A stretch of DNA of 64,000 nt from Escarpia spicata (lineage: Eukaryota > Annelida > Polychaeta > Sabellida > Siboglinidae), in contig OZ023206.1 of NCBI GenBank assembly GCA_963995525.1, positions 71,398,490 through 71,462,489 on the forward strand. Reading direction: 5' to 3'. Both the position numbers and the translations under genes were made by a program. The notes beneath the pieces were generated by a model. It saw only the letters and a list, made by a program, of their open reading frames with translations, was not told the DNA's origin and ran no database searches. Positions 1 through 64,000 of this stretch are shown here, piece by piece (the first letter of the stretch is position 1; every line of letters starts with the position of its first letter).

Positions 1-1595
1 AGTAAAATTAATGTTAAAAAATTATTTAAAATATTTTTATTCAAGTCTGCATTTTGTGCAAGATTTCACAAATGTCTGGGAAAGTTGAAGGAAGATCAGT
101 GAAGTTCGCTTAGAAATCTCAGAATCTTGGCAATATAACTGCAGCTTTGTTCCACTAGTTTGCTGTACGATGTACCTGGGTCATAAATTACTTATGCATG
201 TAATGTTTTCTAGATTTTAACCTATTAGAATGGTACTAGACTCATCAATTCTTGTTTATCTAGTCCAAGTTTTACGTAACCATAAATATGTGTTCAGTGG
301 GTAGCTTATCAGAAATGATATCAATCTGTGTAAGAAAACTGTCTTAAATACCTCCCTGTGCAATTTAAGTTAAATATGTTTGAAATGCGACACATTCAGG
401 CACAATTCTGCACTTGTTTACGATAGGTCTGAGATGGTTCTTGTGCCACTCAAAGAGGTATAAGTCATATGACGATAAGTCAAAGGTCAACGGCATGTTA
501 ACTTAAATGGTGACTCTCTTGTTGTCAACCCTCGTATCTTCAAAATCTTTTAAAAAAATCATGCAAATCATGCCAGATTGTTTTGTACAACCAAACTACC
601 TTGTAATCCACTAAATTTAGCTCTGAAGTTATCCTATTGTTGCAGTTAAACGGTATTGCTCAATGTTTGGATCGATCTCTTTTATGTGTTCTGTTGATGT
701 TGCAGTGGGGTTTAGTTGGTTTGCTCTTGTTTGAATCTGATGTACAGTTTTAAATGACTTGGTACTTAGAAATGACCTTGGTGCATTCATTTCTGACGGT
801 GCTCTGTTGTGGTTCAGCTGGTTCTCTGCACCGTTGCACCAATCCGACACCGTGTCACGAGTAAAACCACCGATGACACCAACGTCGTGCTTTGTGGTAA
901 TTGGATGAGTAATTAAAGTAAAAAAAATTAAATCTAGATGCAAAATAACATTATTGATTGTGAAGGTACATCAGTGCCTGGTGGTTGTTTCCTGCTGCAC
1001 ATTGGTTTAGTTCAGGCCACTTGTGTATTTACATGTCCGTCTGCTAGAATGTCTAAACATTTCCTATCAAATTGAAGACACATTGCCGTCAGCTGTCATA
1101 ACAAGAATTGGAGTCTTTCACAGACATAACTAACCCTTCCAAAATCTTACAGATTTTATGATGCAATTCTTATCTTTCACAGTAATATTTTTGTTTCCGG
1201 TTCTCAGTTGACCCTGTTACATTCAGCTCTGCAGCAAGACAAGGAAAACATACATTACCATCCTAAAATTGTTGCTTCTTGACTAAAATGCTGGAAATTT
1301 GTTTTTTCATAATGGTCTGAAAAAATTGTGGGTGACATCTTCACAACTATAACAGATAAACAAGAAAAGACTATCCATTGCATACGCATACTATTTGCAA
1401 ATTACTTTCTAAAAGTAATATGAACATTAAATGTATGAGGGCTTAAAATGATCGTAGATCAGATGTAACATTGGTGTAATATAGCTGCCAGTAGCCAGGT
1501 TTGCATTTATGTAATTTTCATGTATTTTTAATTTACATCTGTCAATTGTTGTACTGTTTATTGAACTTGAATAAAACATGATTTAAATGATTCAG
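1..1595. other. AT-rich sequence, no gene recognised
   Basis: No splice-flanked open stretch longer than about 60 codons with coding character is visible on either strand. If the exon at 1596-1818 is real, its upstream partners are either here and too short to recognise, or outside the window. Confidence 0.4.
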
Positions 1596-1818
1596 TGTGC
1601 AAGTAATTGGTTTTAATGCAACAGCAAGATGTTTTGTGGATGTTCCATTGCGTTGCCATGGTAACAGATTGGGAGTGACAGACATGTTCTGGGAAGTCAA
1701 GGAAAGAACTATCAATGGTAATCAAGATAAATTCAAATTTGCTTATTGTGATGACCTCCCCAAGACCCAGAGGGCGCTGCTGCGTGCACTGTACCTGAAA
1801 TCGTATTGGGCTGGCTGA
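1596..1818 (+). CDS. Possible terminal exon of an unrecognised plus-strand gene
   Basis: An acceptor-like ATGATTCAG ends at 1595. It is followed by 74 codons open in phase 2 up to a TGA at 1816-1818, and an AATAAA polyadenylation signal follows at 1865-1870. The peptide has mixed, protein-like composition (it contains TDMFWEVKERTINGN and ends LKSYWAG) rather than low complexity. I do not recognise the family. The minus strand is also open here but has no comparable splice or polyA context. If real, this gene converges on the RAP80-like gene whose 3' end is at 4623. No upstream exon was found, so the call rests on composition and flanking signals only. Confidence 0.35.
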
Positions 1819-3676
1819 ACCTTTCTCTTGCACGCTCTTTGAAATTATGTTCTCTTTATGGTACAATAAAGTCCTGAAAACTTTTGTCTGCATGGAGACA
1901 TCAGCCTTGGATGCACTGACCATTCTAACTCGATGGTTTACACCCTTATATACTTACTGAAATGCAAAATTCTACTATTCCCGCGTCTCAAATATTTATT
2001 AAATGTACTGTAGGCTTAACAGAACCAATACAGTGTGTCCTTCAGAGTGGGCAGTGGGCATCCATGTTATGTACCATTGCACCTTAAGAGTAGCAACTGG
2101 TCCTAAAATAGTTCTTTGATGTGGATGCCATACCCATTATTCTAATATAATTCACTGTTTCCATGGCGATTAAAATAACATAATTCCCAAATTTTATGAA
2201 AATGTGTAGTTTTAACCAAGATATGGCACATACCCAGTAGTTACTTTAGGACCAGTGGCTACCCTTAAAGTACCTTTGCAGAAGGGGTGACCACTCAAGG
2301 TGACCATTATACATACACAGATACTCTAAACACTGGCTTTAAACAACAGTTTATAAATCTACAATAAACAACGTACAAGATAGTACTTGTGGCAATCAAT
2401 GGTAATGAAAGCATAGAAAAAACCCACATGTTACAAACTTTCAGATAATTTGTCCACTTTGACACAATGTGACGTGAGAAAAAAAGACTTAGATACATCA
2501 TTAAATACAAGACTTAGAATCACACAAACTGTTAATTATAAGGATAGACTTTTCAAGTATAATCTATTTCTGGCATGTAACAAACTGACTATCTCAATAT
2601 GGCACAATGTTCAGAAGAGATGTTTGGGATTCACTCAAATTATTCGCTACAACGTATGAATTCAACAAAAATAGTTTATTATTAAACAAGCATTATGAAC
2701 ATCATGCAAAACTGATATATGCGCTCTTATCAAGCAACATATAATACAAAGACTCAAGATTATTTCAGGTTTTAGTCATTTCTTCTACCTGTAATGTATT
2801 TATAGCTGAAAAACTTTTAACAAATTTATTCAATAACCTCAATAACAATCTTGGGTTTACTTCACAATATTTATTAATGCCCACGAAGGTCAGTTTGGCG
2901 ATAATGTTCTGAAAAAGGCTGACTACTTGAATGAGACCTCAAGACTATTACATTGCAATGTAATCGATTACTATTACTAATACTTTGTTTCCTTCATATT
3001 ACTATTATATGCTGAATTCTTCCTATTACTATTAAATTTGAAGCAATTACTATTACATTTTCCATAGGAACATGTTACGGTGTAATGGACAGTACGCATA
3101 AATACAATAAGTACAATTGTTTGACTCACAGTCTCAAGAAGTTCAACAAGACAGGTGAATAACAAATCTAACTTGCCATTTATTGATTCCCATGCCCAAA
3201 GTATTTGAAATAATATTTGAGATGTCAAGTACTTTCATCATCATCATCATTAGGAAAGTTTCATAAAGTATAAAAATCATAAATATTTACAACAAAATAT
3301 ATCTATACAGTATATACCATATTTAGTACAATCTACTAACTACATTGACTAAGGATAGAACATACATGTTCCATTTTATATTAAACTACCATACTGCTAT
3401 GAAAGACAAAAGCAATAGTCCAGACATAACTTGGTGGATTATATTACAGTCTAATTAAACCACATTACTCAACTGCTGCTTGGTGGACAGTTCATTATTA
3501 GCTCAAGTACAAATACATTGATGTTTTTCACACCCACTGTAGTTTAGGCTGAATTGTGTGCACCATGGAGGCAGTCACTAAACCCTTACTTACTTGAAAA
3601 GGGTACTTTGTAACTTGGCACTTGGCAGAACTGGCTTCAAAGCAGTGAAAGCCCAATTTAATCACATTAGTCAATG

Positions 3677-3967
3677 CAGCAGTCACACTGTGGGTGAAGA
3701 GGTTCATCAGACTGGGTGGTTCAAATGAGTGATATTTTTACTTATTTCACAGTCAGTTTACGTTTTGTTCTCGTGACATTTCGACTGTTTTCAGCAGTCT
3801 TCTTCAGACGACTACTGCTAGATGACTACGTCTGCGCTGAAGGACTACCGTGTCGCCATCTAGCTGAAGCCGTCTGAAGAAGACTGCTGAAAGCAGTCAA
3901 AACGTCACGAGAACAAAAAGTAAACTGATAGTGAAATAAGTAAAAATATCACTCAGCAGTCACACTG
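3677..3967. mobile_element. Fold-back insertion with hammerhead-like core, Penelope-type
   Basis: Two arms of about 86 bp (3727-3812 and about 3869-3954) are inverted copies of each other around a ~55-bp spacer. The direct repeat CAGCAGTCACACTGT sits on both sides (3677-3691 and 3953-3967), as expected for a target-site duplication. Read outward, each arm has CTGAAGA, then the hairpin GACTGCT..AGCAGTC, then GAAA or AAAA, then TGTC or CGTC. This resembles the CUGAUGA / stem II / GAAA core of hammerhead ribozymes known from Penelope-like retroelements. The core is degenerate (CUGAAGA), so activity is doubtful. No coding sequence remains. Confidence 0.5.
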
Positions 3968-4309
3968 TACCAGTGTCTCTCATAAAACTTGGGGGTAAAA
4001 CTTCACCAGGGCCAGGTTTTATGGTTGCTCCCCCTTTTCATCTTCACCAGGGCCATGCTGAAGTTGACAAGGGGGGCAACCATAAAATCTGGAGAAACTA
4101 GTGGATTCTACAACCTAATCAAGTGGAATTGTTATGTAGCTGAAATTTTGTTTAAATGTCCAATAGTAATATAAAAGTAATAGGTCAATTACTATTACAT
4201 TGCTTCCTATTACTATTACGTTGCGTTTTTTGCTCAAACTATTATTATTACTTCGATATTTATAATCGTTACTATTACCCCAGACCTGTTACATTGTAAC
4301 CACAATAAT

Positions 4310-4372
4310 ACAAACTAGTCAGTTAATAGAACGTTGTCGAGCGCTGGAAACAACTAGAACTAGACTGGTTCT
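4310..4372. repeat. Dispersed repeat copy (partner near 63915)
   Basis: This stretch (CAGTTAATAGAACGTTG, then a run ending CAACTAGAACTA) aligns by eye with 63912-63962 near the right end of the window (CAGTTAATGGACTGTTG, ending TAACTAGACACA). The family is unknown. Confidence 0.4.
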
Positions 4373-4483
4373 GTAATTTCCATACAATGCATTGCGGGCC
4401 TTGAATGTATTAAAAACATTCTATGGTTACCATGGAAACCTGTACAGATTGCTATGATATACATGTACATACATTCATGCCTA

Positions 4484-4525
4484 CATGCATACATACATAT
4501 TTACATACATACATACATACATATG
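4484..4525. repeat. CATA tetranucleotide microsatellite
   Basis: Near-perfect (CATA)n with interruptions, about 100 bp beyond the stop codon of the RAP80-like gene. Confidence 0.8.
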
Positions 4526-4622
4526 GAGCCGCCATGAATACCTTAATAGCAAGCTGTGTCTGCAGGTATAATTAACATTAAATTCAATCGTATTCAATTT
4601 AACAAATAAAAATGCAATTCGA

Positions 4623-5067
4623 TCAGGTTAGTTTTCTTCTCTTCTTAGGTGCGCCCTTCTTTTGTTTCCCTCTCCGCTTCCGAGTTCTTCTTTTTGATTT
4701 GTTCGCCCTCGCTTCACTCTTCTTCCGCGCTTTCTCAACGTCGCCTTTTCGAAACTGATTATGGTAATCAAGAGTGGCGTTACCCTGGTCGGAGATGCGT
4801 TTAAACGTTCGAATTGGAGAGGCACTTCGTTTAAACTTCCCAGAATGCACAGCAGCCTGACAGTCGTCAGTCTCGTCATTCGGATCATTGGAGAAGTTTC
4901 GAGAAACTGAACTACTTGATCCTGTGTCGGAATCGCTGACAGAGTCGTGATCGGAGGAAGACTTTAATGTGTTCACAAGAGAGGAGTATTTTCTGAAACT
5001 GTCACTGGTCGAGGGTACATCTGCCACCATCAGCTTGGAAGTGACCAGAGGCTGAGTCTGCTTCTTG
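4623..5067 (-). CDS. RAP80-like terminal exon 15
   Basis: Acceptor AAGCTTCAG (an alternative six bases upstream gives the same frame), phase 2, 147 codons to TGA at 4625-4623. It encodes a Ser/Asp-rich stretch (TSDSFRKYSSLVNTLKSSSD), an FKRSASPIRTF phospho-site-like word, and ends in a dense Lys/Arg tail (KKGAPKKRRKLT). Human RAP80 also ends in a basic tail. No clear AATAAA was seen just downstream. Confidence 0.7.
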
Positions 5068-8000
5068 CTGAAGCTTCAAGATAAATACATAACTGTTGAA
5101 GTTGGTAACATTATTTATAACAACTAATCATATATGTAATAAAAATACATTGTTGTACTGTTACATAGTTGTACTGTTACATAGTTGTACTGTTACATAG
5201 TTGTACTGTTACATAGTTGTACTGTTACATAGTTGTACTGTTACATTGTACTGTTACATAGTTGTACTGTTACATAGTTGTACTGTTACATAGTTGTACT
5301 GTTACATAGTTGTACTGTTACATAGTTGTACTGTTACACGTTTTCATAGTACATTTCTTTTGTTCATTTAGCAAAGAGTAGGTAATTTTTGAATCAAAAC
5401 AGTCAAATTTGACATAATGAAATCAGTTTGGTAACCTAAATTTTAAATTTATAAGAAGTTAGCCCGAGACTTACAGGTGATTAGTAAAACTTCAAAATCA
5501 CAGTCTTCACAGAAGAACATGCCCAAATCTTGATGTACTATCTTTCGAAATAGGGAATTTCAAGTCTGATGCTGAAACAACCTTGCTGGTCAACATTTAT
5601 TAATATTTATCTGAATAATGTTTTTAATACTAGAATAAATATGCTGGACGTTTACAGCCCATTAAATTTTGTTTAATAACTACAAACCATACTTTTGAAT
5701 TTTAATTTTGCACCCATGTAATAGGCAACTTGTATATAAAACATACAAATAGTATTTCCTTTAACTGCTGTGTGAAGTTAGGCACATGTGCCTGGTTCTG
5801 TGTGGTCCCCACAATGCAGACAGCAACTGGGACAAAGTACAGATGAGTTGCAAAATTTCTTACTAATACTATTACTGCCACCCCTGGTTTGTGAGGATGA
5901 TTTTGGGTAAAGGAATGGACAAGATCTGTTGGATTCTTAAGTAGGGACTTGTAAGTAGGACTTGTAAGTAGGACTTGTAACTTACTCACTATGTCTGCCT
6001 CTTCTTCGGGTTGATTGGCATATTTTCATCAAAGTCCTCATCTGAATCACAAAGCAACAGCGTCAGTAAAATACGATTGAACCCTGAATAACAGGCTTTG
6101 ATCAGATCAGACATCACCTCCAATGGAAATGAATAACAGGATGCTTTGATCAGATCAGACATCACCTCCAATGGAAATGAATAACAGGATGCTTTGATCA
6201 GATCAGACATCACCTCCAATGGAAATGAATAACAGGATGCTTTGATCAGATCAGACATCACCTCCAATGGAAATGAATAACAGGATGCTTTGATCAGATC
6301 AGACATCACCTCCAATGGAAATGTTGCAGTAGTTTGAGGCATCAATTTTTGTTTGTTTTTCAATAAATGTTCCAAGCACTGACATTTTGGATCTAAGGTA
6401 TGGATCTTGTGTCCTTCTGTACACCAAGGAGTCTGGGGTTGTCTACAAATGATATACGCAAGGACGGGTGGTAGTGTACATATATAATGATAATGTGTGG
6501 TGTTTAATAAAGTTGGTATCCATTAGGCAAGGCGACCATGGCGCTTCCTCCGTTACCAGAGCAAGTGTTTGGACAGCAGCTGATACAGCGTCCAAATGAG
6601 CTGTTGTAGATCGAGCCTATTGATAGTGCGGGTTCAAAACAGTTTTTTTCAATTTTTGTGTGGGATCTTCTACTATTTGTCCAGCCAGCGCTCGACCACC
6701 ATTCTCCATTGTACTACTTGCAAAGATAAACATCATGTATCGCGGGGAGTCAGACCCAGTGCGTACACTGTGTATCGCGGGGAGTCAGACCCGGTGCGTA
6801 CACTGTGTATCGCGGGGAGTCAGACCCGGTGCGTACACTGTGTATCGCGGGGAGTCAGACCCAGTGCGTACACTGTGTATCCCGGGGAGTCAGACCCGAT
6901 GCGTACACTGTGTATCCCGGGGAGTCAGACACGGTGCGTACACTGTGTATCCCGGGGAGTCAGACCCGGTGCGTACACTGTGTATCCCGGGGAGTCAGAC
7001 ACGGTGCGTACACTGTGTATCCCGGGGAGTCAGACCCGGTGCGTACACTGTGTATCCCGGGGAGTCAGACCCGGTGCATACACTGTTTATCCCGGGGAGT
7101 CAGACCCGGTGCGTACACTGTGTATCCCGGGGAGTCAGACCCGGTGCGTACACTGTGTATCCTGGGGAGTCAGACCCGGTGCGTACACTGTGTATCCCGG
7201 GGAGTCAGACACGGTGCGTACACTGTGTATCCCGGGGAGTCAGACCCGGTGCATACACTGTGTATCCCGGGGAGTCAGACCCGGTGCGTACACTGTGTAT
7301 CCCGGGGAGTCAGACCCGGTGCGTACACTGTGTATCCCGGGGAGTCAGACACGGTGCGTACACTGTGTATCCCGGGGAGTCAGACACGGTGCGTACACTG
7401 TGTATCCCGGGGAGTCAGACCCGGTGCGTACACTGTGTATCCCGGGGAGTCAGACACGGTGCGTACACTGTGTATCCCGGGGAGTCAGACCCGGTGCGTA
7501 CACTGTTTATCCCGGGGAGTCAGACCCGGTGCGTACACTGTGTATCCCGGGGAGTCAGACCCGGTGCGTACACTGTGTATCCCGGGGAGTCAGACCCGGT
7601 GCGTACACTGTGTATCCCGGGGAGTCAGACCCGGTGCGTACACTGTGTATCCCGGGGAGTCAGACCCGGTGCGTACACTGTGTATCCCGGGGAGTCAGAC
7701 CCGGTGCGTACACTGTGTATCCTGGGGAGTCAGACCCGGTGCGTACACTGTGTATCCAGGGGAGTCAGACCCGGTGCGTACACTGTGTATCCTGGGGAGT
7801 CAGACCCGGTGCGTACACTGTGTATCCCGGGGAGTCAGACCCGGTGCGTACACTGTGTATCCTGGGGAGTCAGACCCGGTGCGTACACTGTGTATCCCGG
7901 GGAGTCAGACCCGGTGCGTACACTGTGTATCCCGGGGAGTCAGACCCGGTGCGTACACTGTGTATCCCGGGGAGTCAGACCCGGTGCGTACACTGTGTAT

Positions 8001-11000
8001 CCCGGGGAGTCAGACCCGGTGCGTACACTGTGTATCCCTGGGAGTCAGACCCGGTGCGTACACTGTGTATCCTGGGGAGTCAGACCCGGTGCGTACACTG
8101 TGTATCCTGGGGAGTCAGACCCGGTGCGTACACTGTGTATCCCGGGGAGTCAGACCCGGTGCGTACACTGTGTATCCCGGGGAGTCAGACCCGGTGCGTA
8201 CACTGTGTATCCCGGGGAGTCAGACCCGGTGCGTACACTGTGTATCCCGGGGAGTCAGACCCGGTGCGTACACTGTGTATCCCGGGGAGTCAGACCCGGT
8301 GCGTACACTGTGTATCCCGGGGAGTCAGACCCGGTGCGTACACTGTGTATCCCGGGGAGTCAGACCCGGTGCGTACACTGTGTATCCTGGGGAGTCAGAC
8401 CCGGTGCGTACACTGTGTACCTGTTCCTCGTCACTCGTTTCTCAGTTTCTGTGCTCTCGAGACATCTCAACACATGTGCTTCAATAACTGCCTGACTGAA
8501 CGGCTTCGAACAGATGGGGCATGGCTGACTGGAAGAAAACAAACAACTTCAAACAGGGAAGGGAAGGAGGGAGGGAGGGGGTTTGGAAAGGAGAGAGGGA
8601 GGTAGGAAGTGAGAAAGAGAGGGCATAAAAGAGGGAGGGAGGGAGGGGGTTTGGAAGGGAGAGAGGGAGGTAGGAAGTGAGAAAGAGAGGGACATAGGGA
8701 GGGAGATAAGATTCAAGTAGGGTTTGATACCTTGTCTAGACTTAGATACAGAATATCGATCTCAAACAGCTTAAAGTTAAATGTTTTGTAAACAGAGAAT
8801 GAGGGCGAGGTGGAGACATACAGACCTACACAGCACAACCAGCAGCTTCAACGTGTCGACAAGAACAAGACACAACTCACCCCTCCTCCTGCCCATGTGG
8901 TCCCACATTCCCCTTTCCCCTCCTCCCAACGGGAGGGGTGGGAAGCTCTGAGTCAGAGAAGATCTCCACATCATCTGGCTTCGGTGAGTGTCTGGAGGGA
9001 AGAAGGAAAACAGATAGGGAAGAAGGGACAAATAAAGACGATTCGGAGAGTGTCAGTAGTGTAAACAAAACTATGAAAGTCAACAATATGGCCATCTGTA
9101 GAACTAGAAACAAATGGTTGTCACACAGGTGTCTTGATCATTTGTCAGTACAGATCAGTATACACACGTACAATTATATATACCGGGTAGTCACCTGCTT
9201 GGTTTTTGCTGCATCCAGGTTTTTGCTGCTTTCTGATATTGCGCATTCTGAATCTCACATTAGACACGTCTTTAGTCAGATATATCAGTTACTGGGAGCA
9301 AAGGACGCCTACAAACTTTCAACAAAAGTTATTTGTCTAAAATTAAAACAAAGCAAACAGGTTTTTGATACATTATTTGGATAGCGAACACTATCCAAAT
9401 AATGGCGGTGATGTAAACATCTGTATTTTTCCAATTTATTGGACGAAATTGTAAGCTGTTCACAGTAATAACCACGGGAAAGTTATAGAACAGCCCATGG
9501 CGTTTATACAGCTAACATGTCACGCCTTGCGATGATTTTGAACACAATGCAGTAAAAACTGGGTGCATCTGTTTGATGCTTGAAGTGATATCATCTTACA
9601 GATATTGTAAGTATTTCACTAAAACCAACTTATCTGATGCTTTGTTTGTATGCCATTTATGAAATAAGTGGTTCTAATTAATAATATCGATATATTACAG
9701 AATGGTTTCTAAAATTGTTGGTGAAAACTGTATATTATGGTTGCGTACAGCACAAACCAAGTGAGTGGTCCAGTATATTTATATATATCTACATAAAACA
9801 ATCTTGGTGAACTAGACATGGTCATAATTCTAAGGTGTCCTTGTTATTGAGGGGGTGGTGGTTAGTTGGGGAGCCGCTACATTGTTAGAGTTGACCAAGT
9901 ATGGAACAATACTATACCAAGGTCTCTATTAAAATCAAAAAGGCACATATAATTTATTATGCCCCTATATTTCATGTACATAACAACATAAGATTCTAAA
10001 TGCAGTAATACAGTATGAGGTTGCAAAGTAAAGGAGAATTTTCAAGTTTGTCAATTTGGTAAGAGGAACCATAGACTAGAAAAATTTTCCAAATTCAAAG
10101 GAACCAAATACAACAGAGAACTTAAAAAGGTAAGTTCTTATATAGCGCATTATATCAGATACACTTTACTCCCTGGCAGACCTATTCAATCGAATACCAA
10201 CTTCTCTGGGAAGCATTCAGTCATGCTGCAATTAATGCACAAAGACTATTCGAACACAAATATCCACCACTGTCTATAGCCAGGTACTCATTCATACAGC
10301 TAAGTGAAATGGAGCAATGCAGAGTGAACGAACTTGCCCAAGGTTTGACGCCACAGCACAGGATTGAAACCCAGGTTCTCTCGATTGAGAGTGTGATGCA
10401 CTAGCCAACCTACTTTAGGTTTAATCCTGTAAAACCAGAAATCTAGACAATCCACCTTCACTGTCAGCTGTTTATGGCAGCAACTGCAACTTCTATATAT
10501 GTCAACACTTAAGCCATTTTACTCACTTGGTACCGCTGACTGTGGTTTGCCCTGCAGCCTGCCTCCACCTGCCAACTGCCGTCTTCACTGGGCTATTGTC
10601 TAAAATAGCAAGGGAGATTTTCAAATGTGCTGAAAATATGCATCACATGTCCAATTATATGTCCACAAAACTAAGCAATGCTGGAATAACTACTTGTTTC
10701 CACCTACTTGCTATAAAATATAAGGGCAAGCAGATGCGTAGCAGTGCTACCGAAAGTCAACATTTTGAAAAAGAAAACAAAATGGTGCGTATAATTATTA
10801 GTACACTTGATAGCACTGTGTCCACCCTAGCAACATTGATCTTTGCAACTTCATTTAGTAAAACACATTGTTATGATGTATTGCCTTTACCAATAGCTAC
10901 AAATAGGACCTATACCCCATATCGTTGCGAGTTTTTAAAATGTATTGGTCAAACTGGGGACAAGATCCCGGCCAAGAGCAACGTTTTGGGAAAAAATGGT

Positions 11001-14000
11001 CCGGCCATGGCCAACATGGCCGGAGCAGTTCCTATTGTAAGTAGGTAGGACATATTTCTTTATTTTGTTACTTTCCTGGATATTTTGAGCAATTTATTGG
11101 TAGTTTATTTTGCAAAGATGTCACCGAAAATTAGTGGAAACCTACATTAGAAAAACAGGTTTCCGGTATTTTAAAAGCTTGAGATAGCCATCATTGGATT
11201 AGATGGCAGTTGAAGTTTTCGTGTTCTAAAGTACATATTGACTTGTGTTCAAGGATGAAATCGATACACAATTTGATTAATGCTAGTCAGATTTCCGGCA
11301 AACATAAAAGGTTTTCATTTATTTTGTAGCCTAATAAAAGATGAACTCAATTGAAATAAGTCTTAAAATGATGGGAAGGTTGTGTTATGTTTTAATCTAA
11401 CACAAATAAGGAATAAGTTCCAAAGAGTTGGCACGGCAACTGAGAAAGTCCCAGTTCCATTGTTAGTGTCAATTCAGGGAACAAAAACATAACTAGGTTA
11501 CAGGTGCTGTGTAGATTTTCTTGCAGGAGTGAATATGTCGGTGGCATACCTAGGACAGAGTCAAACTGATCGTCAGTTTGTCCTCTTGTTACACGCTGTC
11601 TCTTGTACTGCCTCAGTGGCTTCCTCGCAAGTCTGAGGACACAGCTACATGTTACAAAGACTGAGGACACAAAGGTATATGTTACATAGACTGAGGACAC
11701 ACTGCTACATGTTACAGGGACTGCAGACACTGCTAAATGTTACAGAGACTGAAGACACACAGCTACATGTTACAGAGACGGAGGACACACAGCTACATGT
11801 TACAGACTGAGGACACACAGCTACTTGATACAGAGACGGAGGACACATAGCTACATGTTACAGACTGAGGACACACAGCTACATGTCACAGAGACGGAGA
11901 ACACAGCTACATGTTATAGAGACTGAGGACACAGCTACATGTTACAGAGACTGAGGACACAGCTACATGTTACAGAGACTGGGGGCACACAGCTACATGT
12001 TACAGAGACTGGGGACACACAGCTACATGTTACAGACTGAGGACACACAGCTACTTGATACAGAGACGGAGGACACAGCTACATGTTACAGACTGAGGAC
12101 ACACAGCTACATGTTACAGAGACGGAGGACACACAGCTACATGTTACAGACTGAGGACACACAGCTACTTGATACAGAGACGGAGGACACAGCTACATGT
12201 TACAGAGACTGAGGACACACAGCTACATGTTACAGAGACTAAGGACACACAGCTACTTGATACAGAGACCAAGGACACACAGCTACATGTTACAGAGACC
12301 GAGGACACACAGCTACATGTTACAGAGACGGAGGACACACAGCTACATGTTACAGACTGAGGACACACAGCTACTTGATACAGAGACGGAGGACACAGCT
12401 ACATGTTACAGACTGAGGACACACAGCTACATGTTACAGAGACGGAGGACACACAGCTACATGTTACAGACTGAGGACACACAGCTACTTGATACAGAGA
12501 CGGAGGACACAGCTACATGTTACAGAGACTGAGGACACACAGCTACATGTTACAGAGACTAAGGACACAGCTACTTGATACAGAGACCAAGGACACACAG
12601 CTACATGTTACAGAGACCGAGGACACACAGCTACATGTTACAGAGACTGAGGACACACAGCTACATGTTACATTTTAAGTATGTATTTTATGATAATTGT
12701 TTTTGTTTTTAATCTACTGATGTTTACACAGCATTATTATCTGAATTTGTTTATTTTTTATATTTTAATTTGTTTATTTCTTACTATCTATATTTTAGTT
12801 TTACGTAAAGCGTTACGAACGTCATGGGTATGGCGCTATAAAATAAAGATTATTATATTATTATTAATACAGCTACATGTCACAGAGACTACAGAGTGAC
12901 ACACCTCTCAACGGATGTCACATGTGCCACAGTGGCGCCCTCTGGTTGAACTCCTACAAAACATGGTGAGGAAATATTAAGCCCCAACTTATCAACCCAT
13001 CCTATTTCAATGACTGTGGTGAAGCCTCCTCGTACGAAATGCTGCTGGGCTTTTTAAACATTGTTAACAACAGATTTGCATTATGCTTTGTACTGCTTAC
13101 GTTGCTCCAGTTCACTCAGCTGTATGAATGAGTACCTGGCTATAGACAGTGATGGATATTTGTGTACGAACAGTCTTCGCGCATTAATTGCAGCGTGGCT
13201 GGATGCTTCCCAGAGAAGTCGAGATGGTGTTCGATTGAACAGGTCTGCCAGGGAGTAAAGTGTAAAGCGCTTTGAGCAGTCCTGAGGACTGGATACTGCG
13301 CTATATAAGAACTTACCTTTTTACGTTGAAAGACAGTCACCAATGCAAGTTCATCATAATTGTAACGTAACTAAACCAACCCTGTCCTTCCAGCCTGTAC
13401 GGTGGTACCTCACTATTAAGGTCACATTGGGACTCCGCAAGAGTACCCTGAATGGCCAGGTGACCCTATTAGCAAGACTAAGTTCCTGCACTTTCCTGTG
13501 ACATAAATAATTTTGGATTATCCTAGGCTGACCTTAATTGTGAGTTGGCTGCATTACCGAGGTGTCCGTAAAGCAAGGATCGACTGTAATTATTAGTAGG
13601 AAGTTCACCAAATGAGTTGTGCTGACAGACACCAATGGTCCTTGCGGTAGCCCTGCCTCCCTCCATCAGACATCAAGGGTCCTTGCGGTAGCCCTGCCTC
13701 CCTCCACCAGACACCAAGGGTCCTTGCGGTGGCCCTGCCTCCCTCCACCAGACACCAAGGGTCCTTGCGGTAGCCCTGCCTCCCTCCACCAGACACCAAG
13801 GGTCCTTGCGGTGGCCCTGCCTCCCTCCACCAGACACCAAGGGTCCTTGCGGTGGCCCTGCCTCCCTCCACCAGACACCAAGGGTCCTTGCGGTGGCCCT
13901 GCCTCCCTCCACCAGACACCAAGGGTCCTTGCGGTGGCCCTGCCTCCCTCCACCAGACACCAAGGGTCCTTGCGGTAGTCCTGCTCCCTCCACAAGCCTA

Positions 14001-17000
14001 CATTTTTAATGGCATGTTTGCAACTTAAACATTTCACTAACACAACATTCAAACTGCAGACAATGTTTCAGACTGATTAAATGCAATTGTGCGGGCAGCA
14101 AACCTTCGACATATCTACTTCAGTACTGAGAATATTATACTACAAACTGTGGAACAGACAAAGTCGGCTGAACAAATTATTAACGGTTTCAGTGCCACCG
14201 AGCCGATTCCGCCGATCACCGGTTTTGTCGTGCAGCTGATTGCGCCGATTTTTTGTTTTACAACATGTATACTGGCAATGGCTGTGACACCATTTTAAAA
14301 TGACCGATAAGAATAATCATTTCAAGAGGGAGGTGTTCGGCCGCTGGTTTCACAATTACATTTAGATTTGTACTAGTTTAACAGTGAAAATAAACTGGAT
14401 GTCATAACCAAAAAATCTAATTTTATATGACAATGCTTACGATACAAAATGCATCGGATGATGTATTAGTGAGAGCAAGTTGTTGTGTCATCTGACTGTT
14501 ATGTTTTGGGGACTAAATACAAAATGATCGGCCCTTTCAGGAAATGTATAGTTTACTTGTTGATATTTGAACACTAACGGCATAAAACAGAAGTTTAGAA
14601 TGGCGTACAATTCTCAAAAAAGACTTGGTACTTCTTGTATACCTGCGCAATTAAGGCTGGCAATAAAACGGCCAAGAATCACAACTGGTGAGAATTGAAA
14701 TACCAATGAAAATGCAGTACTATTGTCAAGAAACGAACAGACCTTCTTGCTGAGAACTGGACGAACCAATGTCTCCCTGACAGTTGAACGCATGCTCCTC
14801 AATGCCCTCTAGTGGGAAGTACTTGAAGCACATTGGACATTCGGCTTGTTGCTGTGGCAACAGACATCAATTTGTACTAGGTAATGGATATATGCATGCA
14901 TCAACAACAGTAACCCAGTGACCAACTGCACTGGGGTATTCAGAACCGATAGTTGAAACTCAGATTATTTTATTTCCCATCAAAACAGGAACAATTTTGG
15001 AAAGTCACACAGTTTCCTATAAATAGGCAATTATATGCACAGCTGCTTAAAGATATAAATCTACCTATTGTCTGAAGGTTTGAATCTACAATATTTTTTG
15101 ATGTTCGAATTTCTTAAAGTTTTAGAATGTTTTAATCAGCAGCTGTCTGATGATGTTTGAATGTTTCAAGCATGTTACATATTCATAGGTTTCAATCTAA
15201 CAAATGTTTGAAGATTTCGATCTCCCAATGCTGAAACTGGAATTTCTTTATTTGACAGGAGAAAAGAAATTCTTGCGCATAAAAAGACTGCTTGGAGACT
15301 CTGACAAAGGGGTAAAGAATATGACGCTAGTGTGAGAGCCACCTTTAGGGCTGGGTCGACTCAATCCCCAAGTGTTGAGACATTCAATTATTCCCACCCT
15401 CTGGGTTTGGTAGAAATTCTACACAATCGTAGGAATGTATTGTAAGCAATGACAAGATGACAGGAACTTGTCAAAGAGACCAGTTGTCAGGTATGGCAAA
15501 AAACTTCTTTTCAAGCTTTGTCTCAAAAGAAATTTTAAACTGTCAATTAAACTTTTACACAATAGTCTGTATTTAAATATAAAACATATTTCTCAGAATG
15601 TACAGATATTCCGGACCAAATTTTTTTTTTTTAATCAAATTGTTTGTGATGTAAATAATGTATAATAAAATATACCTTTTTTTGTTCCACTTCTATAGCA
15701 GCTCTGTTTTGTTCCTCTCTCATTTGTTGTTGCTGCTGTTGTTGTTGCTGTTGTTGCTGCTGCTGCTCTTGTAGTTGTTGTTGTTGTCGCTGCTGTTGTT
15801 TTTGTGGTTGCCACAGGTCCTCATCCTCACTACTACTGATCTCCAACAACGATCCCTGCGTGCCAACTGATCCCTCTCCAGTCACTGCCGTGACCTTCCG
15901 ATGCAGGAAACTGGCTGCCCCAGACACCACTGTTTGGGCAATGCTGGCAACGGCTGAAATCACACGTCCTCTTTGGTTCGCCCTGGTCTCCTTGACAACT
16001 GGGCTGGTCTCCTTGACAACCGGGCTGGTCTCCTTGACAACCGGGATAGTCTCCTTGACAACCGCTTGGGATTCAACTCGATTCCTCGCATCCTCAGTTC
16101 CATCACCCATCTGTCTTTCTGGTGGCTTCCGTTGAACTTTAGCTATCGGTTTGAAATAGCCGTCAAAGCTGCTCATATTACTACTGGTAGCTGGGTGTTC
16201 TTCCAAACCTACATCGTCCTTTCCCGTGTCCTGTTGACTGTTCGTATCAGCCTGTTCACATTTTAATTTAGTTTTCACATCACTGTCATCTCCACTGCTA
16301 TTCTCATCGTCCGTAAACAAATCCTGTGGGATTTTTGTCACACCCTTTAATATCGATTGCCTCCCAGTACCACGCCCAGTTTTGCATTTTGCTGTTCCAC
16401 GCTGCCAAGTTAAACCGAGCCGCCTGGTGGCTTTGGCAGGAACTGCATCCCCAACTGTAGCCCGACCTTGCATCAAGATGATGTTTAAGGTGTCTTCATG
16501 GTCTAACTGCTTCCTGGAAATGTTCACCTTTCTATCCATTTTTCCGGTAGACTGCGCCTTCTGCGCTGCAGGCGATTTCAACCACTCACCAGGTGGCGTA
16601 TCGGGAATACTTTCAAGGTTCTCATTCTTGTTCTGCTGTACTTTTTTCTCCGTTATTGCAGCTTTACTTGCAGGTTTTCCCGTGCGAGCCGGCACTCGCT
16701 TTTTTATACGTTCTTTCAAGTTGGGCAGCCAATCAACATCCTTATCACTACTGTTGTTATCGCTGTCCAAAAACGTCCGGGGAGAATTTTCATCCAATCT
16801 AGCATTAGAAAATTCTTCATCGCTATTCAGCCCTTCGATTTTCGCATTTTGACCTCTGAGACGTTTTGTTATGCCCACTCTGTCGGCAGATGTTTCCTCT
16901 TCTGCCTGTCGAAGTTCGATGGTATTGGTCATGTGACAGCCTACACAGACTGGGGGGCCCCAGGGAACCATGACAACAGAGTGATCCTGCAGGCATCTTA

Positions 17001-20000
17001 GATTCGTCTGATCCTCCCTGAAGAACTCAATGATTCGCTGCGTACACTGACTAGTGGATACACCTGGTGGAGTGAAGTAGCGACGACTCTCGATGAGCTG
17101 AATGGTAAAATGAATCAACAGGATTAACGTAAATCCACCTGCAAATCTATCTCAACTATACTAATAAGTATATTTGTATGATGCAGTCTATCTCACGGTA
17201 GTTATTAAAAAGCATGTACTACACTTAATTAATCAATGATAATAAATTAGTAAAAATATGGCACATATCGTTAAATATAAAATTCATTACCTTAATAAAT
17301 GTTTAGCAATATACAAATATACATGCCTCGTTTGCTGTTGTGCTTGCCCTCAAACAGCATAAGGCCTTCCAGCAGGCATCCATGTTTTATCAACTATTAT
17401 AGCAATCTACAGTTTAGTCATGCTTCCAAAATATCAGCTAGATAATAAAATCCACTGAATGTCAGCGAGATTGTTTGAGAGGTGTGGAAACAAGACTGTG
17501 ACATTTTAATGAATATGTACTCTTGTAAATATCTAACTTACACACCTTTTTCTTCCGTGTCCTGCAACAGAGAAACTGTAGTTATTATGGGGTATTGTTT
17601 AAATGAACTCCAAAAGCATTAGGTAAGTTAAAAAAATTTAATAATAGAAATGTTGCAAGCCCATTTAGCTATTGCCACATTGTGACAAACTGGTCTGTGA
17701 CAGATATTTAGTGAGAATAATTTAAAACTGCAACATCAGAAAAAACATTTTAATTAGTTTAAATATTACTCTTGTTACCGGGGATACCATCAATCACAGG
17801 GATTCGTTGCATTTCTTTCATGTTAAAATTTGTTGTCAAAATGATAACACATTTTTAATACAAAAAATTATCATTATTTGTTTGTTTAACCATTTCAGTA
17901 CAACAGGCCGAATTTCCGGCCACACCATCTGTGGCGCTTCAGTACAACAGGCCGGTTATTTGGCATTAACGATGTCTGCTATTCAAATCGTTTTTATTCA
18001 TAATTATCCACTAGATGGAGCCACTTGTTGTACGGTTGTCAAGGCTATTCAGCAGTGGTGATCGCTTATTATCGCTCAATAATAGTTTACTGGGATTTTC
18101 GCTGTTTTTAATGATGGATTATCAAAATCTGCGGTGGTCACAATGGCGGATGGTATTACTTCAACTAGCGATTTATTACTGTATGTTTTGGACAGATTTG
18201 ATAGATTTAGCGGAAGAATCTTTGTCAGATGTTGATGATCGACACAATAACGATGTCGGAGATTTTAGTATACAACTGTGTTCAGCAACTATAAAAATGT
18301 TAAAATCTTGGCGGAATGTAAAACGACATGGCTCATTTTATTCACTGATTATCGTACTTTCTGAAAATATATAACATTCCTATTCATAAAACGCATTTTT
18401 GTTGCTAAAATCTGGACTTGAAGTGAGGTAGTCCATTGTCTTGCATATTCACTGGGAATGCAGTATTCAGTGGTCACAGCTGGTCAGGGATGTAGTACTG
18501 AAATGGTTAACTTAGTAAAACAATTGTATTTTAGTACTTCTCATTCTTAAGAGGCAGGATGGCACATTTAATAAACATGCCTCTGATGGTTTTTCAAAGA
18601 AAATGCACATCTCCTTAGAACAAGACCTACCATTTATTGACTAGCTTCATTGATGGTGACTCTGGTGCAATGTTCCCAAGAAGCTTGTCATTCTGTATCG
18701 CAATAAGAACATTAACGGGTTAATTAATAATAATAAACACACAAAATAATGTGTCTATGGCCATCTGTAAACAAATAAAAATTACTTTAACAGTTTATGA
18801 AATAGAATAATAAGTCACATGTATACCGTATTCATTCTATTAAGCGTACATGCCCTAATTAGCATGCACCCCCCCATTAGCAATGTCTGACACCGTAACA
18901 GAGAGCTCCCAAGCCCACCTTCACTGTTGAATCCATCAGTGTAATTTAATTTCTACCAATGTCACACTAGATTCAAAGCTCAGTGATGAAAAGATATCGA
19001 AAGGTCCACACAAATAATGAGACTTTACAGTGTTCTTGTGTCATTTTCCTCATATGAATGAATACGTTATATCAAAATTAAGATGACAGACTTAGAGAGA
19101 TCTGAGAAGGGCAGGTACGAATGGGAGAGTGAGAGAACATGGCAGAAGAGGGAGAGAGATGGAGCCTGGAGAGAAACTGTACTGAGGGTAAAACGTAACA
19201 GGTGACGTGGACCCCCCACCACAAAGGGAAGAAGGATGTATTATCATTACTCTTGGTCAGCAGACCGTCTATTAAATCGTGTTACTGCTAATTTTCATAT
19301 TCCGCCATGTTGTTTTGCATAATTTTAATCACCAAATTTCACGAATTGGGTTGAATCTTACTAACGGGTTTGGCAAAATATAATTACAATTATTTCATTG
19401 ACAACTCGTCACTAATGTGCTTGAATGTTCATGAAAATCGGTTTCAAGAACATCCAGTGAAATTCAAGGATACTCGAATGAAAAAATCAAATTCAAGAAC
19501 ATTCAAGACTTTCGGGGATCTGTGCGAACCCTGATTAAAAGAAAATCTCAAGAAACACAATTTGACCACATTGACAGAGTATTCAACCACATGGAACAAT
19601 TATGACATGTATCTGCTTGCAGATGATCCCAGCCCTGAAAAATATTCTATTTTGTCTACCTACATGTAATAACTGGCCCCAAAACAATTATTCCATTGTA
19701 TCTACCTACAGGTAGAAAGTTCATGAAGAGAAACAATGATACCATATTATCTACCTGCTAGTAATCCCTGATCCACAAACAATTATTCCATCTTATCTAC
19801 CTACTAATAATCCCTGGTCCAGAAACAGTTATTCCATCTTATCTACCTGCTAATAATCCCTGGTCCAGAAACAATTATTCCATCTTATCTACCTGCTAGT
19901 AATCCCTGGTCCAGAAACAATTATTCCATCTTATCTACCTGCTAGTAATCCCTGGTCCGCAAACAATGATACCATCTTATCTACATGCTGGTAATCTCTG

Positions 20001-23000
20001 ATCCACAAACAATTATTCCATCTTATCTATCTGCTAGTAATCCCTGGTCCACATACAATGATTCCATTTTATCTACCTGCTAATAATCCCTGGTCCAGAA
20101 ACAATTATCCCATCTTATCTACCTGTTAGTAATCCCTGGTCCACAAACAATGATACCATCTTATCTACATGTTAGTAATCCCTGGTCCACAAACAGTGAT
20201 TGCATCTTATCTACCTGCTAGTAATTCCTGGTCCACAAACAATTATTCCATCTTATCTACCTACTAGTAATCCCTGGTCCACAAACAATGATACCATCTT
20301 ATCTACATGCTAGTAATCCCTAGTCCACAAACAATTGTTCCATCTTATCTACCTGCTAGTAATCCCTGGTCCACAAACAATTATTCCATCTTTTCTACCT
20401 GCTAGTAATCCCTGGTCCACAAACAATTATTCCATCTTATTTACCTGCTAGTAATCTCTGGTCCGGAAACAATTATCCCATCTTATCTACCTACTAATAA
20501 TCCCTGGTCCAGAAACAATTATCCCATCTACCTGCTAATAATCCCTGGTCCAGAGACAATTATCCAATCTTATCTACCTGCTAATAATCCCTGGTCCACA
20601 AACAATTATCCCATCTTATCTACCTGCTAATCATTCCTGGTCCAGAAACAATTATCCCATCTTATCTACCTGCTAATCATTCCTGGTCCAGAAACAATTA
20701 TCCCATCTTATCTACCTGCTAATCATTCCTGGTCCACAAACAATTATCCCATCTTATCTACCTGCTAATCATTCCTGGTCCACAAACAATTATCCCATCT
20801 TATCTACCTGCTAATCATTCCTGGTCCACAAACAATTATTCCATCTTATCTACCTACTAATAATCTCTGGTACACAAACAATTATCCCATCTTATCTACC
20901 TGCTAATAATCCCTGGTCCACAAACAATTATCCCATCTTATCTACCTGCTAATCATTCCTGGTCCAGAAACAATTATCTCATCTTATCTACCTGCTAATC
21001 ATTCCTGGTCCACAAACAATTATCCCATCTTATCTACCTACTAATAATCTCTGGTACACAAACAATTATCCCATCTTATCTACCTGCTAATCATTCCTGG
21101 TCCAGAAACAATTATCCCATCTTATCTACCTGCTAATAATCTCTGGTCCACAAACAATTATCCCATCTTATCTACATGCTAATCATTCCTGGTCCAGAAA
21201 CAATTATCCCATCTTATCTACCTGCTAATCATTCCTGGTCCACAAACAATTATCCCATCTTATCTACCTACTAATAATCTCTGGTACACAAACAATTATC
21301 CCATCTTATCTACCTGCTAATCATTCCTGGTCCACAAACAATTATCCCATCTTATCTACCTGCTAATCATTCCTGGTCCAGAAACAATTATCCCATCTTA
21401 TCTACCTGCTAATCATTCCTGGTCCACAAACAATTATCCCATCTTATCTACCTGCTAATCATTCCTGGTCCACAAACAATTATCCCATCTTATCTACCTG
21501 CTAATAATCTCTGGTCCACAAACAATTATCCCATCTTATCTACCTGCTAATCATTCCTGGTCCAGAAACAATTATCCCATCTTATCTACCTGCTAATCAT
21601 TCCTGGTCCACAAACAATTATCCCATCTTATCTACCTACTAATAATCTCTGGTACACAAACAATTATCCCATCTTATCTACCTGCTAATCATTCCTGGTC
21701 CAGAAACAATTATCCCATCTTATCTACCTGCTAATCATTCCTGGTCCAGAAACAATTATCCCATCTTATCTACCTGCTAATCATTCCTGGTCCAGAAACA
21801 ATTATCCCATCTTATCTACCTGCTAATCATTCCTGGTCCAGAAACAATTATCCCATCTTATCTACCTGCTAATCATTCCTGGTCCACAAACAATTATCCC
21901 ATCTTATCTACCTGCTAATCATTCCTGGTCCACAAACAATTATCCCATCTTATCTACCTGCTAATCATTCCTGGTCCACAAACAATTATTCCATCTTATC
22001 TACCTACTAGTAATCCCTGGTCCACAAACAATGATACCATCTTATCTACATGCTAGTAATCCCTAGTCCACAAACAATTGTTCCATCTTATCTACCTGCT
22101 AGTAATCCCTGGTCCACAAACAATTATTCCATCTTTTCTACCTGCTAGTAATCCCTGGTCCACAAACAATTATTCCATCTTATCTACCTGCTAGTAATCT
22201 CTGGTCCGGAAACAATTATCCCATCTTATCTACCTACTAATAATCCCTGGTCCAGAAACAATTATCCCATCTACCTGCTAATAATCCCTGGTCCAGAGAC
22301 AATTATCCAATCTTATCTACCTGCTAATAATCCCTGGTCCACAAACAATTATCCCATCTTATCTACCTGCTAATCATTCCTGGTCCAGAAACAATTATCC
22401 CATCTTATCTACCTGCTAATCATTCCTGGTCCAGAAACAATTATCCCATCTTATCTACCTGCTAATCATTCCTGGTCCACAAACAATTATCCCATCTTAT
22501 CTACCTGCTAATCATTCCTGGTCCACAAACAATTATCCCATCTTATCTACCTGCTAATCATTCCTGGTCCACAAACAATTATTCCATCTTATCTACCTAC
22601 TAATAATCTCTGGTACACAAACAATTATCCCATCTTATCTACCTGCTAATAATCCCTGGTCCACAAACAATTATCCCATCTTATCTACCTGCTAATCATT
22701 CCTGGTCCAGAAACAATTATCTCATCTTATCTACCTGCTAATCATTCCTGGTCCACAAACAATTATCCCATCTTATCTACCTACTAATAATCTCTGGTAC
22801 ACAAACAATTATCCCATCTTATCTACCTGCTAATCATTCCTGGTCCAGAAACAATTATCCCATCTTATCTACCTGCTAATAATCTCTGGTCCACAAACAA
22901 TTATCCCATCTTATCTACATGCTAATCATTCCTGGTCCAGAAACAATTATCCCATCTTATCTACCTGCTAATCATTCCTGGTCCACAAACAATTATCCCA

Positions 23001-26000
23001 TCTTATCTACCTACTAATAATCTCTGGTACACAAACAATTATCCCATCTTATCTACCTGCTAATCATTCCTGGTCCACAAACAATTATCCCATCTTATCT
23101 ACCTGCTAATCATTCCTGGTCCAGAAACAATTATCCCATCTTATCTACCTGCTAATCATTCCTGGTCCACAAACAATTATCCCATCTTATCTACCTGCTA
23201 ATCATTCCTGGTCCACAAACAATTATCCCATCTTATCTACCTGCTAATAATCTCTGGTCCACAAACAATTATCCCATCTTATCTACCTGCTAATCATTCC
23301 TGGTCCAGAAACAATTATCCCATCTTATCTACCTGCTAATCATTCCTGGTCCACAAACAATTATCCCATCTTATCTACCTACTAATAATCTCTGGTACAC
23401 AAACAATTATCCCATCTTATCTACCTGCTAATCATTCCTGGTCCAGAAACAATTATCCCATCTTATCTACCTGCTAATCATTCCTGGTCCAGAAACAATT
23501 ATCCCATCTTATCTACCTGCTAATCATTCCTGGTCCACAAACAATTATCCCATCTTATCTACCTGCTAATCATTCCTGGTCCAGAAACAATTATCCCATC
23601 TTATCTACCTGCTAATCATTCCTGGTCCACAAACAATTATCCCATCTTATCTACCTGCTAATCATTCCTGGTCCACAAACAATTATCCCATCTTATCTAC
23701 CTGCTAATCATTCCTGGTCCACAAACAATTATTCCATCTTATCTACCTACTAATAATCTCTGGTACACAAACAATTATCCCATCTTATCTACCTGCTAAT
23801 AATCCCTGGTCCACAAACAATTATCCCATCTTATCTACCTGCTAATCATTCCTGGTCCAGAAACAATTATCTCATCTTATCTACCTGCTAATAATCTCTG
23901 GTCCACAAACAATTATCTCATCTTATCTACCTGCTAATAATCTCTGGTCCACAAACAATTATCCCATCTTATCTACCTACTAATAATCTCTGGTACACAA
24001 ACAATTATCCCATCTTATCTACCTGCTAATCATTCCTGGTCCAGAAACAATTATCCCATCTTATCTACCTGCTAATAATCTCTGGTCCACAAACAATTAT
24101 CCCATCTTATCTACATGCTAATCATTCCTGGTCCAGAAACAATTATCCCATCTTATCTACCTGCTAATCATTCCTGGTCCACAAACAATTATCCCATCTT
24201 ATCTACCTACTAATAATCTCTGGTACACAAACAATTATCCCATCTTATCTACCTGCTAATCATTCCTGGTCCACAAACAATTATCCCATCTTATCTACCT
24301 GCTAATCATTCCTGGTCCAGAAACAATTATCCCATCTTATCTACCTGCTAATCATTCCTGGTCCACAAACAATTATCCCATCTTATCTACCTGCTAATCA
24401 TTCCTGGTCCAGAAACAATTATCCCATCTTATCTACCTGCTAATCATTCCTGGTCCACAAACAATTATCCCATCTTATCTACCTGCTAATCATTCCTGGT
24501 CCACAAACAACTATCCCATCTTATCTACCTGCTAATAATCCCTGGTCCACAAACAACTATCCCATCTTATCTACCTTCAGGTAATCCCAGGCCTAGAAAT
24601 AATTATTATATTGTATCTATTGCAGGCAATCCACGTAGAAAGTAAATGGCCAGAAACAATGAGTCCATCTTTTCTACCTGCAGGTAATCCCATGCCCAGA
24701 AGATAGGTCTCTTGGCAGACGGTCCACCTTCCTCTGGGACCAATTTCCTTTTCCGTGGACCAATGACATCATCTTTTGGACCACTGCAAACAATGCCCAT
24801 TTTCACATCATTGCAAAACACAAATACGTGTCACATCAAGACAACGATTATTGTGTTGTTAGACATGGTGAAGTTTTGTTATGTTTATTTACCAAAATTA
24901 AGGTGTTTTTTGTGGGCTAGGATCAGTCTTTATCTTAAGAAAATATCTAAAATTTCTGACATGTTCACACGGTTCATGTTTCCGTTCATGTTTCCCATGT
25001 AACATATAACTATAGGTGGATTTATAGCGTTTTAGACATTTGAAACTCGTACACTTCACTGGCTGTTTACAAGTATTCTATTGCAAACACAACTGTCCTG
25101 TAGACATCTGCAGTGCATCCAGTAGTATTTCTTTCACATATATCTTAGAAATACCTCAGGTGTTCTTGGGATGTTTCATTATCTTGACTGTTCCCATGGC
25201 AACATGACTGTGAACCATTCGCCGTGGTCTGACCGGTGGCGCCACCACCAGGAGAGTTATTGTCACTGAACATATCTTGTGTCTCATCAGAATCAACGTC
25301 TTGTGATTGTTTCCCCTAAAATCACAACCAAATCAGAACATATTGATATTTCTATCAATTACAAGCAAGTTTGAAGCACCTAATGTAGCTAAATTAATTA
25401 TTAAAATATGTAAAGACAATGAAGGTGTTTACCAAATTATTGAAACAATTATTATGCATTGATTTGAAACCACTTTTATACATTCTTTCTCTGAAATTAT
25501 TATACCTTTTCATCATCCTCACTGACATAGATGCACAAACTTTGTACTAGTAAGAAAACCTGTTTGTTTACGTCACAAATTTGTGAAAGCCCTAAGGGGG
25601 TTTTAGTTAGAATACCCTTTAAAAAACAATTGGGGTGCTAACTAGTTGTATCTGTTAGTGCTGCCACCGATACTTAAATGTCACAGAACAAGCTTAAAAA
25701 CAGGTTTTGTGAGAACAAAATTGAAGCCACAATAAAATATACTTGTCTAAATTACTTAGCGTAACATGCGTCATACCATAATTATCCAGAAATCAATAAA
25801 AAAATACAATGTTATCATTTAATTATGTAACACTGTACTAACACCCCTATTTGATGAACGAAGCTGGATTTATGAAACTGTAAAAAATCATAGCAAAAAA
25901 GCTCGCCATGCAAATATAGTAGGCTGTGTCATTGCACTCTTTATGACTTGGCTGAAAATGTTCACATGAGCGAGGAAAGTTTAAATTGTTGATGCATCTA

Positions 26001-29000
26001 ATTACCTATCAAGTAAAGCAGCATTCTATGAAACCAACTGACCGAACCAAAACATAGAGTAACTCAACCTTAAGACAATTGTGAAACCTTTTAAACATTT
26101 TACGTAAAGAAACAACAGATGTGACACTGACTTGTGAAAATGTTCATCAAGATGGTGGATATTAAATAACAAAGTTTTCTTAATACACAACTAGAAATGT
26201 TTCAACTCACATCGACATGTCTGATGAGCAGAGGAAGAACAGTTTCTGATGGCCGGCAATTCAGAACATTTTGTTATTTAGATGTGACAATGATATATAT
26301 GCTGACATAGTAATCTGAACTGTTACAACAAACAAACTACTGCAATGGCCGTATTGGGACACTTTAAAATAATTAAATTATCAGCTGTCCCAAAATATAC
26401 GGTGCACAAAAGATACTTAGGGACACGAACAAGTCCTGACGTCATGTCATCCTTGTCTGCTACTAACTATTTTTGGGTGTCTCAGTGGCCCTACATCCTA
26501 ATAATAAAGTCTTATATAGCGCTGTATCCAGTCCTTAGTTCTGTTTAAGCGCTTTACAAAAAAGTTCACAATTATATGTCACTCATTTAGGTAGTGAAAG
26601 TGATTTTAAAAAGGTGTGTCTTCAGTGCCGTCTTAAACGAGGCAATAGTGTCACACTGTCTGACTGACTGTGGCAGATTGTTCCAAAGTACAGGGGCCAC
26701 TTTGGAGAATGCACGGTCTCCGAAAGACTTGAGGCGTGTGGTTGGTACTGTCAGCAGACCAGCAGAATTTGATCGGAGGGAGTCCGTGGAGTGCCTTGAA
26801 GGTGATCAGGAGAATTTTAAACGTAATTCTTTCTAGGATGGGAAGCCAATGGAGAGATTTCAGGACTGGTGTTACGTGCTCGTGTTTCCTTGTTCGTGTG
26901 ATTAAACGAGCAGTCGTGTTCTGAATGCACTGCAGTCTACGTAGCTGACACTTGTCAGTTCCGAACAGCAGCGAATTACAACCATCTAGACTGGACCTTA
27001 TAAATGAATGGATGATTTGTTCGGCAGCTCCTGGCGCAAGAAATTGGATGATTTTACCCATATTTCGGATTTGCAGACCAGAAGATCTACAGATGGCACT
27101 GACTTGTTGATCCACTGTAAGTCCAGCATCGAACATGACCCCAAGATTTCTGACACATGTACTGGGGGGGGTCACTTGGGTGTCTCCAACGTCAATCTTT
27201 GTTGTTTTAGGTATCTTTCTGCGCAGTGCCTCTGATCTCGTGAACAATACACAGGAACAAAAATAATTATATTTACACAGGTGTCCCAAAACAGACGGCA
27301 CAACAAAATTATTATTTTTCTAGATTTTTAGGTTGTCTGTGAACTAACCTGTTGTGAGCTGAGTTGGAATGTCTCACTGGAGTGTGTGGCAAGTAGGGCC
27401 TTAACAGCTGCTCCTCCAACCTACGATAGGAAATAACATCAGCAACTTACAATTGTAGCACAGGGTGTGTATCAATAATTTATCTTTATCTTAGTACTTT
27501 AAAATGACAAAATAGACACATTTTCTCTATGCCAGCTTTCTCTTCTTTATCTATTTCTCAGCCACCCATCTTGCAGCTAATTTCTAGGTTTAGTTTTTTA
27601 TTATAATTTTCTATCTTCAAAGAAAACATCATCTTGGACCTCAGAGGAAGTTGAAGCTGTCCCAGTTATGTGGCCATGGTATCTAACAGAAGAATGGGAA
27701 CACAAAAGAACAGGAACTATGTGTTTAATACTGTTTATCAGATTAAACAACAACACTGATTACAATCCAAATCCCGACAATGTTTGGTTTCTAACCAAAT
27801 TGCGATGCTAGTAGAACCACCTATCATTATGCCGGCCCCACCGCCTGGTGAGTAGGAGACGAACTAAACATCCCAACATTCGGTTCGCAAGGTCCCAAGT
27901 TACGTTAAGCATTACATAAAACAGTTTGCTCATCTCCATATATTGTGGGGGAAATAAATTGCTGCACCGGTTGAAACATGTTACAGCAAATTGATGCAAA
28001 TAACACCATGTATTGATAGGAGAGGGTAGAACACATGCTTATGCAAACTTTGGATATTGTCCCTTACAAAGATGTCATTGGTTTGCCTTTCTTTGTGGAC
28101 ACAACAAAATGTTTGCACGGTATGTTCAACAAAGACTGACAGAAAACAAAACTTTGTATCCAGTGACCAGTCATGTGACCCTAGGCAGTGCTTGGTGGCT
28201 TGGTGATGTGGTCAGCCCAGTGACACTTTCCGACATATAAATTTCAAAATGTCCACAATTTTCCTCCAGGCAAGCTTAGATTAAACAGTTCTCAGATATG
28301 ACTAGGTTCAAAAGGGATATACATATAAAATTTGTTGAATTTTCTCTGACAAAACTGACAACCAATACATGTTTTCACAGTGACCTTCAATATGCCCTTT
28401 CTCAAATAAAAAACTATTAGAATAATATCTCACCTCTCGTTGAAGTTTGTCTGACTTTGGGGTCTCTATCTTTTCAAATATCACCGAGCTGTCATCAGAA
28501 CCTTGGGCATCTTCGTCAATGGTGGTGCCATCTTGCATCAGGTGAAGGTCAGCGTCTCGCGTCTCGGTGGTCACTGTAGGAACTACACCCTCTTGCTGTG
28601 GTTTTCTCATGACGGTTTCAAGCAAAACAACACAATCATGTGTTTCCGTACCAGACTGATTATTTTGGTTTTTGTCCAATTTAACACCGGCTTCATCACT
28701 GGTCTTTAAAACCTTTGCCGGTTTAGAAGACACTGCTAGCACACTAGTTCTCTTTCTTGCGGAATTACCGACACTATCACAATCGGTGGTTTCACTTGTG
28801 GTCTGATTCTGACCTCTTCTTCGCAAGCGTAATTTGTTGGGTGTTTGTGTACCACTAGCGACATCTGGCAGCTTTTTAGTGCAGTCACCAGAATCATCTG
28901 GCTGAGAATGCATAGGACTGTTCGGCTCGACACATGGGTTTTCATCGGTGCTGGTCTTTGTGTCAAATCGTCTCGTAATGGCGACGTTTTCCTCCAGGGA

Positions 29001-32000
29001 GTGACATAGGTGGCGTAGATGTTCCTCTTGCGCATACTCCTTCTTCGATGCCCAAATTGCTTCCTGGAAGAAACAGGATTCCATTTAAACAGTGCACAAA
29101 TGTCAAATGTAAGTAAGTCAACAAATACAAACGTTCAGAGCTGCCAAGTTGTGTCAGGAAATACGTGTGATCTCCAGTTCAGTTTCCCAACAGGACACAA
29201 GGTGGCAGCACCCCAGTTTACAGTATACGAGGTGGTGTCACATTTTTATGTGTCACTAATGGTGATAAGAATAGAATCATGGATTCCATGAAAGCTCATT
29301 GCTTTCCACCCGAACATATGAAGAAATATATCAATAGAACGTGTGCATGAAAACAAACCTTCTGTAAGCATGAGATAATGCAAGAGCCCAACGCCAAATG
29401 CGTGAGACCAGCTAGCTCAGTATGTTGTTACATCCTACTGATACAACCTTGGTATTGGCGCGAGTTTGGACGTATTGCCAATACGGCTACTCAAAGACCA
29501 ATACCAAAGAAACATGATCAAATCCTAATTTTTGTCATTACATAACACTGTCAGCAGTATCTCTGGGTGCTAAATTGACCATCTCACCGACCTTCAATAT
29601 TATGAATTGCCAATGAGCTGGCAATAAACTCCTGAAATCAGTTTGGTGTGCATCAAAAATAGGAAGAAGCAAACAAGTTGCTTGAAACTTACTACTAGTT
29701 GTCGCTTTTCTTCTCTGGTCATGTCAGCGCAGTCGGTCCCGAACTCTGAAAGTTGAAACTTACATCATAACTGCAAAAATTTAATTGAACAATTTACAAA
29801 ATTAGACAAGTGAACATGATAGAGGGTATATCTAAGTGTATAACAGTAGGATGTTTGGTGCCCATCTTGTTACTCAGGCTTGTAACCTGACAAGTCAAAC
29901 CAACTCGTAGTGACAACTGTGTACGCAAAACACACAATAATGTGGAAACCAAGTGTCCCTGAGTTGATGAATTTTAGGGAACACTAGGATTCCTCCAAGT
30001 GAATTAGCCACAGTGGGAGAACACAATCAAGTATTTCTCCAGAAATGGCCTCCACGCTGTATTTAGAAGCATAGTGTTCGAATGTGTTATTACCGGTAAT
30101 GTTAATTACTATGTGTATGTTGTAATTTTAGCTGACATTTAAAGAAATAAATACTTTAATTTTACACAAAATTTAAGGTATACTGTAATTTGCTTTAATA
30201 ATTGTTTTATAACTTGTATGTGCAGTTAATTGGATAAATCATGAAGATAACTCATGACTTAGCAACATGACTAATGTGGGGGATAATTAACTAATTTCAC
30301 ATTTTTCGTATCATTTTAATAAATTTAATTCACAATGATTTGTTTCTTAATTAACAAGAAGTTGTACCAAACTATAGTTCCATATTAGTTAAGTAATTGA
30401 TCCAGGTATGAGCCGACAGCTATATCATTCATATCATATGTTTAGCAATGAAGTGATAAACTGCATTTACACTACATTGGACAGACAGCAGTATCTGTCA
30501 CACAATCTAATAAGCATTTTGATTGTTATTCTTGTAGTTGTCAATTGATTTAAGAAAATGTCATCATGTATGTATTTGTTAATGTCACATCTCTAATGCA
30601 ACAATAACTAAATAGGCGTGCTCATCGAGCACCAGAATCTCTCGGAAAACTTCGGGAAACTTTGACCTCGGTTGACATCCCGTGGTACCATTAGGCAGCC
30701 AATCAGCAGTCTCGCCAATGGTGCGCTTTATATTAACTGTCACCGATTGTTGTAAAACAGTTTTCACTACAATACCACTGGTTGTCACACTCATTGTATA
30801 GGGCCTATATCTGAATAAGTTTATGTGATGACGATAACATTTAATGTGTCAAAATCCCATTTGGAAGCCACTTGAACCCGACAGCGCACTTGGTGATGTA
30901 TTTGATGGAATGTGGCTGGAGGGGACCATGCCGTATTTCATTCCAAGTACTGTAGTTGTGGCAGGTCATGTCTTATATCACTACATACAATGCCATCTGA
31001 TATGGGCATAAACATGTTTCTCTACTAATCCCATGATTCTTAAGGACAGATGTAATTTAAACTCACAAATTACTCAAACTGCAATCGCCTTGACACTCGT
31101 CACGCATGACGTAGTCTGCCCATCTACCCAGTCACCAAATGGTCCACTTCAAAGTACCTTTGGGCCTTCCCGGTTTCACTCGGGTTACGATCTTTTCACT
31201 TCAGCGTCAGCTAGTCTGTTGATTTAGCAGCACGACTACTGGAGGACAAATTACTAATTTCAATTTTTTGACATTATTTTAATAAACTTAATTTACAATG
31301 ATTTTTGCTTAATTAACAAGAATTCTGACTGAATATAAAGTTTTGTAATAGTTGAGCAAACTATCTAGGTGTGATCTGACAGTTATATCATATCATAGGT
31401 TTAGCAATATAATGATAATCTGTCTTTAAACAACACTGGACAAATTGTAACATCAGTCACGGTAACGTCAGTCATGCACCCCTGTAAGCATTACAATTTT
31501 TATTCTTGTAGTTTTCAATAAATTTAACAAAAACTCATCACATATTTATTTGTTATGTTTATGTGTCTAATGCAAAACTAAGCCATTTGACATGCAATGC
31601 TAAGTTTGAGGAGAATGTTGTAACAAAATTCAGTCAAAAGTTTTCCATGTCCTTTCTGTGTAACGTCAGTCACGTTTTGTACTACTATTACTACAACCAC
31701 TACTACTACCACCACTACTACTACTATAACTACTACCACTACCAACTATTACTACTAGTACTACTACTACTACTGCCAATGGAATGAGAGGATGAGAGTA
31801 CCAGAAAGTTCTTCTTCCAACTTCTTCTCTTCTTCATCTTCCGTGTCTTCTTGTGATGACATTTTCTTCTTTGTGAGCAGTCTTGGCTTCACATCCTCAA
31901 CTTCAAACTACAACGAAACAACAGTTATTTACACTCTACCGTATCATCCCCAATAGACGCACGGTGCGTGAGTGCAAGGGCTTGTGTGCACGTCTGCTAA

Positions 32001-33027
32001 TGTATCTGATGACATAAGTAGCACAAGCTGCGAGGGGTGGGCGGACACACAAATTACACACACGTCACACACAGGCAACTCCGAGGTAGGCAACACGTGG
32101 CAAAGACAGACTAAGCACATCTAACAAACTGGCACGATCGACAGAACATGCTACATGACAGGAAGTGCAAGTGGAGACAGACTGCTTCGATTATTCAAGC
32201 GATGCTTAACAGACAATCATCAATAACTTAACAGACAATCACCAATAACTTAACAGACAATCATCAATAACTGAATTAGGCAAAATATAACCTATAAGGA
32301 AGAACTAATAATACCGCTGTACAAAACAATAGTTATGCCTCATTTAGAATATTGTGGAGGCTATATCGCAAGAAAGACATAGATATGCTAGAAAGAGTAG
32401 TGCGACTAAAAAAAATACAAAAACTGAGGGACCTTAGTTACGAAATATACCAAAAAGAATGTGGTTTAACAACACTAGAGACGAAGAGGTTGAGAGGAAA
32501 TGAGATAGAAGTTTTTAATATTTTGAATGGTTATGAAAACATTGATATAAATATTTGTTTCTCAGTTAAGAAAAAGAGGACTAGAGGACACAAAGTTACA
32601 TTAGTAAAGGAGCAGTGTAGATTATATATCAGAACGTTCTAATTTTCACAAAGGACTGTAAATGATTGGAACAGATTATCTGACTGATGCGTACCTCAGA
32701 AAGGCATGTAGATAAAAAGGGTTGCATTTTCGATAAGCCAAAAGCCTTCCTTGTCCACCTGCCATCTAGAGTTAATTCTATGGGTGGCAATCTAGTTAAA
32801 TCTTTCCAAGTTATCTTTGCTGCATTACGATTGTACAATATACTAGTACAGCAGTTCTTAACCCCAGAGGGACGACCCAAAATTGTGTCACCATTAGTCT
32901 TGGTTATGTTTTAAAGCCACAACCCTTGTGATGATCAAATGTATATTTTATAAGACTTATCAAGAATAATGTTTATTATCAATACTATAATTTGTTTAAA
33001 CATGTTAAAGATGGTAAATCCCCCGCT

Positions 33028-33082
<55 letters not shown>

Positions 33083-33212
33083 CGTGCTTTCAGTTTTCAC
33101 CTGTCCCATTAGTTACGAACCTCTTCATCAAACGAGTCATTCTTTGCTGGTTGAACATTATTGCTTTGACGTAAGACCACCAACTTCTTCCTAGTACGCT
33201 TCATGACAACCT
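4623..33212 (-). CDS. RAP80/UIMC1-like ubiquitin-reading protein of the BRCA1-A complex, 15 exons
   Basis: Whole gene (exons below). Fifteen exons, all with GT/AG borders and matching phases, give 1187 codons and a stop. RAP80 binds K63-linked ubiquitin at DNA breaks and brings Abraxas, BRCC36 and BRCA1 there in the nucleus. Seen here: a basic N-terminus (MKRTRKK), an acidic Glu-rich stretch, one UIM at about residues 75-91 with the diagnostic Ala83 and Ser87, hydrophobic/acidic SUMO-binding-like words (VVLLE, SVIFE), a segment at about 411-438 that aligns without gaps to the human Abraxas-interacting region as I remember it, polyglutamine at about 835-862, UBZ4-type fingers at 883-902 and 975-994, and a Lys/Arg-rich tail. 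Human RAP80 has two UIMs and is much shorter (about 720 residues); a second UIM here is degenerate at best. Other UBZ4 proteins (RAD18, SLX4, SNM1A) lack this combination. Domain identity is fairly sure; strict orthology is inference. Confidence 0.7.
5152..5338. repeat. 16-bp minisatellite in intron 14
   Basis: About 12 copies of TTGTACTGTTACATAG, one of them shortened. It lies about 85 bases upstream of the exon 15 acceptor. Confidence 0.95.
5940..5985. repeat. Short tandem repeat at the exon 14 donor
   Basis: Three copies of a 14-base word (plus strand GTAGGACTTGTAA) begin within a few bases of the donor GTGAGT. On the minus strand the word CTTACAAGTCCTA is repeated. Confidence 0.8.
5990..6041 (-). 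CDS. RAP80-like exon 14
   Basis: Acceptor TGTGATTCAG, donor TA|GTGAGT, phase 1 to 2, 52 bases. It encodes DEDFDENMPINPKKRQT: acidic, then basic. The same frame stays open upstream through the whole 48-bp repeat array (to about 6375), so a longer coding version of this exon is possible. Confidence 0.55.
6101..6328. repeat. 48-bp minisatellite, open in frame with exon 14
   Basis: Five copies of a 48-bp unit (16 codons). On the minus strand it reads FPLEVMSDLIKASCYS repeatedly and runs without a stop into exon 14. It ends about 60 bases upstream of the exon 14 acceptor. Confidence 0.9.
6557..6600 (-). CDS. RAP80-like exon 13 (tentative, Cys-rich)
   Basis: A 44-base candidate, acceptor CTACAACAG with a weak pyrimidine tract, donor G|GTAACG, phase 2 to 1. 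It encodes SFGRCISCCPNTCS and is the only stretch found that joins exons 12 and 14 in frame. The nearby GGTTCAAAAC (about 6633) resembles a tRNA B box, so the region could instead be part of a SINE. Confidence 0.35.
6736..8420. repeat. 35-bp minisatellite filling intron 12
   Basis: About 48 copies of a 35-bp unit (plus strand core GGGGAGTCAGACCCGGTGCG). It starts exactly at the exon 12 donor and occupies over 90% of the 1.8-kb intron. The unit has no stop in any plus-strand frame, so long artificial reading frames appear; they are not genes. Confidence 0.97.
8421..8528 (-). CDS. RAP80-like exon 12 (second UBZ4 finger)
   Basis: Acceptor TTTTCTTCCAG, donor CAG|GTACAC, phase 2 to 2. It encodes CPICSKPFSQAVIEAHVLRC, again C-x2-C-x11-H-x3-C. 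The donor GTACAC is the first six bases of the 35-bp satellite that fills the next intron. Confidence 0.8.
8529..8880 (-). repeat. Intron 11: polypurine/polypyrimidine duplication
   Basis: From about 8550 to 8705 the plus strand is almost pure purine (GGGAGGGAGGG-type). It contains a segment of about 70 bp duplicated in tandem. On the transcribed minus strand it forms an extended pyrimidine tract before the exon 12 acceptor. Confidence 0.8.
8881..8991 (-). CDS. RAP80-like exon 11
   Basis: Excellent acceptor (TTCCTTCTTCCCTCCAG) and donor GTGAGT, phase 2 to 2. It encodes HSPKPDDVEIFSDSELPTPP, an acidic stretch that could serve as a SUMO-interacting or phospho-regulated linker, then a Gly/Arg-rich end. 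Confidence 0.65.
10128..10425 (-). mobile_element. tRNA-headed SINE, full-length copy
   Basis: Read on the minus strand, an A-box-like TGGCTAGTGCA (about 10412) and a B-box-like GGTTTCAATCC (about 10370) are followed by a body with TGAATGAGTACCTGGC and a tail GCGCTATATAAGAACTTACC. A 5'-truncated copy on the plus strand at 13087-13325 confirms the body and tail. Confidence 0.75.
10527..10587 (-). CDS. RAP80-like exon 10 (short linker)
   Basis: Acceptor ATAGCCCAG, strong donor GTGAGT, 61 bases, phase 1 to 2. It is the only exon found between exons 9 and 11 that repairs the frame. It encodes KTAVGRWRQAAG and a short Thr/Ser tail. It rests on splice signals and phase, because the peptide has no known motif. 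Another acceptor in the same intron end would give a different phase. Confidence 0.5.
11640..12672. repeat. ~30-bp minisatellite in intron 9 with higher-order duplication
   Basis: About 36 variants of a 27-30-bp unit (ACACAGCTACATGTTACAGA core). A block of about 270 bp starting near 12030 is repeated about 320 bp further on with the same order of variants. The array resumes briefly at 12872-12896, after a LINE-like tail. Confidence 0.9.
12675..12872 (+). mobile_element. LINE/SINE 3' tail inserted in the 30-bp array
   Basis: The end reads GTAAAGCGTTACGAACG, then GGCGCTATAAAATAAAG and ATT repeats, the typical 3' tail of CR1-like elements and SINEs. Satellite units occur on both sides, so it landed inside the array. 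Confidence 0.55.
13087..13325 (+). mobile_element. 5'-truncated SINE, same family as 10128-10425
   Basis: It matches the minus-strand copy from the CAGCTGTATGAATGAGTACC body to the tail GCGCTATATAAGAACTTACC. It has an additional GTAAAGCGCTTTGAGCAG segment shared with the CR1-like LINE at 26505-27300. Confidence 0.8.
13636..13990. repeat. 41-bp minisatellite in intron 9
   Basis: About 8.5 copies of a 41-bp unit (core CTTGCGGTGGCCCTGCCTCC). Open in several frames on both strands only because the unit lacks stops. Confidence 0.95.
14743..14851 (-). CDS. RAP80-like exon 9 (first UBZ4 finger)
   Basis: Acceptor TGTTGCCACAG, donor G|GTCTGT, phase 0 to 1. It encodes CPMCFKYFPLEGIEEHAFNC, a full C-x2-C-x11-H-x3-C ubiquitin-binding finger with the same spacing as the human RAP80 and RAD18 fingers. 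A Ser/Gln linker follows. Confidence 0.8.
15676..17097 (-). CDS. RAP80-like exon 8 (AIR-like segment, polyQ)
   Basis: Acceptor TTTACCATTCAG, donor AAG|GTATAT, 474 codons, phase 0 to 0. It begins LIESRRYFTPPGV; the stretch from YFTPPG onward aligns gap-free with the human Abraxas-interacting region from memory (about 9 of 26 identical). A Cys-x2-Cys (CVGC) follows. The bulk is acidic and charged, with SDNNSSDKDVDW-type casein-kinase-like clusters and a 7-residue repeat PVVKET(S/I) about three times (near 15985-16065). A long glutamine run lies close to the end. Confidence 0.75.
17886..18510 (+). mobile_element. Non-autonomous piggyBac-like relic
   Basis: TTAA at 17886-17889 and 18507-18510 flank a 617-bp segment whose ends are inverted copies: CCATTTCAGTAC then A or T, then ACA. 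Inside, an ATG near 18142 opens MADGITSTSDLLLYVLDRF, and in another frame EESLSDVDDRHNNDVGD. An acidic N-terminus of this kind is typical of piggyBac transposases, here broken by frameshift and stops. TTAA target sites are the hallmark of the superfamily. Confidence 0.55.
19650..24600. repeat. 46-bp minisatellite seeded by the exon 7 splice donor
   Basis: About 105 copies of a 46-bp unit (plus strand CCCATCTTATCTACCTGCTA core). Read on the minus strand, the exon 7 end and intron start (GGGATTACCTGCAG|GTAGAAAAGATGG) match the array units (GGGATTACCTGAAG|GTAGATAAGATGG in the nearest one). Each unit therefore carries exon-end sequence and a donor-like AG|GTAGAT. The units degenerate toward 19650. 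Confidence 0.9.
24678..24783 (-). CDS. RAP80-like exon 7 (nuclear-localisation-like)
   Basis: Acceptor CATTGTTTGCAG, donor CAG|GTAGAA, phase 2 to 0. It encodes GPRKRKLVPEE and SAKRP, a bipartite-like basic signal, and ends FWAWDYLQ. The last ~24 bases of this exon plus the first ~14 of the intron are the sequence from which the huge 46-bp array downstream appears to derive. Confidence 0.7.
25155..25315 (-). CDS. RAP80-like exon 6
   Basis: Acceptor TGATTTTAG, donor GTATTT, phase 0 to 2, 161 bases. It encodes a Ser/Gln/Asp/Gly-rich disordered stretch (KQSQDVDSDETQDMF near its start). Confidence 0.65.
25316..27348 (-). other. Intron 5 of the RAP80-like gene
   Basis: AT-rich, with the CR1-like LINE fragment at 26505-27300. 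Nothing else recognised from 25316 to 26500. Confidence 0.6.
26505..27300 (-). mobile_element. 5'-truncated CR1-like LINE (reverse transcriptase end)
   Basis: The minus-strand frame reads VRNLGVMFDAGLTVDQQVS, LQIRNMGKI, RLQCIQNTTARLITR and HVTPVLKSLHWLPI. These are hallmarks of the C-terminal part of CR1/L2-type reverse transcriptases. Frameshifts break the end. The 3' tail (AAGCGCTT...GGACTGGATACAGCGCTATA) closely matches the SINE tail at 13325. It lies about 100 bases downstream of the exon 5 donor, on the same strand as the host gene. Confidence 0.85.
27349..27420 (-). CDS. RAP80-like exon 5
   Basis: A 72-base exon, phase 0 to 0, acceptor ATCGTAG, donor GTTAGT. It encodes VGGAAVKALLATHSSETF and a Gln/Ser end. 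No known motif. Its reading frame is set by the phases of its neighbours. Confidence 0.6.
28434..29063 (-). CDS. RAP80-like exon 4 (UIM end, disordered region)
   Basis: Acceptor TTTCTTCCAG, donor GTGAGA, 210 codons, phase 0 to 0. It opens with EAIWASKKE, which supplies the Ala-x3-Ser core of the UIM. The following EEHLRHLCHSLEE may be a decayed second UIM. The rest is rich in Ser, Thr, Asp and Lys and carries two hydrophobic/acidic words (CVVLLE and SSVIFE) that could bind SUMO; this is inference from composition. Confidence 0.75.
29693..29745 (-). CDS. RAP80-like exon 3 (first half of UIM)
   Basis: Acceptor CAACTTTCAG, strong donor GTAAGT, phase 1 to 0. It encodes MTREEKRQLV, the acidic and hydrophobic start of the ubiquitin-interacting motif. 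The motif is completed by exon 4, and the intron falls just before the conserved Ala. Confidence 0.7.
30290..31575. repeat. Diverged ~320-bp duplication in intron 2
   Basis: Segment 30290-30605 and segment 31255-31575 align by eye over their full length, offset about 966 bp, with many substitutions and small indels. Shared words include CTTAATTAACAAGAA and TTATTCTTGTAGTT. The 30585-31250 interval between them shows nothing recognisable. Confidence 0.6.
31676..31780. repeat. ACT/ACC trinucleotide microsatellite near the exon 2 donor
   Basis: Interrupted (ACT)n on the plus strand, GTA-rich on the transcribed strand. It begins about 25 bases downstream of the exon 2 donor. Confidence 0.85.
31802..31907 (-). 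CDS. RAP80-like exon 2
   Basis: Acceptor TTCGTTGTAG, donor G|GTACTC, phase 0 to 1. It encodes a Lys/Glu-rich stretch (EDTEDEEEKKLEEEL), a likely disordered acidic linker ahead of the UIM. A GTA-rich trinucleotide repeat begins about 25 bases inside the following intron. Confidence 0.65.
32203..32277. repeat. ~23-bp short tandem repeat
   Basis: About three copies of TAACAGACAATCA(T/C)CAATAAC just upstream of a LINE fragment. Confidence 0.8.
32285..32700 (+). mobile_element. LINE reverse-transcriptase C-terminal fragment
   Basis: The plus-strand frames read MLERVVRLKKIQKLRDLSYE, ECGLTTLETKRLRGNEIEV and FNILNGYENID, then a frame-broken FSQRTVNDWNRLSD. This is the well-known end of a non-LTR reverse transcriptase, here antisense to the host gene in intron 1. 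Confidence 0.85.
33028..33086. repeat. (TG)n microsatellite near the exon 1 donor
   Basis: About 25 TG units, then GTGCGTGCG. It starts about 35 bases downstream (in transcript sense) of the exon 1 donor. Confidence 0.9.
33121..33212 (-). CDS. RAP80-like exon 1 (first coding exon)
   Basis: The acceptor GGTGACACAG precedes eight untranslated bases, then ATG at 33204-33202. Twenty-eight codons follow (MKRTRKKLVV...), ending GAAGAG before the donor GTTCGT, phase 0. The basic start parallels the Lys/Arg-rich start of vertebrate RAP80. A 5' untranslated exon should lie above 33213 but was not found. In the same frame, the sequence above the acceptor meets a TGA in the flanking repeat. Confidence 0.6.
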
Positions 33213-33237
33213 CTGTGTCACCAAAGGAAAGAAAACT

Positions 33238-33512
33238 ATGTCACCAAAGGCAAGGAAACATGCCTTGCAAGTTGCCGTAAAGACAAGGAAACATGCCTTG
33301 CAAGTTGCCGTAAAGACAAGGAAACATGCCTTGCAAGTTGCCGAAAAGACAAGGAAACATGTCTTGCAAGTTGCCGTAAAGACAAGGAAACATGTCTTGC
33401 AAGTTGCCGTAAAGACTAGGAAACATGCCTTGCAAGTTGCCCTAAAAACAAGGAAACATGCCTTGCAAGTTGCCCTAAAAACAAGGAAACATGCCTTGCA
33501 AGTTGCCGTTGG
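33238..33512. repeat. 33-bp minisatellite at the exon 1 acceptor
   Basis: About eight copies of a 33-bp unit (core CCTTGCAAGTTGCCGTAAAG). The unit next to the gene merges into a diverged double copy of a CCTTTGGTGACA(C/T)AG word. One copy of that word is the exon 1 acceptor itself, only 25 bases from the array. Confidence 0.9.
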
Positions 33513-34620
33513 ACATATATCATAGATTAATTAATATGACAGACAGGCCCCTATTTAGACTTAGTTAGTCTCAATTAAAAGTAGTCCAAATAAAGAATCA
33601 GATACAACTATATTATTATAACAATTTTAAACTATGTAAATTTTAAACATGTAAGCGTACGGTGGAAAGGGTTAGGGCTACGTTCCGGGACGCGTTGGCA
33701 GCATAACCACCTTGGCTAGCCAACCAAAATTAATTAGTCGTGTCAGCCGGAAACCTTGGACGCGTCGGTGGGAAATTTGCGATGCATCGATGGTAAATTG
33801 GCAGCATTTCCAGAAAGACATTTCGCCTAACTTGTATCCCTGCCAAAGTGGTATCAGTTCCGACGTGGAAAATTTGATGAATTTTGGTTGACTCGGTAAA
33901 TGTTGTTGTGTTGTATTTATACATTTATTCAAATTATTAAATTTATTAATTACATTTACCTGAAATACAAAAGTTGAAGCTATTTTTTATAATTTCAATT
34001 TATTTGGTTTCAGACTAACATTTATATTTGAATGCGAATACTAATGTTAATATTAGTATTTTAACAACTGTACTAGTTCGTACTTAAATTAACAAATTTG
34101 ACCTGCAGCGAAATGACCCGCTAGATCTACTCAGCTGCTCGTTTGTAGTATCATTAAAAGGGTAAAAGCATCATGAGCCACTTTACTGATTAGGGGATTA
34201 GCCTTCATTTCTAAAGTTTTCTATTGATGTAGGTCTTTGTCATAGGGAGGCCATATTCGTTTAGATAGCGCTGGTGAACAGGCAAGTGTAAATGGGCCTG
34301 GTGTGAATAACAGGCACTCATTCAGATTCACACTGTTTAAAGATCTAGGCTTCCATCTTATAGTAAAGACTGAACCGGTAGATCAAACGCACACTGGCGT
34401 TGGCTTTGTTGCCTGCTGATCCTGCGTGGTTTCACTAAGCTGGCAAGTCCTCAATGTGTATGTGATGTTTACTTTGACAGTAACGCAAGAGCTCCTAGGC
34501 AAGAACCTGTGAGAGTACACATATCAAAATACATTACTGAGTCTAACATAATTCGTGTAACTTAATTATGGTAAAACAAATAGCTGTAAGATGCAGAATT
34601 GGAACTGAGAGGTTATGCGT
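33513..34620. other. Intergenic sequence upstream of the RAP80-like gene
   Basis: No coding exon seen. 33690-33870 contains a degenerate repeated CCTTGG / CGTTGGCAGC pattern resembling, on the opposite strand, 37135-37440. A 5' untranslated exon and promoter of the minus-strand gene should lie in or above this interval but are not recognisable. Confidence 0.4.
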
Positions 34621-34624
34621 TTTC

Positions 34625-34692
34625 AACCATTATATTCTTTATAATAATCAGAAACAGTAGTTTACGATTATTATAAAGAATATAATGGTTGA
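34625..34692. repeat. Perfect 26-bp-arm hairpin
   Basis: CAACCATTATATTCTTTATA plus six bases is followed after a 16-base loop by its exact reverse complement. It lies about 80 bases upstream of the MULE-like exon and could be part of that element or a separate MITE end. Confidence 0.85.
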
Positions 34693-34770
34693 CTTTCTTT
34701 TAATTACTAATACATTGACTTTCTTTCCATATATTGCAACATGCATAAGATAAAAAGTTGCTTATTATTT

Positions 34771-35490
34771 TCAGATATTCCCAGGAACAACTTTCCATGG
34801 ATGCACCTTCCACTTCACTCAGGCGACCTGGAGAAAGGTACAAGGACTGGGCTTGTCGATGGCCTACATGCGACAAGAGTCGACCTACAAATGTGTGAGG
34901 CGACTGACAGCGCTGGCCTTCCTGCCTGCAGAGAACACTTTCCAGTTGTATTCGACTCTAACAATGTAACTGTTTATATTAATAAACTGTTACAATTTAT
35001 GTACGTACAACATTCGTTGTAGGTATACTTTACACATTATCCCCTGCAGGTCTGATCACCAAGCCGACTTTTCCATCAAGGATTCAGCATGGCTGTAATT
35101 ACTGCATGGATAGTCATGTTACATCTATTGCAGTGTATTCATTTATACAGATGGGTGAACTGAGACAACGTTGAGTGATTGCAATTTGCCAAAATTTGAA
35201 ACGGCTCAAGTCAGAATCCTTCAATATAATTCCTGTGCTACTGCGACACTGTTTGTGGAGTGCGCTTGTGTCCGATGAAAAACAGTTACTTTTACCACCC
35301 ATACGATTTTGATTCTAGAAAGCAGCAGTGGTAGCCAGCGAAGCCGTCCAGGGTTTGGTAGATTGTTTCGCCGCAACGTGGATGACGCGCCCACTCTGGA
35401 CCCCAGCAGCATGGTCAGTTTACAAGATGGCCATCCGAACCAACAACAACTTGGAAGGGCATAGAAAGCTGAACAGAAGAGCCTTGTAGT
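34771..35490 (+). pseudogene. MULE-type transposase-derived fragments
   Basis: After an acceptor-like TTATTTTCAG, one frame reads FPGTTFHGCTFHFTQATWRK, then LGLSMAYMRQEST and LTALAFLPAE, the MULE transposase-domain pattern found in FLYWCH-type and Mutator-like proteins. After a gap, 35370-35485 reads WTPAAWSVYKMAIRTNNNLE and a degraded HRKLNRR, the C-terminal end of the same domain. Frame breaks and the lost Trp suggest a decayed copy. Confidence 0.65.
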
Positions 35491-35546
35491 CACTGTCACG
35501 ACTGAGTCACTGTCACAACTGAGTCACTGTCACGACTGAGTCACTG
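35484..35546. repeat. 17-bp tandem repeat
   Basis: About 3.6 copies of GTCACTGTCACGACTGA directly after the MULE-like fragment. Confidence 0.9.
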
Positions 35547-35669
35547 TCAGCGATGGAGGTGAAGCCGATTGCTGTCGAGTTTGTCTGCTCAGCCGTTAAA
35601 GTTAAACTTAAAGCATAAGAATATGACTTTCAAGCACAAGCTCCAATTGTTACCTAAGGATAACAGTAA

Positions 35670-35798
35670 TTGGGGTCCGGATCTATTGGGGTCTGGATCT
35701 ATTGGGGTCCAGATCTATTGGGGTCCGGATCTATTGGGGTCCGGATCTATTGGGGTCCTGATCTATTGGGGTCCGGATCTATTGGGGTCTGGATCTTG
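35670..35798. repeat. 16-bp minisatellite
   Basis: Eight copies of TGGGGTCCGGATCTAT with single-base variants. No nearby exon known. Confidence 0.95.
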
Positions 35799-36054
35799 CG
35801 TCTTTAATGTTTTTTAAGTTTGTTGCTTACTGTGTAAACAATAGTAACTACACAGACGGTGTAAGTGCATAATGGCTTCACACTGTCGGGTCAGTGTCTC
35901 AGCCGTGAGTGACAGACCGCAATCTGATTGTCATAGTAAATTAGATAAACAATGGAAAAAAGGAGCATACCTTTTTTAGGTTGGTTATACATTTTATTAT
36001 TTTGGTATGGAAATAAAAAACTCCCCTGAAATCTTGAAGACGAATGAAGACACT

Positions 36055-37133
36055 TACTATTGCATTCCAAATAAGTGTACAGGTCGGAATAACAGTATAG
36101 GGCTGACATTTTCGAAATTATAATAAGAGTATACGGCGGAATAATAGTATAGGGTGGAAATTTCCCAAAATTATAATAACAGTACAGGGTGGAATAAGAG
36201 TATAGGGCGGAAATTTCTTGGAATTATAATAAAAGTACACCTTGGAATAATACTATAAGCCAGTAGTAAGGCGGAATTAAGTTGCAATGTGTGTAATTAT
36301 AATTTTAATTAGTGTCTTTTTGACAATACAACGATATAATTATATGCAAACAGGAGTTGCCTACATCAAACAAACAATAATACTGTATATTAAATCAAAC
36401 GTCGAAACAAAATTCCAAACATAACGCTCCATTTAGTTTGTCTCAGTGATTAGTAGTTTAACACTAACTGATGTGTTAAAAACAGCGAATGAAATATTTA
36501 TATATAATTGTTAGTATTACATTAATAGAAACAATGCAAAATTCTGCGGGATACTCTTTAGGATAATGTATTTAAATTCCGCCAAGCCTGCCACCCTTAA
36601 ATACATAAATGGAGTGATCCACTATGGCTTGATAACTATGTAGCTCTGCCGCATAGCATCGAGCCACGTGAATTGGTCGTGTCGCAAACTTGCCCGCGAA
36701 ACGTCGTTAATCATGCTTTATCGCTCAGCCCTAGACTGCGAGATTCACAATTTACTAGCCATAATACTAACATTCTGGCCACAACATGATCTCAAAAAAC
36801 ATAACAAACCTTTATAATTAGCACATAGGTTCCCCAAGTGCTCCTTTTGTGCATACGTGTAGTTTTTCAATTTGCTAGTGAAAAGATCGCTATCTTCCAT
36901 GATTGGCGTGGTGACCGGCGTAAACAGCGTCGCAAATAAATACATGTAGTGCCTAATAAAAACCGTAAAAGGTGGAACTAACAAAAGTAAATAACCTTAG
37001 ACCCAAATAAAAACATATAGGGTGGAACTGCCAACATTAAATAAGCGTACAGACCCGAATAAGACCGTATTGACTGGCATTTTGTGTCCAAATAAATAGC
37101 CGTACATATATGCTTATTTGGAATGCAATAGTA
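36055..37133. mobile_element. DNA-transposon-like element with 21-bp TIRs and subterminal repeats
   Basis: The ends are exact inverted copies of TACTATTGCATTCCAAATAAG. Just inside the left end lie several repeats of GGCGGAATAA(T/G)AGTATAGG. The right end has related words (on the minus strand CGGTCTTATTCGGGTCTGTACG). Such subterminal arrays are typical of transposase-binding sites. No transposase frame was found, so it looks non-autonomous. The superfamily is not recognised. Confidence 0.55.
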
Positions 37134-37134
37134 C

Positions 37135-37440
37135 ATCGCATCTCTGTAGCGCCGCCGAAGAGATCAAATACTTCGCCGAGGCATAACAAAAATTCCTCCG
37201 AAGACTACTGTGGTGACCAATGCTATAATTCGCCAAGGCGTCCAAACATTTTGTCGTCGAAGCAGTACCTCTGCCAAGCCGACCAAACTTATGCCACCAA
37301 GGCGACCAAAACGCTGCCAATGCGTACAAAATATTTTGCCGTCGCATGCAAAGATTTCGTCGAATCGTCCAAGGATTCCCCACCGACGTGGTATCGCTGC
37401 CGAGGCGACCAGTTACCGCCATATCCGCCCAGCCCACGAC
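37135..37440. repeat. Degenerate ~23-bp tandem array
   Basis: On the minus strand GGTCGCCTTGGTGGCATAAG-type words recur every 21-25 bases with strong divergence (GCCTTGG, GGCTTGGC, GCCTCGG). It abuts the right end of the TIR element. Confidence 0.55.
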
Positions 37441-38978
37441 AAACCCAAACTATGTCTAAACTAAAGTATATTATGTCCGTATGACTATATTATCAGTAGT
37501 TCGACTGGCCTAATAGTTTAATGTATGCAAATACGTTGACCTTTATCTGTTTTATTTCGATATCTAACGACAACTACCGTATTTATGGATGCACATGACG
37601 CGATCTTAGAATAGTAAATAAAATTGACGGCTGACAGAATCAGAGGCGATGTTGCAATAACGTTGCTTTATCGCCCACTTCGCCATACTTTCTTCATCCA
37701 AAACAGTTATTTGATAACGTCATACCGAATTACTGATGCTCCTTAATATATTATACAAAATGGCAAATGCGTCGTATTATATAGCATTTAATATGTGTCA
37801 TTATTGTCATAATCATATATAGTAGTAGTTACATATTTTGTTGTATCGTTGAAACGAAAGCGCTTCGCGGCAACAGATGTACCATGGGTACTGTTTTTAT
37901 TTTCAATTATAGATTAATACAATTATTATAACAGATTTCCCATACACAATGATGTAGCGTTCACGAATATGCTAATTATTTAACAATTGGATATGTTTTT
38001 AAATTACCGTAAGTTCATATTTAGACTTCGTATTTATAGCTAGCCTAGATTATCCAGGCGCCGTGAGGTGGCAGCACCCCATCACTGGGCTTACCATTTT
38101 TATTAATGCGTTTTCAATGTTCGCCACTGGTTTCCGGTTTACCCCCAATCCGGGTAAAGATGCTGATTGACTCTCACGTGCTAACTTTAAAATAAAAAAA
38201 ATTAAATAAGAGTACTGTTTTAGAAGAAGTTAATACAGTGCTTTAAAACTATTTAAAATGTTTACTTGGATTTAAACATGTCACACACAAAATAAACCGA
38301 AATTATACTTTTTTTTCAGCTATTTTTATACCATGTCTGCGTAGCTGCCTTTTAATCACATGCATAATCCCTATGTGGCAGGTCTCGTGGCTGTCAAATA
38401 TTTCGCATCGACGTTGTCTTGCTATACTCGAGCAGAAACAAAACACTAGGTGTGAATAAACACACTATTTATAAATAGAAACAAAAACTAATTAATTTAA
38501 CTAAAGAAAGTGCAATCTGATCTTTATGGTTAAGTGAACAGGGTGTGGGGACAATGGTCTTTGGGCTTCTCGGTTTGAATCCCGTATAATGCTCTAATGT
38601 TTTTGTTTATGTTAACTTAGTTTAAGATACTTTTTATTTTGTACAATACTATTTCGGGCACGGTTTCGTAATTTAATTTCGTTATCGAAAACATACATAA
38701 TATAGAAACATTCTGGAGGACAGACTGGCAGTGAGCAATGGAAGGGCGCGGCTTCAGAACCAGACTCTCTTCCCGGCGAAGTCACGCAGCCGGGCGTGAG
38801 TCGGTTAATTAAGCGAATTAATTTATAGCAAACTCTCAACAAACCGCCATCCATCGTTTCACGATTGTCACATCTTGGTTATAGATTCGCACCACAAAAT
38901 AGTAACTCAACAGTCCGGTTGCAATGTTTTCTCACTCTCGATCTGTTGTTCATATATCTGCCTTTGTAATTGCTCTTC
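37441..38978. other. Intergenic sequence
   Basis: No gene recognised. Around 38533-38580 the words TGGTTAAGTG and GGTTTGAATCC resemble the A and B boxes of a tRNA at suitable spacing, but the acceptor stem does not pair. It is at most a tRNA-derived SINE head or a tRNA relic. Confidence 0.4.
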
Positions 38979-39983
38979 CAGCGCTGGGTCCCATTACGTG
39001 ATTGGAACTGTATTTGTAATAGATTACAGCCAAAACGTAATTATAATTATAATTTATTCTGATTTTGAAAATATTGTGTAATTGTAATTGATTATTTTGT
39101 GTAATTTAAATCAATTACGCAGGTTTTCTGACATCGCCCGCTTTATCTAAAACCGAAATGCCCCACAGATTGTTTAATAATAAACCTAACAAAATACCAA
39201 TTGCCTCACTTGTGATCCCAATGGGTCATTCCCTAAATGTGCTACAAGGAAAACAATGAAGAAACCATGCAGCTATGCACTGTAACTGGCATTGTCTAAG
39301 ACTACTGTTTGCACAAAGGGTGGATTAGCACTTGTCACTGTCCAAGCGTCAATAACGCCTTTGTTTTTTAACCAGGCTGCTAGGTGCTACTGCAAACTGG
39401 CTAATCTGGTCTAGAGGCTGTCCGAGTCAAAGTACTTCTTCAGAAGAGGATTCTAGCAGTTCTTAGCAGTTAGCCTATGAGAGCAACAAAGGCATTTTTA
39501 TTATGGATTTCCTGGCTTGTTTAATTACTTGCAATTGTAGTTATTAACTAGAGGTTTCTGACTGGGAAAGTTTGCCACTTGAAACGAAGCCTTCGTTGCT
39601 TCAATGTCATCAATGTACACAACACTATATAATAAATATTATTTTATTGTATAAATCATCTTTGCACCTCATTTATTGACTTCAATTCCAATTTAATTAT
39701 TTTTTGTGATTTTTATAAATTTTATTCAAATTGAGACCATTTGTTTTTTTCAATTCTAATTCATGGTTGATCCGTCCGACCCTACATATCAGCCAGTGCA
39801 TGTTATATAATTGATACACTTTTCAGTAGATCCCATTAATGCATCTGTAATTGTAATTGAAAACTTAGTGGAGGAATTGTAATTGATCTGAAATTTGTAG
39901 AAGTGTAATTGTAAGTGTAATTGAAATGAAAAATGAAAAATAATTGTAATTGATTTGATTTTGTGTAATTGGACCCACCCCTG
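38979..39983. mobile_element. hAT-like non-autonomous element
   Basis: The left end CAGCGCTGGGTCCCATTAC and the inverted right end CAGGGGTGGGTCCAATTAC form imperfect TIRs of the CAGGG type seen in hAT elements. The flanking octamers TGCTCTTC and TCCTTTTC match at six of eight positions, as expected for an aged 8-bp target duplication. Both subterminal regions are rich in GTAATTGTAATTG. No transposase frame. Confidence 0.5.
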
Positions 39984-40219
39984 TCCTTTTCACATGTAGG
40001 CCTTATATACCCCACGAATAATTTGTTTTCTTCCTTTCTTTTTCCATACGCCGGCCTCTTCTGTTGATCTATGTTCACTTAGATCCTTGCTCTTTCATGC
40101 ATGCCCTTGATGTACATGTCTTGTCCTGCCCATTTCAATATGATCCAAGCTAGCCTTTTTTATTACATGCTTCTTCATTCCAATCTCTTATCGCAATTCC
40201 TTGTAGCTTCTGCTCTCAT

Positions 40220-41209
40220 CAGGGGCGAATCCAGAGAGGGTAGTCGGGGGGGGGGGAGACACAAATGTCTGCTGGAGCCGAACCAAATGGTGTAGAAAAT
40301 GTTTCGCTGCCGCCGCAACTTAAACGATTCTTCGCTGTCTCGGCTTGACTGTTGGCATCGAAAGACGAAGACGGGGGGGGGGGGGGGGGGGGGGGGGCGT
40401 CAGCTCTTCTTCAGCTTCTCCACTGGCTGGCCTGGCTCGACCTCAATCGGGGAGGGGGGTGCCATTGAACGTTGCGGCAACAACATTCAACAACAATCCC
40501 CAGCCCTCACCACTCCCATCACCCGTCTTCCGATATCATGATCCGACAGCGTGACAGCGGGGTGGTAATTCGTCCCGTTACCTATGGAAGAGATATTGTC
40601 AGGACTGAGTGGAGTGTAAAACAATAAGAACCTGTAAGAATGTCTGAATTAAGACGGAATCAATGACTGTAATTAAAGTTCTCACGCACCCTCAAAACGT
40701 ACGTATGCAGCATGATTATAAAAAATAGTACTGCGCACGCTCATAAATGTATGTTTATTGTTCAGTTTGATCGAGAAGTGAAATGCACGCCTATACATGT
40801 GGGTGCGCGCTGGCGTGCGTGCGTGCGTGCGTGCGTGCGTGAACTCAGGGATCCAGGGGGACCTGATGGGCACGTGCGCGCGTGTGTCTACGAGTATGTG
40901 TGTGTACGTGCCCCTAGACGTTTTTGAATGAGCTCCCGTTACGTGCCCACCTATAGACCTATGGAATGTACCCCCGTTTAGGTTGGAAGATTACAAGAAG
41001 CTGAAGTGACGGTAGCGCGGTCTATTTCAACAATTTTCAACAGCATCCACGGCCTCCCCACCCCGTATTCCAATGTCATGATCGGACAGCGCGACAGCGC
41101 AGTCGTGCCGAAGCTTGGGCTCAGATCACCCAATATATGAATTTGGTTCCGCCGCCAGTAGAGGTTTTTTCCCCCTCCCCCTAGACTACCCTTCCAGGAT
41201 CCATCCCTG
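40220..41209. mobile_element. CAGGGG-type TIR element with internal poly-G
   Basis: The left end (CAGGGGCGAATCC, then GAGGGTAGTC and a G run) and the inverted right end (CAGGGATGGATCC, then GAAGGGTAGTC and a G-rich run) match for about 45 bases. No target duplication was found. Inside are a 23-base G run (40375-40397), GTGC repeats (40808-40842) and two similar segments sharing TCATGATC(C/G)GACAGCG (about 40535 and 41075). Confidence 0.5.
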
Positions 41210-41312
41210 GTGTGCGCGTGTGCGCGTGTGCGCGTGCGTGCGTGTGTTCGTTCGTTCGTTTGGGCGTGCGTGCGTTCGTATGTACATACCAGTGTGCGTG
41301 TGTATGACATAA
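41210..41312. repeat. GTGCGTG / GTTC microsatellite
   Basis: Alternating GTGTGCGCGTG, CGTTCGTTCGTT and GTGTGCGTG words next to the right end of the TIR element. Confidence 0.8.
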
Positions 41313-42056
41313 TGAAATAAGATCACACGTAATCTGATATCCTCAAAATCTATATAAAAAAAAATATATATATTTTTGAAATAAAAAAGTGGCATATGAC
41401 GGCTTTGGGTCCTTTGCGTTGAACAGTGACACGTTGTTGTATGATCAGGACGAGTCCACGTTGGCATTGTAAGGCTAAACAGGTAGGAGCAAGATGGGTG
41501 TTATTAATTAATAATGATCAATGAAACAGTGGTAGAAAGTTGCCGGTCATAATTGTTTTATTGTATCTTATGTCGTGTTAACATTTTTGCACGCCTGACA
41601 CTTAGTTCAGTAAACGTAGATATATAATGCTGTGTATGTGTTTTTTGTTTGAGTAAATTGATTTCAATGAATACGACAAAGATCGCGTATGCATGATTGA
41701 CACAGGCAAAGGTTATGAACGCCTATACATAAATGCAGAACAGTACCGTAGTAGGCTGCGGAATTGTGGGATATGTAGCATCCCCCCTCATTATTTGCAT
41801 ATATATGTGGTAATGGCCGTCCGGCGGGTAGAGGAGGAAGAAATTATTTGACAAACACATCAGAGAAATCTTCTTTCCGAACAGTGTTAAATTTGCTACG
41901 GAGCACAATAGCCGCACAGGGATGTGTAAAATATACAGCGTTCTGTGTGTGTTCTTTACAGGGCGCGAATTGTGTCGCTCAGGGAATTAATTGTGCCGTT
42001 ATGTGTAGTAACAGCATTTCATTTGGGGTCTGGTCATCGCGTTTGGCACCAAAACA
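41313..42056 (+). promoter_or_regulatory. Probable 5' region of the TBC1D12/14-like gene
   Basis: No coding signal. TTCTTTACAG at about 41952-41961 could be an acceptor for the first coding exon, making the upstream part promoter or untranslated exon. No TATA box could be assigned with confidence. Confidence 0.3.
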
Positions 42057-43357
42057 ATGGGGGTGCGCGACTTCGGGGGTGCAGGATTGATGCCCGCTAT
42101 GTCGAACGAACACCCGTCCAATGGGTCACCATTGAACGTTAGCGTGGATGTGATCGGTGACATGCCCATGGACAAACTTCTAGACATCGGCGATTTGTCA
42201 GAGACGTTTAAAAGCGAGACAAGTAAATACAGATCGATGCTTGTCGATGAGGTACGAAGTATCGGCGAAGACACCCCATTGTCAGGGTTGGATTACGCAA
42301 GCAGTGTCAGTAAGATGCAGGGTGACGATGTATCACTACGTTCTGCACACGAATTATCAACCAGCCTGCCGAATCTGAATGTCAGCATCGATACAGATGC
42401 AGTACATACAGTGAATGAAGTCAACATCAGGAACAGTCTGTCAGACATCTTCAGCAAACCCAACACATTAGTTTTTTCACGGGGCACACTCTGCCCCGGA
42501 AAAAATGGGTCGCTGTCAGAACTGAAAGCCCTTGAGCCTTTGCGGGATGATGAAAAACCAGGGGAAAATTGTCAGCATGTGTGTTCCGCCCAAGAAACCA
42601 GTCCAAATGGCAACCACCATTCAACAGTGTTGCAGAATATTCCACCCACAAAGAGACAAGCGAATCTGCCCAGTACTAAGAGGGCAGAGCCGACAGGGAG
42701 ACATAATTCGTCGGGTGGTTGTGATGGAGACAGTTTGTCAGATAGTCACATGTGTGAGAGAACTCCAACTGTGATCACAGGTAACATATCGTCTGCCACT
42801 TGGGGTGGTGCCCAGTGCGTGGCACTACGGACTCCAGCGGGACGCACCAACATTGACACAGAAGACAGTCAGGTTGGTGCCACCCTCAGTCAAGAATCAG
42901 ATGTTTCTAACAGGAGCAGCTGTCAAACTGTTGTCGATGTCGAACAGGAAAGAATGCCATCAAACATGTCGGAATCGCTACAGAATGATAGCTATGATGA
43001 CAGCTGCATTGATGAAACAACAACATTTGACGTGCGGCGGAGTGACATCATGTCCAGTGATCACTGCTGCGACAGACTATCAAAGACAGATGCTTCGTCG
43101 TTTTCAAGTATATCTAGTCTTGGCACGGGGACAGACTTGTCAGCTTCGGCTAATTCTTGTAGCGATGATATTGGTGACTCTCTCGAAGCTGCTGCTGATT
43201 TTCCAGATGACCGATTTGTTGATATTAACTTGCACCCCGGGAATACGTATGAGAGGTCAAAGACACTTGGGTCTGAAGACAGCGGCTTTGATGAGAAACA
43301 GATGCATCAGTTTGACACAAAACCAAAACGGAGGGGAATCACTGAGTTTTTGACAAG
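42057..43357 (+). CDS. TBC1D12/TBC1D14-like Rab-GAP, first coding exon
   Basis: The ATG at 42057 (context AAACAATGG; an alternative ATG at 42099) opens 433 codons ending at the donor AG|GTAAGT, phase 2. The encoded region is rich in Ser, Asp, Thr and Asn, lacks any globular domain and looks disordered. It contains SLPNLNVSID and SEDSGFDEKQ-type phospho-site clusters and ends RRGITEFLTR, which joins exon 2 in frame. TBC1D12 and TBC1D14 bind Rab11-positive recycling membranes, and TBC1D14 acts in autophagy; both have long disordered N-termini before a C-terminal TBC domain. The family call rests mainly on exon 2. Confidence 0.6.
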
Positions 43358-44401
43358 GTAAGTCATAATTAATGTAATTCATATTAGTACTTGTCATTAT
43401 GTGAATCTAAGCTGCTGAAATTATGACCTGGCTTAGTGTGCTTGCTTGCGTACATGAGTTAATTGGATAGGAGGGGAGAGAAGGAGATTTTGGGTGTGCG
43501 GAATAACATTTTGAGAACTGTTGGGGAAAGACCAACCAAATACTCGGATATGGCATGGATGTACAGTAATGTTTAATAATGTATTCATTCTTACATAGGA
43601 CAATACATCAATAGTAGAAATGTTTACGCTACACCATATTTCAGACGTTAACTAGTTCTTCTGCACGTATTTCTGTTTATTTACACGATAATTGTATTCT
43701 TATAGATTGAACTCTGAAAACAAAAACATTTTTCCTGGTCGTCTGCCATGCCACAACATGCTGTATCCTCAGCATGTTGAGGCTAGGCGTGTATTGGAAA
43801 AACAAGAAATTATGTATTGATTCTGTTTCTGATATTGCATAAATGCTAACTCTATGGCTCTACGAGACCAATGCAATTGGCGTTGACTTTTATAGATTTT
43901 TGGGATACCAGTATAAGGCATGGCCAATTTTGCAGCGAACGACTGTTGTAAATTAACTTCCAAGGCATGACAGTCAGTTGCCTGGCTGCAGGTACACTGC
44001 AAAATTTTTGTGAAAAAAATGTATGGTTTATACTTCCTTTGCCAGTTTTCATCTGTGGAATGTTGTCTAAATGTGAATCTTGTTAAATTAATATGGATAG
44101 GAAATAGGTGAATACCTGACATACATCAACATGTTAGCATTAGAAAGGCCCACAGCAACAACTGATACTTCGAAAGAACTTGTTGCAGCAATACAACATT
44201 TATACTGTCCAAACAACTGGCCATATTGCAGCTGTGCCACTTGTGTAGAGAAATAAGTACTTTCCAGTCCAAAATACTTTAAATTGCATCATATCCCTAT
44301 GTTACTATATACCTGAACACGTTAGTGTGCATTTAAATTCACAGTTTTTGCATGTTTCTTAAAATTGTACAAAACACTCACCAAAAATGAGATTTTGGTA
44401 T

Positions 44402-44443
<42 letters not shown>

Positions 44444-45959
44444 CATCACATCATTGTCACACTTTGTGTTAGCTCTCAGTAAAGCAAATTTGCAAAATTA
44501 AATGTCTCTGTCACTCTGACAGTAACATGCAAAACCTTTGAACTTTGATGCAACAAATTGGGCAGATTTTCATGTACACAATCATGTGTGCAATGTCACT
44601 ATCTTAGATTTTCAGGTACACAATCATGTGTGCAATGTCACTATCTTAGACGTATTGTATTGACGTCAGCACCATTTCCTGGTCTTTTCCATTGTATATT
44701 ATGAAGTGAGATTAATTGTTCAGTATGAATAGCCCAGTATCCTGCCCTTGCAATGCTGGCACAGTTGTCATTGTCAGGCATTGCTGCTGTTATTACAAAT
44801 ATTTAATCTGGCAAAGATTTCCTAGTACAAATGGCTCAATTGGAACATCGTTTTGTGATTTTTATTTTATGTGAATTGGTGAGTTCAGATATTATACGTA
44901 CCTGAACTTTTAACATTTGAAGTTTAATGCTACCATCATGGCCAGTCTAAAAACATAGTACTTTACATTTAAATAATCTTTATTTTAATTACTTTTCTTA
45001 CTGTGATCCATTGTTTAGCTTGGATTCACCTCAGTAAGCAGGTGTTGTTTTATGTCAATTGTGCAGGACGTTTAATCTTTACAACTACTGATACCTGTAC
45101 ATTGAGTATTGACCTAACAGACTGTTCACAGTGTGACATTCTACTGGCAGCACCAGCCAGTGATAAACATGAGTGAGGATATGGCTTATCTCGGAGGCCT
45201 TGGGAGCCAACTACAGACTAAATACAGTTAGGACCTTGACCATTGACCAAGTTGATGTGTATTTCCTCCACTCTGACCTTAAGCTGCCCCAATAATGATG
45301 TATAGTCCACATTAGCCAGTTGTGTGTGGATGTCCAGTCTGGAATTAGTGGCCAACATCTTTTGGGGTTAACCTTAGAGTCAGTTGTTGTGGTAAGAATA
45401 TCTGCGCTCAGAGTAGAACTGGGCGAGTGTTAGATATTTGCAAAATGATGGGGGGATACCTCTAAGAGTCTTGGGGCACATGACTTACATTTAACTAATT
45501 AAGTTTGAGTAGGAGTTCTAAGTTGATTATCAACATTCATACCCCTTGGCTACAGGCAACCTGTGTCTTGTTCTTCAGTAGAATACTGATTACTGAGAAT
45601 AGTTACAAGCGGCTCATTGAACATACAGCACATCAAATAACCCGAGCTAGTAGCATTGTGTTACCATTACTTATTATTAATTATTTATGTTACTTATTAC
45701 TGACTTAACATAATAAATTATGTTCTCTTTTTGATTACATTAATGTCATTATCCTTATCTGTACATGTGTGTGTGTGCATGCGCGCGTATGTGGGGCATA
45801 GTTAGAACGGAGGGGAGTTTTTTGGGAACTCACAAATACGACTTCATAGAAAAGTTAAAATAACCCCGTTCTTGGAATCCAGAATGCTCGATTGAAGCAC
45901 CAGCACATTTGGCAGTATTACACATTCGCACACAACTGTTGTGCTGTTCTGAAACATTG

Positions 45960-46145
45960 TTGTTTGGTAAAACAAAAGTCCAGAGGACATCAGAGACTAA
46001 AAATAGTAGATCTACTCATCTCGTCTGTCAAGTTGGTGTAGACAGAGCACAATGGAACTGCAACAAACAACTTGTAGTTAGGAGGGCCATGATCACCAAC
46101 ATTTGCGACAAACATGACACTTAGAAGAAGAATACTATAAAAATT
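45960..46145 (+). mobile_element. RTE-like LINE 3' end, short copy
   Basis: It reads GGGCCATGATCACCAACATT and then GACACTTAGAAGAAGAA, matching the longer copy at 58600-59150 up to its GAA-rich tail. Confidence 0.65.
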
Positions 46146-47250
46146 GGCAAATTCTTTTGTGCCTAAATCCTTGGAAACCAAGCTCATGTGCATAAATTGT
46201 ATGTATACAATTGTATGTATACAATTGTATGTTTTACTTTTAGAATCTAGGTGTTGTACAGTGTCTAAAGTCTCATTAAACAGTCAGCCCACAGATTTAC
46301 CATTAGTTGACTGGTTTGAAGTACCATCTATGAACTGAAGTGACGTGACTGGCATCTATGAATAAATTCAGTTTGAAGTATGTCTGTATGTACATTCTAA
46401 ATTGTAGTAGGTTCCCGGTAATCCCGGTATATACTATAGGATGATCATTTGGAAAAATACCAGTTTACATTAAAATTTAGTATAATATTGAGGTTCCGCT
46501 TAATGTAATGAAACATTGAAAATCAAATTGCAGAAATATGTAATTGTATATATATATATATATTCAGTCAGTGTATTACCCATTATAAATTATAGTTTTT
46601 AAACCATGTCCACAGATAAATCGATACATGTGTCTGACTTCATGTATGTGACTTAATAGCACTTGACATGTCATTCTGTATGTGAAAAACTACCATTATG
46701 CAGTAAAAAATGCAGCACTAGTTTCCAAGTCTGGATGTATTTCTAAGGATGTGCTAACAGTAACACATTTATTTAAATGGTTATGGCAAGAGGTGAGCAA
46801 CGAGCTGCAAATGACCGACATTAAATATTGAGGTAAAAATATTGATACTTCTGTATAAGCAAATACTGTTGAGTTGACAGAACAATATAGGATCAAGTGT
46901 CATGGGTGAAAGTATCAAACTGATATGTGCAACACCTGCCTTGATGGCTGTCCTCAGATTAGTTACATAATCTCAATATTACCTGATGACGTGTATCGAG
47001 TGTGGTTCGTAAATGGTGGCACTTCAGCATGAGAAAATATTTAATTAAGTAAAAATTTGAATTGGTGAGGTTGGTTTTCTTTCTAATATTTAGTTGTTGC
47101 TTTCATGTAAATGAGGTATAGCTTCCTCAATTTGATATTTGAATTTGTCTCGTTTTAGATTCCTTTTGCGAAAAAATGTGACTAGATGGTAGGGATTGCT
47201 AGCACGTTTGTACAAATTTAAGTTTTGATTAGTTTAAAAATTGGTGAAAC

Positions 47251-48223
47251 CATCGGATAAACTTAGATTACTGAACATTCTTCAGGATAGTTCGTTTTCA
47301 AATTAGAAACTTTCATTTTTCATATCCAAGAATCATGTTAAATTACCTGGTAGAGGCTTTCGTTGACGTGTCACGTCGACTTCATCAGTACCTATGACGC
47401 TGAATGACGTCATCGTACACGTGAGGCAGTTCGTAATTGCCCTCGTCTCTGTTGATGAGTGTTTGGGTTTTTCTGATCCAGATGGCTTCTTTGATCTGCC
47501 GAATCCTTCTGTTGGATTCTTTGTCTACAATTTTCACTCCCTCCCAGTCTATGATATGGTTTTCAGTTGTCGTATGGTCTGTAAGGGCGGATTTATTGAT
47601 GGTAGACATCAATCTTTTTTTTCCGCTCCTTGTGTATTTCTCATTTTTCGTGTTGTCTACGTCCTTTCTGTGTTCCTCCAGTCTTGTTTTGAGTAGTCTT
47701 CCTGTCTCCCCAATGTACTCAGCACCACAATTCTTGCACGGTATTTAGTACACCAATTCGCCCTGTTCTTCAAGCTGTACTTTGTCCTTGGGATGTACCA
47801 ACAGGTGCCTGAGGGTGGTGTGGGGACGCATGGCCGTTGCTACTCCATAGTTTTTCAGTACTCGATGTACTCTCTCTGAGACCCCCTCTATGTATGGGAT
47901 GACTACTTGGCTCCGATAGTTTTTGTCCTTTGTCTTTTTGTTGGTCTTTTTCTTCTTACTGCTATCTATCACCTTTTTCAAGGCCCACGACGGATAGCCA
48001 CATACTCTTAGAGCTCTTCTCAGGTGTTCCACCTCTTCTTTCTTGTCCCCCTCCTCCGAAGTTATTGTTTCACACCTGAACTGCCTCACGTGTACGATGA
48101 CGTCATTCAGCATCATAGGTACTGATGAAGTCGGCGTGACACGTCAACGAAAGCCTCTACCAGGTAATTTAACATGATTCTTGGATATGAAAAATGAAAG
48201 TTTCTAAATTCATCGGATAAACT
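47251..48223 (-). mobile_element. Penelope-like element fragment with fold-back ends
   Basis: The 13-bp direct repeat CATCGGATAAACT (47251-47263 and 48211-48223) marks the insertion. Inside, 130-bp arms (47303-47432 and 48078-48207) are inverted copies with only about two mismatches. The minus-strand coding part contains VCGYPSWALKKV, then NCGAEYIGETGRLLKTRLEE (the GIY-YIG endonuclease start), DHTTTENHIIDWEGVKI and EAIWIRKTQTLINRDEGNY. These are Penelope-like C-terminal features. A TAA at 47747-47745 interrupts the frame just before the GIY-YIG part. Each arm, read outward, holds CTGATGA, a stem-loop and GAAA, a hammerhead-ribozyme-like core. Confidence 0.85.
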
Positions 48224-50224
48224 ATTAAGCTGTTTTTATTAGGTCTTGTCAAAATACAATGAAAAAATGAAGAATATCCTGTCTCAATATAATTATAACA
48301 TACAGTGGCACATGTCTGTACATAAAGTTTCAGCTCGATTAATTATTATTTTAACTTACTTTGCAAAACATATTCACAGCACTATTACTGCATCTGAATA
48401 TAAATATTTCGATGTTCGCTTGGTTCTGAAACATCTTAATTTATATTAAATATTATAGATTTGAAATTCTGGTAAAACTTTCATTACTAATGTAATATGG
48501 TTCCCAACAAAACTAACCAAAACTTGTGTAATCAAATTTTATGTAAGTTTAGTTGAATGTTGCATAACCAAACACGTTTAAGTTATTGAAATACATTGTT
48601 GACAATAACGTGATTCAAGTGAGAATCTTGAAATGTACAAGTCAGTATCACATCAATAAGTCGGTCTGTGTGTATATTTATACATCTTACAAGTAGTAAG
48701 ACACGAAGATTGTTGAAGATCATCCACTCCTCAGTTTAAGATGTTTACCATTGCATTTTGGGGATAGCTGTTCGAGATGTAGACCAGATGTGTAAGTACC
48801 TGGTGACTGGTGCTGACAGATAATTCTGTACTTGTGAAATGACCAGTACAAATAAAGCAAATAAAGCACAGTTTGCAACAAGATCAATATTTTATGTAAG
48901 TGAGTTTCCTGAACGTAGTATATTACAGTACTAAATATATTATACTGATGCACTGTACTTCTGCTGGAACAATAATAATATGCAGTTTTCCCTGACAATT
49001 TTATAAATAATTATGCAACGTATTGGTATTATTAATCAGAACCACATATTTCATCAATTGAATGCAAACAAATTATTTGTAAGATGATATCACTTCTTGC
49101 GCCAAACAGAAGCACTTGGTTTCTGCTGCATCATGTTCAAAATCATCACTGTACAACAAGACGGAATGCATTAACTGTACATAAACTTTCCTGTGGTGAT
49201 TTCTGTGAATGGTTGCTTAAAAATATGTCTCATAAACCTGTTTGCCTCTTTTTACTTGACAGAAATAACTTTGTTGCAAGTTTGTTGACGTCCTTTGCTC
49301 CCAGTGACCAATATATATCTGACTAAAGACGTATCTAATGTGGGATCCAGCAAAATATGAAAATGCAGCAGAAACCTAGATACAACAGAAACCGCACAGG
49401 TGACTACACTAATGAAATAGGAGGGTATCATAGAATTGAGCAATACATTTACAAAAAGACTAACCTTGCAGTTGAGAGTAGGAATAATTTAAGATGATTT
49501 TAATATTAATTTTATTAACATTTTCTGACACTCGGGGAATGACAAAGGTAGCCTTTTTCTGTCACCATTTCTCATTGTACTTGTAGTAAACTATAGTATA
49601 GTTAGTAATATTATTACTGCTGCTCATATTCGCGTAACTGTGGGAAGAGGACATGAAATGAACTAAGACGTGTCAGTCACTCAGTGTTATCCAGTGTTAT
49701 CCAATAGGGCAGAACAAAACAAATGTGTCTTTTAGAAAGATGTTTTCCATGTGAAAACATGAGGAATCTCACTCCAGTTGTATTCAGAATGTTGAAATAC
49801 CCATTACAACACTGGCCGATCCCTTCAATGTAACGATCGTGTATTTGTTCTCGTGAATTCAATATCCGTCCAAATAATTATTTTGGCACTGAAATCTGTA
49901 CAAACATTTAAATCCACAGAATGGGAAAGTTTGAAATTTGATAAATGATGTGGAAAAATACAAATGCAGAGGAATTTGTAACAGTAATGATCTAGTCACT
50001 AGTGTAAGATTGAGAGAACGTGTGTGTGTGTTACCTGATCCTGTGTTAGCCACTGATGGTTGCCATAGGTAACGATTTGATCAATATTTGACAGGCTAAT
50101 GAAGGTATAACTGTAAGGAACTAGGCGGTCCAGTCGCAGCGTTATTGCACAACTACATCTCTTCCCGTTGTACACTGACTGCGGATGTAATATTTATTCA
50201 GTTGTCAGTGTTCTCAGTCTTGTA

Positions 50225-50905
50225 AATCTGTCTATTAGCACGCTAACGTTGGGGGCAGTCTGGCAGTAACAACTTTGAGGTGCCGCTAACTTTGGGGGCA
50301 GTCTGGCATTATTACTTGTGCAGTGCTGCTAACTTTGGGGGCAGTCTGGCAGTAACAACTTTGAGGTGCCGCTAACTTTGGGGGCAGTCTGGCAGTATCA
50401 CTTGTGCAGTGCCGCTAACATTGGGGGCAGTCTGGCAGTGTCACTTGTGCAGTGCTGCTAACTTTTGGGGGCAGTCTGGCAGTATCACTTGTGCAGTGCC
50501 GCTAACTTTGGGGGCAGTCTGGCAGTATCACTTGTGCAGTGCCGCTAACTTTGGGGGCAGTCTGGCGGTATCACTTGTGCAGTACCACTAACTTTGGGGG
50601 CAGTCTGGCAGTACCACTTGTGCAGTGCTACTAACTTTGGGGGCAATCTGGCAGTATCACTTGTGAGGTGCCACTAACTTTGGAGGCAGTCTGGCAGTAT
50701 CACTTGTGCAGTGCTGCTAACTTTGGGGGCAGTCTGGCAGTATCACTTGTGCAGTGCCGCTAACTTTGGAGGCAGTCTGGCAGTATCACTTGTGAGGTGC
50801 CACTAACTTTTGGGACAGTCTGGCAGATGGCAGTGGCAGTATCACTTCTGAGATGTCGCTAATTTTGGGGGAAGTCTGGCAGTATCACTTCTGAGGTGCT
50901 CGTCA
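50225..50905. repeat. 43-bp minisatellite in TBC1D intron 1
   Basis: About 15 copies of a 43-bp unit (core TAACTTTGGGGGCAGTCTGG), ending in degenerate units. Confidence 0.95.
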
Positions 50906-53900
50906 AACGTCATTATAAATTGTTGGTTTCTCAATAAGCCAATAATGGCTTCCTTCTCTGCATGTCTTATCATCTGAGGTTTGTCCCATTCAGTGGCGAT
51001 CTTGTCAACCAAAAACTGACGCACGCTTCATGCGAATGAGGAACATTTATTCAACATGAAATGCACATTCTGTATCAGTGATTGAGTAGTTATGTAAGTT
51101 TCTCTAGAGTGTATCTCGAGTGCACCCTCTCTGGGTGTATATTCCTGGAGCTACCTAGTGACGAGCAGCTGGGTGCAGAGTGTTTATTAGGGTGCTCAGA
51201 TATGACTATTGCTACAAGAAGTTGTCACACCTCCGTGAAGTAGCACTTTCCTAACCTGTGTAGTTTGTTCACCTCCTGACCCTTGTATCTGTGGACCCTT
51301 GAAGCCTGATAGTAGCCTGCTTTGAAGGCCTGGTGCCCATGCAGAGGCCACGTGTAGGCAGTGTGGGGGCCACTGGCTGCTACAGTTCCTACTGGTGTGG
51401 GCTTCTTCCAGTATAAAGGAGGGCAAATAGGGCTGTGGGGCAAATAGTGTTCTAGGACAAATACAGTTGTAGTCGTAGGTTGTAGTAGGTTAAAATAGTT
51501 TATGTAATTTTATAATTGTGCTCGTCTTTTTATGTTGTATCTTCTCATTGTATAATTATTTATTGTATTATTATTATTAAATAATACATTTTTTATGATG
51601 ACCACATTGGAAATAAGTGTGTGCTTTTATGTGTTGTCATCCAGTGGGATTATTGACACTGTTGTTCAGATTAATATTTATCATGCATATTGTAATTTTA
51701 CTGAAGAATTTCAATCAGTAGTCAGTCATAGAAAGTACTTCGCTTAATTACTCTAACTGACCCATGTGTCAATTGTAAATTATTTTACAACAGGTGGGAT
51801 GATTAGAACACAAATGTAATCAGTTGGTTACTGTAAAATTACAGTAAAATGTACCAGTACAAATTGTCAATGATCTGTTTTAAAATACATGTTTACATTG
51901 TAATTTTGCCAAAACATTCCTCACAGATGTCACTCACCAGAGTCTAGACATGAATTCCTATTTGAAATTGAATACAAACACTGATAATTTGGCCGCATTC
52001 TATTGTGTTTATGTGTAACTTCTGTTCACTATTGACACAACACTTAAAAAATAATGTTTGTGCTGTGGAATTCAGAATGCAATTTAACAAACCCGAGACT
52101 CCCATCAAACTTCACAGTTAAGGCATGACTCACACCCCATTTGTCTATTGTTCACCCCGCTGAGCAATGGAAGTATAAGTTACAACCCCTCCGAAGACAC
52201 ATGCACCTGAAGGTGCACTAGCAAAAAGTACACCTATTCACTACAGGATACTGCCATGCAAAATGTGTTGTATATTTAGCACACAATTGTCCTCCTTTTG
52301 GTCTGGACAATGAAACTGCTCTTGGCCATTCAATTGTCCTCCTTTTGGTCTGGACAATGAAACTGCTCTTGGCCATTCGGTTGGAAGACAATCAACTGTA
52401 GCATTCAGTCCTGTCCATTAAAACTGAATCGCTGTGAATGAGTCTATGGCCAGGGCTAAAGTTCTGGCTATTGGTTATTTACATAAATCAGTGAGCAGGC
52501 TGGTGTTTGGTTTCTGCCCCCTGTGGTGTTGGTTGTACCCTCCTCTGACCTGGGGCCTGTCTGTGTGGTTCTATTATGTGTTCCTATGCACACACTTCCT
52601 ATTAGGACTCCTCATGTGAAGAACATCTGCTTAGAAACTTTAAAAAACCTGTCCAGGCCTGCACGATGTTATGCACCTATGGATGTAATGTCAACAAAAT
52701 ATATCAAGAAACATGGTTCCTTGTTGTAGGTGTCGACTGTAGTCATAATTTCAGTGTTTAAAGGAACATGTTGACATTTGATGGTGTGTGGACTAGTGTT
52801 AGACTTGATATTGGCTGATATGTTGGCCTATTGCTGTCACTTGTTGGTCATGTACTTCTTACAAGATGTCATGATTCTGAACAAATCAGAGGAATCCAAA
52901 TCCTTCGTTTTATGTTTAGTCACCCTGGAAATGTTGTCATTTGTATGTGAACATTTTGTTTTCATTCTACATTTTGTACACTGCATTTTCTATTTATTTT
53001 GAAGCAAAAATGTGTGAAACGTTTTCATAGGCTGAGAGAAAAAACAGTACTTACTATATCAAACCTGATGAGGCGAAGAACAATCTAAATGACATTGTTG
53101 ACAAGATTTGGTAGGCGTATTATGGGGTTCTAAAGATAGCCAAAGTCATCCTGGATTCCAAGAATGCAAATGTCAGATTCTGAAATGAATCCCTGGAGCA
53201 CTATTTATCATTGACAGGGAGCAAAGTTTCAGTTGTAAGCAGTGTTATTATTATAATATAAGTCAGCTGGAGTTGCGAGATAACTGTATCAAGCTTTGGG
53301 TACATGTGTTTCTTTTGTACGGTCCATCGCAAACAAAATACCGCAGATATTGGGGTGAGGCTGGGATATTTGTTCAGGATACACTATCTGCAGGCAACCC
53401 TGGTAACTTTGTGTTGATACTGCATAGTTCTCAGCACATTCTTCACTAGAGGATTGCATATTTATGTTATTTAATAAGTATTTATGCAATTTTGTGATGA
53501 TTTAACATTTTAAGCATTAGTTGAGAAAGCATGTGGGTGCATGTGTATGTGTGAGTGTAAATCCTCTGATGTGTTGTTCTTCCAAAACACTTTAAAAGGA
53601 CGTAGTCTGTTCAAAGTTTTTCATAGATTAAATACTATTAATTAATATAATGTTCTTAAAACTATAGTAACTTTGTTTAAGGTATACTGCCCACCAAATT
53701 GTGTTTAGTAAGCCCGTAACAACGGTCACAATTTGAAGGCACGACCATGGGAGCATGTTCAAATAGTGAAGAGAACATCCAGTATCAAAATAGACAGGCT
53801 GAGTTAACTGCTATACCCTTTGTTGTTCAGTGATGCCCACATACCCATGGTCAATAAAGCAGACGGTGGCTGCATAGTGCCACTAAATCACAAATGTTCA

Positions 53901-53951
53901 AGTGTTGACGTATCTGTGAAAGTCGTATTGATGTCATGGTTCTGCCGCCAG

Positions 53952-54215
53952 GGGATTCTTCTCGAGAAAACCAAAACCACAACCAGAGGACGTACCGTGC
54001 GACAGCGGACTTCTTGGCTGGAAGTTCTTTGGCAGAGTACCACTAAAACAAGCATCGTCTGCGAAGAATGCCGAACAAATCTCACGGGAATTCCTCCAGA
54101 AGCAGAAGCCTTCTCCGACACCATCGTTAGCGTCATCATCGTCATCAGCGTCAATAAGAAAGGGTGACATAGAGGTGTTGTCGACGACGGCACTGATTCT
54201 GGAGCAGAGACCAAG
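53952..54215 (+). CDS. TBC1D12/TBC1D14-like Rab-GAP, second coding exon
   Basis: Acceptor TCTGCCGCCAG, donor AG|GTGAAT, 264 bases, phase 2 to 2. It continues the exon 1 frame as RGFFSRKPKPQPED, then GLLGWKFFGRVPLKQ and IEVLSTTALILEQRP. The GWK(F/L)FG(R/K)VPL and STALILE words are, to my knowledge, conserved in TBC1D12 and TBC1D14 just before their coiled coil and TBC domain. The next expected exon (NLPAK...RQQYEEMV in vertebrates) was not found by eye before 64000. The gene is therefore truncated by the window edge, and catalytic arginine/glutamine finger residues cannot be checked. Confidence 0.7.
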
Positions 54216-54365
54216 GTGAATTTTTTACTTTAATCCATTAGACCGCAACCGCCCGTATCTGTCCGACAACTTTGATGACACTTGTAGGTGGCGCCATCTT
54301 CTGGATAATTGTGATGGGCCATTGTATTCTTTTGTGTATCTGCTATGCACTATGGGGTACTTGTC

Positions 54366-54366
<1 letters not shown>

Positions 54367-54411
<45 letters not shown>
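54367..54411. repeat. (TA)n(CA)n microsatellite
   Basis: Five TA units, then about 19 CA units. Confidence 0.9.
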
Positions 54412-54414
<3 letters not shown>

Positions 54415-54422
54415 AACAAAAA

Positions 54423-54501
54423 CTTCAGAAACTTCCAATACAATATATATAATAAATATTATATATATTATATTTTGTATTGGAAGTTTCTGATTGAGTG
54501 C
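54423..54501. repeat. Long AT-rich hairpin
   Basis: TCAGAAACTTCCAATACAA and its continuation pair with the reverse complement ending TTGTATTGGAAGTTTCTGA, arms of about 32 bp with one mismatch. No gene context. Confidence 0.8.
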
Positions 54502-55077
54502 TGTAGTCCCATTCTAGATGCAAATCCACCTACAACTTGCAATATTAGGAAACAAAATACAAAAACGTTACATGCCAAAAACTAGGTGCATTCATATCTT
54601 GAAAACAATGTGGAGTGTAAAGGGTGGAAACATCATCGAGGGTTTGTTACCCTGCTGACATTGTGCGATAAGACATGTGGTGGTAACCCTACGATATGGT
54701 GAAATATGTTCTCAACAGGTTTGTGAATAAATTCATCATTCATGGTGTGGGCGGATTACATGGTGAAATGCTCATTGTCATTTTACAATAATTTTTTTTA
54801 CTATGTTGATAAAGACCGTAAGCTATATTTAAGTTCACATCCACGAGAATGAGATCTGTACATAAATTCCAAAAACGTGTACATGATATAAAACGTATAA
54901 TTAAATAGTTATACATCATTCACTAATTTTGTAATTTTAAAAGTATGATATGACACCACACAGATGTTAATTGTTAGATTTTCAATGGTTGGTCCACAGC
55001 CAATGTGTTATGAGTTAGTAGGACAACACTAAATCAATTATATTAAATAAAAAAAACTGCTACCTCTAAATTCTCAG

Positions 55078-55333
55078 GGACACCTCGAGAAACATACATG
55101 GGAAGACCCAGCTGGTCCACAGACATGTTACGAACGTCTGAAAGACTGTTTTCAGTATGCACGTATTCCATCCATAGACCGACGTGACGACATTCATTGC
55201 ATGAGTTACTATGAGCCTTCCGAGACCTTATTTCTCATAACATCCAAATTATTGCCGAGTTGCAAATGTGACTATCTGCACACTGAGCTTGTGGGTGCTA
55301 TAAACTCGCTCCAAATTGGCCACCAGTGCAGCC
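55078..55333 (+). CDS. Isolated exon-like open stretch, unrecognised
   Basis: Acceptor TAAATTCTCAG and consensus donor GTAAGT bracket 85 open codons, phase 0 to 1. The peptide has even, protein-like composition with several cysteines (AGPQTCYERLKDCFQYARI, then LPSCKCDYLHTELVG and IGHQC). I do not recognise it. Its phase does not fit the TBC1D12/14-like exon 2 (phase 2 out), so it would belong to another gene, to an unseen intermediate exon chain, or to a transposon. Confidence 0.4.
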
Positions 55334-55791
55334 GTAAGTTTTTAGAACATAGGATCAATGTTAATGTTATACATTCGGCTCTCATTATCCAGTGTATAAC
55401 TACAAGTTGCCATAGGTCATGTTTACAAATACACCTGGCCTAGTGCCATGGTCCTGCATGTTTAATGTGCTACATTAATTACTGGTCGCGCTTGAGTGAA
55501 TGGTCATGCACTGGTTGTCTCAATGCATGCTAGCCCGGAAGAGTGCATGGCTGCATCTCAGCCTCACCACTGCTTAGAATTCACCGAAATATTTAGGGGG
55601 CCCTGAACTCTCAAATTTAGGGGCCAATAACAAAATTGAGGGGCCAGCTGGGGGAATAGCTGCTTTTATGTTTGTACACATGGATTTATTAATTTTAAAG
55701 ACATTATTCTCTTAATTGGTAGTAATAATTGTATATTTAACACATTGGTATTTTTAAATATGTACACTTTGTTTTATTAATGTATTTGTAA

Positions 55792-55999
55792 TGTCACTGT
55801 ACAGCAACCAGTAACACTGTACAGCACCCAGTAACAATGTACATCACCCAGTAACACTGTACAGCACCCAGTAACAATGTACAGCACCCAGTAACAATGT
55901 ACAGCACCCAGTAACACTGTACAGCACCCAGTAACACTGTACAGCACCCAGTAATAATGTACAGCACCCAGTAATAATGTACAGCACCCAGTAACAATG
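55792..55999. repeat. 20-bp minisatellite
   Basis: About ten copies of ACAGCACCCAGTAACAATGT with AC/AA variants at the same positions. Confidence 0.95.
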
Positions 56000-56648
56000 A
56001 TTTGGATAGGGGCGCTATTTAAGAAATTTATTATCATATTACAATTATTAACTTGTTTACAGTATATACCAATAATACCTAGCTTTAGGTGCCATCATGA
56101 CCAATATTTCACAACTAATAATGTTCAACTTAATCATAGTGCTTTAGGTGGGTTTGGTCACTCCTGGAATTCACTGTTCTACGTAACAAGAGTTTTTATG
56201 TAACGACTAGATACTTATCCACACAAATTAGCAGATTAATTTATCTGAAGAAGTTTTTTTAATAATTAATTTAGCACCAAATATGGCACCTGAAGACTCC
56301 CAGTAGTTTGCATGAGAATCTGATTTCCAATACGTTTTCACATAAAAATAATGTTCACATGAACCACTAGTGTCAATCATCCTTACAGGAAATACAAGTT
56401 TTACTGCCTGATGGCTATGTGAACATTTGTCAGTCAAACACAGAGTGATATAAACTGATTAATTTAGTAATTATGTGAATTACCATAATAATATGATTCA
56501 ATCTTTAAGTAACCGTAATACAAATAGCGGTTATAGATTATATTATACATACATTTCATAATACGTCATTCTCGAAAGCTCAAGTAGTCATGGGAAACGT
56601 AAATGATGGGTTGCCTACTTGACAAACGCAATTTCTGTAATCATAACC

Positions 56649-56678
56649 CTCCCCCCGCCCCCCCCCCCCCCCCCCCCC
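56649..56678. repeat. Poly-C tract
   Basis: A C-rich run interrupted by single G bases, a site of possible sequencing-length error. Confidence 0.9.
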
Positions 56679-57688
56679 GCCTTGGCCATCACTCCCCACC
56701 CCAAGGTCCACCTTATGGCCAGTCCAGCCCCTCTCAGAAGTAGACATGGTGACAAGTTAGCCCCCATTCACACTGCCTGAGAATACTATTACATTCAGGA
56801 AGTTACTAATTAATTTTAATCAAAGACTTTGTAGTGCTAAATTGTTTCAAGTGAATGATGACATTAGCAGCCTACTCTGCTGTGCCCCTGGTCTTTTTTA
56901 TCACTAGAATTAGACCACTACCACTGCCCTACAGCAGTGGCAGTGAACTTTTGGTAATTTCATCTGCCCTTGTCAACATTTATTGATAAATTGTAACAAG
57001 TGAATGATTATTTTCTTTGCCACTGGCTTAGAGTGGTCAGGGCTTTTGGGGCAGCATTATTGATAGATTTAGGCAAATTTTTATATTCGTCAGCTGGCCC
57101 CCATTATTTAAAATTCACTCTCCATGACAATATTTGGTCGCCTTTGGCGAGCCACAGTTTGCAAATTTAAGCCCTGCGTATGTATATCCTCTTCTTTTTG
57201 TGCTGGTTCACACTCAGTGTCACAACTGAGTCCCACTGAACTACGTTGAAAGCCACTTACCAGGCTCAAGAAAAAGGTGTACTCAATAAATAACTGAACT
57301 TGATTGAAGGTCTGATGTAACAGCCCCGATGTGTTTACCAGAGAAATAGGTAAGAGGGCAGTCGACCTTAGAGAACGTTCGCCCATTGTGTAGTATTTTC
57401 TTGTTCCAATTAGTAGCTGGTTGGGTTCTGTAGTCTACCACAGCACAGATACTGTGGAACACTATGAGTGGGAATAATTAGAGCTACTTGTTGGTATGAT
57501 GAGGACCTGTCACTTGTCCTGTGGCAACTGGCCATTGAGGTGACACACAGGAGGGTGCGTTATTTGGATAATGGTCTTGTTAAGGACAGGGGTTCTTCAC
57601 TAAATGTTGACTAGTAATAGTAATTAACTGCCATATCTTAAACAAAATTTTGCATGATGGTAACCAGAAAATTGACTTCATATACATA

Positions 57689-57738
57689 TAATACCATATA
57701 TATATATATATATATCTATATATATATATATATATAAT
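57689..57738. repeat. (TA)n microsatellite
   Basis: An interrupted TA run of about 45 bases. Confidence 0.9.
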
Positions 57739-58599
57739 ATACTTAATTTAGCCAAACTACTTCATTGTACAACAATTATTACTAATTAGAATACATTTAA
57801 ATATTGAAATATATTAACAACATTTACTGTGGGACATTCCACAAAACCACCATTTATAGTTTTTTTCTAAGATTGTCTGGTTACCATGGTTACCATTGAC
57901 TTTCTTGTAATATAGACATAATACACTGAACATTTTGGTCAAATCAGGACAAGTAGTTTTTAATATATGAGAGGCAATTACAATATGACATTTTACGAGA
58001 AATGTGACCCCTTTTAAAAGTCAGATCTGACGTAAATGTCACCCTGTACTTGGGTAAACATCTATTTTAATCCAACATGTTTATGTTAGGCCCCCAGACA
58101 AGAATAGGTTTGAGTTCAGCCTGTCAGTTGTTCTCTACATGCTCCCTGCAACTTGTCGTGACTGGCAGTAACTTTTATAGGTCTGGGGACCGTTTCAGTT
58201 TTGCTCTTTATAATATCGTTTCAATCCATAACAACGATCTGGTATACTGAAAACTGTCACCACCAGGGTGTGCCACCAGTGTACTTTCACCGGTGTGTCA
58301 CAGAAATAGTGTCCATTGTGATACAACAATAGCTTTTTACATTTTAAAAAATGCCTTAAATTTACACCGGATTTTGTGTAATGAATGATTTTCTTCTATG
58401 AGCTCAGTGTCTTAGCGAAATAGTCCTGTTGTCTGTTCCATGGGGTCACAAGACTTGCAGCTGCATCACCTCATTAGTGCCCTGGTTAGTAGCTCCAGCT
58501 GTTCTCTTTGTGCACTTTGACCTTTCCCATCATGCAGTGGTCCTCCAGAGTGTCAGTTACCCATCATTGTCAGATTAAGAGCCAGCTTAAGAGGATTAA

Positions 58600-59150
58600 T
58601 GTTATTAGACTGTAGAATTGCTCAAGCCAAAACAGCTTTTCACAACATGAAAAACATTTTAATAAATAAAACTATATCAATTGAAGTGAGAAAACGTGTA
58701 CTGCAATGATACATAGAGCCCATATTACTATATGGATGTGAATCCTGGACAATAACCAAAAGTTCACAAAAACCATAGAAGCCACTGAAATGTGGTTCTT
58801 AAGAAGAATGCTGCGAGTGCCATGGACTGCAAAGCAAAGCAATGAAGTCATCCTTAGGACAGCCAAATGAAAAAGAAAGATCATCAACAAAGTTAGAACA
58901 CAACAAGCACAATTTATAGGCCATGTCACGAGAAAGAAAAAGTTAGAACAAATCGTAACAACAGGAAAGATAGAAGGAAAAAGATCCAGAGGAAGCCAGA
59001 GAATAAAAATAATAGATAGTCTCTCAACATGGTGTGGAAGGAGCACAACAGAACTGCTACAAACTACACACGACCGTGCGGTTTGGAGGGCCATGATCGC
59101 CAACGCCTGTGACAGACATGGCACATAGAAGAAGAAGAAGACTAGTAAAA
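58600..59150 (+). mobile_element. RTE-like LINE 3' end, decayed
   Basis: Plus-strand frames, joined across several breaks, show AQAKTAFHNMK, ILLYGCESWTI, MLRVPWTAKQSNE, QFIGHV and RAMIANACDRHGT. These are hallmarks of the reverse-transcriptase C-terminus of RTE/BovB-type non-LTR elements. It ends in a GAAGAAGAAG tail. Confidence 0.8.
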
Positions 59151-59689
59151 TATGTCAGTGATGTTAATGTATGGATATGGCATTCCTTTGCATCTTTAAG
59201 ACACCGTTTATTTGCATTGTTTAGTGTCTTACTCTTGGAAGAGATTTTTATTTTATGTGCCAACAAACTGTGCATCTGTGGGTGTGAGCAGGGATTTTTT
59301 TGTTGGTATTTATTAGTAAAATAAAATCAGTGTGTTTCTGTGTGCGAGCGTGCGGTACTAGTCAGGTATAGTTGGCTGTTCTGACAAGTGGGAGTGCTGC
59401 ATTAGGAACTGTGGATAGATAGAGTAGAATCACGCCCACAACTACATTAATTTTGTATGTGTCTTGGTTGGAGATCAATAGACTCTGATAGAAAGGTGAT
59501 GTACCCTTAATAGGACATGTACACTTAATAGATGAACATTGTACCTGTGCGTAGTTAATGGTGGATTTGTTTCAAACTCAAGTTGCCACCCACAGAGACC
59601 AGGTGTCATCTGCACTTACTAAAGAAGTACAATCATTATAACTGCATTGGCATTTTTGTTCGGTTTTGAAACATGTTTTTTCATTCCGT

Positions 59690-60296
59690 GGAACTGATAT
59701 TGCGTATGGTATGTTACATCTGGAACTGATATTGCGTATGGTATGTTACATCTGGAACTGATATTGCATATGGTATGTTACATCTGGAACTGATATTGCG
59801 TATGGTATGTTACATCTGGAACTGATATTGCGTATGGTATGTTACACCTGGAACTGATATTGCCTATGGTATGTTACATCTGGAACTGATATTGCGTATG
59901 GTATGTTACATCTGGAACTGATATTGCGTATGGTATGTTACATCTTGAACTGATATTGCGTATGGTATGTTACATCTGGAACTGATATTGCGTATGGTAT
60001 GTTACATCTGGAACTGATATTCTGTATGGTATGTTACAACTGGAACTGATATTCCATATGGTATGTTACATCTGGAACTGATATTCCGTATGGTATGTTA
60101 CAACTGGAACTGATATTCCATATGGTATGTTACATCTGGAAATGATATTCCGTATGGTATGTTACAACTGGAACTGATATTGCGTATGGTATGTTACATC
60201 TGGAACTTATATTCTGTATGGTATGTTACAACTGGAACTGATATTCCATATGGTATGTTACATCTGGAACTGATATTCCGTATGGTATGTTGCATC
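59690..60296. repeat. 32-bp minisatellite
   Basis: About 19 copies of a 32-bp unit (core GGAACTGATATTGCGTATGG). Variants with TTCCGTATGG cluster in the right half. Confidence 0.95.
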
Positions 60297-60548
60297 TGCA
60301 GTTGACAATACTCATATTCCTTAAAATAAAATAATAGATAAAATAGATAAAAATGATCAAAGTGTACTTTTCTTGAACGAGAATACATCTCGGAGCATGT
60401 ATACTGTGGACTGTTGGACCACCAGCTGGATAAAGTCGGTGGTCCTGGTAATAAGTTAGTGGTGCACACATTAAATTGCAGTCATTTGAGAAGAAAACTT
60501 ACCTGTCTGAATGACAGACACTTTAAAAGATGGTGGCCTGAGCCAAAA

Positions 60549-60705
60549 CATTGCAAGTCTTGGCCACCAGATAGATAGCAATTCCATACCCTCTACTCCA
60601 TGTGGAGCCATGCAGTATACAGCAACATTGCAAGTCTTGGCCACCAGATAGATAGCAATTCCATACCCTCTACACCATGTGGAGCCATGCAGTATACAGC
60701 AACAT
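60549..60705. repeat. Recent tandem duplication of about 77 bp
   Basis: A segment starting CATTGCAAGTCTTGGCCACC occurs twice in tandem with a single clear difference (CTACTCC versus CTACACC). Confidence 0.85.
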
Positions 60706-61583
60706 TGATGGCTCCAGATTCCGTGATAATTTCAGAGGCTTTGCTGGCATGAACAGAGCCTTGCTGACTCATAATGAGTAGACAGGCATTCAATTAATTA
60801 TTCCCAATAGTTGTTGACCAAATGAGAGCCATATCGATGTCTAGGACAAGGTCTCATGTCAGTCATGTGATAAGACAGTCATACCCATGCATATGGATCA
60901 CTGCAATAGATTCGGCTGTCTCTGGTCAAACAAAATGGTTTAGTAGATTGTTTGTAAATCGCTGACATGTGACCTGGTTTATTGTGTTGCTGTGACAAGG
61001 CCAGGTTGCCCGTCTAGATGAGTGTAGTTGACAGGTAGAAGGGAGGATGCTGATCGCTGGTTCCACACATTCTACAGATTTCCCATGTACAATTTTGTTT
61101 AAATTGGGAGGAATGAGGTCAATTTGTTTGCTCTGGTTTTATGTAACTTATTTCAGCTGTTCTTAAATGACGTAATTTTGTTTTAGTTCATTTTAATGTA
61201 TTTTATCTGTATTATACTTAACACGTTTGAGCAAGTATGTTACCCGGATTTATGGTACCTTGTAAATGTTTAATGATAAAAACAATACGGGTATATCCTG
61301 TATACGGGTTTTTCATCAAATGGAAAAATCGTGATAGTGTTTATTTTCTGTGTTCATGACAAAATAAGAATAAAATCTAATGACAAATTTAAATAGATAA
61401 TATATAAGTTAACTTTAAAATAACAGTTCAAAAAATGGCGTATCCTGATACTAACACTTGCAGAAAATTGGCAGTGCAGGTCAAGGTCACTGGTAGAAAT
61501 GCAACGAAAAAGACGACATGAGAGAAACATGTACGAACAACAATTTAGTGAACAACTGTGACTTTTGGCGATTGATTTTCCAG

Positions 61584-61737
61584 CCCAGACAAGTATTACA
61601 GAACCTTATACATATTCATGAGAGCGTGTGTAGAATTTACGAGCATCTTGATGAGATTCAGAACAAAGTGTGGGTTTCACAGGCAGCCTGTCAGTTTTTT
61701 CTAGAACTAGTGGACCCCGAGTGTATGCTCATAGCAG
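61584..61737 (+). CDS. Isolated exon-like open stretch, unrecognised
   Basis: Acceptor ATTGATTTTCCAG and donor G|GTACTG bracket 51 open codons, phase 0 to 1. They read IHIHESVCRIYEHLDEIQNK, then VWVSQAACQFFLELVDPECM, a strongly protein-like helical composition. I do not recognise the family. The phase does not join either the exon-like stretch at 55078 or the TBC1D12/14-like exon 2. Confidence 0.35.
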
Positions 61738-61794
61738 GTACTGTGGGACTTGGGTCGTACGTTGGCTCAGGTATTGGACGACCAAGGAAATTGT

Positions 61795-62340
61795 CATGAT
61801 ACCAAACACGAGAAATGATCCATGTTAAACTGAATGTCATGATACTAAATATAAGAATTGATCCATGTGAAACTGAATGTCATGATACTAAACATAAGAA
61901 TTGATCCATGTTAAACTGAATGTCATGATACTAAATATAAGAATTGATCCATGTGAAACTGAATGTCATGATACTAAACATAAGAATTGATCCATGTTAA
62001 ACTGAATGTCATGATACTAAATATAAGAATTGATCCATGTTAAATTGAATGTCATGATGCTAATCATAAGAATTGATCCATGTTAAACTGAATGTCATGA
62101 TACTAAATATAAGAATTGATCCATGTGAAACTGAATGTCATGATACTAAACATAAGAATTGATCCATGTTAAACTGAATGTCATGATACTAATTATAAGA
62201 ATTGATCCATGTTAAACTGAATGTCATGATACTAAATATAAGAATTGATCCATGTGAAACTGAATGTCATGATACTAAACATAAGAATTGATCCATGTTA
62301 AACTGAATGTCATGATACTAAACATAAGAATTGATCTGTA
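61795..62340. repeat. 43-bp minisatellite (dimeric)
   Basis: About 12 copies of a 43-bp unit (core AAGAATTGATCCATGTTAAA). Units alternate CCATGTGAAAC/AAACATAAG and CCATGTTAAAC/AAATATAAG, giving an 86-bp higher-order period. Confidence 0.95.
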
Positions 62341-62369
62341 TAAAACTAATGGTTATCATATAAAGCACA

Positions 62370-62880
62370 CATGATAATTGGTCCAGATAAAACTGAATCT
62401 TTATACAAAACATGATACACTGTAATTGGTCCAGGTAAAACTGAATCTGTATACAAAACATGATACACTGTCATTGCTTCAGGTAAAACTGAATCTTTAC
62501 ACAAAACATGATACACTGTAATTGGTCCAGGTAAAACTGAATCTTTATACAAAACATGATACACTGTCATTGCTCCAGGTAAAACTGAATCTTTATACAA
62601 AACATGATACAGTGTAATTGGTCCAGGTAAAACTGAATCTTTATACAAAACATGATACACTGTTATTGCTCCAGGTAAAACTGAATCTTTATACAAAACA
62701 TGATACACTGTAATTGCTCCAGGTAAAACTGAATCTTTATACAAAACATGATACACTGTAATTGCTCCAGGTAAAACTGAATCTTTATACAAAACATGAT
62801 ACACTGTAATTGCTCCAGGTAAAACTGAATCTTTATACAAAACATGATACAGTGTAATTGCTCCAGGTAAAACTGAGTGT
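62370..62880. repeat. 48-bp minisatellite related to the preceding array
   Basis: About ten copies of a 48-bp unit (core AAAACTGAATCTTTATACAA). It shares AATTG(A/G)TCCA(T/G)G and AAACTGAAT with the 43-bp array next to it. Degenerate AATTGGTCCATGT words continue to about 63090. Confidence 0.95.
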
Positions 62881-64000
62881 CAATGTTGAAACAGGGGAAT
62901 TGATCCGTGTTAAACTGATTGTTATTATACAAGAGATAAGAATGGATCCATGTAATTAATTGATCCACATATAAGTAAAAGTAATTAATAGCTGTATGTA
63001 ATGCTAATTGGCCCATTTAGTGATGATTAATTGGTCCATGTAATGCTAGTTAATTGGTACATGTAAAATAATTAATTGGTCTATGTTACACTCAGACGGA
63101 CCTATTCAAGTAACAAGTTAATTCTAAATGGGAATGATGCTAATTGTAACCGGAAATGGATTTTAGATGGACTAAAGTGATGCTATGTTAGCAGAACTTA
63201 TATTGGGGGTGGAGGTGGTTTGAACCAATACCCCAAAAAATGTTTTTTACTTTGCAAACTTAGGAGACAAACCCTTATGACCAGGTACTTGATTTATATG
63301 GTGCTTAACATAAACAATAAACTGTTATTTGCTGTCTTTATAAGCTCATCTATCAGCTGAGCACACAACCAGAGGAGATTAACCCTGCAGGGAATGCATT
63401 AGCAACTGATAGATGGGTGGATTAACCCACCAGGGAGTGGATTAACAACTGGTAGATGGGTGGATTAATATGCCAATAAACGTACTTGTGGGATGAAGGT
63501 AGTTGTTACTGTGTAATGTGAGTAAGCAGTGTCACCATCTGTCTCAACACCTTGGGCCACCAAGAAACATCCCCCGCTGCTGGACACTGTTACAAGGCCA
63601 AGAACATGCTAATGTACTCATTCACACATCAATGTATGGGCCATAGTACTGAGTTGAAGAGGCAAGGTGTGTTTGGTGTAAAACCTGGCTCTCTACTCTC
63701 AGGACTGTGTATCAATCGCGCACAAATGATCATGTTAATGTCTTGTTAACCAGCGATGTGAAAGAAGCATTGAGGGCATTATGTACCCTGGAGTGGCCAC
63801 CCTTGGTGCCAGCCTAGAAAGGTCGGATTTATGATAATCTTCTAAAAACAGCTGACTAAATCAGTGGAGCCTCACAAAACCATTTGATTAAAGTAACCAT
63901 AAAATATACAAAATAGCCAGTTAATGGACTGTTGCTGAATACTGGAAGTAACTAGACACATTAATGGGATCATGGTGTAATGACATGATTGTCACTGGAT

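Follow-up and report, generated by a model that had tools for sequence, protein, structure and literature searches.

The analysed window, a 64,000-nucleotide stretch of Escarpia spicata DNA, contains a 46-bp tandem repeat of about 5.1 kb in intron 7 of a predicted minus-strand gene. The repeat unit shares homology with the last part of exon 7 and the adjoining splice donor. The array is probably a mirage minisatellite that grew from, or borders, the end of exon 7, with splicing likely normal and the array itself nearly neutral.

The predicted gene is an 11-exon reading frame with its start codon at 33204. The concatenated exons comprised 2,821 nt and 940 complete codons, were open throughout, and had fitting splice phases. 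Predicted exon 7 (24678..24783, minus strand) is 106 nt long, and its last 24 nt (24701-24678) lie within the repeat. The end of this exon at 24678 is predicted from the open 11-exon frame. Intron 7 is 5,985 bp long and is closed by the acceptor of predicted exon 8 (18631..18692, minus strand, 62 nt), likewise placed by the frame; both exon 8 and the 16-nt exon 9 are short, and their prediction is less secure. A protein search gave three relatives of exon 10 (P0001-P0003), which were 59-68% identical in alignment, and this supports a real gene. A search for an orthologous exon 7, run with its reading frame, found no candidate. The search with the exon 7+8 peptide and the exon 10 profile search gave no relevant match, and the N-terminal 152 residues of the predicted protein gave zero matches. 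Furthermore, the exon pieces scanned against Pfam showed no family above the curated cut-off. For a zinc-finger-like segment of exon 11, the top PDB match was human RAP80, at only E = 0.12. The whole predicted protein gave 14 matches (best E = 0.13), and RAP80 was not among them; RAP80/UIMC1 as the gene identity would thus be a guess.

The wraparound alignment of the unit begins 24 nt inside exon 7, at 24701, passes the donor, and reaches 19595. The boundary unit (24652..24697, minus strand) contains the end of exon 7, the true donor CAG|GTAGAAAA (GT at 24677-24676), and the start of the intron. This copy was identical to the right-edge unit consensus at 37/46 positions and to the core consensus at 33/46. 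The best control reached 25/46 among 117,538 positions outside the array on both strands, and 27/46 when any cyclic rotation of the unit was allowed. Taken alone, the exonic part of the boundary copy was top by a small margin (15/20, compared with 14/20 for the best elsewhere), and the intronic part matched at 22/26, compared with 18/26. The wraparound score for 154 nt of exon 7 and intron start was 33, while 100 dinucleotide shuffles had a mean of 8.4 and a maximum of 12, so the alignment was better than that of shuffled sequence, the comparison proposed in the initial annotation. In addition, a profile HMM was built from units 3 and 98-111 only, with the exon copy excluded. It recovered the boundary (24701-24648) at E = 1.4e-12, and its best match outside the array had E = 1.2. 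The homology of the unit to the exon end plus splice donor, on which the original proposal rests, is therefore well supported. When 14 of the window's arrays, four of them represented by a single piece, were compared with the boundaries of the predicted gene, only the 46-bp array matched at E <= 0.1 (24654-24701, E = 1.8e-8). Profile search of the remaining window detected no dispersed copies of the unit.

TRF reported 46 bp × 105.6 copies at 19731-24576. The wraparound extent (24701..19595) corresponds to 111 units including the boundary unit, or 110 after the exon with degenerate edge units counted. The initial annotation had described about 105 units, each with a donor. The tandem ladder is indeed present, but the units after the exon number 110, and AG|GTAGA is kept in 99 of them. 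Unit 2 (24595..24651, minus strand) is degenerate, with a 12-nt insertion and without the AG|GTAGA donor, and was scored by the exon-free profile at E = 0.2. The nearest unit with this donor has its GT at 24574. A distance of 103 bp, occupied in part by the one degenerate unit, separates it from the true donor. The main array, units 3-108 (19729..24594, minus strand), has the consensus GGACCAGGAATGATTAGCAG|GTAGATAAGATGGGATAATTGTTTGT. It is followed by three degenerate far-edge units, 109-111 (19595..19728, minus strand), and unit 111 is again like the exon end (TGGGATCATCTGCA). Units 4-108 matched the 46-nt consensus at 36-46 positions, and units 2 and 109-111 at 30-32. Two tandem blocks of 1,743 bp and 38 units (20235..23720, minus strand) lie at 23720-21978 and 21977-20235 and are identical at 1741/1743 positions, so the expansion looks recent; part of this near-perfect 1.7-kb duplication could be an assembly error.

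Similarity to the 24 exonic nt was highest for unit 3 (18), followed by units 111 and 105 with equal scores (14); the median of the 110 units was 8. The edge units 2, 109, and 110 scored 8, 7, and 8, no more exon-like than the median. Because exon-like units occur near both array ends, copying from the exon into the array is favoured as the direction, although much the same pattern would be expected had the exon end been extended out of intronic repeats. The end of exon 7 and its donor probably either seeded the tandem repeat or survive as its edge. The repeat would then have grown inside intron 7 through unequal exchange or slippage, with the 38-unit block duplication as the latest step. The core would have been homogenised to a derived type, and some copies near both ends presumably escaped this and retained exon-like sequence. 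The outermost copy would remain functional because it is the exon end. Expansion driven by hairpins was also considered and rejected: core units formed only weak DNA hairpins, averaging -1.3 kcal/mol on one strand and 0.0 kcal/mol on the other. As for the RNA hairpin, the three changes that define the core make it more stable, but 205/3000 random triples (~7%) did as much or more, which makes this weak evidence.

The donor-like sites of the array resemble the true donor closely. A U1 duplex energy equal to or below that of the true donor (-8.0 kcal/mol) was found for 81 of the 323 array GTs, compared with 33 of 3,900 elsewhere on the minus strand. The ladder of donor-like sites claimed at the outset was thus confirmed, with about 100 sites, and for 81 of these the U1 pairing equals or slightly exceeds that of the true donor. 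On a weight matrix, the commonest decoy outscored the true donor (2.54 vs 0.95). Predicted local RNA folding left 13 of the 14 examined array donors more open (0.08-0.24) than the true donor (0.00), with unit 3 at 0.007. Since both measures favour the array donors, donor strength does not account for use of the true site. Column variability among the 33 distinct unit types gave no clear sign of special conservation of the donor columns. The nonamer (columns 18-26) was unremarkable, since 9 of the 46 possible nine-column stretches varied less; columns 21-26, which start with the GT, were among the least variable, with 1 of 46 six-column stretches lower.

The position of the true donor most likely accounts for its use. 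It is the first donor after a real exon, whose acceptor lies 106 nt upstream, so the exon end is probably defined before the decoys exist, or preferentially. The decoys, without an acceptor bearing a pyrimidine tract, would not be defined as exon ends. Only the true donor is preceded by an exon and an acceptor, and the best reading is therefore that the decoys are ignored. To judge from the DNA sequence, splicing of intron 7 most likely proceeds normally, and the mirage array is best read as largely neutral.

It is possible, though on balance doubtful, that one repeated AG-containing element made both splice sites of exon 7 as well as the array, the first copy giving the 3' site, the second the 5' site, and later copies the array. 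Exon 7 would therefore be one interval of a tandem series (106, 103, 46, 46 ... bp). The exon 7 acceptor (24784..24800, minus strand), which ends TTTGCAG, resembles the donor element in register when the 23 nt that open exon 7 are included, a likeness that is suggestive only. The in-register anchored score of this acceptor against the exon 7 donor was 29, and the next best of the gene's 110 donor × acceptor pairs scored 15. The acceptor's score was reached by 1, 1, 4, and 1 of 3,272 other minus-strand AGs in four scorings, and the best of 3,245 plus-strand AGs against the exon 7 donor scored 23. A free local alignment of 24830-24705 with the boundary units was equalled by 3/1000 shuffles. However, the likeness was noticed post hoc, and its exon-side part alone (24783-24705) was matched by 22/1000 shuffles. 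Moreover, 10 of 927 genomic segments equalled the acceptor stretch in their match to the boundary units, and against the right-edge consensus the acceptor scored only 19, which 10 of 1,500 sampled AGs attained. Of three profiles, one gave the acceptor stretch E = 3.6 and two omitted it. The middle of exon 7 showed no significant match to the next interval (62/1000 shuffles), so that an exon wholly built of units was rejected, its ends matching and its middle failing. Anchored scoring found no likeness of the exon 8 acceptor to the unit (5, compared with a mean of 4.9 for 1,500 sampled AGs). That the same repeat position is an acceptor in the first copy, a donor in the second, and a silent decoy in the later copies of the ~110-unit array is accordingly a tentative and rather improbable proposal. 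The exon 6 donor was also tried as a unit copy and rejected, as 477 of 3,890 GTs scored as high.

A regulatory role of the array is quite unlikely. The ~80 to 100 U1 sites would compete with the true donor or guard the long intron against premature polyadenylation, and array length would tune expression via nonproductive splicing. The 81 strong U1 sites are consistent with this role, and any AG|GTAGA array donor, if used, would bring in an in-frame stop at 24608. A core unit carrying C in column 45 is predicted to form an RNA hairpin of -11.1 kcal/mol that leaves 7 of 9 donor bases unpaired (3/500 shuffles as low); with G at this column the value was -8.2 kcal/mol (14/500). An intronic 38-bp VNTR of TERT is described as altering splicing (PMC11830802). 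However, the donor nonamer is not specially conserved, as noted above, and in published mirages splicing is unchanged, regular splicing being suggested by RT-PCR in the account of PMC3087553.

Very unlikely is a ladder of recursive (ratchet) sites, or nested splicing, that would shorten intron 7 before exons 7 and 8 are joined, a question the initial annotation had raised. An AG directly precedes the donor GT in the 99 units, and good units carry CAG|GTAGAT, so a splice to such a unit would restore a donor with U1 complementarity equal to that of the original, and the mRNA would be left unchanged. A ratchet splice site is, however, expected to have a pyrimidine tract before its AG. The pyrimidine content at -20..-5 before the 99 AG|GTAGA sites had a median of 31% (range 31-69%), below both the gene's ten inferred acceptors (44-75%) and background AGs (median 50%). 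The array AGs are thus poor acceptors as a rule. Translation of array entries also showed that exonised array sequence reaches stops early, and intra-array splicing gained no positive evidence. Finally, an ordinary intronic minisatellite resembling the exon end by chance has next to no probability: the window is rich in other minisatellites, but this reading is already contradicted by the exon-free profile E value and the control comparison.

The locus offers a natural experiment in 5' splice-site choice, in which some 100 donor-like copies lie on the intron side of one true donor, and 81 of these match or exceed its U1 pairing. Whether the decoys are used, bound, or ignored would directly test first-come models and exon definition. 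A further suggestion from the locus is that mirages can grow to 5 kb and still adjoin an open coding frame, and it provides a concrete case of minisatellites as a source of exon-intron structure.

Related repeats have been described in other genes. Like VNTR6-1 in TERT intron 6 (38-bp units), the exon 7 array is an intronic minisatellite of short units. VNTR6-1 affects splicing via G-quadruplexes according to its authors (PMC11830802) and is not known to involve a copied splice site; the unit of the exon 7 array is homologous to a splice donor. In human duplicated genes, internal tandem repeats at exon-intron boundaries average four units of 30 bp, with transcript evidence for new introns (PMC2812944). 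They share with our array, whose gene model is predicted from DNA, a minisatellite at an exon-intron boundary that alters gene structure. In the Rogers model, introns are gained through tandem duplication of AGGT-containing exon sequence, and the copies give both splice sites (PMC4974935). The exon 7 array likewise has tandem copies with AG|GT at a coding boundary, but its intron ends at an acceptor that, by its anchored score, does not derive from the unit. The closest agreement was with the mirage minisatellites of amphioxus, described in Adh3 and the globins BflGb6 and BflGb9 as tandem repeats over exon-intron boundaries with AG/GT in many units, a homogenised centre, and edges excluded from homogenisation (PMC3087553). 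In the present array, the alignment starts inside predicted exon 7, AG/GT is found in many but not all units, and the centre is homogenised, as its identities and paired blocks show, with the edges excluded. Length polymorphism or somatic instability is a further mark of mirages, on which the near-identical blocks of the one sequence analysed bear only indirectly. The BflGb9 mirage also duplicates an exon 3' boundary, as the exon 7 array does. The gene is different, and the array is far larger: it spans 5.1 kb in 110 units of 46 bp, compared with 6 and 3 units of 150-160 bp reported for two haplotypes of BflGb6 (PMC3087553). It is therefore an unusually long member of an already known kind of minisatellite.

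The 46-bp array was located by TRF at 19731-24576, within intron 7 (5,985 bp) of a gene predicted on the minus strand. Eleven exons were inferred, from the putative start codon at 33204 in exon 1 to 14743; their joined length was 2,821 nt (940 complete codons), and the concatenation was stop-free with consistent phases. Exons 7 (24783-24678) and 8 (18692-18631), which flank the intron, were placed by reading-frame inference, and the assignment of the short exons 8 and 9 is less certain. The predicted gene was supported as real by three relatives of exon 10 in the protein collection, with identities of 61, 61, and 57% over 95, 88, and 83% of the query. The sole hint to its identity, itself uncertain, was a zinc-finger-like piece of exon 11, whose best PDB match was human RAP80 (E = 0.12). 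Within coding exon 10, a 21-bp minisatellite (15983-16064) encoded repeats of approximately PVVKETS and was followed by a glutamine-rich stretch at about 15724-15810. A 33-bp array (33246-33509) lay upstream of this start codon, ending some 40 bp from it, and intron 5 contained, at 26587-27319, reading frames that we take to resemble part of a LINE reverse transcriptase, with no Pfam match.

The initial annotation described the unit as a copied exon end plus splice donor. The homology was borne out by the proposed alignment of boundary with array consensus, and the exon is the probable source. The wraparound alignment of the unit spanned 24701 to 19595, starting 24 nt inside exon 7. The boundary copy (exon 7 end, true donor, and intron start) was identical at 37/46 positions to the consensus of right-edge units 98-108, near the far end of the array, and at 33/46 to the consensus of the homogenised core. 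No control position elsewhere, of 117,538 compared, exceeded 25/46, or 27/46 with unit rotation allowed. Taken alone, the exonic part matched at 15/20 (best elsewhere 14/20) and the intronic part at 22/26 (18/26). With a profile built solely from units 3 and 98-111, the exon 7 boundary was detected at E = 1.4e-12 and the strongest match outside the array had E = 1.2. Among 14 arrays of the window surveyed at E up to 0.1, four of them represented by one piece each, the sole unit copy on a predicted-gene boundary was that of intron 7, a limited control because the exons modelled were those of this gene.

Beyond the boundary unit, 110 units were counted, with CAG/GTAGATAA in 76, TAG/GTAGATAA in 16, and AG/GTAGA kept in 99. 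The donor ladder noted initially was thus present, but the estimate of about 105 units, each with a donor-like site, was revised in both count and completeness. Units 4-108 shared 36-46 of 46 positions with the core consensus, and units 2 and 109-111 shared 30-32. Unit 3 was the most similar to the 24 nt of exon 7 sequence (score 18; median 8), followed by units 105 and 111, the latter at the far end, tied at 14; the other edge units scored 8 (unit 2), 7 (109), and 8 (110). The exon-like state persists close to either end, the pattern predicted if this state is the original one and a derived type has taken over the centre. A block of 38 units (1,743 bp) was present as two tandem copies with 2 differences between them, reflecting either recent expansion or an assembly error.

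It is possible that the exon 7 acceptor was derived from the same element as the donor, in which case exon 7 would be one interval of the tandem series. Compared in register, the two gave an anchored score of 29, which was matched by 1 of 3,272 other minus-strand AGs (1, 1, 4, and 1 under four scorings); among the gene's 110 donor-acceptor pairs, the runner-up scored 15. However, the score of the acceptor against the right-edge consensus was equalled by 10 of 1,500 sampled AGs. Moreover, only one of three profiles listed the acceptor stretch (E = 3.6), its match to the boundary units was equalled by 10/927 genomic segments, its exon-side part alone by 22/1000 shuffles, and the idea arose post hoc, after inspection. 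Neither a classical AGGT-duplication intron, the exon 8 acceptor scoring at background against the unit, nor hairpin-driven DNA expansion of the array was supported.

U1 complementarity was compared among the true donor and the donor-like sites of the array. The true donor, CAG/GTAGAAAA, had a U1 duplex energy of -8.0 kcal/mol, equal to that of the commonest unit donor. This value or lower was reached by 81/323 GTs in the array, 33/3,900 elsewhere on that strand, and 4/11 inferred donors of the gene. A weight matrix scored the unit donor above the true donor (2.54 and 0.95). In the local fold predicted for 24783-23900, the openness of the true donor was 0.00, and 13 of the 14 array donors had higher values (0.08-0.24); the value for unit 3 was 0.007. 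Therefore, donor strength does not mark out the true site, whose distinction from the units would be the exon and acceptor in front of it. Recursive splicing within the array, raised initially, was unsupported: the array AGs are weak acceptors, with a median pyrimidine content of 0.31 before 99 of them, compared with 0.44-0.75 for ten inferred acceptors. The true donor sits in a perfect 12-bp palindrome, TACCTGCAGGTA (24675-24686), which occurred once on the minus strand of the window and was absent from the core unit. Special conservation of the donor nonamer across array units was not supported. RNA hairpins that hold most of the donor-like site in their loop were predicted in core units (24400-24491, minus strand; z = -2.68 for this two-unit stretch); the mean hairpin energy was -8.1 kcal/mol in core units and -5.3 in right-edge units.

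Read-through from exon 7 met a stop at 24608, ahead of every array AG/GTAGA. Entry in the exon 7 phase at the 99 AG/GTAGA sites led to a stop at codon 6 in 91 and at codons 11-33 in 8; at 100 CCAG/ sites, the stop fell at codon 2 in 56, codon 7 in 40, and codons 17-21 in 4. An mRNA made with array sites would therefore almost always be nonproductive, and excising units inside the intron would leave the mRNA unchanged.

Many other minisatellites were found by TRF in the window, whose spliced frames suggest a eukaryotic origin. The neighbouring arrays 61792-62336 (43 bp) and 62375-62876 (48 bp) matched each other's profiles (E about 0.0003 to 0.03), and CAG/GTAAAA (plus strand, U1 energy -8.3 kcal/mol) was present only in the consensus of the latter. 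All three plus-strand frames of a 35-bp array of 48 copies (6736-8419) were open (673, 622, and 585 aa), because a 35-bp period is not divisible by three and the unit seldom or never yields a stop.

The intron 7 array fits the class of mirage minisatellites and would be a new case. As PMC3087553 describes them from amphioxus Adh3 and globin genes, mirages are tandem repeats across exon-intron boundaries, many units carrying AG/GT, with homogenised centres and excluded edges, and RT-PCR suggested undisturbed splicing. The array differs in size, its 110 units beyond the boundary far exceeding the 6 and 3 units given there for amphioxus globin BflGb6.
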